From Ophiura sarsii (lineage: Eukaryota; Echinodermata; Ophiuroidea; Amphilepidida; Ophiuridae): a DNA stretch of 64,000 bases. Positions 1 through 64,000 of this stretch are shown in pieces. Position 1 is the first letter of the stretch. Every line of letters begins with the position of its first letter. The position numbers and the translations under genes are program-made. The notes below the pieces were generated by a model. The model saw only the letters and a list, made by a program, of their open reading frames with translations, did not search any database and was not told the DNA's origin. The stretch lies in NCBI GenBank assembly GCA_035610835.1, contig CM069442.1:32900452-32964451 (forward strand). Direction: 5' to 3'.

Positions 1-443
1 ACTGGTGGTTCCACTAAATTCCTGGCCTTTTTTCAAGAAGGGCTTGTGGGAAGCCTGCCATTGGTTGGGCTTGTGAAATCCTGCCATTTCACGAAGAGGC
101 TAGTATTCCCTTTGACGAAGTTCCGCACGATCACTGTAGCACCGTCAATAAATTTCGAGAAAAAACTCTCTTCATAGCAGATCAATTTGATTTAATCTGT
201 TTCGTCACACAACGCAACATGCATTACGTTGTCGATCTTCTTTTTGAGCGCCACAACAGCTCGGACGCTTCGTGGGTACGGCACATTGCGTGGATGTTTT
301 GCAGCCTTTATCACAGATATGGAATCCATCTGATCTAGAGCATAAGATAACAAGGAAATTTAGAAAGGTAGCATAAATACTGAGAAGAAAGTCGCCTATA
401 TTCCGACACTTGCCTATTTCCGGACGCTTGCTAATTATTTCCA
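1..443 (-). pseudogene. OB-fold-like protein exon, copy 1 (nonsense codon)
   Basis: Read on the minus strand from an ATG at 329-327, the sequence is nearly identical to the open exon at 60533-61025. The encoded stretch (VALKKKIDNVMHVALCDETD, then KLICYEESFF and ATVIVRNF) has the alternating strands of a small OB-fold such as those of RPA-like single-strand-binding proteins. That is a fold-level guess, not a family match. This copy carries an in-frame TAA at 194-192 where the other copy has a Tyr codon, so it is probably dead. Small indels near 30-110 shift the frame relative to copy 2. Homology to copy 2 stops at about 443. The other end is cut by the window edge. Confidence 0.5.
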
Positions 444-1606
444 GATCAATCAGTTTTATTTATAACTCTTGAAACAACTCCATAAAAATATGTAATAAGG
501 GCCTTGGGCCTAGGCCTATAGCCTAAAACAAAGTGGATTTGGTGAAGTAATAGTTGAAATATAGCGGCGAGTACATTTTATGCGTATAGGTGATAATTTA
601 TAGCATATTATACATGGCCAGTGTACCAAAAAGATGACAACGCACTTTGAGTGAATAAAAGCTAAGCTTGTATTGGCAGACAACATGGCAGCTCTGTGTT
701 CGGCCGGTATTTACATGACAGTGTGTCTTCATCACCATGTATTGTTATAAAGTGCATCCATGTCGTCTTTGCGGCTCTTTAGATTTTGTCTGTACATGCT
801 ATGAGATATGACCTACACATTCAATGTACTCACCGTTAAAAATTTCGTCTATTTCATCAACAAATCTTCTTTTTTTAGCAACCACACGTGCGGACACGAT
901 ATTGTTCGCCATTCTCTCGTTTTCATAAGTATTTTTACATCAAATACATAACACCCTGTATCATATCAATGATGAGCTGATATGTTCATATTTATAATGA
1001 TACCTCATTTGTAGCAATCAGTTGTTTGAGAGCTTAGCTATACATGCTTGAGAATGTGGAGAGGTCTTATACAAAATATGCCAAATTCACAACTTAAATT
1101 TTGTGCTCAAAACAACAACTCGGTTGACTGTTCAATGAAGTGGTACATTGACTAATACAGTATAAAGTGATGCGGGGGGGGGGGGGGGGGGGGGGGGGGT
1201 ATCGTTGGAAAGAGGAACACATATTAGTTTTTCATTGATATGACACCCAACATGAAAATATAACAAAATATTTGAAAAATGGCATTAAAAAAACAACAAA
1301 ACTTTTTTTGAACAGTTTATTTAACATTACAAACTTTAAATCTGATGCTGTTGTATGTTTACAAAGTTCAAGGATAGAGTCTTATTAATATTAGGACTCT
1401 AGTATGGCAAGTGTCTCTGCTTTGCTACGAAGTCGTCAATCTCTATCTGAAGGCGGTCAAATATCCTGTGTGACACTGTAATAGCAGAAGTCTCAGTTGC
1501 AAAGTTGATTGGGGTCACCCTGTATACGTGTTAAACTATTTATAATTGAACTTTGATATGGACTTAACTTTAAAAAAACAAGTCTTTGATACGAAATAAC
1601 AAAACC
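444..1606. other. AT-rich stretch with a 26-G tract
   Basis: I see no supported coding exon here. A run of 26 G residues lies at 1174-1199. From about 1330 to 1520 there is a diverged direct copy of 2262-2470, sharing AATCTGATGCTGTTGTAT and a following AGAGTCTTA. These two copies bracket the MITE at 1609-2252. Confidence 0.5.
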
Positions 1607-1608
1607 TA

Positions 1609-2252
1609 CAGGATGTCCTAAAAGTTGCACCACCATTTAAATGCTTTATATCTCAGTATGTAAATAGCATTTTGACAACTTCAGCATGTTTAGATATAGC
1701 TAAGCAATGTTTTGGAATTATTTTGATACCATACTTGACCCAATCAATGACTCTTCAACTTTATTACCACATTTTACAAATGTTGCTACAAAACATTGAA
1801 CAGCGTATTTGAGGTCTTTCAGTACCGATTTTGGTTTGTGTGTAGACCCAACTAAATTTAATCTGTTGAATTATAGTGAAGTTTATTTACTCAATCGAAA
1901 AATGCTTAAAATGGGTGAATGATAGAATAAAATGACAGTGACAGTTACGAGGGATGCAAGTTTTGATGTTAATTGCTAATGCTGGTGTGTGCATTGAACC
2001 TGTTCTATTGTTGCATTGCATACCATGCACACAGCATTGTATTGAAAGGACCTATGTATGCTTTTGTGTGTTTTGCAACAACATTTTATAAACTGGGGTA
2101 ATTATGTGAAGTGGTCATCGATAAGGTTAAGTTAGTATCAAAGTGATAGTGAAAGATTGCTAAATCTAAACTTGCTAACGTTGCCGTCATGCAATGTACA
2201 TAGTTTGAAATATGAAGCATGTCAATGGTTCCACAACTTTTGGGACACCCTG
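1609..2252. mobile_element. Mariner-like MITE (TA target site)
   Basis: The left end CAGGATGTCCTAAAAGTTG and the right end CAACTTTTGGGACACCCTG are inverted copies with two mismatches, and both are flanked by TA. The CAGGGTGTCC-type terminus plus TA is typical of non-autonomous Tc1/mariner-like elements. No transposase frame is present. The element is about 644 bp. Confidence 0.7.
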
Positions 2253-2329
2253 TATTTGGCATCATAAATCTGATGCTGTTGTATATTGGCAAAGATCATG
2301 AATAGAGTCTTAGGACTCATGTATGGTAG

Positions 2330-2625
2330 GTAAGCGTCCCAACCTTGCCATCGTTATATGTTACATTAAGAATAACAGGCAGTTTTGCTATGAACTCGTC
2401 AATACCAATGTTTAGTTGGTCGAATATCCAGCGTGATACTGTTATAGCTGAACTGTCAGTGTGAGTTTGGAAATAGGGGAATCTCTTCTGAAGTAGACGC
2501 TAGTTCGACTCGTGCCTTTACTTTATGACGTGGCATTGAGGTGATCTGGTCGGCATTTTTGTTGCTTTTGCGTGAAATGGATGAGAGTTTGGCAGCTTGT
2601 GATTTAGAGTTGCGGCGAGGCATTT
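2330..2625 (-). pseudogene. Fragment of unrecognised coding sequence
   Basis: On the minus strand an ATG at about 2622 opens a basic peptide beginning MPRRNSKSQAAKLSSISRK, which ends in a stop after roughly 55 codons. In another frame further on, the segment reads AITVSRWIFDQLNIGIDEF. A diverged copy of that second segment (AITVSHRIFDRLQIEIDDF) lies at about 1420-1490. Conservation at the amino-acid level in both copies suggests former coding sequence, now frameshifted. I do not recognise the family. Confidence 0.3.
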
Positions 2626-2644
2626 TCGCTTTATTTAATCTAAG

Positions 2645-3426
2645 TAATTGTATATAATAAGACTGTTAGACTGTTTTTTGCTCTTATAGACTGTTTTTAC
2701 TGATATAGACTGTTATTTCTCTAATAGACTGTTTCTCTATATTATAGACTATTATATTATTACTATAATAGAATATTATAAGTGTTGATTCGTTAGTTAG
2801 TATTCAAGTAAGTCTTCCTGGGTTACAGAATGTATATCAAATTCCTAGTTACAGGAAGAATTCCTTCCTTTTATAAACTGTTTTTCCTATAATGGACTGT
2901 TTTTCCGATGGAATTAAACGCAAAACGATACTGAGGATAATTTGAAATTTAATAATATATCAAGGTATAACGAAGCTACTGTGAAGGTAACAGTCAATTA
3001 GCACAATAAATAACCTTTACAATATATATTTATATATTTATAATATAGTTGGCACTTTTATTCTCAAACGAATACTTTAATTGTTCAAAGATAAACGTGA
3101 CTCACGAAAGTCTATCCGTCACTATCTCTTTCTTATTATCTTTAATTAGTGAAGGAATGAACTGTTTTTCTTATTATGCCCCGCTTTCTTGGGGAATGCA
3201 CTGTTTTTCTTATTATATGCCCCCTCTCTTTGGGGAACACACTGTTTTTCTTATTATGCCCACTTCTTGGGGAATGCACTGTTTTTCTTCTTATGCCCCT
3301 CTCTTTGGGGAACGCACTGTTTTTCTTATATGCCCCTCTTTTTGGGGAACGCACTGTTTTTCTTATGCCCCTCTTTTCGGGGAACGCACTGTTTTTCTTA
3401 TATGCTCCTCTTTTTGGGGAACGCAC
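2645..3426. repeat. Minisatellite built on an ACTGTTTTTCTTAT motif
   Basis: From 2645 to about 2910 there are irregular TAGACTGTTTTT repeats. From about 3160 to 3426 they become a regular array of roughly seven units of 36-40 bp. Each unit carries ACTGTTTTTCTTAT, then ATGCCCC, a T-rich stretch and GGGGAACGC. Open frames of 90-205 codons across it on both strands are products of the repeat and not genes. The right edge abuts the Crypton-like coding fragment at 3427. Confidence 0.8.
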
Positions 3427-4051
3427 AGCCGCCTCATATCGTTCATTACCGCCTTTCGCACTTCAGCTCGTTTGTTTTGCTTCCTTTTATCTTTAAACCA
3501 CAACCGCTTCCCAATTTGTAATAGTACAGGATCCTTTCTGCAGAGTTTACTGGCAGGGTTTGATTCTTGGAATTTGCCCACAATCTCTGAGAGAAACTCC
3601 CTCGGGTTTTCCAAAACATCCTCTGTTGCAAGCAATGAAGCAGGAAGGGCTACTCCCCTTTACTGAGGCATCCGTCTTTGTTTGACACTGACGCATGTGT
3701 TGTTTTATGTATGTATGTGTAAAGAACCATGGCAAATGCTACATATTTCTAATGGATCATCATGATTTTCAGAAGATCTCTCCCTTGAGTAATTTGGGTT
3801 GGCCTTTTTGGCTTCATCCATGTTGACTCTGTAGATACCTAATAGGCCACCTTCTTCTCTCTTGGTAATGCTAAAGCATGTTTAACCCGATCAATATCAC
3901 AATGTTGTTCTTGAATATGGGCTGAGAGGCTGGATTTCATTGTGTTACAAAAAATACACAGCCTGTACGTCTTTTTGTATTTGGATTGTTCTGAAGTGCT
4001 TGAGTTACCTGTTGCAATTTTCACAGGTGCACATGGATCTGCATCTGCCAC
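3427..4051 (-). pseudogene. Crypton-like recombinase gene, N-terminal part
   Basis: The first exon has an acceptor at about 4054 (TTTTAATTCATTTTCAG) and encodes a zinc-finger-like segment LCIFCNTMKSSLSAHIQEQH. A following segment at about 3650-3427 encodes LENPREFLSEIVGKFQ and DPVLLQIGKRLWFKDK. A C-x2-C...H...H finger followed by a DPVLLxIG...KR...V...MR block is the N-terminal arrangement I recall from Crypton-like tyrosine recombinase genes of marine animals. The reading is cut off right after the MNDMRRL codons by the minisatellite, and no catalytic part follows. Family assignment is from memory and moderate. Confidence 0.4.
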
Positions 4052-4222
4052 CCTGAAAATGAATTAAAATAATGGTCAACATTAGCAAACTGCCTAACTA
4101 AATTGTTAACAAAAGTATCATTACACTTAATATCACCAACGTGTTGGAGATATCCTCAATAAACCTTCCTGAGAATGACCTCATCTCTCATCAAATTCAG
4201 CCACTGGCAACCCGCAGAGAAG

Positions 4223-7018
4223 TTAGGAGCCCTCACACTGTTCCACCGTATGTATTATGGAGAGGCCCCTGAACTTCTGCTCCAACTGCAACTTTCTGCT
4301 TCTTTTGCAGTCTCTGCATTTGCTGCTCCTCTTTGCGTAACTTTTTTGCCACAACTGCATCCTTTCTCTGTTGACGGAGCTTTCTTTTCTTTTCTTTTCT
4401 TTGTACAGCTGAGCATGTCTCCTGGCTCTTTTCACTGCCATGGCTATTTCCTGTTGTTGTTGGGTAGGGGATAGGTATCGTAGATACTCGCCAGTCTTGT
4501 TGTTGACATACAGAATTAAACCTGAGATGAAGTCGATGTTTGCTGTTGCCTTGGCCCTGAGAAGGAGATCGAGTCCAGAGAAGTCTCGTTCTGAAACATC
4601 GTTATTTCGCGCCACTGACACAGTCTGCTGATGGACTTCTTCTGATTGGTCAGTTGCCCATTTGCCATGAAGAAAGTCGAACAGTTGTCGCTCGCAGACA
4701 ATGAGAAAACTTGCACATAAAACCGGCAGCAGCTGATCCAGCAGTTCTTCCTGTTCCTGGGGAATATCTGTGTTAAGTGAATCCCACACTTCGTCAATTA
4801 TTGGAGTACAATCACGAAAAAGAACTGCTGATCCATCAACCAAGGGGGTTGGATCTTTGACAATATCTTAAAGAAATTCCCTGAGGCGCGTATACAGCGT
4901 TGGAAATAGCCGGTATCGCATCGCATTTCGCGATACATTCTTGCTATGTTGCTACTCAATTTGTCAAGTCTATCGCGAAAAATTGCGAAGCAAAAAAGTG
5001 ACCATATTCATCATTAAATTCACTATTCTTCCAGTCCGACATGACCCATTTAGCCGAAGGTCCAATTTGAATGTACCAATTTCCATGAATTCTGCAACAA
5101 TTCTGAAGTTTACTTTCCGTTCGTCCGCCTAAAAGTTTATTTCCATTCATCAACAACAGCGCAGTATTTGCGGTTATAGCAATAATTACGTTTTTGGTAC
5201 CACCAACAAACCAACCAACCACATGGAATGACGTAGCGTAACATGGTTAAAATAACACACTGGGAACCGTATGGAACAGAAAAGAAATACCATTATTATT
5301 AACCTCAGTTCGGGCATGCAAAAGTCTCTCGCGCACGTGTTGAGAAGTAAAGCGTATTATCACGTTGTTCAAAGCAGATTGCTAAAAGGTTAATGCTTGT
5401 TTACATCGATAAAGTAATTTCCCAAGTACGATCGAAGGAAAAACATTTATTTTTTAATGAGAAAATGCAGTGTATTTACATTTAATGAATTATAATAAAA
5501 TAATGAATGAAATTTGCTTCGAAAGTTGGCGTTCACTGTTCAGACCGGGCGTTCAGATTTTGATGATGGTCAAAATTCGGAAGCTTTGCAATTAATTTAC
5601 ATGGTGAAAAAATTTAAAAAAAATTGTAAATTTTTTTTTTCCCGACCGACCGACCCTCTTGTTTGTCAGCATGTTACATTTATTTTTGTTAGGCCTCAAC
5701 ACCATGATCAAAACATCCAGACTCCAACATGCACTGACACGTCATTTCGTTTTTGTTGTTGTAGTTTAAATCATATTACGTTACTCCCCCCGCAAAATAA
5801 TGTTGACACATGTTTTATTTTTTGGGGCACAACGTTTCCATTGATGGATCGCTGCACGTGCGAATACTTGGGGAGTATCAGAAATTACTGTCAGCGCTGG
5901 GCCTTGTTGTTGATGCGCGGCAAGTCACGGAGCAGGATCATGTTTTTCTTCGAGACACGTCGACTTTTAATAGGGGTGTTTTTTGTTGCTCTTATTGGCG
6001 ATGATAATCACACCAACGCCAATAATAAAAAAAAAAATTAATACTGTACGAATATTAGCATTTGATTGAGTCGGAATTTTGTAGTTTTTTATTAATATAT
6101 TGTCCATCATTATCATCATTGTTATTTTTGTTACTAGTTTAGTTTTGACAATTCATCACAATTGACATAACCAAAAACTGCTACACAAAATTTGGGAATT
6201 GCTACACAAAATTAATATTGTGTAGCACTTTTTGCTACACACAAAAAAAGTCTTACTTCCAACGCTGCGCGTATAGTACTTGCGTAGATCTAAAATATGA
6301 TCCTTCCTGCTTTAAATTGTAGCTAAGGGTGTTGTGATGTGTTTTTCTATTAAGCCCATGGATTGAATCTCGGCAAGCACAACTGGATTGTCAATATCTT
6401 CAAGAACTGCTCGGTGAATTCTATTGTCGCTGTTTATATCTTGAAGAAGATGAGAGAGTTGTGACCTGTGATGGTATACAGCTGAGGCTGCCTTGAACAC
6501 TATGTTAAATCGATTATGCTCGAAGAACGGAATGTGGTTGGTTTCACCTGGCTGTAGATGGGCGTTAAAATCTTCGGGAATTCCATGAGGTTCCTTCGCA
6601 CCCGAGCCAATTAATTCGCAGGCCGTGCGAACAAGTCGGAGACCTGATGGTTTTTGACAGTTCCATTTAGCAAATTTTTGGAGGGCCTCCATCCCAATAC
6701 GTCCCGTAACTTCTGCAACCTCATCCTCCCAAAGTGCCAAACCCACTTTCGTTCTTTCAAAAAGGCCAAGCAAAAAGTGTTTGCCACAGTCGTTAATCTT
6801 GGAGAGGGCCATTATAGCTTCTACTGACGAGTTGTCGTAACCAGGAAGAAGATTCTTTTTGAGCACATCCTCTCTCTTAATTTCCATCTGTTCCACCCAT
6901 GATCGTGTAGTTTGGCCACTATCTCCCATGGTATTCTTGACATTAAAGAGCATTTGATACTGTAGAGATCCCTCTTCATCCTGGACATCAAGGAGGGAAG
7001 TCATCTCATTAAAAATTC
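4223..7018 (-). pseudogene. Family X gene copy 1, split by an insertion
   Basis: There are two coding blocks on the minus strand. Block 1 (about 7018-6312) has LQYQMLFNVKNTMGDSG near its start and HNRFNIVFKAASAVYHHRSQ, with GLIEKHITTPL close to its end. Block 2 (about 4866-4223) begins VKDPTPLVDGSAVLFRDCTP, continues with NDVSERDFSGLDLLLRAKA and FISGLILYVNNKTGEYLR, and ends in a Lys/Arg-rich helix. The second copy at 58.1-58.5 kb has the equivalents of both blocks almost contiguous, so the 1.4 kb between them here is an insertion (4886-6276). I remember these motifs from multi-copy uncharacterised proteins of marine invertebrates, but know no function. They are probably transposon-associated. 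Confidence 0.5.
4886..6276. mobile_element. Inserted element with CGCGTATA...GCGTTGGAA ends
   Basis: GCGCGTATACAGCGTTGGAA at about 4887 is repeated inverted as TTCCAACGCTGCGCGTATAG at 6257-6276. The segment separates the two family X coding blocks. An open stretch on the plus strand at 5810-6004 is not recognised. I cannot fix a target duplication, so the boundaries are approximate. Confidence 0.4.
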
Positions 7019-7316
7019 CAACAGAGGACAGACCTCAGTTGCCTGTACATACTAATTGGGCTGTGTAATCACTCGATTGCTAATCTTAAAACACTCACCA
7101 CCTTATCATACACATCCAACAGAGGACAGTCCTCAGTTGGCTGTACATACTAATTGGGCTGTGTAATCACCCGATTGCTAATCTTAAAACACTCACCACC
7201 TTATCATACACATCCAACAGAGGACAGTCCTCAGTTGACTGTACATACTATTGGGTTGTGTAATCGCACGATTGCTAATTGTAAAACACTCAACACCCGA
7301 TCATACACATCCATCT
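7018..7316. repeat. Three tandem 97-98 bp repeats
   Basis: CCAACAGAGGACAG recurs at 7018, 7115 and 7213. Each unit includes CTGTACATACTA, GCTGTGTAATC and CTAATCTTAAAACACTCA. On the minus strand each unit is partly open (TEDCPLLDVYDK). The copy nearest 7018 runs into the family X coding block, so the repeat may have arisen from an exon border. Confidence 0.75.
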
Positions 7317-7362
7317 TAGGATTCTAGAGCAGGAGAGAGTGATTGTGTCTGGCAATTCTTAC

Positions 7363-7506
7363 CATCTGTCAGCAACTCCATGTCTCCATCCACTTCAAGG
7401 TCAGCAGCATTTTCTTTATCATCTTCAGTAATGCCGTCATCATCAATTGCAAGTGGATCTTCGTCATGATCAACATCAGCTTCAAGTGGATCATCCAGTG
7501 GAACCT
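7363..7506 (-). CDS. Acidic linker exon of the Crypton-like gene
   Basis: The exon is bounded by an acceptor (ATTATCCTTTCAG) and a donor (GATG|GTAAGAATT). It encodes an Asp/Glu-rich stretch starting EVPLDDPLEADVDHDEDPL. Its phase (one base carried over from the exon before) fits the donor of the recombinase exon ending at 10154, joining KEDE to EVPLDD. Acidic tails after the recombinase domain are what I recall from Crypton-like genes. No following exon could be placed in phase, so the gene is probably incomplete. Confidence 0.45.
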
Positions 7507-7509
7507 CTG

Positions 7510-8556
7510 AAAGGATAATTGTATATCATCATCAGGAAAGGTGTGCATACAACGGTATTAATCAAGTTGGAAGACATTCCCAATTGACCCTTAAGTCACT
7601 GTTGATCAATGGTATTCAATCAGGATGTTGGCGAACATCCTGTTTGGTATTTTGGTAATGCAAATCTAAGTTTCTGATTGAATATCATATCCTGTTCAAT
7701 CACACACAAAAGTTGTCTTAATTTGTCACTTGAGTTCACATTTATTTCCGACAACTAAAGATTAGTATAAGATTTGATGGAAATTTAAACTTATCCAATT
7801 TGGCACTGCTTTGACTTTTGACACCAGATTAACAAACAATATACTTGCAGGCAAGGCTCAAGATAACAGTTTTTTTACCGGAAGCTACTTTTTTTTAAAA
7901 GTAGCGCCCGGATCATGGGATTTATTGAGAACCAGGAGCTACTTTCAGTCTACCGGGAGCTAACTTTTTATTAAATCGTATCGTCAAATCGAAATTCGAT
8001 GTCTTAGGCAAGCTAACGATCATCAACGGGCGCTGGTTTGGACAAAATATCAGCGCTCGGTTGTTTATTTTTCAGCATTACCGGGCGCTATGGCAGGAGG
8101 ACCGAGGGGTAAAAATCGCAGCGCCCGCTTATCTTGAGCCTTGCTTGCAGGTATCAGGGCTATTGGAAAATGTCCCTGCACAATTTGGGTTAATTGGCAC
8201 CCAAAAGAAATGCCTCAGAATGATCTTGACAGCATATAAGGGGGTAGGGTGAATAACTATTTTTGAAGCTTTCTCTAATCCGTGATCCAATAATATCCTG
8301 ATCTATGACCACCTGGGATGATCATAAGAAATGCAAATTTTGTTTCCTTGTTGATATTCATCAAAATCTGTTGTACTACCGTTTGTCTCTGCTTAGGTAC
8401 TGAAGTTTAACTGCACACCCACTATTGCTTTTGCAATCAAACTTGCGATTCAATTCCACAACTAGTTGAACAAGGTTCTTTGTCACTCCCTTAAGCAACC
8501 TTTAACAAGGATGAGAACTTTTTACAGTCTCCGTATTATGTATCAATAATGTTGAC
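7510..8556. other. No gene seen
   Basis: This is AT-rich sequence. A short segment at about 7865-8140 repeats the words CCGG(G)AGCTACTTTT and CGGGCGCT in both orientations, suggesting a degraded foldback element. I find no supported exon. Confidence 0.4.
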
Positions 8557-8558
8557 TA

Positions 8559-9568
8559 CAGGGTGTCTTCGAATGATCTATACTGAGATTAATAAAAATA
8601 TCAAAAATATCAAACCAGCAATGAATGCAAGTAATACTTGATATTTGAATGATATGTGTTGTACATAAAGTGAAAATTTCATAAAGCTTTACCCGTCGCA
8701 ATATTGCATGGTAGCCTATCTTTGAAAATTGACACTTGACAAAAATGCAATTTAGCGCAAATAGTCAATTCCTTAAAATATTACACAAGCAATGCAGGGT
8801 AATTCAGTTTAACCTTTTCTTCGGAGGAAAGCATCCAAAGGCACAATATTGGGCTCGAACCACCGTCTGAATTATAAAATAGTAGTAAAAAGAGTTCAAA
8901 CTTGCTTAAAGCAAGAAAAGAACATTCACAAAAGAGTAAAGCCACTCTAAAAAGAGTCAAATTACAAAGTTATCGACTCCAAAGAGAGTCAAATGACAAA
9001 ATCATTCTTTTGAACACATTAAATGAAAAACACTTTCTTTACAAAGGAGTATTTTAACTTTTGGTGTGGTAAAAATGTAAATTCATTATTTTGTAAGTCC
9101 AACTTTTTTTTCTATTTTCATAATGGATGTCACTCTTGTGGAGAAACATTCACTCTTTGTAAATTGTGTCTACTCTTTTAAGTATTACTTACTCTTTAAC
9201 CAGTGCGAATTTTGACCAATTTACACTTCAAAAATTTCCTTCACATGTAATTGCAGTAAATTAGTGCCTTTGTACATCGGTTTTAACCCAAAAATGTGCA
9301 CAAACCTCAGCCGCAAATAAACAATCAGAGCATGCCCTGGATTAGGCTGACTATCTCATAAAACAGTATGTTAAAAACTTTACTGACAATGTAAAACACC
9401 TCTCTCTAATTTTATATGGCCGCTTTTCTTGATTCAAAATTCTCCAGAAAGCTAACAATACAGCGCAACTGTAAATATAAAATTATTTTCCAAATGTGAT
9501 TATCTTTATGGCAATAACAAATCTTAAAATATTGCATTTTTGGGTATAGATCATTCGAAGACACCCTG
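8559..9568. mobile_element. Mariner-like MITE (TA target site)
   Basis: CAGGGTGTCTTCGAATGATC at 8559 is matched by an inverted copy ending at 9568, with about 25 bp of identity. Both ends are flanked by TA. There is no transposase. The interior is AT-rich and contains several AAAGAGTCAAA-like words (about 8890-9030). Confidence 0.75.
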
Positions 9569-10153
9569 TATTTTGGCAGAAAACAAAGAACAGTAACTGT
9601 TTTAACTCTTCGTAGGGCCTTGTATGTTTCATCTAAGGCCAAAAAAATAAATAGTTTGTCTCAGTTTCATTTGGCAAAAAAGCTTTTGGCTGTGCTTTTT
9701 TTAAATTAAAAAATAAATAAAATAAGCAATGCCCTATGCCCGGTCAGTATGTGAAACGGATCAATGGCAGGGAACAATGCATTGTCACTCGACCCGTCGA
9801 TTAAAGTTGCCCGTCGATTAAAGTTACAGCTATTTTTTCCAGCAAAACATTCTCTGCACACCTGTGCAACGCCCATTTTTTTTTCCTGAAAAAATAGGCT
9901 TCCGTGTAGAGCTACGTGCTAAATCTAATTCTAAAAGCAATGCGCACGAGAAGCTGAGACAAACTTTTTTTTTTGGCCTAATTTCTAATATCTATTTTTA
10001 TGCCAGTGCTGTCATAGAATAGTAATATTTGATTGCCATCCTTGACAGATTAATGCATTTTGTATTCAAAATCATTAGCTTTGGCAGAAATCTGAAATGT
10101 ACCATAAGAACATTGATAGTCATAATAAAACAGATTCAAATAAAAAATCTCAC

Positions 10154-10400
10154 CTTCATCTTCCTTTAACATTATGTCATCCAGTCCCTTTCCAGCTAGG
10201 TTAGCGAGAGTACCACTTTCCATGTGTAGAAGGACCTTCGATACCTTGGCAAGATGTAAGGTTTTTTCAGGGAGACGATAGAACTGTCTGTGAACCCGGA
10301 TGTCATGGCCGAGAAACCTGGCTAGAAGGTCCAGCTCGTTGTCTTTCAGGTTCATTATTGGGAAACAGTTCCTATATGCGATTTATACCATTCCGCTTTC
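10154..10400 (-). pseudogene. Crypton-like tyrosine recombinase, C-terminal exon
   Basis: Minus-strand codons give KSHIGTVSQ, then, after a one-base shift at about 10355, MNLKDNELDLLARFLGHD and HRQFYRLPEKTLHLAKVSK. LGH followed about ten residues later by a Tyr (here FYRL) is the hallmark of the C-terminal catalytic box of tyrosine recombinases. The HIGT-SQ block fits the preceding conserved segment of Crypton-like proteins. The exon ends at a good donor (GAAG|GTGAGATT). The frameshift between SQ and MNL, and the neighbouring tandem duplication, mark it as a relic. Confidence 0.5.
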
Positions 10401-10655
10401 TCAAAGTCGCTCTCCTTGCAGTTTGGTTCTCGACAAACGAATCCAAAGGACTGAAGACGCAGCTTTTTTGGGATTGTTTCTTTCCTCTTTCTCAAAGTCA
10501 ATCTCCTTGCAGTTTGGTTCTCGACAAACAAATCCAAAGGACTGCCAGTCCTGGCTCTTAGAAGACGCAGCTTTTTGGGGATTGTTTCTTTCCTCTTTCT
10601 CAAAGTCGCTCTCCTTGCAGTTTGGTTTTCGACAAACAAATCCGAAGGACTGACA
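10382..10655. repeat. Tandem duplication of about 107-126 bp (2.5 copies)
   Basis: TTTCTCAAAGTC...CTCCTTGCAGTTTGG and CGACAAACAAATCC recur at about 10395, 10492 and 10599. On the minus strand one copy reads SFGFVCREPNCKESDFEKA, continuous with the recombinase exon, so the array looks like an internally duplicated piece of that exon. Confidence 0.65.
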
Positions 10656-11077
10656 GAGGTGTGGTGTCTGTTATATATATAAAAAAATGATACAGAAAAT
10701 TGTTTTAAAACCATTGTTTGGCTAACAAGACATTCAACAATATGGCAGAGACCTTTCAAGTATGGTTGGGTATTTATTAGTATTTAGAAAAAAAATTGCA
10801 CAACAAATTCTATTTTTTTAAAGTGTTGAAAATGTTCACACATTTGAGTGTGGAAATTTTCAAAAAATTGCATAACCCCAATACATCATTACAGCTCCAT
10901 TACATCATTACAGCTCCATTACATCAATGCATTTAATTTTGCAATTGTTGTGAGCAATACCTTGTCTACAGGTTGATCATCTTCTAAACCCAACAAACTC
11001 TCTTAATGAATAAGAAGGTCCTGCTTAGAACTTTCGGATTAACAATGGAAGAAATGTAGATTGTAGCGACCAGGTGA

Positions 11078-11515
11078 TTGATACCTGATATAAATGAAGT
11101 ACAAGTGGTAAGTTTGAGGCCATCCACCATGATCCCAAACTCTATGACGTCTAGTGGGTTGCAGTTGCCAACAGCAATGTCCAGATATGGGCTTCCTCAG
11201 ATGCATTGTGACGGAGTGATACCGGGAAGTGGGTATCACTCTTCCTATTTTGACCTATACGGCTTTCCATACCAGGGGAATCCCTACACCTGTTGTTGTG
11301 GGCATTCTGATGATGTACTTTGTGTCGCGTGCCAGGCTTGTGCCGCATCCAAGCAGAGCGCTCATTATTTCGATTGCGGCATTTTACCACACCTCGTAGC
11401 TAGCCAATTAAGGAGCAGGTTAGAAAGGGAAGTAGAACAAGATGGCGTAACACACAAGTTGCGAGCAGTATTCTGTGGGACATCTCTCGTTAAAATTGAA
11501 GACTTTGTACAATAA
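11078..11515 (+). CDS. Unrecognised 145-codon Cys-rich frame
   Basis: This open frame ends in TAA, with AATAAA overlapping the stop. The middle is rich in aromatic residues and Cys (GNPYTCCCGHSDDVLCVACQ), a possible zinc-binding or hairpin loop region. The last third is charged and helical (LRSRLEREVEQDG). No signal peptide is evident and I recognise no family. It may be the terminal exon of a longer gene or a chance frame. The terminal polyadenylation signal and uninterrupted Cys-rich core favour a real 3' exon. Confidence 0.3.
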   Translation: MIPDINEVQVVSLRPSTMIPNSMTSSGLQLPTAMSRYGLPQMHCDGVIPGSGYHSSYFDLYGFPYQGNPYTCCCGHSDDVLCVACQACAASKQSAHYFDCGILPHLVASQLRSRLEREVEQDGVTHKLRAVFCGTSLVKIEDFVQ

Positions 11516-11539
11516 AAATACAACAAAAGTTAAAGTTAA

Positions 11540-12227
11540 GGGGGCTGTGCACCTTCAGGTACAGCCTCCGTAAAACTGCCGTAACTTCTTCATTATTCAT
11601 TTAATCTATATGAAAGTATACATTTTTTTGCAGGAAAGGGTTCAATGAATCCAGCCATGATCATGAAATTGACCATTTTGGAAAAAATTATAAAAAACAC
11701 GTTTTTTGCCCCATTTTAGGTTTGGAAAAGATAACTCAAAATATATTTTGTCAAATTTTGTCATACTAGTTTTTTTATATTCCTCATACAATTCCCTAGG
11801 AATCTTCTTTTTTTTTTTTTGAATTAGAGACCAAAAAGTGCCAAAATTTTTGTTTTACCAAAAATGGTGATTTTCACGATTTTGGAGGTAAATTTCTTTT
11901 TTTTAGCACTTTTTGGTCTCTAATTCAAAAAATAATAAATATTTTCAACAAAAAAAACCCACGATTCCTAGGGAATTGTATGAGGAATATAATAAAACTA
12001 GTATGACAAAATTTGACAAAATATATTTTGAGTTAATCTTTTCCAAACCTAAAATGGGGCAAAAAGTGGGTTTTTTATAATTTTTTCCAAAATGGTCAAT
12101 TTCATGATCATGGTTGGATTCATTGAACCCTTTCCTGCAAAAAAAATGTATACTTTCATATAGATTAAATGAATAATGAAGAAGTTACAGCAGTTTTACG
12201 GAGGCTGTACGAAGGTGCACATCCCCC
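11540..12227. mobile_element. TTAA-flanked foldback element (688 bp palindrome)
   Basis: TTAA at 11536-11539 and 12228-12231 flank an element whose two halves are near-perfect inverted copies over roughly 330 bp. The left half starts GGGGGCTGTGCACCTTC; the right half ends GAAGGTGCACATCCCCC. The short centre lies around 11870-11890. A TTAA duplication is the signature of piggyBac and Kolobok-type insertion. No transposase is encoded. The high arm identity suggests a young element or one kept homogeneous. Confidence 0.85.
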
Positions 12228-12458
12228 TTAAAAGTAGAGAGGACATCGTTAATTCGTGTCTGCTTATTTATTATTCGCTAACCGCTCGGCGAAACACGAA
12301 CTAACCGTAACATGCATGTTCAGCAAGTATTGCAGACATGATCACAGGCTGTTCCAAGTGTTTTGTAGAGTTTTTGGTATTGAAACGTATTTAAAAGTGT
12401 CCTTTTTCCTCTTATCTAACGCCTCCAGAGGAGCTGTAAACTGTCGTATACGTTTCAC

Positions 12459-12729
12459 CTGGCACCCTTTCTTCGGATTCTATTAACAAATCTTTATCTT
12501 TAAAGTATTTCTTCTGCTGGTCTTCTGTTTGTAATCCCCAAAATGGTTCTTTCAAGGTAGCAAATTGTTGTAAAACATGAGTACATTTGTCAACCTCCGG
12601 TAATGTACCCAAATTAATGTCATCAGTCAGCGAAGTTACCTTTTTTTCTGAATGACTGGGGATAGCTTTCGCCATTCTGTCAACTTCTGAAATCGCTTGT
12701 TTTACAAAAAGGAATGGAACCGATGAAGC
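12459..12729 (-). CDS. Candidate exon of an unrecognised gene
   Basis: A strong acceptor (TTTTTATTTTAATTTGAAG) precedes an open segment. It includes KQAISEVDRMAKAIPSHSEK, VDKCTHVLQQFATL and PFWGLQTEDQQKKYFKDKD. The donor is probably CCAG|GTGAAACG. The Q-x2-YF...E pattern resembles a block I recall from multi-copy, transposon-related proteins in fish and cnidarians, but I cannot name it. No neighbouring exon was joined to it. Confidence 0.35.
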
Positions 12730-12739
12730 CTTCAAATTA

Positions 12740-14027
12740 AAATAAAAAGTGTATTGCCTTCCAAAATATCATCCAAATTGTATCATCTTCATGATCATAA
12801 ATGTAGGTCTGAACTACTTCAGCTTACATCCAGTCCAGTTGATGAGATAATTGTGAAGAATCATTGTGAATACAAACAGTGTATTCCATTTTTGAGTAAC
12901 ACAAATTTTACAAAGTTGTACTGCAACTCATCAAAATAAATGCAAAAATAGACATCCGCAATACTATCAATTTCAACATGACAAATGTTGAATTTCAAAC
13001 ATAACTCCAGCATTAAAATGATATGACTATCACTAAATACACAATGAATCCACAAAGAGGATTATCCATGTCATCCATGGCACTCTCTCATGCCAATCAG
13101 CAGATGTCTGATGAGCATGATATGAAAAGCCAATGCATGATATAAGCTTAAATAACCGGGCAAGTGTATTCAACTGGGCACTTTTACTAAGTTTTATAGG
13201 GAATTAATCATTATCAACATCGCACAATTGAGACATCACTACAGGAAAAGTCACTTGATTAACTTGCCACCAAGTTTTAATTATAAATATTCCAGATCCA
13301 ATTAGAAGTTCTTTCTTCCCTGCTCCAACTGCTCCAACAGATGGACATGTACAACTTAATGTCGGCGTGTATGATTTTATCCAGCCAAGTGGGATAAAAA
13401 TGGCCGACGCATGCATGCAACTTTTGTGTATATAGATCACTACGGGAAGTTCCTAGGTAAAAGGGACATAGGTTGGCCGAGTGTATCCGCAAGGGGGCTC
13501 TCTTCATCATTTTATTTTCAACCCCTCGATGAAATTAACACAAATTATACACACGACTATGGCACAAAACTATGAAATTGGGGAATATTTAAAAAATAGC
13601 TTTCAGACATAGAGGGTAGGCATCATTTTGCCCCATTTTACCTAATTTTAGCTATAGTGTCAACTGGGGATATCCCCAATTGCAGGTGTATCCCCAGTTG
13701 GAAGGTGTGTATTCATACGAATGTCCCCCATTCCCATGTTTTACGTACGCAAGCACACATCTTCAAAACTGATGTGCATCTCTTCCTTGAGGACCTTTTA
13801 ACACTTTCCACGTGGCAGGCGTCTGCAGACGACATTCCGAAATGTCACAAAACGTTTCAAAAATGTCATAATTATTGAATTTCATTACAATATTTTGAAT
13901 CACCATGAGAAATGCATTGAAATAAGTACAAACATGCCTAGTATTGGTTCAGTAATACTTGAGATACACTTTGAAAATTGGTCAAGGTTTCTGACAAATC
14001 TGTTTTGTACATGGTAAAACTAACCGT
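12740..14027. other. No gene seen
   Basis: This is AT-rich sequence. Around 13660-13720 there is a short imperfect inverted repeat with the words CAACTGGGGATA and TATCCCCAGTTG. No exon with acceptable borders was recognised. Confidence 0.35.
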
Positions 14028-14120
14028 GTGGAAAGCGTGAACAACAAATTGTTTCAAATTCAAGAACATAGCTACAAATGTCCAGTCAATGAGTTGTATG
14101 GCTCCCATCAGCAAGTTGTT

Positions 14121-15170
14121 TTACTTTTTCTTAACATTGGTGTTCAACATGATGTTGAAGGCCCTGGCCTGGGGTGGGATTTCATTTGTACAACGATACA
14201 CCACCACTGCAAAGAAGGTGTAAAATGCATACAAGCATTGACTGTATGACACATTGAATGCGTAGTGCGCTTTGAAAGCCATATCAAACGCTTCTATGGT
14301 ACTTTTGTCAGCTGGAATAGCTATGTGATCTGTTATCAGGAAGAACTCCCAAGGTTTGGTGGCCGGTCCTAAGCAAAGAATGAATGGATGGGTGTATCTG
14401 TCTTCTTTGCCAGCACTATATCCACATTTGTGCCCATACCTTTAAAAAAAAGAGCAAATAGATTTTATTAAACGATTAAATGCATACAAGCATTGACTGT
14501 ATGACACATTGAATGCTTAGTGCGCTTTGAAAGCCATATCAAACGCTTCTATGGTACTTTTGTCAGCTGGAATGGCTATGTGATTTGTTATCAGGAAGAA
14601 CTCCTAAGGTTTGGTGGCCGGTCCTAAGCAAAGAATGAATGGATGGGTGTATCTGTCTTCTTTGCCAGCACTATATCCACATTTGTGCCCACCTTAAAAA
14701 AAAAAGCAAATAGATTTTATTAAACGATTAAATGCATACAAGCATTGACTGTATGACACATTGAATGCTTAGTGCGCTTTGAAAGCCATATCAAACGCTT
14801 CTATGGTACTTTTGTCAGCTGGAATGGCTATGTGATCTGTTATCAGGAAGAACTTCTAAGGTTTGGTGGCCGGTCCTAAGCAAAGAATGAACGAGTGGGT
14901 GTATCTGTCTTCTTTGCCAGAACTATATCCACATTTGTGCCCACCTTAAAAAAAAGAGCAAATAGATTTTATTAAATGATTCAATCTATTTGGTAGTATA
15001 CAAACAAGCTATACAATTATGTAACACAATACAATAAATCAATAAAACAAATACTCATTTTACCTAGAACCAGATACCTGGATGCAATGTTCTTGCAGTT
15101 CCATGCCTGTCACATCAGTTGTGTGCCATGTTTTTTCAATAAGCTCGTTTGTTGTTGCCAATGTTTGCGC
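14121..15170 (-). CDS. Two in-phase exons of an unrecognised gene
   Basis: The upstream exon (15170-15064) encodes LATTNELIEKTWHTTDVTGM and ends TCTAG|GTAAAA. It joins in phase to the terminal exon (14439-14121, acceptor TTTTTTTAAAG), which encodes YGHKCGYSAGKEDRYTHPF, then ILCLGPATKPWEFFLITDH and FKAHYAFNVSYSQCLYAFY, and stops at 14121. I recall a similar KAHF-FNV-Y motif in uncharacterised multi-copy proteins but know no function. Between the two exons lie two further tandem copies of the start of the terminal exon. Confidence 0.45.
14226..14988. repeat. Three tandem copies (252-255 bp) of an exon segment
   Basis: TGCATACAAGCATTGACTG starts at 14226, 14481 and 14733. Each unit holds the first roughly 70 codons of the terminal exon (minus strand) plus its acceptor side. 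Only the copy at 14226 continues into the full exon and stop. Units 2 and 3 carry small indels at the acceptor (AGGTGGGCAC instead of AGGTATGGGCAC), which shift the frame. Confidence 0.8.
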
Positions 15171-15353
15171 CTAATCGTCGTCAGTCAACACAAATCACCA
15201 TAAAACAAATCACCATATATTTGGTTGCATTCAGTTGCATAATAAATAATTATATCATATAAAACGCTTTAAAATCAAACTGCATTAAGATTCCAGTAAA
15301 GCGATAAAATAGTTGCAAAATATGGACCTGCCTATGGAAGCTTAAAAGTGCCA

Positions 15354-16985
15354 CCAAGAAGTCGAGAAACCTAGATAAATATCTTGGTAAGTCAACTTAT
15401 TTTTAGCCGATAAGACCAGAAGTCTAGATAATTATCCCAACAAGTCGACTTACTTGCGCCGAGAAGACGACATGATACGATGCCGTATCTTAACTAGTCG
15501 ACTTCCCTGCCCTAGGAAGATGACAAGGCAAGATCACTTGTCTCGTCTAGTCGACTTCTCTGTCCAAGAGAATGACAAGACAAGATCGCGTATCTTGTCT
15601 AGTCGACTTCCTTGCGCTGAGAAGACGACAAGACAAGATCCCGTATCTTGTCTAGTCGACTTCCCTGCCCCAAGAAGATGATAAGACAAGGTCACTTATT
15701 TCGTCTAGTTCACTTCCTTGCGAAGAGAAGGTGACAAGACAAGATCCTGTATCTTGTCTAGTCGACTTCCTTGCGCCGAGAAGACGACACGACAAGATCT
15801 CATATCTTGTCTAGTCGACTTCCTTGCGCCGAGAAGATGATTAGAAAAGATAACTTATCTCGTCTAATCGACTTCCTTGCGAAGAGAAGACGGCAAGACA
15901 AGATCCCATATCTTGTCTAGTCGACTTCCTTGCGCCGAGAAGATGATTAGAAAAGATAACTTATCTCGTCTAATCGACTTCCTTGCGAAGAGAAGACGGC
16001 AAGACAAGATCCCATATCTTGTCTAGTCGACTTCCTTGCGCCGAGAAGATGATTAGAAAAGATAACTTATCTCGTCTAATCGACTTCCTTGCGAAGAGAA
16101 GACGGCAAGACAAGATCCCATATCTTGTCTAGTCGACTTCCTTGCGCCGAGAGGATGATTAGAAAAGATAACTTATCTCGTCTAATCGACTTCCTTGCGA
16201 AGAGAAGACGGCAAGACAAGATCCCATATCTTGTCTAGTCGACTTCCTTGCGCCGAGAAGATGATTAGAAAAGATAACTTATCTCGTCTAATCGACTTCC
16301 TTGCGAAGAGAAGACGGCAAGACAAGATCCCATATCTTGTCTAGTCGACTTCCTTGCGCCGAGAAGATGATTAGAAAAGATAACTTATCTCGTCTAATCG
16401 ACTTCCTTGCGAAGAGAAGACGGCAAGACAAGATCCCATATCTTGTCTAGTCGACTTCCTTGCGCCGAGAAGATGATTAGAAAAGATAACTTATCTCGTC
16501 TAATCGACTTCCTTGCGAAGAGAAGACGACAAGACAAGATTCAGGATCTTGTCGAGTCGACTTCCTTGCGCCGAGAAGACGACAAGACAAGATCCCATAT
16601 CTTGTCTAGTCGACTTCCCTGCCCCAAGAAGATGATTAGAAAATATAACTTATCTCGTCTAATCGACTTCCTTGCGAAGAGAAGACGACAAGACAAGATC
16701 TCGTATCTTGTAAAGTCGACTTCCTTGCGCCGAGAAGACGACAAGACAAGATCCCATATCTTGTCTAGTCGACTTCCCTGCCCCAAGAAGATGATTAGAA
16801 AATATAACTTATCTCGTCTAATCGACTTCCTTGCGAAGAGAAGACGACAAGACAAGATTCAGGATCTTGTCAAGTCGACTTCCTAAATGATAGATGATCA
16901 GATTACAAGATCCAATATATTGTCAAGCCGACTTCCTAGAGAAGATCCCTAATTGCGAAGAGAAGACGTCAAGACATGATCACGT
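15354..16985. repeat. 53-bp/106-bp hairpin-forming minisatellite array
   Basis: About 27-30 monomers of 53 bp. In the core they form a 106-bp two-monomer unit: the word AGAT(C/T)CCATATCTTG or its variant starts at 15795, 15901, 16007, 16113, 16219, 16325, 16431 and 16537, exactly 106 apart. The A monomer contains AGACAAGAT and ATCTTGTCT separated by 5 nt, then the self-complementary AGTCGACT. The B monomer contains AGATAACTTATCT. The edges (15354-15450, 16870-16985) are degenerate, as expected if unequal exchange homogenises the centre. Frames of up to 159 codons arise from the repeat. They are not treated as genes. Confidence 0.9.
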
Positions 16986-17469
16986 TTATCATTATTCGAC
17001 AATAGGCCTGCCTACTACTACGAAGAGACCCGAGAGCAAGCTTATATTATAACAGCTTCCATGCAGACTACCGGCCCTAGTTTACCCCGAACGGCATTCT
17101 ACGAAGATGAATACTAAGACCACATTTCAAGTAAGTACTTAACTCATAAGTAACGAAGATCACCATCAGTAAAGATTTTATCTAAGCTTATAGCAGGATG
17201 CATGAAAAATTTAAATTGGATAGGCACAAGTCTAATTATCGGATGGGACATGAGTCAAGAATAGGTCATAAAAAGTGAAAAGTGCAACATGAAATTAAAC
17301 CAGTTTCGATATATTTCAAGACAGATTTTACATATATTTTAAGTGTATAAAAGTAGCCAATATACATTTTTGTAATAAATACCAAAATGATTACAAAGAT
17401 AATAAATACTGTATATACACATGATACATGTACTGACAACTAGCTATATAGGGCCTACAGGTTGTGTGC
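16986..17469. other. No gene seen
   Basis: AT-rich sequence between the minisatellite and the poly-G MITE. No coding or structural signal is supported. Confidence 0.4.
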
Positions 17470-17842
17470 CTGGGGGGGGGGCACTCAATTTTGGGTGTGG
17501 TAGGGGTGTGCGGCCCCGGTTTCTGAAACGGGGGTCTAGGGAACTGAGAATTGGCTCTGAAAAGGGGGTCTAGAGAACTGAAGTGACCCTTGAGGGCAAA
17601 TTTTTTGAGTCAATTTGAGCTCTGGGAGCAAAAATTTCCGAAATTTGGGGATCTTGAGAACTAAATTTCCAAAAAAGGGCTTGTGAACTAAAGAATTTTC
17701 AAAATAGGGCTTGTGAACTAAAGATTGTGCTTGAAATGGGGGTCTAGGGAGCCGCAGGCAAGGCGTGAAAAGGGGTCTTGAGGGCCGCACATCCCGTACC
17801 ACCTTACTAGGTCAGTGTGCCCCCCCCCCCCCCCCCCCCCCG
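17470..17842. mobile_element. MITE with poly-G/poly-C ends, 10-bp target duplication
   Basis: A G run (17472-17481) followed by GGTGTGGTAGGGGTGTGCGG is matched inverted near the other end by CCGCACATCCCGTACCACC and a C run (17820-17841). GGTTGTGTGC occurs immediately outside both ends (17460-17469 and 17843-17852). A 9-10 bp duplication fits MULE-type transposition. The interior has repeated GGGTCTAGGGAACTGA words. No transposase is encoded. Confidence 0.65.
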
Positions 17843-17849
17843 GGTTGTG

Positions 17850-19740
17850 TGCAAATTATACAGGATAAGAAAACACGTGTTTTCTGTTTGTTTTAATAGC
17901 TATATTATACATATGTGAAAACTGAAATAAAATAGGGCTTTTGAATAATTCACCCAACACAATGCCTAATGACCATTGGCCTATGGTGAAATATACTGGA
18001 TTATCGAAATTATGTACCCTTCAACAGGAAAAAATAGTCAAATACCTGCATACTATATTTGGTGGTTTCATTATATATACTTCAGAGCAATGGTCATATT
18101 AAAAATGATCTTAAAACAAAAAACATTAACGTTTCTGTTTATTTATAGTCAATTTTGTTTCAATTTTGGTATACAGGGTGACCAAAACATCTTATTTTTT
18201 GCACAAGCGGTTGAATTTAAGACATGCACTATGACTTAAAAAGTTTGTCATAAAATGTACTTCTTAATAATGCATTAAACTCATATTTGTCCAAAATGTC
18301 ACTTACGACCCTCTTGCATCCAGATGACGAAGTGTTTTCCTTTTAAATGCGCTTGTTCATGACCATACAGGGTGGCGGAACAAACTTTTAAGCAACCATT
18401 AGTGAAAACATTAACTTAATTTGCATTAAAACTTTCATATAAATCCAGAGCGTCGTTTTTTTTCCTTTCTGAATCATACCAACTACAATGTTTGTAACTT
18501 AGACACCCCTTCAGTTTTTTGCCGAGATGGCTTACCATGAGGCATATTTGAAACCATAGATTATTGAAACTTCAAACTACTGAATAGGTGAGGCCGGGAC
18601 CGGGTGAGCAATATGTCCAAGGTGCTTCAAAATTAAACAAATTCAGACACTGAAGGACAATTAAGGGTGCAGTGGTTGTCAAATGGTAATCTGACCAACC
18701 AGATAAATCTAATATTTCATTTTAAAAAGAATATTGCTATATTATTATATAAATCATGGACATAAGAGATAAGGAATGAAATATCAACAAACACCTGGGC
18801 CATGTCATTAATTTATGATGTTTGAATACAAAATACTCATTGTGGGCAATGGGCTTAGAAATATACAGTGTGTGCCAATAAAAACGCAAGATTTTCCGAG
18901 ATTTTTTTCTGGGAAAACTAAGCAACTTGATTGTTTATTTTGAATAATTGTTATTTGGGTGTCTATAGATTTCTGTGATATTTTTAGAGGCTTCCATGGA
19001 AGTAATGATAATTTACCATTTGTGAAAGGTTTTGAAGTGTCAAGAATCATATAATTAAGGTCTATGGTGGAATCGAAGAATTGTGGTATGGGGCCGTGGT
19101 ATGTGGCATATTTCCCAGGGTCAATAACCAATAACAGTTATCATCAAGGCCTAGGCCCTACATACTTTGCTTGATGTACAATAGATGCCTACCAAATGAA
19201 TATTAACTCTTACTCAGTTTGTTGTAGTTTATTCTTAACTTGTATATTGATTGGGAAGCAAGTGACCAGTTTATTAGAAAAGGAAAAGTCTACATGTAAA
19301 AGAAACAAAGACAGCTTTGACAGTGCAAACCTATTTGACAGTAACAATTCAAGAGCAGGAAAAAAGTCTCAGTTGGACTTTGCTGTCTAAGGACTTGGAG
19401 CAAGTCTATGTTTACTATAGTAATTGTTTTATTATTTATTTTGCTTCTCAAGACCTTCAACTTGGATAAACCACCTGCTGATCAATACTCTGTCAGTATT
19501 GAAGGTTTTGAGATATATGGCGTAAAACAAAATGGCCGCCAATACTGGGTGTCAAATTTCAAAGGTGATCAAATTTTGTTTAAAACCATACCAATACGCG
19601 GATTTGGGGTTTTCCTACCGGAAATCAATTGGCACCGAAATTCTACCCACAGTGCACTGACGGTGTACCCAAATAGGCGTAATGTGGACTCACAGTGCCA
19701 CTCATCTGAAACAATAGTATACAAATATAACTGCCTTTGA
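17850..19740. other. Repeat debris, no supported gene
   Basis: Two isolated mariner-like termini are visible, TACAGGGTGACCAAAACATC at 18173 and TACAGGGTGGCGGAACAA at 18366. Another terminus-like word (GTGTGCCAATAAAAACGCAA) at 18869 resembles the ends of the MITE at 25941. An open frame at 19408-19740 starts with a hydrophobic helix (VIVLLFILLLKTFNL) and is not recognised. I do not call it a gene. Confidence 0.4.
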
Positions 19741-19741
19741 G

Positions 19742-19860
19742 TGTGATAGTAAAAAGTATATCATGAGGTCAAATTTGTACTTTTCTATTTCACGAGGCGA
19801 AGCCGAGTGAAATAGATCAGTCAAAATTTGACTGAATGATATATTTTTTACTATCACACG
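19742..19860. mobile_element. Short hairpin MITE
   Basis: TGTGATAGTAAAAAGTATATC at 19742 is matched inverted by GATATATTTTTTACTATCACA ending at about 19858. The interior contains CACGAGGCGAAGCCGAGTG, itself nearly palindromic. The whole unit can fold into one hairpin. Confidence 0.6.
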
Positions 19861-20214
19861 AAAAAAGGCAGGTAATATTTGTTTTATATCATGATTTTAC
19901 CTAGTTTCTTTTCATGCCATAGTAAAAACTATCACATGGCTTAAATCACTCTAATCATGATATAATTTAAATTAATTAATTTTGTGTATATAGATCAGAG
20001 CAGCTAACGTCACAGCTGATTCGTTTTTTTGCACAACTGTTTGGGTTGAAATTCGGTACAGAAATCCTAAATCCACGTAAAATATGTTCCTCTCATCAAA
20101 AGGAAGCAGAAAAAGTATAGTTCTATACCTATCTCTGATGTATGGTTCTTGAGTTATATCCAAAAATGCGAAGAGGTCATATCAGGGGTCACGTGTTGGG
20201 CCCTATAGGGCAGT

Positions 20215-20380
20215 TGCATGAAAGGTCAATAGTTCAATTTTGAAACCAGTCAAGTGTGGTGGTGGGGGGGGGGGGGCACAAACGTTCCACGGTTTGATCA
20301 TGCGACATGATTCTGATGATTCACCAGCAGCAAAATCACAGCGCTTTGAGCCATTTGGAAAAGGCGCTATATAAATACTG

Positions 20381-20412
<32 letters not shown>

Positions 20413-20413
20413 C
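20215..20413 (+). mobile_element. SINE/LINE 3' tail with (ATT)n
   Basis: GCGCTTTGAGCC...GGAAAAGGCGCTATATAAATACTG followed by an ATT microsatellite (20384-20413) is the tail type I know from CR1/L2-like LINEs and their SINEs in deuterostomes. A G-rich tract lies at about 20260-20274. The 5' limit is a guess. Confidence 0.5.
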
Positions 20414-20573
20414 ATTGACTGCACCTTGATGACTTGTACTTGATAAATCAGATCTCACTTTGCACATCACTTCTCATGAAAATTAAGCTAAAATTACAAC
20501 TAAACCCCTTTATTATGTTTAAGATGTGCAAATGGAATTATTAGTGATTTGTGAATGTTTTATTCTTTCTACA

Positions 20574-21478
20574 GGTTATCATTTCCTTGCTGCTGTTGTT
20601 TGACGTTGTCCAAGCTCCTCCACCAACCTATACTGCAGCATCAATTGGTATCCCCGCAGTAGGCATTTCAAGGGACGAACTTGTTCGTCATTACTACACC
20701 ATCGGATACACCGCCAAACAGTTGATGTGCCTTCTGCTGTCTTGTCACAACATTACTTTAAGCCTGAGGCAGATCAGGCGGATCTTATCTAGACTACATA
20801 TTCGAAGAATGGACCGTCAGCACAATGTCAATGATATTATTGATGCGTTAAGGCGTGAACTCGAATGTAGTGGACAAAATTTAGGATATCGAGCCATGTG
20901 GAGGAGACTGAAGACGAAGTACGACATTCACATTACTCAAAAACTTGTATGACAGAGTCTTTCAATACTTGATCCTGATGGAGTTGATGCTCGATCCGCA
21001 CGCCGCTTGCGTCGAAGACGATATTTCAGCAAAGGACCGAACTACCTAGTGCACTTGGATGGGTATGACAAATTAAAGCAGTTCGGGTTTGCTGTTCATG
21101 GAGCGATCGACGGTTTCTCTCGAAAGGTGTTATGGCTGCATGTAGGATTTACTAACAATGACCCCCGTTATATTGCTCAGTTCTTTGTTGAGTACGTACA
21201 GCGTATAAACGGAGCGCCGTGTGTCATTAGAGGGGACAGAGGAACTGAAAATAGTTTGGTTCGTGACATACAACTTGCTCTTCGGTTAAATCACAACGAT
21301 ACTATGCGACATGTTAGTTTCATGTATGGAAGCTCAACTAGCAATCAACGTATTGAAAGGTGGTGGAGACATCTCACTGAAAACTCAACATCATATTGGA
21401 AGGAGCTTTTCAAATATTTACAGGATACCGGCGTGTTTGACAACACTAACCTGATACACATAGAGGCCTTAAGATTTT
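20574..21478 (+). pseudogene. rve-type integrase-like gene, 5' part
   Basis: A helix-turn-helix-like N-terminus (ISRDELVRHYYTIGYTAKQL, then SLRQIRRILSRLHIRR) precedes an RNase H-like integrase core with HLDGYDKLK, IRGDRGTEN and SNQRIERWWRH. These fit D, D and E catalytic positions. The sequence opens after a good splice acceptor (TTTTATTCTTTCTACAG), so an upstream exon may exist. A TGA at 20950-20952 interrupts the otherwise continuous frame. The frame is then broken by the LINE at 21479 and resumes at 25150. Known relatives are integrase-core proteins scattered in animals and fungi, of uncertain function. Confidence 0.7.
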
Positions 21479-24400
21479 TTTTATTTTTTTTTATTTTATT
21501 TTTTTTCCATTGTTTCTCTTTGCCTGTACTAGGGTCTGGTGGAAAGGAGAGAAAACATACAATAATGGTCCCCAGACCCCTGCTTTAAAATGTCACGTCA
21601 CAGATATAAGTACAATAATAAAATCACATATTGGGTTCACATTCCCAAGGGGTCAGGACCAAAAGCATCTCTGAGAAGAAAAAAAACCCCAAAAAGCGTC
21701 TTCAAAAACAATACAATTTTCTTTAAAAGAAAAATACCATGACGAAACCACTCGCGAACGCACCACGGTCACCCGAATTAATATACAATTCACCACAGCA
21801 ATTCGAGAGACAGCCATGCGCCCGCTCGCAGTCTCGCCATGAAGACACACCCTTCGTAACTTCTCCCACAGATAACCTTACTCGTCCCGACCCCCTAAGT
21901 ATCAAACCTCTGAATTATAATGTATTACATAAAACCGAAAAATCATCCCATTTCTTGGTAAATTTATCGGTAAGCCCATTCTTGATAAAAATATATTTTT
22001 CCATAGCGATGTACTTTGTTACATCTCTCTCAAATAATTGAATTGTTGGTATTCCTTCCTTCATTTTCATCTTGTATATTAGGAATCGACATATTAATAA
22101 TATAACATTAAGTGCACCCATGGTATTGTCTAAAATTCCAAAAAGTTGCATTTGCTTATCCAAAATTAACCGAATATCAATCTTTTGGTTTACCCAGTTA
22201 ACAACATCTATCCATAAAGCTAATGTGATTGGGCACTCACAAAAAACATGAACAATTGTTTCCTCTGCGTTTTTGCAGAAAGTACATAAATTTGAATCTT
22301 TCCTGCCAATTTTCTCCAAAAAAGAATTTACACCCAAAATTCTATGAGTCAAACGATACTGAAACCATCTTAATTTTGTATCTTGAGTACATTTAAAAGG
22401 TATGGTAAAAACAATTGACCATTTGGTATAATCATACCTCGTATTCACCTTAATTTCCCATTTCTCAGTAAATTTTCTTTTTACCTCCCTAGATGAGATC
22501 AGGATTTCATACAGCCTTCTAGATCCTTTATCATCAAGTATCACAATATCAAAATTGAAAGGTATAAACGGACGCTGAATACAGATCGTATTGTTCCTCA
22601 GAATATGATTACAAGATTTTTTGACACAATTTATCACTGCGCCATATTCTAGAAAGTTGGTCCGAATGTTATACTTTGTCCTGAACACCTCCAGGGAGAG
22701 AAAATCACCATTTTCATCAATAAGATCATTAACAAGGTTTACACCATTTTTTACCCAGTGACGATAGTATATTGTCTTTTTACCGAGTCTGATGTTGTCA
22801 TTATACCATATGGAATTCCTCAAAAAATCAGTATTCAACTTAGGCAGATTATTTCTTGCAATCTCACTCCATGCATTGAAAACATCCTTCCAAAAATAAT
22901 TTATTTTATTCCAGCGTTTTAAAAACTTAATAATATCTGAAGATCCACCTGCAATGTCCAAAATATGATTAATTTGTGTTACTTTGTAAAACATTTTCAC
23001 CCATTGAAGATCCCCTGCTTTCAAAATTCTTCTGATCCAAGTTGATTTCAAAGCATGTATGTAAGCCTGGATGTCTACCATTCTTACTCCCCCATTACTG
23101 TAATCTTGAATCATTTGATTTCTTGAGACCCTATCCATCCCTTTCCATATAAAATTGTGGAGCAACCTGTTAAGATCCTTTATAAATACCTCTGAGGGAT
23201 TCGGAAGTGTCAAGATTAAAAAAGTAAGTTTTGATAATATGAGAGACTTAACTACTGTAACTCTACCTAACACGGTAAGATTCCTTCTTGACCAGTTATG
23301 TATTAACTTCCGTATTGATTCCAAAACATCATCATAATTTGCCTTTATCATACTCTCTATATTAGTTGAAAAAGCAATACCTAGTGTTTTGAAGGTATCA
23401 TCTTCATTAACCCATTTTACATTCATATTTTTACAAAGAACATCGTTACTACCTCTTTTTGAACCAATCCACACTGCTTGTGTTTTTTCAATATTAACCT
23501 TAAGACCAGATATGTTTGCAAAAACATCCAATGTACGAAATGCAGCATTCATTGAATTTTCTGAACCATCTAGGAAAATTACTGTGTCATCTGCATATTG
23601 AGACAGCTTAAATTCTATGTCATCAATTAAAATTCCTTTAATATTTTCATTGCTACGAATCATTAACCCAAGGACTTCGGCGCAAAGAAGAAATAAATAC
23701 GGACTCAAACCATCGCCTTGTCGACAACCTCTGCCAACCAAGAACGACTCTGACAAAAACCCATTAACTAGAACTGAAGCTGAAGCCTGGTTATAAAACA
23801 CCTTAACCCATTTTTGGATAGATGGGCCGAAATTAAAGTTATGAAGAACCTTTCTCAGAAATAAATGTGACACAGAATCAAAAGCTTTCTCAAAATCTAT
23901 TGATAAAAACAATCCAGGTATATTTGTTTCTTCAGTCAAAAAAAGCAAATCGTACATCAAACGAATGTTTTCCCCTATATATCGGCCAGCTACAAACCCC
24001 TTCTGATTTTCATGGATTATGTTCAAGAGGTAAGATTTAATTCTCTCTGCGATACAGGCAGATGCAAGTTTATACGAAACATTTAACAAAGAAATAGGCC
24101 GCCAATTCTTTAAAAATTGCCTAGGTTTTTCTCCTTTAGGTAACAGGGTAATGATACCGTATTTTTGTGTAACTGATAAAGTGCCATGTTTATAGGCATA
24201 ATTCAGTGAACGTAACAGGAAACAAGATATGTCTTTAAAGAAGACTTTATAAAATTCGTAACTGAAACCATCTGAACCGGGAGATTTCCCATTTTTGCTC
24301 TTTTTCAACGCGTTTTTGAGTTCAACATGTGTTATAGGACCTTCAATCTTGTCTCTTTGAACATCTGAGAGGGTCTGTATATTTTCTGTATCAAATATTG

Positions 24401-25134
24401 ATTCTACATCTACCGATTCATCGATTTCCCGTCTAGAATATAAGTTCTGATAAAAACGTCTTGTTTCTAATAAAATCTCCTTCGAATCTGTAAGTACCGA
24501 CTCGTCTTCCCCTTTTACAATATTATTGATTGTTTTGTTAACAAACCGTCTTTTTTCCATATTCAAGAAGTACCGAGATGGTTTTTCCCCTTCTTCCATC
24601 CATCTTGTCTTGGATCTTACAAGCACTCCCTCCATTTTTGTTTTCCTAATTTCAATTAAGTCATTTTGTTTTGCTTTTAGCACTGGATCCAAAAGGTGCT
24701 CCCCTTGGGATATTAATTTCATCCTCAAGAATGCACTCAATTTGAACAGATTCTTTCTTTTTGTAAGCTGAATAAGAAATGGTTTTACCTCTAATTTCAA
24801 GTAAAAGCATTTCAAAAAATAACTGATCGTTAATAACAAATTGAACATCTTTTGGATTAATGTTTTTTAAATTAGACATGTTGTATGGTGTACATGCATA
24901 TTGTTCTACAACTTTTAAGATGATTTCATTTATAAGATCTACATACTTTTTATCACTTAACACAGAGTTATTCAGTTTCCAATATCCATTTCCTCTTTCA
25001 ATTTTACTCAAATCTAGTTGAATATCCACCAAGGAGTGATCAGTACGATATCCAGGTTTAATACTACATGCTATAATATTAGAATTTAATTCAGAAGACA
25101 TAAGAAAAAAATCCAATCTGGCTTGTTTATTTGA
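21479..25134 (-). mobile_element. 5'-truncated L1/Tx1-like LINE (3.66 kb)
   Basis: The element is minus strand, with its A-rich tail at the low-coordinate end (21479-21510 reads as T-rich on plus). AGGCCTTAAGATTTT flanks it at 21464-21478 and 25135-25149, a 15-bp target duplication. The 5' end lies inside the endonuclease domain, so the copy is truncated, as is usual for target-primed insertion. Confidence 0.92.
21915..25116 (-). pseudogene. LINE ORF2: endonuclease end, reverse transcriptase, zinc knuckle
   Basis: The frame 25116-24661 holds the end of an APE-type endonuclease (DFFLMSSELNS, then GYRTDHSLVDIQ). Around 24700 a frameshift moves reading into the long frame ending at 21915. That frame carries the reverse transcriptase: GFVAGRYIGENIRLMYDLL, FLSIDFEKAFDSVSH, GCRQGDGLSPYLFLLCAEVL and the catalytic QYADDTVIFLDG (about residue 418 of the long frame). 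A C-x2-C...H...C knuckle (CTFCKNAEETIVHVFCECP) sits near the C-terminus. This order matches L1/Tx1-group ORF2. The truncation and the frameshift make it inactive, but about 930 RT-side codons without a stop suggest a recent insertion. Confidence 0.88.
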
Positions 25135-25149
25135 AGGCCTTAAGATTTT

Positions 25150-25499
25150 GTTTTACCAGATTAATCCAAAGGGACTTTAATCTTGTTCTTCAAGAATGGA
25201 ATCAGCATTCCATTAGGGTTCAGAACATTGATGGATTGCCATTTGGAAAACCTGATATGATGTATTATGTTCCAGAGATGTACAACTGCGAAGAACAGAA
25301 GATGCCACTCTTGTATACCCAACAAGACATAGACGGAGTAAAGCGTTCCTTCTGTAAAGAATATCCACCATTCGGTTGTCGTCCAGAATTGATTGATGCT
25401 GTCAATGTTCTTGTCGGAAACGTTAATAACTTTGATCTACCAGAGAGTGTAGAAGAAGCTCTTACGCTATTTGAGAGTCTAATAGAACTACTTGAGTAA
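25150..25499 (+). pseudogene. rve-type integrase-like gene, 3' part
   Basis: Continuation of the integrase-like frame after the LINE. ALRF of the target duplication runs on to LIQRDFNLVLQEWNQHSIR, then GKPDMMYYVPEMYN, and ends with TAA at 25497-25499. Without the LINE and one target duplication copy, the frame joins without shift. Together with the 5' part this gives a protein of about 430-440 residues. Confidence 0.7.
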
Positions 25500-25938
25500 C
25501 TACTTATACTTCTGAGGTGTAAAGTCTTATACGAAACAAAATTAAGTAAGAACTACCTGTATAGATGTAGAGGTCGCGGTGTTTTCGTCTGACTTAGGTG
25601 CCGACAGTAAACGTAGCGAGGGGATGGGCCAAGTTTAGGGGGCGCCATATCGTCACTGATCGTCATCGTCACTACATAAAACATTGCTGGACCAACATTT
25701 CATGCAGTAGCGGCACCAGGGGGGGGGGGGCAGGTGGCGGGTTATAGCTGATATTAGCAACATTAGCTTCGCGCACATTTACAAATGTCATCAATGCTCA
25801 ACTAAAATTAGCAAATTGGCCAAAAAATGGTAGATTTGGAAATGAATTGCCCCTCAAAATCTTTGTTCCCCCCCCCCCCCCCCCAAAAAAAGTTTTTCAA
25901 AGGTATGAGACAAAAATGCGGGTGTACCTGTTTTGCTC
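25500..25938. other. No gene; G and C runs
   Basis: A run of 10 or more G at about 25720-25731 and a C run at 25867-25883 are separated by AT-rich sequence. The arrangement recalls the poly-G-ended MITE at 17470, but I could not match the flanks. Confidence 0.35.
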
Positions 25939-25940
25939 TA

Positions 25941-26896
25941 CAGGTTGTCCCAATAAAACGCAACGAACTTTGAACTTTCTTTCTGAGAAAGCAGGATACA
26001 AATTTGGATTAACTTTATAATAATATGATAGATTGTACCATCAGCTTTTACAAGAATTTTGTTCGGTGTAATTCAGACCTTTGTTTCAAAAGTTATAGCA
26101 AATTTTGTAAAGACCCTCAAAATTTGTTTGGTCTGATTTGTTAATCTTACTGCATTTGCCATTGGTAATGTAACAGAATAAATGTTGAAGGCAAGTGGTT
26201 AAGAACAACAAAAGAATAGGAGAAACAACACTTTTACCCACTTTCTGCACTACATGACATAAGGATGCCATGCAAGATCAAACCTAGGAACCCGATTTAA
26301 TGAATGGCAGATCAAAGGCAGGTTCATCTGACTAACATTGTTGTGCCCGCTTGATGAGCCTGACGAGCCATGTTAATCTTTACTTGAGTTCTTACACTTC
26401 TTCGTCTTCCACAATGTTTCTGTTAAGACTTGTGTCAAACTATTTGACATTTCTCGTTACCATACTGTTTGAAACTACCACGAAGGCTCGTTCTTCAATT
26501 GGAAATTATGGTATATTTCCTGCCCTCCTGCTTACAGCTGCTTTGATTTATGTACTTGGACTTCATTTAAAAGAAGTTGAATATGAACTACAAATGCCAA
26601 TCAAAATTTTGATTGTGCTCTCATTGGTTATGTAATCATGTCACACATTCTCTTCATACGAAGTGCTGTTTTGTTAATGTTGTGTCTGATCTCACAAAGC
26701 GGACTGAGGTTGATTTTGAGGTCTTTCTTAAATTCTTCACATCTCTGGACTGGAGTGCTTAAATTGTATGGGGTAAAAGCCATGTTGTTGAGTATTAATT
26801 ACACTTGTAAAAAACACGTATAATTATGATTATAACTATGGGAAAGTATTTTTAGTATTTTTCAATAGCTCGTTGCGTTTTTATTGGGACAAGCTT
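25941..26896. mobile_element. Mariner-like MITE (TA target site)
   Basis: The left end CAGGTTGTCCCAATAAAACG and the inverted right end (CGTTTTTATTGGGACAAGCTT) match over about 26 bp, and both are flanked by TA. Short hydrophobic frames inside are not recognised. Confidence 0.7.
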
Positions 26897-26899
26897 TAC

Positions 26900-27899
26900 T
26901 ATGACTAATTTAATGATCCAGTTTCACTTCTTGCCCCTGGCGCCAGATACCCTCGTTACGGCCCTGAATGCTGATTTTTAGCGTTAAAGCTATAACATCA
27001 AACAGAAGCATCCAGGGTCCGTGTATATAACCGGACAATCGTTTTTCGTTTTTTATTTTCAACCAAGAAAAAAGAAAAAAACACTATTACTTCCTATCGT
27101 TATTTTGATATGTGTACGATAAATGATCAAAAGAAAAGGGTCATTTTTACATAACCATTTTTCTTGCTACTTTTTAAAACAAGAAAAACGGAACAGGTTA
27201 ATGGAATCGTTTTTCTTTCTTCATAAATGAGTATGAATAACAAGCAAATGAAAAATGCGAGATTTGAACAATTGTTTTTCTTACTCGAGTTTGTTCCAAG
27301 GAAAACTGAAAGAACCAAACTATGACTGTTTTTTGTTATATCTGAACTATCACAAAGAGATGAAAATTGAACCAAATGAAGCAAGCCTTGATTCAAGAAG
27401 TTATTTTCCGTATTAAGTTTCGTACATTGAAACACTGAAAACGCCCATGTGCTCATGTATCATTTCTATTAAAACTAAGAATAAAAACGATCATTTGAAA
27501 AACGATAACAATCGTTTTTCGTTCTCTGTATTTCATTTCCAACCACGATTGAACGGTAAGCGACCACTATTGCCACTTTCCAAATTTTAATCTTATAGAG
27601 AAACAGGATCAATTGATACAATTATTTTTGTTGTTGCTGCTTTTGTAATCAATAAAATGGGAAAAAAATAACAACATTTTGTTTTTCGTTTTTCTTATAA
27701 GCAAGAAAAACAAAAACTTGAAAAGTGCCACTTTAAAACATTTGTTCTTCTTACTCAGCTTTATACAAAGAAAACGAAATACCTTTGCGTGTAATCAAAT
27801 TGCCATGTTGTTTTTTCAATCAAGAAACACGGAAATGACATACAAAGAACGTCTTCCCTTTTTGTACCACTAATATGAAAAACAATTAAAATAAAATGA
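26900..27899. other. No gene; A/T-rich AAGAAAAAC words
   Basis: The stretch is dominated by scattered AAGAAAAAC and GTTTTTCTT words in both orientations (for example near 27063, 27170, 27280, 27500 and 27700), suggesting a degraded foldback element. No exon is supported. Confidence 0.35.
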
Positions 27900-29060
27900 A
27901 AAAAATGACCACCCTTTTGGGTCAATATTGAACACATGAAACAGTTGGTCAAAATTTGACCAACAAGAGTTGGAGAAAAAGTATGACCAACAGTTGGTTA
28001 TAAAACTTTGATAAAAAATTGGTCAAAATTTTAACTAACTCAGTTGGGCAAAAACTATGACCAATGTTTGGTCGAAATATAAAAATTAACTGTTGTGCAA
28101 AATATTTAACAACTATGTTGGGCAAATACTTTTTACCAATTGTTGGGTAAATAGTTTTGTGAAACAGTTGGGCAATTATTTGTGAATTCTGCTACAAGAA
28201 TGCAGCTGCGAAGTTGTGAAAGGCACCTTTAAAGGTCAGTTTCTGTAATACTATGATTCATTTATTGGAGGGTTTTATTTGCATGTTATCATTCTGACCC
28301 CTATATATGAACAAATGCGGCAGATCTTGTGAATTGGCTTAAGCTTAAAATTACAACTGCATGCTGTTACAGTAGTTAAGCTTAATTTCCTCGCGAACTA
28401 CAAAGTGATACGCGTGTAAAATCGGCATCAAGCTGCATGCTGTAGTTTAATCTTAAGCCAATTTAAAAGATTGTCGAATTACACTACAAGAGACAAGAGT
28501 GTAAAATCGGCGGTAAGCTTAACTACACCATGTACACTGAGCATGCAGCTGCATTTAAGAATAAGTCAATTTACATGATTTACCGATTTGTTTATAGGAT
28601 CTGAATGCAGGTAAAACCTTCCAATAAATGAACATGTATTAAAGAAACCTATTTCTTTGAAAGTATCTTTCACAACTTCGCAGCCCATTCCTGTAGCAGC
28701 ACAGCCCAGCACAGCTACCACTTCACCAGCCATGATGGAATGTGTAACAGTCACAATAAAACACCGCGAATGTTGACCAACTGTTGTTCAATTCAAGGAT
28801 CACAGTACGCATGATTGAAAAACTTGCCCAACTGATACACTATTTTACCCAACAGCCCGTTCAAGTTTGCTCAACAGTTATGATTAATCTAAAAGTTGCC
28901 CAACTCATATGAATCTTTTTATTGTCGTGGTAAAACTAAACTTTGCCCAACAACAGACAATGATTGCTTTAATTGGGCAAGTTTTGACCAACAAATTAGA
29001 AAACTGAATTGCCCAACAAAATGAATAACACAAAGTGACCAACTTTTTTGCAGTGCAAAT
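27900..29060. mobile_element. Foldback element with TTGGTCAAA/TTGGGCAAA motif arrays
   Basis: The left 260 bp repeat (A)GTTGG(T/G)CAAA about ten times on the plus strand. The right 280 bp carry the complement, TTTG(C/A)CCAAC, with similar density. Inner blocks are also inverted: GCGAAGTTGTGAAAG at about 28208 pairs with CTTTCACAACTTCGC at about 28668, and GAATTGGCTTAAGCTTAA at 28332 pairs with TTTAATCTTAAGCCAATT at 28446. Motif-studded terminal arms are typical of foldback elements. No coding capacity and no clear target duplication. Confidence 0.6.
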
Positions 29061-30080
29061 TCAAATTCTGTGCTGCATTTTCAAGAAAGAAAGAAGAAAA
29101 AACCGAAGAAATTTTTATTTTTTATTTTTTTAAGACTTATGAGAAAAACAAATAGAAAGAAAAAGAAAATTGTTATTGATTCAAACTTTCCCTTTTCGTA
29201 CTCTTGTCTTATTGTTGATGCAAGTAATTGAAATAAACTAAAGAAATAGAAAATAAGGAAGGCGTTATTTTGTTTATTCTCATGTTTCAGAACACAAAAG
29301 TTATGACCCGTGTGTTCTTATTCAGTAACACTTCAAAAAGCAGCAAATAAGAAACACGAAAAACGAACGTAGTTCCAACTATTACCGTATTACTTAGTCT
29401 GGGCCCGAGCCGAAAACCCATCTTTGCCGTCCACACAAAATGTTTTGATGGTTTCTATATCTTTGAACCCTCTACTTTCAGAATCTGCCTGATGCCACCT
29501 CTGAAACCTTGAGAGCATTTTGAGAAATCCAAGATGGCCGCCGACTATGCAAAATGGCCGCCGTGGCATAAAATGAAATCACCCATTTCACATTTTACCC
29601 TATATTAATACCTTTAACACCACCAAGACATAATATTAAGTCCATATGGGTATAAAGGAGACATTAGGGATTAAAATTGATCCTATTTCGCGTCAGATGG
29701 GCTTTTCTGGCTCGGGGTTAGAGTTGAAGGGGAGCTGGGTTTTTCAGTTGACAAAAATCCATGATTGGGGTCCAAAAAGCAGCACAATTTAAAATACGTT
29801 GGGTGGATCGGACGGACAGTTTACGTTGTATGGAAACTATCGATTTCATGGTTTCATCCGCGTCTGACCTGTGCTAGTGCCCCGCTATAGCGTTATTTTT
29901 TTCCTAATACGGCCACGCCAATATTGCCATCGCTCCATATCGTCATAAGTGGCTTGGCATGATATTTTATGGACTTTGATGTTTAGCTCAATTTAAAAAC
30001 AGATCAAAATGAAATTTTAGATAAGTTTCACTGGGATTCACTGCAACGGATAAAATGGCAAAAAAAACCTTTATGTATAA
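29061..30080. other. No gene seen
   Basis: AT-rich sequence with AAGATGGCCGCC and AAATGGCCGCC words (about 29530-29565). No exon is supported. Confidence 0.35.
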
Positions 30081-30102
30081 CTATTTATCTCGTCATTTGT
30101 CC

Positions 30103-30174
30103 TGTCCGGGATTCGAACCCGGGACGAAAAATCAGTGTACCAGCGCCTTGTCCATTCGGCCACGCTGCTTGGCT
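30103..30174 (-). pseudogene. tRNA-like relic (pol III A and B boxes)
   Basis: The minus strand reads GCAGCGTGGCCGAATGGACA (A box and D arm) and later CCCGGGTTCGAATCCCGG (T arm, B box). A run of T follows at 30060-30067. The T stem is perfect and the D stem pairs, but the acceptor stem and the anticodon stem do not, so it is not a working tRNA. It could be the head of a tRNA-derived SINE. Confidence 0.6.
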
Positions 30175-30719
30175 ATAGAAGGCGTTGATGAATTATGAAT
30201 CATACAGCTCACTCTGTTTAAACGGCGTACAACTCGGACCAAATTGTCTATAATATCTCCATTTCTATCCCTAGATCGTTTATTGTCCCGCGAAAAAGTA
30301 GTTTACATAGTGTTATAGATTAAGGATTTTTAATCAAATTTAATCAAAAGTGATTTCTAAATATCATTTTTTTCTGGTGTGAAATCAATGTCAGAGACGC
30401 GATCGGCTGGCTGGCCGGCCGGCCGGCCAACATAATTTCGTTGGTTTCGAAACAGCGAGACCATTGGAAACAGTTCGAAGCAAACAAACCTGGGACCTGG
30501 GAGTAGAAGCGCATAACATATTAATTTCCCCTCATGCTAGCTAATGATGTTCAAACCATTCGACATTGAAGGCTGTATCTTTTTCAAGCAATCGCGGATC
30601 ATACGCAAGTATTTTTATCGTAGGAAATGGGTTTTTACTTTTTCTTGCAGTTTTACCTGGTAAAACACTTGAAGCGCTTTTTGCCCTTTAATGTGAAAGC
30701 TATCTCAGCTTCTAGCTCA

Positions 30720-31160
30720 CCTATGAACTTCATTAGAACAGTCTAATTCCAAAGTTTGAGCTGAAAATATGCAGCAGTTCTATTTTTACTGTGCAGTGTT
30801 CACACCAAATCTGTTCACACAGGAAATTAGAGTTTTTGTTCCGATATTGTTCTTGAAGTGCTTATTGGATTCAATAATTTGATATCAGAAGAAAGCCCCT
30901 ATTTGTCTGACACCTGTAAAATATTAGATCCAAAATATTTGTATTTAAAAAGTTACAAGTGAAAACGTAGCGAAAATGCATGGATGGTAATTATGGTGGT
31001 TACCGAACTGTCGCTACGTTTTCGCTTGTAACTTTTTCAAGCAACATCTGTCGACCGTAACATTTCACAGGCATAATGAGAAAAATAGGGGCTTTCATCT
31101 CGTATCAAAAAGTCCACTTCGATGGAAGAATCCATATGTGATCGGAACATACACCTTTCA
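30720..31160. mobile_element. Foldback element, AAACGTAGCGAAAA core
   Basis: AAGTGAAAACGTAGCGAAAA (about 30957) pairs with CGCTACGTTTTCGCTTGTAAC (31013), and further outward GAAAGCCCCTATTTGTCTGA pairs with AAATAGGGGCTTTC. A diverged half copy lies at 50990-51280 and includes ATTAGACTGTTCTAATGA, as here near 30735. Confidence 0.55.
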
Positions 31161-31184
31161 GAACTGAAAGTTGGACTAAATGTA

Positions 31185-31812
31185 GGCTGCAGTCAGTCAG
31201 CAGGTCACGCAAGACAATGAAGATTGTTATACGGGGTCAGTTGTTATGAGTATGCACAAACACAATAGACCGACGACCTTGCTATTGTCCGAACTCCCCG
31301 CACATAGACATGACAGAGGTCTGCAGTGCGAATCAGCAAGAATTCAGCCATGTTATGTCTATGGGGTATACTGGAGGTTTCATTTCGTTAGTAACAAGTT
31401 GCAAACTTGCCGTGGTCTTCGCTATCTTAAGCCATTTGGAGCAATACGTACACAGACTTTTTTGTAGATAAGGCTTCACTTTAGCGTGTAGTAAGGTTTA
31501 GAATTGGTTAGGATTTCTGTATCCTCGAAGACCACGGTTATCCTAAACTTGATTTTCGTCACATTTCAGGACATATAAGTGGCCAGAATCTAATATTAAA
31601 ACCGATTAAGACCATCCTATAAGTATGAATGACCTTTCACTATAATCATTGATGATTTTTACATGATTCCTGGGGATAAAACTCCCGAAACGAGTAATTT
31701 TCTCAGATTCTAATCAAATTCTATCAAAATTTAGGTCACCGCAACTCCATTGTATTTTTGTGTTTAATGAAATACAATAGAATTGTGTAACCTGCTGACT
31801 GACTGGCTGCAG
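31185..31812. mobile_element. Inverted-repeat element, GGCTGCAGTCAGTCAGCAGGT ends
   Basis: GCTGCAGTCAGTCAGCAGGT at 31186 is matched inverted, with a 4-bp slip, by ACCTGCTGACTGACTGGCTG at 31789-31808. An inner pair CCGTGGTCTTCG (31411) and CGAAGACCACGG (31526) makes a second hairpin. No coding capacity was recognised. Confidence 0.55.
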
Positions 31813-32580
31813 CGCTGAAAATTCTTAAGATTCGTGACAAATAGAGGAGTCCTTTTTTTTTTTTTCAATTTTCTTAAAAGGTGGGTCTGAAGAACTGAAT
31901 CCTCTATAGTACGGCAGGAGAGGTCAAAAAGGGGTATTAACCGCTGGACATACTATCCTGCCCATATATGTAAGTGCTCCCCTACAAATTACAAGATTCA
32001 TTGATACAAATGAAAGCACAATGTATTTTGGGGAATATTTTAATACAATTCAAACATGATAAATGTTTTGAGTATAAAAACTATGAATTATGTAAAAATA
32101 TAACAAAATATGAACTTTTTAATTTACAGTATGAACAGGACAGACATGATAAACATTTATATGTATGTGCTATACAATTTTAGCTTACTTCCTGCAATTC
32201 AAATACCATCAGTGTCAGTACTTTTACCACGCTCAAATCCTTTGAGATGTACGTTTTCTGTTTATGCCAAACACTGTGACATGAATTTGTCCTTTCCTAT
32301 ACATTTTTGGCTTACTTTTTTCACAATATTTTTCAACAAAAGTTTTATGCAAAACCAAACAATAAGAAGTACTCATTTTAAAAGCTATATGCTAAGAACC
32401 AGGGCTAACACAAAAGCATCGCCATCATCTAACCCAACAAGTAAATTTGATTGATTTGCAGTGTGGCGCCACAAGCGTGGCATAATTTTGACACCTCAGC
32501 AAAATTCACAGAGCCTATGAAGTAGGCTACCCTGTAGCCTACTGCATGGTCTTTAAGGCTAGGCATTGTGCCGTTCCACC

Positions 32581-32699
32581 TAGTCTCGTTCCCAGTACTT
32601 GGTGAGTGGCCCACAGGGCACTATACTACGAATACTCACCCAACATTCGCTGAGTATACGTTCCGCAGGACGCCCACCAAGTACTGGGCACGAGACTAT
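32581..32699. mobile_element. Short hairpin MITE, likely 8-bp target duplication
   Basis: TAGTCTCGTTCCCAGTACTT is matched inverted by AAGTACTGGGCACGAGACTA. GTTCCACC occurs just outside both ends (32573-32580, 32700-32707), consistent with a hAT-type 8-bp duplication. Confidence 0.65.
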
Positions 32700-32709
32700 G
32701 TTCCACCCA

Positions 32710-34133
32710 GAACAAATGCATAACGCATGCGCATGCTCCTATTGAATTGCATTGCAGACGAAAGCCGGATTTTGACGACTTAGTCCACAAATGTCATCAA
32801 TTTCGGAAATACCAGGCAAGGGCGAATCCATGGAGCCCTATCAGAGATTTTTGTGTATAAATAATGCTGTTTTTTGACTAGCGCTTTTTATATTTGTCAC
32901 CCCTCTTAATACAGATCTTTCCCATGGGAGATCTTTTGACAAAAAAACCCTTTTAAACTCCAATATGGAGTTAATGAGATACTTTACGATTTCCGTCAGC
33001 ATTTATAGTACTGTATTTAATTTTCTGTTTTCTAATAATGCCAGATTGCGATTTTTCCAGAAACATTCTTAGTTCTATAATGTTAATAAAAATAGGCATT
33101 TCTATCCCGCCATGGATTTAAATGCAAGAAATGGGTAAAAGGATCTCACTAAAACACTGACATCTAGTTCTTTGTGCATGCAGTATTAAAATAATTGTAA
33201 CTCCCTCCCGGGTTAATGTTGAAAAGTGTTTTTGCATGTCTTGATCAGTTGTCAAAAGGCATCATTGTTTAGACATGGTGAATAATTCATGATATTTTAA
33301 AAAACATATTTTTAGTATACTTTTATAAAATTCACACATGATAAGTATTTGAGTATAAAACTTTGGTAAAAAGCTATGGATTAATACAACAACTTAATAA
33401 AATATGAACTTTCTAATTACAATATGTACAAGTTAAAGGCATTAGCCATGACCCCAAATATGAATTTCAACTTTCCTCTACACTTACCGATTTTATTGCA
33501 TTTGATGATGCAATTTTGGTGTTTGTTTTGATTAGTATCATGTTTTTCCTTGATTCAAATTTAGTATTCATGAGTTTAATAACCATGTGGAATCGTGGCT
33601 AACACCTTTAAGTAGATGACATGTTAAACATGTAAATCTTTATATGATAACTGTAATGACCATGCAGAAACTTGTACTTTGTACAACAAAGAAATAATTA
33701 TCAAGCACATGTCAAGTTGTTTTTATGGAAACTAATATATTAACCATAAAAAGAATAAAAGCCAAATCATGATGTGAAATTAAAATTCCGGTCAACACGG
33801 GCAAGAGCCCATGCATGCATGGGATATATTGCGGAGTCGGCACCGTGACATCATAATTGGTTTGTCAGTTGAAAACGAACCGCGATGTGACTGCCCATAT
33901 TCCATGCATCGGTCATATTATCATATCCCATAAACCAGAGCATAAACTCATAAACATGGCGCTAATTCTAGTACTGGCATGGTAAAAAGAGAGCTTGTTT
34001 TAACTCCATTTTATTAGTAATTTTGTTTTCCCATAAAACCACTTGAAATGTGCTTGACAATTATTGTTTTACCATCAATAAGTACAGTATAACTTTCTAA
34101 TCAGTAAAATTTTCCTTTAAGTCCTAGTATAAA
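32710..34133. other. No gene seen
   Basis: AT-rich sequence. A segment at about 33295-33430 is a diverged direct copy of about 32035-32145, sharing ACATGATAA, TTTGAGTATAAAA and AAAATATGAACTTT. No exon is supported. Confidence 0.4.
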
Positions 34134-34136
34134 ATT

Positions 34137-34570
34137 GGGCTATTCCAGAAATTAGAGGCACACCCCCTTAAAGAAGGCAAAATTGTCCCCAAAAATGTTT
34201 ACTTGATTTTGTCAATGAAATTCCCCCCCCCCCCCCAAAAAAACCCCACAACAACCCCAAAACAACAACAACAAGAATTTCTCCATTAGAATTGTAAACA
34301 TTTTCTGGTCAAATCATTCATGTCGCCAGGGTAAAGAAGGCAAGATCTTGAATTTCCTCTCAAATTCCACACAAATTTCAACACTTTTTGGTTTAAAGTC
34401 TGAAATTTGCAATATTTTATACAAAAACATGCATGCCTTCATTAGGCCTAAAGAAGGCACGCAAATATTAAGTCTGGAATTCCCTTTTTTTTTAAACGAA
34501 AATATGTATGCCTTCTTTGGGTGTGGGGGGTGGGGGGGGGGGGGGGTGCCTTTAATTTCTGGAATAGCCC
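34137..34570. mobile_element. MITE with GGGCTATTCCAGAAATTA ends, ATT duplication
   Basis: GGGCTATTCCAGAAATTAGA is matched inverted by TTTAATTTCTGGAATAGCCC. ATT lies directly outside both ends (34134-34136, 34571-34573). C-rich (34225-34237) and G-rich (34526-34546) tracts sit inside, and AAGAAGGCA words recur. Confidence 0.7.
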
Positions 34571-34579
34571 ATTCCAGCT

Positions 34580-36170
34580 CATTTCCTGCAAATACCAAAA
34601 GACAGATCAAAACTGTTTGACTTTCCTTCAGTATCATGATTGTAAAGTCACAACAACATAATATTTAAAGAATGTACACACTTGGACTGAAGTTAGTAAA
34701 TTTGTATCTTCATATAAGGCAAAAGAAAAAAGGTTTAGCCTAGATCCAGAGACGTGTTCCAAACCAAACCCGGGAAAACCCCGTCTATGTGAAACACACA
34801 TAGCACTTTTAGCTCACTTGTTTTGCTCATTTTAATCTTTTTTGAATATTTTGAACCAAAATTACCCTGAAATTCCAGTATATGACATGTCATATTTTGC
34901 TTCCAAACATGATTTAAAACATGATCATAAAACAAACAGATTTGATTCCCTGAAAAAATGATAAAATGGAAGTTTCATTCGTCATATATATATGGTATAT
35001 ACTGAAGAAAAAAAATCTTATGGGCCCGAACGACCAAAATTTTCTGTTAATGAAATATTTTCTTTTACAAATAATAAATTAATCAAAAAAACAAAAAAAC
35101 AACAACACTGTAAAATCAGCTCTTTTTTTTTGGAAAACAATTTGCCTGAAAAGAATGTGAGTGAAGTGAACAATTTCTTTTTCATATATTTACAGATTTG
35201 ACAGCTTTTTTTGAAAGGTTATTTTGGCAAAAAAATAGAACACAATACGTTCACCTGGCGTATTGTGTTTGTTTCATTTTAAATCTAAAAGTTACATAGC
35301 CCCCACCCCTGCTCCTGCATAAAAAGTTACATAACCCCCCTATTTGGGCTGTTGAAAGTTACAAAACTCTCCTACATTTCTCCCAGCCCTTACCCCCTCC
35401 CTCAGTTGTAAATAATGACCGGTCCCTTAAATGCCTTAATTCTGTGACTACTTTTTATGCTATTATGGAGAAACATACATAAAGATACAACATTACTTTT
35501 TATTTGCAAGTTTGGCAAATAAATTCTATGAAGTACACAATTTAAAGTTACAAAATATAATAGTAACCACAAAGGAAAACATATCACAACATATTATTAC
35601 AACTAATGAAACACCAATTTGTATTTTACAGGTTAGCACCACTTAGTCCCGCAGAGCGCATTAAAATGCTAGTTGGTCGTCACGCGTGATAAAAATCCCC
35701 ACGCTCATGTCAGTCTTAGATGTGCATTGGACGTGCGTGCCCGCGTTTGCGCGGGAAGAATTCTTATTCCATTCGCTGGAAATATAACACCACGTATGTT
35801 TTTAGCGCCCTACGCACATTATAAATTTGCTCAATTTTTTGTTGTTGTTAAATAAAACGAAAATGAGTCGGGTGACAATGTATTTTTAAATTAGGAATTT
35901 TTAGATCAAATGGGTGCCCACCACATATCAATAAATCAGAAAAACGTATGAAACCGATGCTAAAGTTGGTTTTATTCAGCACAAAGTGCGATTTCCCATA
36001 GAGTTGTGTACAAAATTTTGACCAAAATCGCAGAAAAAAGTTTTTAAATTGAGTTGTCATTAAAAAACGAATGTTCAGTGATCCCTGTTTTTTATTTCAG
36101 ATTTGTGATATACATCGATTAAATTATATTTGGACAAAATATAGACGATTTATGACAGGATTCTATGGTG
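34580..36170. other. No gene seen
   Basis: AT-rich sequence. About 35280-35400 repeats AAAGTTACATA(A/G)CCCCC three times. At 35640-35860 there is a GC-richer patch ending in TTTTTTGTTGTTGTTAAATAAA, which could be the tail of a retroposed element. No exon is supported. Confidence 0.35.
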
Positions 36171-38408
36171 CTAACCCATTGATAAGATGTCATTACATTC
36201 AACTCTAATTAGATCTACTTTCTACAAAGGTTACTTTGCTGCACTAATACATCAGGGAGTTGCTATAGAAAGGAGAATGAATTTTAATCCAAGTCAATGA
36301 TCCATAATCTGCTTAACCCATTGTAATAATCACTGAACATGAATGGAGGTACCACTTCAGATTCACAACTCAGTACCAGTACAACCCGCATTGTGGTTTG
36401 CTAATATGGTTGATTGGTCAATGTACAAGTGTTGGAGTTGTTTTTGAATTTGCTAATAGAAATCATAAATAAAAGACTATTTCTGGTGCCATTGCTTATG
36501 GATACAAAATAAATAAATGTAGGTTTTTATATAGCAGTTACAATGTCTAGGGCATACTCATACCGTTAGATGGCGCTCAATGGACTATATAACTAGAGAA
36601 CAAACGCATAGCGCATGTGCGAGTAAATTAGTAAGTTTAAACCATTGAAAATATCACTAAAAACTTTCCGAAAATAGTAGAGACATACCTCATCATGTGT
36701 ACCAAACTTTCGGTTAATATTCTGCACAGTTAATCTCATCAAAGGAAATCAGGGCTTTGATGTATGAGGGAAATTAAGGTGTACAGCGAAGATAGACTTT
36801 TGGTGACCGGCATTTTGTAATCATGAACGGACTTAAGACGGCGATTCTGATTGGATCAGAGCCCAGAATTGACATTACTCACGCATGCACTATGCGTTTG
36901 TTCCCTAGTTATGGACTATATTCCTAGTAACTACCCCTATAACTCATGGGTCGACGAAGCAATTGAGATTAAATGCCTTGCCCAAAGGCATAAGTCCTGC
37001 ACTGTTCGTCTCAGGTTCCACTAGACCACACAAGCTCTTACGAAATAACCACTGCTACTTGTTAAAATCTTATAAACCGGCCGTAGAAGGTTTTCAGTGA
37101 AAACCAGAATGAAATCAGACAATTTTAACTCATATTACGTGAAATTACATGACGTATATTTATCAGTAGGTGCATAAATTACACATTTTCATATTAAAAG
37201 TAATAGGATGCGTGACTGAGCGGCAGTTATCATAATGCTATATGTTAACTAAACCACTTTTCTAGACCTTTACAGGTTAATTTGTATCAGGCAAACTTAA
37301 GCGTTTTGCTTTAAGATATGGTGAAAAAATAACGGGAGAGGAAATAAAAAAGAAATCACAAAAATTGCCGACACTAGATTGATAGTATGACCAGGGACAA
37401 TCAAATGGAGGGACAAGAAACTATTGTACTATTATATAAGTATGCGTGTTGCGGGGTATAAATATCATCAGTTGAGCAAGCATACACAATACATTCATGA
37501 ATGGGCACTGGTACAAATCTCAGCAATCATACTGCACGAGTCGCTGTGTGTCTTGTTCGATACGGATGGACCCTTAGTCGGGTGAAAGCTCGACATGACC
37601 ATGAAGTAGGGTACAACTGTGATTTTATTGCTGAAAATCATGGATGAGTAAGTCTAGATTCACACCACCGGGTACCCAAATGGTACTCTTGGGCAACTTT
37701 TTTTTATTGACGTCTTAAGCCATAATAATGACAGTTATAATAATGACAAATATATTTGCAACACAAACATCTTGTGTTTGGTATGAAATTTTAATTTCAT
37801 ACCAAACACAAGATGTTTTAAAAAGCACGGCCTAAAGATTCAAATTCAGGCTAATGACGCAATCGTTTTTATCTTAGCATTTTTAGTGTCTTAGCTGTTC
37901 TCAATGTTGTTAGTTTCAAAATATAAGTCTTTGCTTCTATTTCCAGCTTATTTTGAATAACTTTACCCGCAATGTTATGCTATCTCACAGTGTTTCCAAA
38001 TTAATGAGGCCTAATGTTGTTTTTACATGCCTGTACGCAACTATTCATATGTAAGATGTAGGAGAAGTAATATAATGAGAATACCGGTAACTGCAGTATA
38101 GGGGTTTCTTATGTTCTGAGGGTGGAATTGTGAAGTATTATATACTGTTGCCCTTCAACAAGGCACGGTTTTAATTAAACAAAATAACCACAAATAATGA
38201 AGACCATAGTCTCAATCTACTTGTATTAAATATTTGAACGTTTTCAAAAGAAATAATTATCAGTATGCTGATGTGCCTCTAACTCCAAATATATTACTAA
38301 CACGCACCTGATGTGTATGGAGACAGGCATTGACAGTTTGACAGTTTTACTTGTACCATGGATGAAGTATCACATCTTGAAATAGACAGGCAGGATATAG
38401 CGTTTTAT

Positions 38409-38488
38409 GTACGTTACATGAAATTACAAGTGACATGAAATTACAGGTGACATGAAATCACAGGTGACATGAAATTACAGGTGACATG
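38409..38488. repeat. 17-bp tandem repeat, about 4 copies
   Basis: GTGACATGAAATTACAG and its variants are repeated head to tail. Confidence 0.8.
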
Positions 38489-39535
38489 ACATGTATGAAT
38501 ACATTTTAATCACGTTTGACCTCTTTTGACTTTTGTATGTAGTTATTATATCATTTTATATGTATTCCAGGAGTCAACAGCTTAAATTTGATACCAAACA
38601 TGATATTTTGTTTATAAGACCAACTATATTTGTCATAAATATAACATTATCGAAAAGGGCGTGGCTTGACGTCAATAAAAAAAAACCCTGAATCTAGACA
38701 TTCCCCCTCATGTAACATTTTCAGCAATAAAATTGCATTTGTACCCTACTTCACGGTCATGTCATAATTGTGAAGATATCCACTTGACTACATACCTGTG
38801 CAATTCCTACTGAACTACTATACTCTAGAAATGCAAATATATATCATCAAAGAACATCATTTTCCGATTAATTTGGATATTGAATTCAATAGGAACAAAA
38901 TGTCTATAGTTTAAACTTCCCAGGAAAAATATTAATTTCTTTGTTCTAGCATGTTTTCACATTTTTTATAAATCTAAAATTATCACATTTTTCTCAAATA
39001 TACCGATTATTATTAACACTAGAACGTTATTTATTGAACAAATCACGTATAAATTGTATTCAGTTTGACCTAGGCCCAAGTTTTTTGGAAAATTATATTT
39101 TGATCATTTTTCGAAAGATTATAGGGCAACCTTTGAGTTCCTTAAATAAAAACACACCGCAACTACTAGAGCTAACCCGCAACACGCATGTTTTGTTCTT
39201 TTTTTGTAATTGAATACAATGATGTAACGATACCATAGGTCGTTTCTAGTCCCTCCATTCGATTGTCCCTGGTATGACCAAGACTTATGACTTAAGATGT
39301 AATTGATAGAGCTGCGTAAGCAAAAAAAAAATCTCACAACGAATGCTATGACTATATCAATCCAATTATCGCAATAGCAAATAGACTTGATTTAATCCTT
39401 TGATTAGGATATTGATCATAACCCAGGTTGTACAATAGGGAATTGGCTAGTCCATCCTCCTTTCTATAACAACTCCCTGATTACATTACCTTTAACTCTC
39501 TTTCAACAAAGGTTACTTTGTTGCATTACAATATA

Positions 39536-40259
39536 GGGGAAAGTTGGACAATTGTGAACGGCGGGAAATTGCAAACACAATGACCGTGATTCCAACAAAA
39601 CAGGAGTGGAGGGCCCAATTAAACTACCCTCATGCAATTACTATTGGTTCACTTATTAAAGACATAATCTGATTTGGGAGATTTACCTCTGTCAGAGTCT
39701 ATGTGAAGGAGAAAATCTCGGAAAACAGGTAATTAACTTTTCTGACATTCCGGTACATGTGACTATAGTAGCTTATAGTTAAGCAGAAGACAAATAAAAA
39801 GAATGCAGTAGATTTCAAGTATAGCTGTAATATAGTATGATATCTTCTGTTAACAATGTCATATTAACATTGGTAAATAGAAAGATGTTTAGTAGAAAAC
39901 CTTTAAAAAAAGTAACAGACCTCAGTGGAGGGTAAATGCGAACAATCCAGTCATAGGATGATCAGTGGAGTTCGCAATTACCAAACATATGGAAAATCAC
40001 TGTAGCTAAAAATTATTGTTGCACTTCAAATTGTCAACATTTACCCATGGGGTCAAATTTTAAAATAAATGCACATGCACATATCCACTATCATTATAGG
40101 CCTTAATTTGTAAATCAACAAAATGTATTTAACCTCTACTGAAATTATACTTTTTCATTTTTTTCTTCCAATTGGCGCTATTCAAGTTCATGGACATTGT
40201 TCGAATATAAGAATGTTCATTATAGTATAAAGGTGTTTGCAAATTGCCCAACTTTCCCC
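39536..40259. mobile_element. MITE with GGGGAAAGTTGG ends (TA target site)
   Basis: GGGGAAAGTTGGACAATTG is matched inverted by CAAATTGCCCAACTTTCCCC, and both ends are flanked by TA. It is inserted into the outer arm of the surrounding inverted-repeat complex. Confidence 0.65.
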
Positions 40260-40407
40260 TACATTCAACTCTACAATTTACTACAATCGGTTATAAAAAA
40301 ACTCATAACTTGAGATAAATTGAAAAACAAAACTAAATAACAATTATAACAAGCTTTTTCTTTTAACCATCAGGTGCATTCCAAATTCACATGAACATGG
40401 AATTTAC

Positions 40408-40590
40408 CTGCGTGAATGGGATTCTGCATGTGGGACATTGGCCTTGGTTCCCGCCTTGGTTTTGGATCCCATCCTGTAGTATCTGGTAGGCACATGGCCC
40501 ACAATATGTGTGCCCACAGTTCAAGAAGACGTCTTTAATCCTGGTGACACATATGGAACATACATGTACGTTGGCTACCTGGAGAGACAC
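40408..40590 (-). CDS. RING-finger exon (E3 ligase-like gene, exon D)
   Basis: This 61-codon exon lies between an acceptor (TTTACTCTTTCAG) and a donor (CGCAG|GTAAATTCC), phase 0 at both ends. It encodes a RING zinc-binding core: VCSICVTRIKDVFLNCGHTY, then CGPCAYQIL and, after an insert-like loop, CPTCRIPFTQ. The C-x2-C, C-x-H-x2-C-x2-C and C-x2-C spacing fits a C3HC4 RING, which recruits E2 enzymes for ubiquitin transfer. Its entry phase matches the exon ending at 50750, so it probably belongs to the same gene across an intron now enlarged by the transposon. No further downstream exon was found. Confidence 0.7.
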
Positions 40591-41107
40591 CTGAAAGAGT
40601 AAATAAAATATACATTTGAATAACTCTGAACTTTGAGGTCTTGTGTAATATTTCTCCCAATATTCAATCATTTTAGCATGATTCAGTTATTGGAAATACC
40701 GTGTGTCCCAGAAAGTACGGGTTCCTGTGAATCAGCAGCCATATCTAAAAATGTGTCTGCCATATTTGTTGAATTGATCGAACTGTTTTAAAGATGTGGC
40801 TTTGAATGTGGAAACAAATAAAACCCAGAATTTAGAACTTTGCTGGGTGCCGCTGATTTCGCAAAATTCCTTGCGATGGAAGACTTAGGTATTGTGAGTT
40901 ATAAAAAGCCGTGCAACCCAAAAGGAGATCTTAGAAAAATAAGGATTCCACGCAGATCAACTCGCCACATGAGAATCCAAGCACAACATGTGATTAGTAA
41001 CCTATCAGCACAACGAGGGGAATGAACTCTAAACATGTTTAGCTTTTGCATTATTTTGAGGATATCCGGGCGATATGTTACTCAATTAATGAATGTTTTG
41101 TCTATTA

Positions 41108-41216
41108 AAACTGCCTCATTATTTAGTGCCATGTTGGAAAAATATATTCCCAATTATTTTTAGATATACTTTATCGTAACTTTTCCATCATAGCACTAAA
41201 TGATGAGACAGTTTTA
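41108..41216. mobile_element. Small hairpin MITE inside the left TIR
   Basis: TAAAACTGCCTCATTATTTA is matched inverted by TAAATGATGAGACAGTTTTA. The segment is absent from the corresponding place in the right TIR, so it inserted after the transposon arms were formed. Confidence 0.65.
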
Positions 41217-42754
41217 AAAATAATGAGTTTACAGAACCTTCATCAATTCAGTAACAATTAAGTGTAATATTTTATTAATATCTGCAGGCTGCATGTATAG
41301 GCTGTCACATGGGGGTCGGCGGATTTTATTCATACCGCATGTGAATGATGGGTGGTTGGAACTATTACAAAAGCACATATTAAAAAAATCAACAATTACC
41401 CTCTTCACGGTTAAAGGGGCACTCCCTAAATATTGCCATTTTTGGGTAAAAAACAATAAAAAAAAGCCTTATTAATGCAAATTTGAAGATGATCTGAAAA
41501 AGTAAGGCAACAATATTTTCAAATAAATCAACTACTCCTTTGAAAAGGGTCATCTTGAGAATATCTCGAATAATTGTCAGTCTGTATTTAGCCTGATAAC
41601 ATATCTTTTTTGAAAACTCAATTTAGCCTATTTCAGGTTTTTACAGAAATCATAAAATTTGTATTTTTTAGAGTTCTTTGTCCATAAATTTTGCAAAAAC
41701 GCAGACAGATACAGCTGATTCATTATTTACAAGTGATAGAGCGACCCTTTAACTATTCAAAAGTGGTTTTAGAATCCTGGAACTTTTTTCCGTTTATTAA
41801 GGGGGTGGTTTTAAATAATGCCACTTTTAGTCAGGTATATTCTGGGAACGGACTATAGAAGTTGACCGTGTTCCCCGGTACTCCACCGAACCAGCTTTTT
41901 TTTCGTTCTTTAATGGCCCTTGACATATTTAAGATGTTTATAAGCCTTGTTTATACACCAAGCTTAAATTATTCAAGATGACGTCCAAAATGGCCGCCAA
42001 AATGGTAAATTTAGATAAAATAACATATATTGACCATAATGTAAGATCAAAGTATAGTTTAAATAATGCTATGAATGTATTAAACCACAAATAAAATCTC
42101 ATACGCAGTGCTTTAGATTTATTAACCTACTTTAAATTAAAGATGGCTGTCAAAAATGGCTGCCATAAATGTATAATTAGCCAATAACAGCATAGATAAC
42201 ACCAAATCCACCAGATATATGTTCTTAACCACTTATCTATGCTTTTAGATAACAAAAAAACAACACCATCCCGACAGTTTGTGATTATTGATAACTTTGC
42301 AAAATGGCCGCCAGATGATAAAGTTGATGACTTAAAACAGTTGTTTTGCAGTATAAACATCAATCCAATTCTTATACCCCAAAATCAAATCAAAATACTA
42401 AGTAACAGAAAGGTTATGTTATTATATTTCAACATCAGTTCTGTTTGATGCAATTTAAATATGGTACTCATTATAGACAGGGAGGTCTGCTACTTCTAGA
42501 CACCAAATCGGTTTCTATTTAAAATATTTCCTTTACAGCTTGCTGAGGTTCTTATCATGGTACATGAAATAAACATAAAGAGCCCTGCGAGTAAGTAGAC
42601 TCTTGAACTCCAATAGCTGTAACTTAAAAATTATGAACAGTTTCTGTCTTATGTTTATAAGAGGCTGACATTAGTCATGTGTATCATGAGACTGACATTA
42701 CTTAGGCACGTGAGACTGACCCTTTTTTGCGCCTAGTGTGCCAATCCCTTAGCC

Positions 42755-45700
42755 TTATTTTTGACAGCATTTATTGACTAGACCTCTTAATGGCTTCACA
42801 TAACTTTCTTTCCTGGTCACAGGTCCATCGATTTCTAAACCTAAGTTGTCACATATTTCAGACAAGTCTTTTATTCTTTTGTTCTTCCACTTGCCCTGGG
42901 AGATGAGCTTGCAAACATTGATGTCACCATATGTGATGGGATGACTAATGTCAATTTCCTGATAAACATGTTGGCGAAATGTCTCTTTTTCTCCTGTTAC
43001 TACCCATGACACAATATCATCATTATCTAAACTTCCTGCGACTTCATCTTTTGATGTCACTTTATCCCCGGCTGGTTTTTGTTTTTGTGCAGCAGCAAGT
43101 CTCGAAAACATACTTGAAATTTGTTTTACCGTGCACCATTCAGATGGTTGAAACTGAAAGTCTCCATCCACAGTCAGAGTTTTCATCTGCTTGGCTACTG
43201 ATTCAGGGTTTACCTTGCGCCCAGTTTTCACACCAATATTGAATTGCCCTATCAAAAATGTCTTTACATTCGTTGACATAGTGGTGTTTTTCCTTGATAC
43301 CTTCAAGGCCCAACCACGATCCATGATTCCTTCCTCCTGCTCACCGGCACCTGAAGATACATGTACAGTGTACTGCTGCTGTTCTTGGATGCCAGACACC
43401 TTATCAGCCCATTGTTTTCTTATTCTGTCATATGTTGTCTCCTGCTCTAGTTGCTTGACATGTTTACCTGCATCCATGTGAATTTCTGCTTCTTGGGGAG
43501 TTGAGAAACTCAAGTAACATCCACTCTCTCCGCATGGAAATAAGTTTGTCTTATTTGTGCCTCCTTCTCTCTGAGATATTGACGAGATAGTGCCTGTATT
43601 CTTATTCAGCGTAAAGTCTTGAACCACTATTAACCCAGTTTCTCCTTGAAGTGACTCTGCGATTGAATTGATTGCACATACTTTACCATCTCCAATGCCA
43701 TACGCCTTCCACATCCGAATGTTTCCATTGCTGTATTCAAAATTATTATACAAGCTAATACCTTCCAACTTTATATTTTTTGCATTTAGTTTTAGGTTGT
43801 TTATTTGACATACAGCGAATTGGCAACCAGTAATTCCTCCATGAGAATCAAGAGCCTCTTTCATTTGTTCTGCCGTCGTTACATCATGCTTTTCATTTAC
43901 ATAATGTTTTATGTGTGATTTCATTGGGGCAATTTTCCGGTCACAGATGTCTTTCCCCGATTGCGCATCAGAAAAGTCGTATCTGCAAATCGTAAATCCT
44001 GTGCGTTGTCCCAAAGCTGGTAAAGATAGGAGCAGTGCAGCATTGTGATAGCAGCCAGCATTGTCGCTTCGGAAATAAATTCTGGACAGTTGACTGTAAT
44101 TTGTCTTAATGTTTGTCAGAAGGTTCTCTATAATGCTAGCTACACTAAACCAGTTTTGAGTGCAACTTTCAAAGATGTGTACGTAGCAATCTACATTAAA
44201 CTTATTGGTATTCTTTGTGATGACCGCACTAACGTGCCAGTTTACTCCTCGTTTGCCAAAGAAGTCCGTCATCTTCTCCCGGAACTTCTGTGGCATAAAC
44301 TTCATTGCCCAGTCCATGACAATGAGTGCCCCGTCATCTTTTAGTTCTTGAAGAGCCTGTTGCTTGCCAAATTCCTGGTTTACAGTCCGGAGAAGATGGG
44401 ACTTCCATGTAGCTATATCAGACTTTTTATTTTTACAGTCATGCTCGCAACGAGATTTGTTTTGGTCTTGCATATCGCTGTTATTAATTTGTGTAAATAT
44501 ATCATTCAAAACATCCCGCAAAGCGTCACATCTTTCACATACAAGATTATGGTTATGATCACACTGAGAACTAAATTCATCTGGGTTTTTCTCATCACTT
44601 AAAGCATATGTCATGCAGTGATCACCGCATTCATCAGATTTTCCTATGTGCGATTTGAAGTCAATTTTGAGGTATCTTCTTGCCACTTTTAACTTATCTT
44701 TTACGCCTTTCTTCCATGCTTCATCGGCATTGCCTGTGTCAAAAAGGTCATCAACAATTTCAGTCAAACTGTCAAAGGCTTGGGCACCCTCTGTGGCAAT
44801 ATAATCAAGTCCTTGCATAGATTTTTGTTTCGAAGCACTGCATACATTTAAAATTTTAAAAAGGGTGCTATCTGAAGCAGGCTGAAATTCTGTACTGTTA
44901 CAGAACTCATTGTATTGTGCGATTATTCTTGATGGAATAGCTGTTCTTATTACATTGGGCATTAGTATGGTTTCTCCTGAATCCAGTTTCAGCTTGCGAG
45001 TACCGTAAGCAACATCTTGTAAGAGGGCCGGTTGCGAAATATAATCAATAAAATGATCAGCTTTTATTGGATCCAGTTTTATTCTTGTCCTTGCCTTCTC
45101 TTCCAATGGTTGTCCAATTCCAGCAGTTACAGCATGCAACCGTGCACTGTCAATGTGACTGATTGTAAGTCCTGGTATCATTTCCTGCAAAACACACTTT
45201 GAAAAATCATTAGCAAATAAAGACAAGATTTGTTGACGAGTTTGCCATGTATCAGCTATAAGGTATGCTTCAAGTATTGTGTTTATGGACTCATCATCCC
45301 ATTTCTTCCTTTTGTTGATTGAGGGCTGATTGTCTACGCGTGCGGCTTTTACTGCATTCCATAATTGTTGTTGTTGCCCAGGAGCAACAACTTCTAAGGC
45401 ACAATCAATTATTTCATTCATTTTTCTTACATAATATGTTTGTTGTGTCCGACCTATGTCTGTCCATTCTGTATTCAGAGTGGAATGAAGGGGACTGTGA
45501 GATCGTTCTCCAAGTCTTTCAAGGGTATTATTTAGGATTAAGCGTTTTTCATGCTGACATGTTTTTTCATCTTGCCATATGCTAATCTCAGCATCATCAC
45601 TACTGGACGTAGACAGCTCTTCTTCGGATACTATGGTAACGTGAAAACGACCATCGCTAGTGCCAGGCATATCATCTCCTTGCTGAACATATGATGCTTC

Positions 45701-48394
45701 ACTTTGCACCTGTAAAAGGAGACGTGTTTCACAATAAGTAAATACATAAATACTGCAAAACAATTTATACTATTAGAATGTTTTTCACTTTTTTTCTTCT
45801 ATTTCTTTTAGATAACGATTATATTTTGTAAGCATTGGGTTTTTTTATTGCCAGGTTACTGTTATATGAAGTTTGCGTATGCGAAGTACGGTTCGGGGGG
45901 GAAGGGGTAGCATTACTTGTTTAGCCTTCGGATGGATCCTAGTGGTAAAAAAACAAAAACAATAGCCGTCTCATTGCAGGAACACTGCAATAATCACTGC
46001 ATTCGCAACTCTCGATGCCAGCAACCTTGTCTCTTTGGTATACGGTCAATTATTGCTTGATTACTCACCATTTGATATGCAGAATATTGCCTGATAATAG
46101 ATATGGGGATCCGTCTCATATAGACTTATTTGTCATTTTCAAGGAGACTGGGTGGGAGTAAGCATATACTTTTATAAATGAATATCCTAATGGCCGAATT
46201 GCATAATACTAGGCCAAACAACACAAAATGAATAATGACCAGACCACATCTCATAGTTGTACTATTTACCTCTTGAGAAATTTCCATTGGCTCTGAATTA
46301 CTTGGAACTATCTCTTCAGCGATTTGATCAGCTTCCAGGTTATCCTGTTCAAAATATAAGAAAAAGTAATGAGCAACATGTGACAACTAGCTTTGGAGAA
46401 TGCAAACAATATATTTTGCACTGTATTAAATTAAGACATTAATCAAGGCAGGCACCTCACGTTTACCTGATACTCGTATGCTGTTTATATAATTCAAATT
46501 CAATAACAACGGTGGCAAATCAAAGCTCTTTCCCATAATTTGGCTCATATATCATCTATATCCGGTTCATACATATTTGGGTTTCGTACCTTATTGTTGG
46601 ATGAGCATCAAAGTGATCAACGGTGTAATTTAATGTTATTACTGTGACTACTATTGTTTTTGTTACGGAACTTTGACAGTAGTATAAATTTCAAAAGCAT
46701 AGAAATGGTACTACATGGCATAATTGTCATCACATATTGCAGGGTCAAACAATAAATGGAATTCCTATAGACCTACCCCAACACTACTATGTCTTCACTT
46801 GTGACCTTTGTAAAGAACGACCTATAATCTTACACAGTGAGAAAAACAAATATTCTAAAGCTTACCCCAATCGCTCACCCTAATCACTTTTACTTACCTC
46901 CTCTATTGATGAACTTTCAGAATTGTTGCTTTCACCTTTGTCTCGCTGCTCTCTGTAATGCTTTAATCGACATTTGTTACAGATAGCTGAAATTAAAAGG
47001 GGTATATTTTATGAATTTTCAGTGGCGTAACCAGAGGGGGGAAAGGGGGGGGGGGCATCTGCCCCCCAGTCAAAAGCCATGCCCCTCATGCCCCCAAATG
47101 AAATATGACAAAATACAATGTTTACCCATGATAGTGCAGTACATGAAAGTAGTTGATCAAATTGACTGTCGTGTTGGTTCAGATTAGCCCTGTCGGTCCA
47201 TTTGACAAGACTAATCATGGTATTATAATGGTCAAAAGTCCACATAAGAAGAAAAAAGTACACGGGCTACACGAGCATTTGTCCATAAAGTGCAATTTTA
47301 AGCTATCTGCAAAAAAATGCACCCCCATTTTTTAACTATGCCCTCGATTTTTAACCATGCCCCCCCCCCCCCCTTATGCCCCCCCAAAATGAAATACCTA
47401 GTTACGCCACTGTGAATTGGGCATATTTGAGAAGGTGCAGTACCGTAAATTTGTTGTTGGCTAGTGTGTGTGTGGGGGGGGGGGGGGGGGGGGGGGGTAG
47501 CGTCACTTTCCAGCTCATGGGGATGTTTGAGGGGGATATGGCCCACTCAGAGGCTGATTTTCTATTAATTATAAACGTGATTTATGCAATGTTGTGAATA
47601 CTTTTAGTCAACATTTTGATAAACGTCTTTGCCCCATTTTTATACCAATTGCACTAATTTAGGGTAACATTTTGATCCAAATTATCTAGTATATTGTATG
47701 TAAATGTGCATCACTTATAGGTTCATATTAATTGGAAAAGTTTGAAAAAAGGGCCCATTCATATAACAAATTAGTCAATGTAGGTGGTTCAATGCTAATT
47801 TAATCACATAGACATATTCATAATGAAAACAAATTGGGGTTACATTATACACCCTTGTTCAAAAAAGGGAAGAATTTATCCATGCACACAAACTCCCCCT
47901 GATTTACGTCTATGATTGGTTGGTATCCTAGTCTTAGAAATATAATTAAATAGTGAGAAGACAAACTTACCGGAGCCAATAGGAACAGTGACATTATATC
48001 TATTGAAGATCTGTTGTGACATAGGTTTGTTAACACGTCTGATGTTCAAATAAGCTCTCTTTTTCCCCTCATGATTCGGGTGTTTACATGTTTTCTGTCT
48101 CGCCCCATTCCAATTCACGCCCAAGTTATTCCTGTGTTTTGGACACACAGTAAGGTTCTCTAGTCTTTCAGTTCCATCAGCATGATCATAGTTAAAGATT
48201 CCTCCTCTATTGCATATTAGTTCCCATTCCTGTAACTGTTGTGTCCGCCCATGAGAAATGAGATGAAGAGCATGAAGAGATTTCAGGTATGTGGTTACAT
48301 CACCCTTTAATGCTTGTAGGGGAACAACAGTCCTATCACCAGATGAATGCACTGGTCCACATAGGCTATCCTCGGAATGGAATGAACAGCTCAT
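42755..48394 (-). CDS. Transposase-like protein, 1180 aa in four exons
   Basis: Exons 48394-47971, 46986-46898, 46344-46270 and 45709-42755 all have GT/AG borders (donors GTAAGT, GTAAGT, GTAAAT; pyrimidine-rich acceptors). They join in phase to 3543 nt without a stop. Exon 1/2 form a Cys/His cluster (CPKHRNNLGVNW, TCKHPNHEG, VPIGSG|AICNKCR), probably zinc-binding. The large exon contains three acidic motifs with RNase H-like spacing: LIVMDWAMKF (Asp about 662), YFRSDNAGCYHN (Asp about 745) and SGKDICDRK (Asp about 783/786). A C2H2 finger lies near 921-946 and a SAP-like helix pair (KRIKDLSEICDNLGLEIDG) near 1140-1160. I remember this architecture as a widespread, unnamed, multi-copy animal protein. 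Its position between long TIRs argues that it is the transposase. Catalysis is inferred. Confidence 0.75.
47020..47412. mobile_element. hAT-like MITE in intron 1 of the transposase gene
   Basis: CAGTGGCGTAACCAG at 47020 is matched inverted by CTAGTTACGCCACTG ending at 47412. The flanks TGAATTTT and TGAATTGG agree at 6 of 8 positions, fitting an 8-bp hAT duplication. CAGTGGCGTA is a widespread hAT terminus. The interior has G and C runs. Confidence 0.75.
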
Positions 48395-49330
48395 TTTCGT
48401 AACACCACAAAACTGTAAATGCTTTTCATAAAATCCAATTCAAAATGCTACATCCACAACACAACAAGTCATATATCCAAATTAATAATCTAGAAAGTCA
48501 GAGTTGTATCCATGTATACATGTTATAGGCTATATTATGTGATCCACCTATGATACCTAGTAGGTCTGTTTTGAGTTTGTCGATGTCTAAAATGCTCAGG
48601 CAGACCATGGTCAAATTAGTATAAACATGTTGCGTGTTTACGTTATAGTTAGTCCTTCAAAAGGACCCCACTTTACCTAATTTTATTTCTCTCTTAAACA
48701 AAGCTACTGCTGTCTACTGTGCTCAGGCAGCCCATGGTCAAATTAATGTAAACATTTGGTTGGTTGTTTATGTTATAGTTAGTCCCTCAAAAGGATCCCA
48801 TTTTACTTACTTTTCTTTCTTTCTGATAACAAAACTACTAGTAAGTCGAAGAATTGAATGCTTCAAATTTAATCTACTACTAGCATTTATGTTTATTAAA
48901 AACTTTGCCTATGGAAAACTATATCAGTTCTAAACAAGATATGTATTAAAACGGATGTGAAAGATGTGAGGTCCTATGAGGAGGACTATCCTTCAATTAA
49001 TCCTGAATTAATGTTAAATCTAGTTTAACATTATTTTGTGCATACATACCCTCAATGAAAAAGAAAGAGAAAGATAAATTTCAAATTTAAAGTTCTTCAT
49101 TATAACTGTTTATATTAAAGGCCTATCGTGAAGGACATAATGTTGGTAATTAGCCCTATTAAGGGGGCTGGGTGGTTTTTTTCTGGGGTAGGGGAATCTT
49201 ATAAAATGCAAGTTATTGTTTCAAGATTCTGCGGAGGTGCTGTCCATAACTGAATATTTTTAAGAAACCTCATATTAAATCCTTGGTATCATTTTGTCTT
49301 TGAAAATATCATAATTTTACGTTTTATATT
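48395..49330. other. Region upstream of the transposase gene
   Basis: No gene. It contains a direct duplication of about 126 bp (GCTCAGGCAG at 48594 and 48720, each followed by CATGGTCAAATTA, ATGTTATAGTTAGTCC or variant, and CAAAAGGA). It probably holds the promoter of the minus-strand gene, but I cannot point to a specific element. Confidence 0.4.
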
Positions 49331-50749
49331 TTTTCAAAATGGCCTTTTTCAACATAACCCCCTTAAAAAAATGAAAAAAGTTCCAGGATTCTAAAAACAT
49401 TTTTGAAGAGCTGAAGGATATAGCTATTTCAAAATGTTATTAAAGAAGCCATACTAGCCTGCGTTTGGAAAAAAAATAGCCTCAAAAATCTCAAAAAATC
49501 ACAATTTTCAGTTTTTTTCTCAGTTTGTAAAACACCTTAAGTTTACAGAGCTCAAAAAATATCTTCAAAAACTAGAAACAGGCTGCAATTTTTTTTGAAC
49601 AACAACAAGATAACACTTATTCAAAAGAAAGTTATTGATTATTCGAATGTAATTGCCTTATCTGCTTAATAACCCTGCACATTTGTCATAATTTGGTATT
49701 TTTTTAGTAATATTTTGACAAAAAAGGACCAATTTTAGGGAGTGCCCCTTTAAGTATGAAGAGGGCATCTGGTGATTTTTTTATTATTGGCTTTTGTAAT
49801 AGTTTCAACTAACTATCAATCACATATAATATGATTGAAATCGGCCGACCCCCATCTGACACCTTCTGCAGATTGTTAGAAAAAATAACACTTAACATAT
49901 GGCCCGGATATCCTAAACAAAAAATGCAAAAGCTGAACATGACTGTTTAGGGTTAATTAAAGGTGTCGCTCTGCCCCCTAGCTTAATCACACGTTGTGTT
50001 TGGACTCTTATGTGGCGAACTGGGCAATCCTTATTCTTCCAAGTTCTCCTTTTTTTGTGTAACTCATAATGCCTATAGTCTTCCATCGCGAGGAATTTTG
50101 TAAAAAACAGCGGCACCCAGCAAAGTTGTAAATTCTAAGTTTTATTCGTGTCCACATTCAAAGCCACATCTTCAAAACAGTTCAATTGATTCAAAAGATT
50201 TGTTCACACAAATTACCTAACGTAGAAGACATATTAAATCAAAAATAAAATGGTGGATATGGTGGATATATTTTTACATATGGCCGCTGATTCCTAGGAA
50301 CCCGTTCTTTCTGGGACACACGGTATAGCTCTTATTTGAATTTTGAATTCTACAGTACATACAAACTCATTCACACATTATGCTGTACTGAAAGGGGTGT
50401 CCTTGGGGTGTCCTGATTTATTTTTGCTAGTTTGTCATCATGATATAAAACCCAAGCATTTTTGTCAAATTGAATTGTCCATTTTCCACAACATTGTGTG
50501 TACATGGAGTTAAAATAAAAGGAGGGGTTGCAGGCAAAAGATATCTAATTTCTTTTCTATGAGCTACCAAATATTTGGTTCAACAAGTCTTCGGCATAAA
50601 ATTAATTCAATGTATTTTGCAATAATAACCAACAGAGGTTTGGTGATGAAAATCACCAAACACTGTCAATCACATAAATGTGTCTCCAAGTATTTGGTGA
50701 CTGCAATGAGTATTTTACTCGAATTTGGTTCTTTTTGTAACTCACATAC

Positions 50750-53700
50750 CGTGGGTGTCCCAGCATTAACCCATCCACCTTCCTGTGGTTCTGCTTTGGG
50801 CGTCAGTGCATCTGGTTTGTCTGGTTCCGTTCCTTCAGGCTCGTCTGAAGACGAAGATAAGGTTCCTGGCCCATCATTTACTGGCAAAGGAGAGTGGACA
50901 ATTATCATGATTATGATTTGGTATTGAACAAGCAATTATGACATATGACTTAAGTTACAAATGCATATCAGAATACCTCATCAAACACTGTATTAAAGGT
51001 GGTTATTATGATCACTTTTGGATACATCGATCGGAATCAAGTTTTTGGTATCAGATGGAAGCCCCTATTTTTCTCATTAGGCCTGTGAAATTTTACGTGC
51101 AACAGATGTTACTTGTAAAAGTTATAAGCGAAAACGTAGCGAAACTTCGGTTACCAAAAGTTCACCATGTGTGAGTCTATGGACAGATTTAATGTGAACT
51201 TTGACATCTCAAATTAGAACCACTTAATAATATTAGCTCAAACTTTGGAATTAGACTGTTCTAATGATGACTGTTCATATAGAATAGAAAAGAAAATGTA
51301 TTACATCGGGTCAAAAATCATAATATGCCCCTTTAAATATTCGCGAGGTTGCGCAAATTCCGTTTAGGTAAACGTAAACATAAATTCTATTGTTCACGTC
51401 TACCTTTACGCAAATCTCTCTATTTTCTGAGTATTTGGTGGTTAAAAATTAAGTTCTCTAATAGCTAAGGAGGTCTCATGTCCCCACAAACATGAGTTTG
51501 GATGAGTGTTTACGGCTCGAGCTTCATAATCCTAACCCATCTTTAGGGTGTTTTTTTTCAGAAAAAAACAACCAGTAGGCATGTTTCGTTATATTTTGCA
51601 AAATATAGACCAATTTTTTCCAAATTTTGATCATTTTTAACATGATTTTACATCATTGTGCACAATTTTTTGAAAATGTGAACAATCTTTAGGGACTTTG
51701 AGGGTCAATATGAGACCCATGTTTAGTGATTTTTTGATGAAAACCTACCCATTAAAGTTGAACACTACCGTATACCTTGATATGTAAGTACCCCCCCCCC
51801 CCCCTCCCCCGGATGGTTACAAACATGATATTTACCTTCATTAATGTCAACATCTGGCAAATCAGAAGACAGATCAGATGATGATACAGAAATTGGAGAG
51901 GAGGGTTTTACCTTTAAAAAGAAAAAAAGACAAATTACACAATATATCAGTGCTATATTTTAAAGGACGACTTTATCAGTCTCATCACACGCTGGAATAC
52001 CATATTAGAACCCAACACTTGCTGATTATTATTTTAATTTTTTCCCTCAACTCTTGTGGCATTCCGAAAGAATCCTAATTACTAACACATTATTAGAGTT
52101 TTAAAATTCTTTCTTCACGCAGTCTTTGAGTATCATCGTCACCCAGCTCGGCATACCACATATGGTTTGTGTTTGCCGATCACCTCCTCTGCTACTTCAG
52201 CAACATACTTCTCAAACTGTTCATATCTCTCTGTGATTGACGTTGATGTATCATCACAACAGAGATCCTTAAACCTGTTTGACAGCTTGATCTGGAATTT
52301 CTGTTTGGTATCAGCATCTTGCAGCTTCTTCCAATAAAACTTTGGCCTCTTGCATGGTTTTCCTTTGGAGGTACGGAGGCTGGTGGTAACGAATTTATCC
52401 ATTTGCTGTTGATAAGTATATAATCCAGTTGGTGAGTGGATCCTCCTGGATGCTTGGTGAAAATCTTGTTTGTGCAGGGCGAAGCTTACATTCTTGGCAC
52501 AAATTTACCAGTCGCTCCCCATTTTCATTTGTTTTATTATAAAAACAGTGGGGTCCAATCACCATAGGATGTGAAGGAAGTGTGACTGTTCTGGCCTAAG
52601 CATTGAAATCACCAATGATGAGATGTTTATCATGTTTCTTCGCCTTCTCCAGATGGTCTTTATTAAGGGCACTGTAAAAGGCATCTTTGTCTGCAGTACT
52701 ACTTGATTCAGTTGGTGTATAGATGACAGTGACGGTAAGCTTGGGATTACCATGGAAAGTGGCTCTTCAAAATGGATATTAGACGATATGGCTATTGGAC
52801 CAAATGGGTATTAGACGAAGTGGCTATTGGACCAAATGGGAATTAGACTAAATGAGGACTAGACTATATGGCTATTGAACCAAATGGTTATTGGACTAAA
52901 CTAGGTTAGACTAAATGGTTTTGGACCATATACAATTAGACCAAATGGGTTTATACCAAATGGGGATTCACCGTTCACATGGCTTTTTATACCCTTACGA
53001 AAATGCAGTCATCAAATTGAGCTTGTGCAAGCGTGCACAAGCTTGCTTGGAGCTTGTATGTGCTTGCATGGAGCTTGCAACAAATTTGCAAGAAGCTTCT
53101 GCATACATTTTAAAATTGCAATTTTGAATTTGTGATTGTGCAAGCTTGTGCACGCATTTCACAATTGCTTGCACCGCAACACATTTCAAATTTGCTTGCA
53201 CTGCACACATATGCTTCCAATAGTTCATGTGCACGCACTTCAAAAATGCCTGCCTGAACTGCACGCATTTGCTTCCAAGGGTTTATGTGCACGCATCGCA
53301 AAACTTCATGCCTGGACTGCACGTACATGCTTCCAAGGGTTTAGGTTTTTGATTGTGCAAGATATTGTGCATGACCATGACTAAGTTGCTAATAGGTATC
53401 CATGAAGCTGCCATTGAATTTTCAGTAAATAAAAGCTAATCGGAATCGGGGAAAAGTTTTGTCTATAGGCTGCTGTGAATTTTAAAAAAAATGCTTTATC
53501 ATTGCTTTCTTATTACAGTTCTGTTCACTGTTATAGTGATATTTCAAACAATATTAGACTATGTGCTCTCCATTTTATTTTTCTATTTTCAGGAATGAAT
53601 GTAATCTGTACAACATAATTTGAGCAATGCGCAGCCTTGTATTATGTTTAAGTAATTAGATAGAATGTTACATGTACGTATTTAGTGTTTTCAAAACGAT

Positions 53701-55334
53701 TAATCGGGTGTTTTCTTTTTGGGGGGGGGGGCACAGAAGTAGTATAGTAGGTACCCGGAGGGAAGGATTCAGGAGCAATTTCTCAGGAGTAACTTCCTGT
53801 GACCTCGTAGGTCATCTATTTATAGAACAATGGCTCAGCCAGGATTTCCCCTATGACGTAATGTTTATTTATAGACCAAAGTGGATACTGGAAATTGTAT
53901 TTCTCTGTTGAAGCTATTATTTTGCATTTCAATCATATTATATAAAACTACTTTAAAACATCAATAACATTACTAATTTTAATGTTTTTTTGTTTCCTAA
54001 TCTTGAGTATCAGGGTGGGACCATTCAACATGCGCAGCCAATACATTTTTTAAAGTAAATTCCATGGCTAGTAATAGCATTTTAAAGCTATATCATACCA
54101 CCAAAGTGACCAAACTCTATTTTCAACCTTTGAACAAGAGTAAATATTACTGGAAGCATTACCAACTCTTAGAAATGTAAATTTTTGCAGTTAAATTCTG
54201 TTAAAAATAGTGTCTGATCTACATTCACACACCAATACTAATAATACACTGTATAGCAATTTCAGTATGCCTATGAAAATGAATTTAAATGATATTTTCA
54301 TGACCCCTACATTCTGTACACATCCAACTGGTTTTTTTTACCTACAGGCAGTTCGGATCACGACCTAATCGGGTCGCTGTAGTTTCGACCCGATAAAGTC
54401 CCACACGACCTAATTAGGTTCTTGAAAGGTCGCGCCAAAACCGTTACAACCCATAATGCAATTCGACCACGTGCGTAAAGTAATGGCTGAGCGACGATCT
54501 TCCGATTGTTACAGAGGCTGCCGTAACATATTTCTGTTTCTTGGTGATATATAATGTAGTTTTGGTTGAAATTTTCTTTCATAAAACTAAATGTAAATTG
54601 TTTTAAACGATTCCCATCGTTTATTTTTTGAATTTCATCGAACCATTTGTTTGAAAATTTAAAGAAAGAAAAGACGAATTGTGCAGTTCTGTAGAAGCGA
54701 CTGTGCATAAATATCCCGATTTTAGCTGTTAACTGCTATCCACGTCATCTTTGACTGTTTGTACGGTAGTGAATTCTTCAAAAATACAAGTTTGCATTAT
54801 AATTTCGTGATTTCGTTGTAGTAATACAGTTTGTGGAGATTTTACTAACAGTTGACCTCAGAAAATGGCGATCTCCATACATAATATATCAACGGAAAAC
54901 GACTTGATCAAGTCGTACAACGACTTAATCAGGGCGATTTATAAGACTAAATCGAGTCGATCGGGACTTGATTAGGTCGTGATCCGAACTGACAGGCATT
55001 TCTTGAAATTTACCTTTTTTGAGCAAATATAGAGCCTGGTTTTGCACCCCTTTTCTTCATATAGTTCCGAAAGATTAAAGTTGGTCTCGTTGAATATCAG
55101 CCCTTGGTTGTTTCCCAAAACGAACCCTCTGTCGACTTCGTGTATTCCATTCCCCGACTTTCCAGCAGGAAAAAAGGTTGATCTGCCCGCATCCAGAACT
55201 TCATCCAATGTTGCGTTTCTATTGATTGCTATCACAACAGTGCCTCCACCAAGTGGTGTACGCACCTGTGAATAAACTCGAGATTTTTGGTTGAACTCTT
55301 TCCACCCTAAACATATCTTTACTAGTTGTTTCTT
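50750..55334 (-). CDS. G2E3-like N-terminal module and linker exons (A-C)
   Basis: Exon A (55334-55014, acceptor TTTGTTCTTTTGCAG, donor AAAAAG|GTAAAT, phase 0/0) encodes RTPLGGGTVVIAINRNATLD, LDAGRSTFFPAGKSGNG and LSELYEEKGCKTRLYIC. This resembles the N-terminal block I recall in fish and invertebrate G2/M-phase-specific E3 ligase-like (HECT) proteins. Exon B (51911-51836) encodes VKPSSPISVSSSDLSSDLPD; exon C (50880-50750) encodes NDGPGTLSSSSDEPEGTEPD. Phases A0/0, B0/1, C1/0 fit, and C fits the RING exon at 40590. No start codon or 5' exon was identified. The gene may be a multi-copy family member rather than a conserved single gene. Confidence 0.6.
50990..51285. repeat. Half copy of the foldback element at 30.7-31.2 kb
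   Basis: GAAGCCCCTATTTTTCTCAT, AACAGATGTTACTTGTAAAA, GCGAAAACGTAGCGAAAC and AAACTTTGGAATTAGACTGTTC all have counterparts at 30730-31110. It lies in the intron between exons B and C of the RING gene. Confidence 0.55.
52139..52770 (-). pseudogene. LINE endonuclease relic
   Basis: Minus-strand pieces in several frames read LTVTVIYTPTESSSTADKDA, KHLIIGDFNA and, further on, RPKFYWKKLQDADTKQKFQI. GDFNA is the catalytic-site motif of APE-type LINE endonucleases, and the latter block is typical of the region after it in RTE/CR1-like elements. A TAG directly after GDFNA and frame changes mark it as dead. No reverse transcriptase follows. Confidence 0.65.
52775..53350. repeat. Two adjoining minisatellites
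   Basis: At 52775-52980 a degenerate unit of about 16-17 bp (TATTGGACCAAATGG and variants) recurs about a dozen times. At 53150-53350 a unit of about 58 bp follows (TGCACGCA at about 53150, 53230 and 53288, with CTGCACGCATTTGCTTCCAA). Between them AAGCTTG(C/T)GCA words are enriched. Confidence 0.65.
53400..54340. other. No gene seen
   Basis: AT-rich intronic or intergenic sequence with a G run at 53721-53730. No exon is supported. Confidence 0.35.
54349..54991. mobile_element. Inverted-repeat element, CAGTTCGGATCACGACC ends, ACAGG duplication
   Basis: CAGTTCGGATCACGACCTAA is matched inverted by TTAGGTCGTGATCCGAACTG. ACAGG lies immediately outside both ends (54344-54348, 54992-54996), a 5-bp duplication. 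CGACTTGATCAAGTCG-like palindromes recur inside the right arm. The element lies just downstream of the donor of exon A of the RING gene. Confidence 0.75.
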
Positions 55335-55499
55335 CTGCAAAAGAACAAAAAAGATGAAACTGGTATGTAAATATGTAGTAGATGGGGAAATCAATACTCG
55401 CAGCCATTTTGTTGTCACTAAAGCGGTGGTCCCAACTAACCTTACTTGCAAGTGCACGCGTGCTGTCTACTAGCAAAAACGTGGGCAAAATTTGGGGAT

Positions 55500-55930
55500 C
55501 CGTACGTTGGGAGCACACAGACACGCCGTAGCACTTTTAGTGCAAGAGGAACTTTCGCTGCGTTCGGGCTACGGATTCAAATCCAGTATGGGTGAAGCAC
55601 GTGCCCCATACGGTCAATGTGCGCACAACGTATGGATTCCGTGAGTTTTTGAATATTTTTCTACAGTCACTTGCTCTATGGATGGCGCACTTAGCACGTG
55701 CGTAGTCTGTGCTTAATCGGTACTTGCCCAATTGAACTGTCGAATGAGCACACAGAACTCATGTGAGCTGTACCGATAAGCACATGCTCCACACTTACAG
55801 CACACGTTGTGCGCACTGATTCAAGGATACAACTTGGCATTTTCAATAAAGGGAAGGGTCCCAGGGAAGGGTTTGTGGGGAAGGATACATGTTATGATGT
55901 AGAGCGAAGAGTTTGTGGGAAGTATACATA
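55500..55930. other. No gene seen
   Basis: Moderately GC-rich sequence with AGCACGTGC and GCACACGTTGTGCGC-like short palindromes (about 55595, 55695 and 55800). No exon is supported. Confidence 0.3.
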
Positions 55931-55934
55931 CTTG

Positions 55935-56797
55935 GCAGTCCACGCTTTTTAATGCGTGCCAGTTCAAAATTCTGAAAATCGGTAAAAGCGTGCCGGTTGA
56001 CGTATTTTCAAAAAGGGTGGACTAGTATTCAGAATATTAACATTACATCGCTCATATTCTGGTATCGTAAAAAACACCCCTGTTCGCGAAATCAACGATT
56101 CCATCATGAAATCAACCAAAATATTGCGGTGGCCATTACGATTGCCGGTAAATTTTATCAGTGTTTGACTGGTGATTATGTGGTAAATGAAATAAAATTC
56201 TGTCACCTACATTGAACCCAAATGACGACATAATTCTCTCACGTACATTGAACCCAAATGACGATATAATTCTGTCACATGCATTGAACCCAAATGACGA
56301 CATAATTCTGTCACGTACATTGAACCCAAATGACTATGTAATTTTGTCACGTACATTGAACCCAAATGACGATATAATTCTGTCATGTACATTGAACCCA
56401 CATGATGATATAATTCTGTCACGTACATTGAACCCAAATGACGATATAATTCTGTCACGTACCATACTCGGCATTCCATGCTTTTTAATGCGTGCACCGG
56501 TTCAAACTCTGAAAATCGGTAAAAGCGTACAGGTTGACGTATTTTCACTACAAAGCGTGGATGCGAAATATAAAGCATGTCACTCAGAATCATCGGCAAC
56601 TTGTGTGTACTTTCATTTAAGTAATGTCAGCCTTAAAAATTCAGATATTAACATTATGTTGCTCATATTCTGGTATCATAAAAAACACCCCTGTTCGCGA
56701 AATCAACGATTCCATCATGAAATCAACCAAAACATTGAGGTGACCATTACAATTAAATTTTATCGGTGTTTGACAGGTGATTGTGTGGTAAATGTAG
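55935..56797. repeat. Direct duplication flanking a 36-bp minisatellite
   Basis: About 270-330 bp are duplicated in direct orientation (55935-56208 and 56463-56797), sharing GCTTTTTAATGCGTGC, AAACACCCCTGTTCGCGAAA and TCATGAAATCAACCAAAA. Between them (56209-56460) lie seven units of exactly 36 bp, ACATTGAACCCAAATGACG plus ATATAATTCTGTCACGT. Since 36 is a multiple of three, both strands stay open across it. The resulting frame (NPNDDIILSRTL repeats) is not taken as a gene. Confidence 0.8.
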
Positions 56798-57054
56798 GGG
56801 AATTTATTGTTTGAACTTAGCGATTACAATGTTTGTATGTAATGTTTTATTGATTTGTGTCCTTCTGTGTAATTTTTCTAGCTTTTGAATGTTGAAGAAA
56901 GCTTGTCACGTGTGTGTTGGGTTGCTGAATTATACTGCCGCTTGATTTTGCTTGCGATGTGTAAAAAGCATGGGGGTCAGAAATGTTCAGTATAAAGCGT
57001 GCCGCAGTATAAAGGGGAAGTAAAATAAAAAGGGTGGGGGACTGGGGGTCAAAC

Positions 57055-57480
57055 CCCACTGCCGAGTATGGATACAGCTTGGCATTTTCACTAAAAGGGA
57101 AGGGTTTGTCGGGAAGGTTACATGTAGAGGGAGAGTTTGTGGGAAGGATACAGCTTGGCATTTTCACTAAAGGGAAGGGTCCCAGGGAAAGGTTTGTTGG
57201 GAAGGATACATGTAGAGGAAAAAGTTTGTGGGAAGGATACAACTTGGCATTTTCACTGAAGGGAAGGGTCCCAGGGAAGGGTTTGTCGGGAAGGATACAG
57301 CTTGACATTTCTTCTATAGAAAGAGAGGTTTTTTCAGAGCTTGGTATTTCCCCTAAAGAGGGAAGGGTTTGTGGGGAAGAGTACAGCTTGGCAGTTCTTC
57401 TATAGAGTGATGTGTTTGTGGGGAATGGTGCAGTTTGGCATCATTTCCCTATAGAGGGGAGTTTTTGTGGGGAAAGACAT
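57055..57480. repeat. GGGAAGGGTTTGT minisatellite
   Basis: Irregular repeats of GGGAAGGGTTTGT(C/G)GGGAAGG and ACAGCTTGGCATTTTCACTA, with units of about 55-95 bp. Related words occur at 55845-55930. Confidence 0.65.
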
Positions 57481-58139
57481 CCTTGGCCATATAGGGAGAG
57501 ATAAAGACTTGTATAAAGTGTATTTGCACTGCAATTGGTGTTACAGCTTGCTGCTTCCCCAAAGATGGATGTGTTTGTTCAAAAGGAGATATATCTTTTG
57601 GGAAGGATTTTAAGTATTGAGCACTCTCTTTGTCAAATGAATTAGCTATGGGAAGCAGGCTCTTTAAGCAAAAATTACTTCAGGCAGGTGGAACTATAAA
57701 TAATGACATTGGTCAGTCTTTTCAGTTAATTTTAGAGATGGGTTTCCAAGCAGCAGCATGAAGTTTGAAGTCCTAAGGGGTCCTGAAAGATTTCATGGGA
57801 CCTCTCACATTTTTGATCCAGTGCTATCCCTGTCACACTATCTCCAACAACGTAATACATTTCATCGAGTAAAAGAAGATGTGGTGGCTCTCCTTCTGTT
57901 GTCTGCATAGAATCATCGGTCTGCTCAGATGAACACCGAAATAAAAATGAGATCAACAAGAGTAATTAAGGGCTATTATCCATGCAAATCATATTCTCTC
58001 TGCTGGTATATTGTCCTTTGGGCATGTTGCAGTTTCTTCCTGTAGTCGTTGACTTGCGTCATGATATTTTCCACCTTAAAGATGGTCTTCCAGTTGCCTA
58101 TTTATACACACTAGCATATTGTGTAAAATTATAGATAAG

Positions 58140-58700
58140 GCCTGTTTAATTGAGATGTTCGATGTTGCTGCTGGTTTGTTCGTAGAGAGTCCTGCATGTG
58201 TATTTCATTTTTCAATGGTGGGAAGTCCTCAAAGAGAATGGTGCTGTCATTCACTAATGGGGTTGGGTTAAGCATCCAATCAGTTACCTTATGTTGCTCT
58301 CTACTATTTGGATCAGGGGTGTTGATATGTGTTGGTTGATTATACCCATGGCTCTCAATCCTGCTAAAATGATATCATCTTCTAAATCCGGCTTCAAACA
58401 TCTTGTGAACATATTTTGCTCTTTAATTGGATCAAGTGATGAGCAGAGAGCATTGAAATGATATCTATGGAAGTAGACGGCTGCTGAATTGTAAAATGGA
58501 CTAGATCTTGCTCCGTTCTAAGACCAGGCTACTTTGATTTTTTTATGAGAAAATGATCCCTAGTGACCCCTTCTTGACCTTTGACCTGATTAAAATGATT
58601 GACTTGTTTTCTTATTTTGGATCCATTAGACTTCGGGCGCTTCCTTGGCTGTGCTGCATGTTCTTCACCACCACTCTTATCTTTTTCTAGGAATAGCAGA
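58140..58700 (-). pseudogene. Family X relic, copy 2
   Basis: In shifting frames the minus strand reads FYNSAAVYFHRYHFNALCSS, then ILAGLRAMGIINQHISTPL, then LNPTPLVNDSTILFEDFPPL. These correspond in order to the end of block 1 and the start of block 2 of the family X gene at 4.2-7.0 kb. A preceding exon (from about 58689, acceptor CTGCTATTCCTAG) encodes a basic linker (KDKSGGEEHAAQPRKRPKSN). Frameshifts show it is dead. It shows that blocks 1 and 2 are normally adjacent. Confidence 0.5.
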
Positions 58701-58926
58701 AAACATATCAATGTAACAATTGTTATCAGTACTTATTATGCATGCAAATCATTGTGGTGATTCTAATTATAATAATATGTGATTTTATTGAAACAACCAA
58801 TTCTACATGCAGAAATCCAATTTGATTTTGCTTGCCAAGCATTTTGAATTGAAACACATGAATCATCATGGGCTTTTAATTGCTACATTGACATAATAAT
58901 TACAGCTTAATTATTCTAAGCATTCG

Positions 58927-59059
58927 GCAAGGGCACTTGGGAGATATACTTCAGGGATACCGTTAAATTTCTGACGTATGCGCAGCTCAACTATTATCTG
59001 TGCTGCGCATACATCACGATTCTAGCGTTATCCCTGAAGTTTTTCCCAAGTGCCCTTGC
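58927..59059. mobile_element. Short hairpin MITE
   Basis: GCAAGGGCACTTGGGAGATA is matched inverted by TTTTTCCCAAGTGCCCTTGC. TACTTCAGGGATA and TATCCCTGAAG extend the pairing, and GCGCAGC/GCTGCGC pair in the centre. Confidence 0.65.
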
Positions 59060-59299
59060 GAAAAGTTGTCTGCTACGTCTGATAATTAGTTCATAAATTG
59101 TTTCTTATTTCATTTCTCGAATGATAATGTAACTGAAATATGGTGGATAACATGTGAATTGATAACCCCTTGACATAATTAAAACTCTAACCACCGGGAA
59201 TAATGTCCTATAACCCTAATCCCACTAGACCATACAAAATTAAAAAAATAAAACTATCTCCATGCAGGTGCTGCTGCATTGGCTCGATTACGTCACCTA

Positions 59300-59500
59300 C
59301 CGCAGGCATATGTGGCCACGAAGTTTGTGGCCGCATATGCGCTTGGGAGTTAGCTCAGTTGATAGGGGCACAGACTGGGGTGCGAATGGTCCCGGGATCG
59401 AATCCCGGGGGGTGCTCGGTGATTTCTCGGGGTAAAAAAATTGTACTTTTCCCCCCTCCCCTGATACACGCACAAACGTAGCCGTGGGAGTTAGGGTTAA
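59300..59500 (+). mobile_element. tRNA-derived SINE
   Basis: GTTAGCTCAGTTGATAGGGG (A box) and CCCGGGATCGAATCCCGGG (B box, perfect T stem) are spaced as in a tRNA. The acceptor stem does not pair and the region is followed by an unrelated tail, as in tRNA-derived SINEs. Just before it, GCATATGTGGCCAC and GTGGCCGCATATGC form a 14-bp inverted repeat with one mismatch. It lies antisense inside the MULE relic. Confidence 0.6.
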
Positions 59501-60010
59501 GCCAAGCTCGTTCAGTTTCCGCATGAGCGACTGTAAAAAATGGAAGTAATAACATCCCTGCCCTCTAGCCCCTGGAAGCTCTCTTCTGATTGCATTGACC
59601 AGTGCAACCTCAAAGTCTGATATTACCAGAGTTGGCGCAAATTGCTGGTTTGTGATCCCCCAAATCTCTTGCTTCAGGCACTGAAGGATAAAACGGTACT
59701 GGTTGTCTGTCTTTCCAGTAGAGAGAGACATCGACAGCGGCAGTGTCCATCCATGGTACCTGCCATGCACCGTAATGATCTGCGTGTAAGGATGAGGTGC
59801 TGTCTTGAAAGTACCGTCAATATATATCTCTGTACACTGAGAAAGTGTTTCCAACTCCTCTTGGGATGCGAAAATACAAACTCCAATCATAATACCCAAT
59901 GCCAGAAGCTTCCGATCTCTGTCACACGTCTCTCCCCAAGAACCTTGAATATTTACATCAGCAATTGTGGCTGGAAGCGGAGGGATCAGGGTTAGTGGCT
60001 TTGCTGTGAG
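59500..60010 (-). pseudogene. MULE transposase relic
   Basis: The minus strand is open from about 60008: ADVNIQGSWGETCDRDRK, then EIYIDGTFKTAPHPYTQIIT, GWTLPLSMSLSTGKTDNQYR, VISDFEVALVNAIRRELPGA and GCYYFHFLQSLMRKLNELGL. This matches the MULE transposase domain, with catalytic Asp residues in YIDGTFK and ISDFE. The reading then enters the SINE, so the C-terminal part is lost. No terminal repeats were identified. Confidence 0.75.
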
Positions 60011-60208
60011 CTCCTGACATCCTCAAAACTCAGAGCTAAAAATGACCCTCTATAGCCCACCTCTATTTAAAGAAATTGAAAGGAGAAAAGGTATGCGATG
60101 AATTTCATGAGACAAAGTTCTTGTTTTTTTGCCCAACGGGATGACAAGTACAAGTCCGAGAGATAATTTTGTATCAATGAAATTAGATTAGTATGCATTA
60201 ATTACCTT

Positions 60209-60614
60209 AAAGAAAGTGTCCGGCAAGCACAACATTGTGCATTATATGTTAAAAGAATTATCGAGCCCAAATCGTGTAGTTATATTGAACAAAGCATCAT
60301 ACCTATCATAAAAAAGAATAAAAACTGCACCATCTCTCAACATGCCATTTTTAAAATTCGCGGTGATCGAATGTCCCGGGATCAATGATGTCATGGTTAT
60401 TGGTGCTCAAATATACGCAAGTGCATTGTATAACTATGACTTCATTGATGCCAGGACTTTCGATTGCAGCGAATTTTAAATATGGCATGTTGTGAGATGG
60501 CTCAGTTTTTTATGATAAGTATGATGTTTTTTCTACATAACTATGTAATTTGGGCTCGATAATTCATTTCTAACATATAATGCACAATGTTGTGCTTGCC
60601 GGACACCTCCTTTA
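60209..60614. mobile_element. Foldback MITE interrupting the OB-fold exon
   Basis: TTAAAGAAAGTGTCCGGCAA is matched inverted by TTGCCGGACACCTCCTTTAA, and the arms continue (GCACAACATTGTGCATTATA and complement; GGGCTCGATAATTC and complement) over about 150 bp. The right edge falls inside the OB-fold reading frame, after SVKGKIIK. Confidence 0.65.
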
Positions 60615-61146
60615 ATAATCTTTCCTTTAACGCTTAGAAGTGTCTTGGGCTCAGTGTTAGAAGACACTTCTATCTGCCCTATCGGCGCTACTGGTGGTTC
60701 CACTAAATTCCTGGCCTTTTCAAGAAGGGCTTGTGGGAAGCCTGCCATTGATTGGTTGGGCTTGTGAAATCCTGCCATTCTTTTTCACAAAGAGGCTAGT
60801 ATTCCCTTTGACGAAGTTCCGCACGATCACTGTAGCACCATCAATAAATTTCGAGAAAAAACTCTCTTCATAGCAGATCAATTTGATGTAATCTGTTTCG
60901 TCACACAACGCAACATGCATTACGTTGTCAATCTTTTTTTTGAGCGCCACAACAGCTCGGACGCTTTGTGGGTACAGCACATTGCGTGGATGTTTTGCAG
61001 CCTTTATCACAGATATGGAATCCATCTAGAGCATAAGATTAGATAACAAGGAAATTTAGAAAGGTAGCATAAATACTGAGAAGAAAAAGTCGCCTATATT
61101 CCGACACTTGCCTATTTCCGGACGCTTGCTAATTATTTCCAGATCA
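60615..61146 (-). pseudogene. OB-fold-like protein exon, copy 2
   Basis: From an ATG at 61025 the minus strand encodes KHPRNVLYPQSVRAVVALKK, then ALCDETDYIKLICYEESFF and ATVIVRNFVKGNTSLFVKK. This is compatible with a small OB-fold (RPA-like) domain. After an indel near 60785 the frame continues as FPQALLEKARNLVEPP and, towards 60620, a second strand-rich segment LLSVKGKIIK that runs into the foldback element. Compared with copy 1 (1-443) it keeps the Tyr codon but has insertions, including CAATCAAT and TTTTT. Probably a truncated pseudogene. Confidence 0.5.
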
Positions 61147-61182
61147 AAAGCCTAGGAGGTACGATGCTGACTTCATAGTATG

Positions 61183-62800
61183 TTATGAGTAATGAGATGG
61201 TCTTATCAGTTGAATCACAAGTGAGAAAATAAGAATGTTGCACATTGGCAAAAAGCTAATTTTGGTAATTTTGAAGATGGCATGCTCATAAGCAACCGTA
61301 TCCATCACAAAGACTTGCGTAAGAAAGAAAATGTTCCCAAGTTGCACCTTTTTTAGTTGCCTTCTGTAAATTGTAATACCTAAACACTTTGCTTCACACG
61401 CACGAACAAGTTTGGTCTCATCAAGGTAAATGTTGTGTTGATCATCTATATTCCTTGTCTGATAAGATGTCCCAAAATACATTTGATTAGTCTTTTTAGC
61501 ATTAAGTGACAGTTTATATGCTTTGAACCAGTTGCTAACCTCACAGAGCTCAATATTTAAAGTGTCACATACCATTGACAGATCAAAGCTCAAAGCAGGT
61601 TGAACTGATGTTTTCGTTCAGATAAGAAGAGTGATTGTTTCCAGTGTGGCTGATACTTGAAGCTAAAGAAGATCCTATATTCGCAAAGTATTGTTGAATT
61701 GCATTGAGATATAATTAGGACTAGTGTAAGTTTCGTTTCCGGATACATAAGTTTGGGGGTCTTTGTTTTTCTTCTTCTTATAATTGAATTTAAGACTTTC
61801 CATGTATTCCTCATGTACAGGGTGAGTCAAAAAGACTGCAATAGTGGATAGAAGTCATTTTGTTTTCAAAACAAAAATGAATTTTAAAACTTTTTAAACG
61901 TTGCAAGAATGATGTATTTAATCCTAACTTTGTGTGAGAAAATGAAGTCGATCGCATTTTTCGTTTGTCTTTGGTGACCCTCTTTGCTGCACAACCACAT
62001 TTACCTGTTTGTCCACGAGCACATTGATTTTCATATGAAATGGCACACATTGCATTTTCATATTTGAATATCCCGCCAACAAAAAAATGGAAAATAACAG
62101 TTTTTTAATAAAAATTTAGAACATTATACGCTTTCACAGCATGGGTATGATATAATTGATTATGCTAACTCATATGTAAACAAGAAAGGATGCATCAAAT
62201 TCCAATAACATCACAAATGAACTCAAGTTTCCAAATTTGAATGGGAGACACGTTTTGCGATCTGATGCATGTTTTGGGTATCTCGTGGACAAACGTGTGA
62301 AATGGGTGCACTGGTCAAAAGGTTCACCAAAGGCAAACAGAAAATGAAATTGACTTCATTTTTTCACACAAAGTAAGGATAAAATACATAATTCTTGCAA
62401 CGTTTAAAAAGTGTTAAAATTCATTTTGGTTTTGAAAACAAAATGGCTTCTTTCCACTATTGCAGTCTTTTTGACTCGCCCTGTATTTTTCCTTTTCTAG
62501 CATATCGCAAACATAGCTTTGTTTTGCAAAGTGTAGAGTTTAGTTTATTGCGATACATTTTGTACCTGTCAATATTTGCTCCAGTAGATTTCTTGATTGA
62601 TTTCTTATACAGTATATTCTTTCTTCAAATATATTCTTTCTTCGAATCGATTGTAAGAGCCCAATTGTAATCCAAGGTGATTTGGGTTTTAACTTTTTAC
62701 TACAAGGTGTTACCTTTTTTATCGGAATACATTTGTCATGCAAACTGTTGAATTTGTCAATATATTTGACATATTTATATTTTCCATGGTCCAAGCTCTG
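61183..62800 (-). pseudogene. LINE relic (Jockey/CR1-like RT), interrupted
   Basis: Minus-strand fragments occur in LINE order. At 62794-62540: NSLHDKCIPIKKVTPCSKKL and PWITIGLLQSIRRKNIF. At about 62530-62490: YKMYRNKLNSTLCKTKL. After the MITE, at 61814: RNTWKVLNSIIRRRKTK. At 61593-61400: VSNWFKAYKLSLNAKKTNQM. PWIT-GLL-SI, YRNKLN, TW-LN-II and WF-ANKLSLN-KKT are typical of the linker and RT thumb of Jockey/CR1-type elements. The RT palm (YADD) is missing. The low end abuts the edge of the OB-fold duplication at 61146. Confidence 0.65.
61818..62483. mobile_element. Mariner-like MITE with about 150-bp TIRs
   Basis: CAGGGTGAGTCAAAAAGACT is matched inverted by AGTCTTTTTGACTCGCCCTG, and the arms stay similar for about 150 bp (AACGTTGCAAGAATGATGTA with its counterpart). 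TA lies on both sides. It splits the LINE relic between its YRNKLN and TWKVLN blocks. Confidence 0.8.
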
Positions 62801-62950
62801 ATCGATCGCTCTATCAATTTCATCTTTGACTCCCAGTTTACAGATAGCTCTTCTATTTCAGTACACGGGTTTACTACTACCCCTAAAATGTTTAGGGTTT
62901 ACTACTACCCTTAAAATGTTTACATCATTATTTGGTACACATTTCTAATT

Positions 62951-63160
62951 ACTGTAAAAGCCAATATTTTCGCGTACAGATATTTTCGCGGATTTTGATA
63001 TCAAAGACATTTCGCGAATTGTTTTTTTTCGCGGGCGACCGTCTGAAAGCATTGCATGAATGTGTAAAGCAATATTTTTGTGTGTTATAATTTTCGCGGA
63101 AAAAGATTTGCGCGAAAAGCGCGAAAATAAAACCACCGCGAATATTTCAGCTTTTACAGT
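62951..63160. mobile_element. MITE with ACTGTAAAAGC ends
   Basis: ACTGTAAAAGCCAATATTTT is matched inverted by AATATTTCAGCTTTTACAGT. TTTTCGCG and CGCGAAAA words pair through the interior. This TIR type is common in invertebrate genomes. Confidence 0.7.
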
Positions 63161-63199
63161 AATCCCCCCAATTTCTTTAGTTGATTCTCTACAAGCACC

Positions 63200-63800
63200 A
63201 ATCCATGTAGACACTAGACAGCGTCACTCTTATTAATGTGTTAGCCTGAAATTTGTGAAAATAGTTTGAATGTTTTTAATACGTTTTTTATTGATGTCTC
63301 AGCTCTAACAAATAGAGTTGTGTCGTTTGCAAATTGCGTTATTTTTACTTAGTTTTTGTCGTATTCAAGGAAGAGCAATTTTATGCCATGTATATATTCT
63401 GACTGTCTTATTTGGTTAGCCATTACCTCAACTGCCACAACATATAATAATGGGGACAAATTGCAACCTTTCTTAGACCATTCATCTGTTCAAAAAAAGA
63501 AGACATATGTCCATATGTAATATACAACTGACAGTGTTGTTATTAAGCATAGTCTTAATCCAATTTGATATTTTTTCAACAAAGTTAAATAGTTTAAGGG
63601 AACACAATATGAATTCTCTTTTTATTGTCTCGAAAGCTTTTTAAAAATCAATACAGATCATGAATACCTTACCTTGAATAGCCAAACCTTGATGAGCAAG
63701 ATCCTGCCGCAGCAGAGAAGACACTATTTTGAGCAGGGTTCTCTGAGCTAATATCTGGTTGTCAAGATGTTGCCTGTTCAGCTTTGCATTGTCTACATCT
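63200..63800 (-). pseudogene. Second LINE RT relic
   Basis: Heavily mutated minus-strand frames still show an RT palm start: SLLRQDLAHQGLAIQ, then ICIDF-KAFETIKREFILCS and LFNFVEKISNWIKTMLNNN. The IDF-KAFD...NFG--I-WI--LY pattern is RT motif A and its follow-up. Stops and indels are frequent. It is too decayed to assign to a clade. Confidence 0.5.
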
Positions 63801-64000
63801 TCTTTTAGATTAGATTGGACATAGAAATGTTGTGGACATCTGATTTGTCATTTTCTGACATTTTTCTATGGCTTTCTTCCAGTTTTTAAATCCCACTGAT
63901 ACAAAAGTATCTTCTTTGCATTTTGTTATTCCTGACATATTTTGTGTGGTTGCTTGTGAACAGGTAAAGCACAGAACTCCACCAAGGTCAGGTCACGGTC

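Follow-up and report, generated by a model that had tools for sequence, protein, structure and literature searches.

The described transposons closest to the element reported here are those of the IS630-Tc1-mariner (ITm) group, such as Mos1, DD41D/Visitor and Sailor. They have in common with it a TA flank, the spacing of the catalytic residues and the predicted fold. They differ from it in other respects: the protein described here is 1180 aa long, is encoded in four exons, and has a Cys/His-rich N-terminus together with C2H2-like and SAP-like parts, whereas the Sailor transposases treated in the part of PMC8533490 drawn on here are 323–676 aa in length. Elements of the KolobokP/Kolobok, hAT, P, MuDR and Dada groups are likewise DDD/E transposons. 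Kolobok duplicates TTAA, however, whereas the putative duplication here is TA, with AATA closing the left flank and TATA opening the right. The rve integrases, with which we compare it alongside Ginger/IS481EU, carry D-N-G at the second Asp, which the S/T-D-N-A/G motif of the new protein resembles, and the target duplications of the rve and Ginger groups are longer than TA. The protein of our locus has no rve match in Pfam, yet rva_4 is recognized in another open reading frame (ORF) close by.

In the sections of the literature used for comparison (PMC9587614, PMC12730594, PMC4455052, PMC8533490 and PMC10294476, each in part), C/DxxH between the second and third acidic residues is given as the signature of hAT, P, MuDR, Kolobok and Dada (PMC9587614), and C(2)C plus H(3–4)H in the same interval is ascribed to EnSpm, Transib and Plavaka (PMC12730594). 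The same portion of PMC12730594 describes PHISTA and ESTA, the TA-duplicating members of PHIS and CMCT; these duplicate TA, as our element may do, but are fungal and accompanied by a TET/JBP gene, unlike ours.

Our element lies in a 64,000-nt stretch of Ophiura sarsii DNA, the window, where it spans positions 40699–50323 (9625 nt). We think it probable that it is, or once was, a cut-and-paste DNA transposon driven by the protein that it encloses.

Ends and arms of the element

Inverted ends of the CCGTGTGTCCC type, with TA outside each, border the element. The 17-mer CCGTGTGTCCCAGAAAG occurs at 40699–40715 on the plus strand and at 50307–50323 on the minus strand as exact inverted copies, and when up to three mismatches are allowed these are its only two matches window-wide, where shuffles predict 0.04. 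The TAs, a putative 2-bp target site duplication, occupy 40697–40698 and 50324–50325. The first-pass annotation had reported one terminus at both ends with TA outside it, and so we find it; the limits it gave, 40701..50324, located the element correctly but missed the exact borders by 1–2 nt. Judged by eye, moving the boundary by 1–2 bases does away with the direct duplication, whereas taking CCGTG as the first bases of the element gives TA on both sides. From this one locus, TA would appear to be the target.

Inward from the ends, the element has terminal inverted repeat arms of about 1 kb, delimited by blastn and alignment. The left arm (40699–41827, plus strand) is 1129 nt long and the right arm (49336–50323, minus strand) 988 nt. 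Such arms had been proposed from the outset, with self-alignment suggested as the check, and local alignment of the two scores 275, far above the highest value reached in 200 shuffles of 2-base blocks (33) or in 182 random pairs from the window (39). Compared by blastn, with gaps counted, the arms match in pieces of 87%, 76% and 69% identity, the last two being inner pieces; over the outermost 67 bp, identity is 87%. A global alignment of 1231 columns has 736 identities in 886 ungapped columns (83%, the 345 gap columns being excluded), so that the arms have diverged at 17% of ungapped columns, and by more if gaps are counted. The left arm is longer in part because it holds a nested palindromic MITE of about 177 nt (approximately 41081–41257, from arm alignment and folding). 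This is inserted at TTA, and the right arm represents its empty site; a 184-nt stretch that includes it folds into a hairpin of −53.2 kcal/mol under RNA parameters.

The enclosed gene

The gene between the arms is on the minus strand. Its exons, in order of transcription, are 424 nt (47971–48394, coding for the Cys/His-rich N-terminal region), 89 nt (46898–46986), 75 nt (46270–46344) and 2955 nt including the stop codon (42755–45709). The introns, of 984, 553 and 560 nt, are all three GT–AG, and the spliced product is 1180 codons. The longest stop-free stretch, 1004 codons, is more than five times the 180-codon maximum of 100 dinucleotide shuffles. Apart from the exon 1 frame, the element has two further stop-to-stop ORFs of at least 100 codons (107 and 104), both of them antisense to exon 4.

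Two proteins from the coral Oculina, P0021 (1165 aa) and P0067 (1145 aa), align to residues 1–1176 and 1–1180, respectively, at 42%, and in this alignment the motif VPIGSA(I/V/L)C..C spans the exon 1/exon 2 junction. Because the alignments run nearly from end to end, the splice pattern is very probably right and the gene model sound. The full-length Oculina proteins thus agree with the in-phase splicing of 424, 89, 75 and 2955 nt, without a stop, that was originally read from the DNA, and the N-terminal Cys/His cluster noticed at the same time proves to be conserved in full-length relatives.

Two repeats accompany the gene. Upstream of the start codon, a repeat search found 1.9 copies of a 130-bp tandem repeat (48584–48839), and intron 1 carries a passenger, a 393-bp MITE (47020–47412) with CAGTGGCGTAAC ends, which we take to be hAT-type.

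A predicted DDD catalytic core

The 1180-aa protein is predicted to contain an RNase H-like DDD catalytic core. Folded alone, this domain (316 aa; 43562–44509, minus strand) gives a mean pLDDT of 89.8. Conservation and the predicted fold together point to three catalytic aspartates. The putative first, D662 (codon 44312–44314, from the exon coordinates), is in the first strand of the fold; the putative second, D745 (44063–44065), is in S-D-N-A just past the fourth strand; and the putative third, D786 (43940–43942), is in GKDICD at the start of a helix, with D783 as the alternative. The triad is near-invariant across the family, and S/T-D-N-A/G-x-x-Y/F/H surrounds the second Asp in 132 of 135 proteins. 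D745 and D786 are separated by 40 residues, which leaves no room for an inserted domain. By eye, this interval contains one His, no CxxC, and neither the C/DxxH nor the C(2)C and H(3–4)H patterns in the form that the sections cited above give them. The first-pass annotation had made its reading depend on an RNase H fold, and a predicted fold of that kind, conserved triad included, is what emerged.

Searched against the PDB with Foldseek, the full-length model has no match at E ≤ 0.001, and the isolated domain has one, a herpesvirus terminase nuclease (3.8e-4); Mos1 follows at rank 23 (E 0.016). The one match that passes the threshold is thus no transposase, these E-values are weak, and a fold does not amount to evidence of activity. 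Against viral models, the best match of the isolated domain is an Ostreid herpesvirus protein (8.8e-5). We considered kinship with these herpesvirus proteins but think a general resemblance among RNase H folds more likely, because the TM-scores are low. When ranked by VIA-align, retroviral integrases come out on top; the absence of hAT, RAG/Transib and piggyBac transposases from the best 50 rows carries no weight.

Two accessory parts flank the core on its C-terminal side. A C2H2-finger-like segment (approximately 43460–43534, minus strand) is placed by the family profile and by some members rather than by the window protein alone, and a SAP-like tail (approximately 42803–42895, minus strand) is placed through the P0021 alignment and goes undetected in the window protein itself. 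Both had been attributed to the window protein. They stand in relatives, where Pfam recognizes SAP in 11 of 30 members (best E 3.5e-4) and C2H2 in three of the 30, alongside Urocanase in two; in the window protein they do not, exon 4 matching no Pfam family at E ≤ 0.5.

The TA target, the short spacing of the second and third acidic residues with no domain between them, and the long arms, comparable to those of some DD41D/Sailor elements, would all suit a very divergent member of the ITm group. We consider this unlikely. No Tc1, mariner or pogo family matches the window protein, and among 25 of the 37 Pfam families listed for the 30 members there is neither one of these nor any other transposase family. 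The GRPR-like motif that goes with the paired HTH domain of ITm occurs, as GRPR, GRKP or GRRP, in none of 135 proteins, the length of 1180 aa is well outside the Sailor range, and retroviral integrases reach equal or higher scores.

A widespread family of animal proteins

With residues 280–1110 as query, 317 proteins among 6497 candidates match at E ≤ 0.001, the best 120 of the 317 at 39–52% identity; with a divergent member as query, 454 proteins match among the 7996 candidates scored. Named hosts include corals, sea anemones, an octocoral, amphioxus, limpets, a mussel, an oyster and a nemertean, which bears out the description of the protein as one of a widespread, unnamed animal family. In a tree of the window protein and 30 named proteins (of 134), cnidarians split into two groups and single species have several deep lineages; the window protein is no more than 51% identical to any of the 30. 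Most named relatives go under annotations such as uncharacterized, hypothetical or C2H2-type protein. A member from Paramuricea, P0105, is called ‘Transposon Tf2-6 poly, partial’ in its source.

Scanned against Pfam, the ORFs of exons 1 and 4 match one family only, a non-transposase at E 0.15. As a control, the same procedure recognized other ORFs of the window: an rva_4 integrase core domain at 20953–21588 (E 9.7e-29), a MULE transposase domain at 59297–60022 (E 5e-10), and reverse transcriptase and zf-RVT domains in a 983-codon ORF of a LINE-type element at 21915–24866. Two minus-strand ORFs elsewhere in the window, 6312–7034 (240 codons) and 4223–4867 (214 codons), have no Pfam match at E ≤ 0.01. 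As a single sequence the protein finds nothing in the PDB, and profile searches there return C2H2 fingers and unrelated weak matches, nothing else. PHROGs yields only weak matches to families of unknown function, and Rfam none. The N-terminal 170 aa, used as query, give no match at E ≤ 0.001 among 59 candidates, probably an effect of the word filter, since full-length relatives carry that region. Neither the left arm in phage records nor the end pattern in viral contigs and prokaryote genomes was found. When the family itself was sought in these two sets, 46 viral and 79 prokaryote stretches fitted a pattern, and none of them encodes a relative.

The protein was first judged to fit no superfamily that could be named, and in keeping with this, Pfam assigns the window protein to no transposase family. 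Given this, and given that the family occurs in several animal phyla, it has the look of a distinct DDE/D transposon lineage, perhaps a sister lineage of ITm, perhaps a superfamily in its own right. Its status as new is provisional. It is set apart by Pfam profiles and published descriptions, and among the best-ranked results from the open-licence literature no title or abstract describes the protein family.

A gene-less copy on another contig

We searched the genome (1.57 Gb, 748 contigs) for the exact 17-mer. It occurs in at least three places: two are the element's own ends and the third is on contig C14; the reversed pattern, as control, has no match in the assembly. Positions 12700708–12711240 of C14 are an inverted segmental copy of window positions 30272–51341, in three long blocks that are 97.2–99.6% identical. 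The duplicate ends abruptly on both sides, with no evident terminal repeats where it breaks off; related inverted repeats are found near its borders, at 30730–31158 and 50995–51267. A tandem array in the window at 15379–16981 (many copies, step about 106 bp) also has a similar array on C14, at 12692533.

The C14 element is only 988 bp in length and consists of the outer right arm, the MITE and the outer left arm. Both TAs are kept and one base is changed at one end. Missing are the 8.6 kb between window positions 41262 and 49885, gene included, and by eye the junction has a shared TTAA; no piece of the transposase was found in 26 kb of C14. Because the flanks are alike (left 99.9%, right 96.6% identity), C14 holds the same insertion within a duplicated segment, and we reject it both as an empty site and as an independent insertion. 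A clean empty site does occur in the C14 copy for another element of the window, of 1.9 kb (37393–39272), which has inverted ends CCAGGGACAATC.. and ..GATTGTCCCTGG and GTCATAC repeated on both flanks; on C14 there is a single GTCATAC.

Since the inner arms match each other, too, we infer that the full-length state came first and that the 988-bp form derives from it. Incomplete repair after excision and ordinary deletion at microhomology both fit the loss, which is thus no proof of transposase action. The three exact ends in 1.57 Gb, the diverged arms and the nested MITEs speak against any burst in recent times. The reading frame of the copy is complete, but with MITEs inserted in it and so few exact ends known, the copy seems to be an old one that now moves seldom, if at all. 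It counts against mobility that the search for the exact end brought to light neither an independent insertion nor an empty site, all of the exact ends, at least three, belonging to one insertion or its segmental copy, and that the arms have diverged as far as they have.

Might the gene instead belong to the host, whether through domestication or because it was never mobile, and lie between inverted repeats by chance or through the later insertion of two related foldback copies in opposite directions? In favor of this are the intact gene between diverged arms with nested MITEs, the scarcity of exact ends genome-wide, and the names given to most relatives. But the two sides have a common terminus, TA outside both, and about 1 kb of match inward, with the gene wholly within; an RNase H-like core, its DDD triad near-invariant, is predicted for the protein; and single species carry several divergent paralogues, as is typical of mobile elements. 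On C14, moreover, the gene has been lost and the flanks kept, which indicates that it is dispensable there. We regard a host gene as quite improbable. The few exact ends and the gene-less derivative on C14 might also suggest foldback-family ends moved by some other transposase, with the gene captured, but the gene is complete and transposase-like, there is no rival long ORF between the arms, and this we consider very improbable indeed.

Proposed mechanism and significance

The reading that we prefer, then, is of a full-length cut-and-paste DNA transposon whose gene product, of 1180 aa, would be a transposase with a DDD core of RNase H-like fold. The inverted arms, the TAs, the intact gene centred between them and the predicted core all favor the mobile identity originally proposed; the word ‘autonomous’ applies in the sense of structurally intact, and no further. 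Most likely, the enzyme would recognize the conserved outer parts of both ~1-kb arms by means of its zinc-binding and SAP-like regions. It would pair the ends and then cut adjoining CCGTGTG, and reinsertion, to go by the one locus, would take place at TA, which would become duplicated. Beyond this, the element could be the first member of a superfamily of TA-targeting DDD transposons that is spread across the animals and not yet described, characterized by the fixed 40-residue spacing, four exons, about 1180 residues and ~1-kb arms, a tentative proposal on which we are divided and lean slightly to the negative.

If it is true, the many ‘uncharacterized’ and ‘C2H2-type’ proteins related to it in corals, anemones, amphioxus, molluscs and nemerteans would have to be seen as transposases, or as descended from transposases by domestication. 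Surveys built on profiles of known superfamilies, as in PMC10294476 with 17 as its starting set, could overlook such a lineage, and annotations of coral, mollusc and amphioxus genomes probably list copies of this kind as host genes. A large, unnamed family of animal proteins would gain both a function and a mobile-element home.
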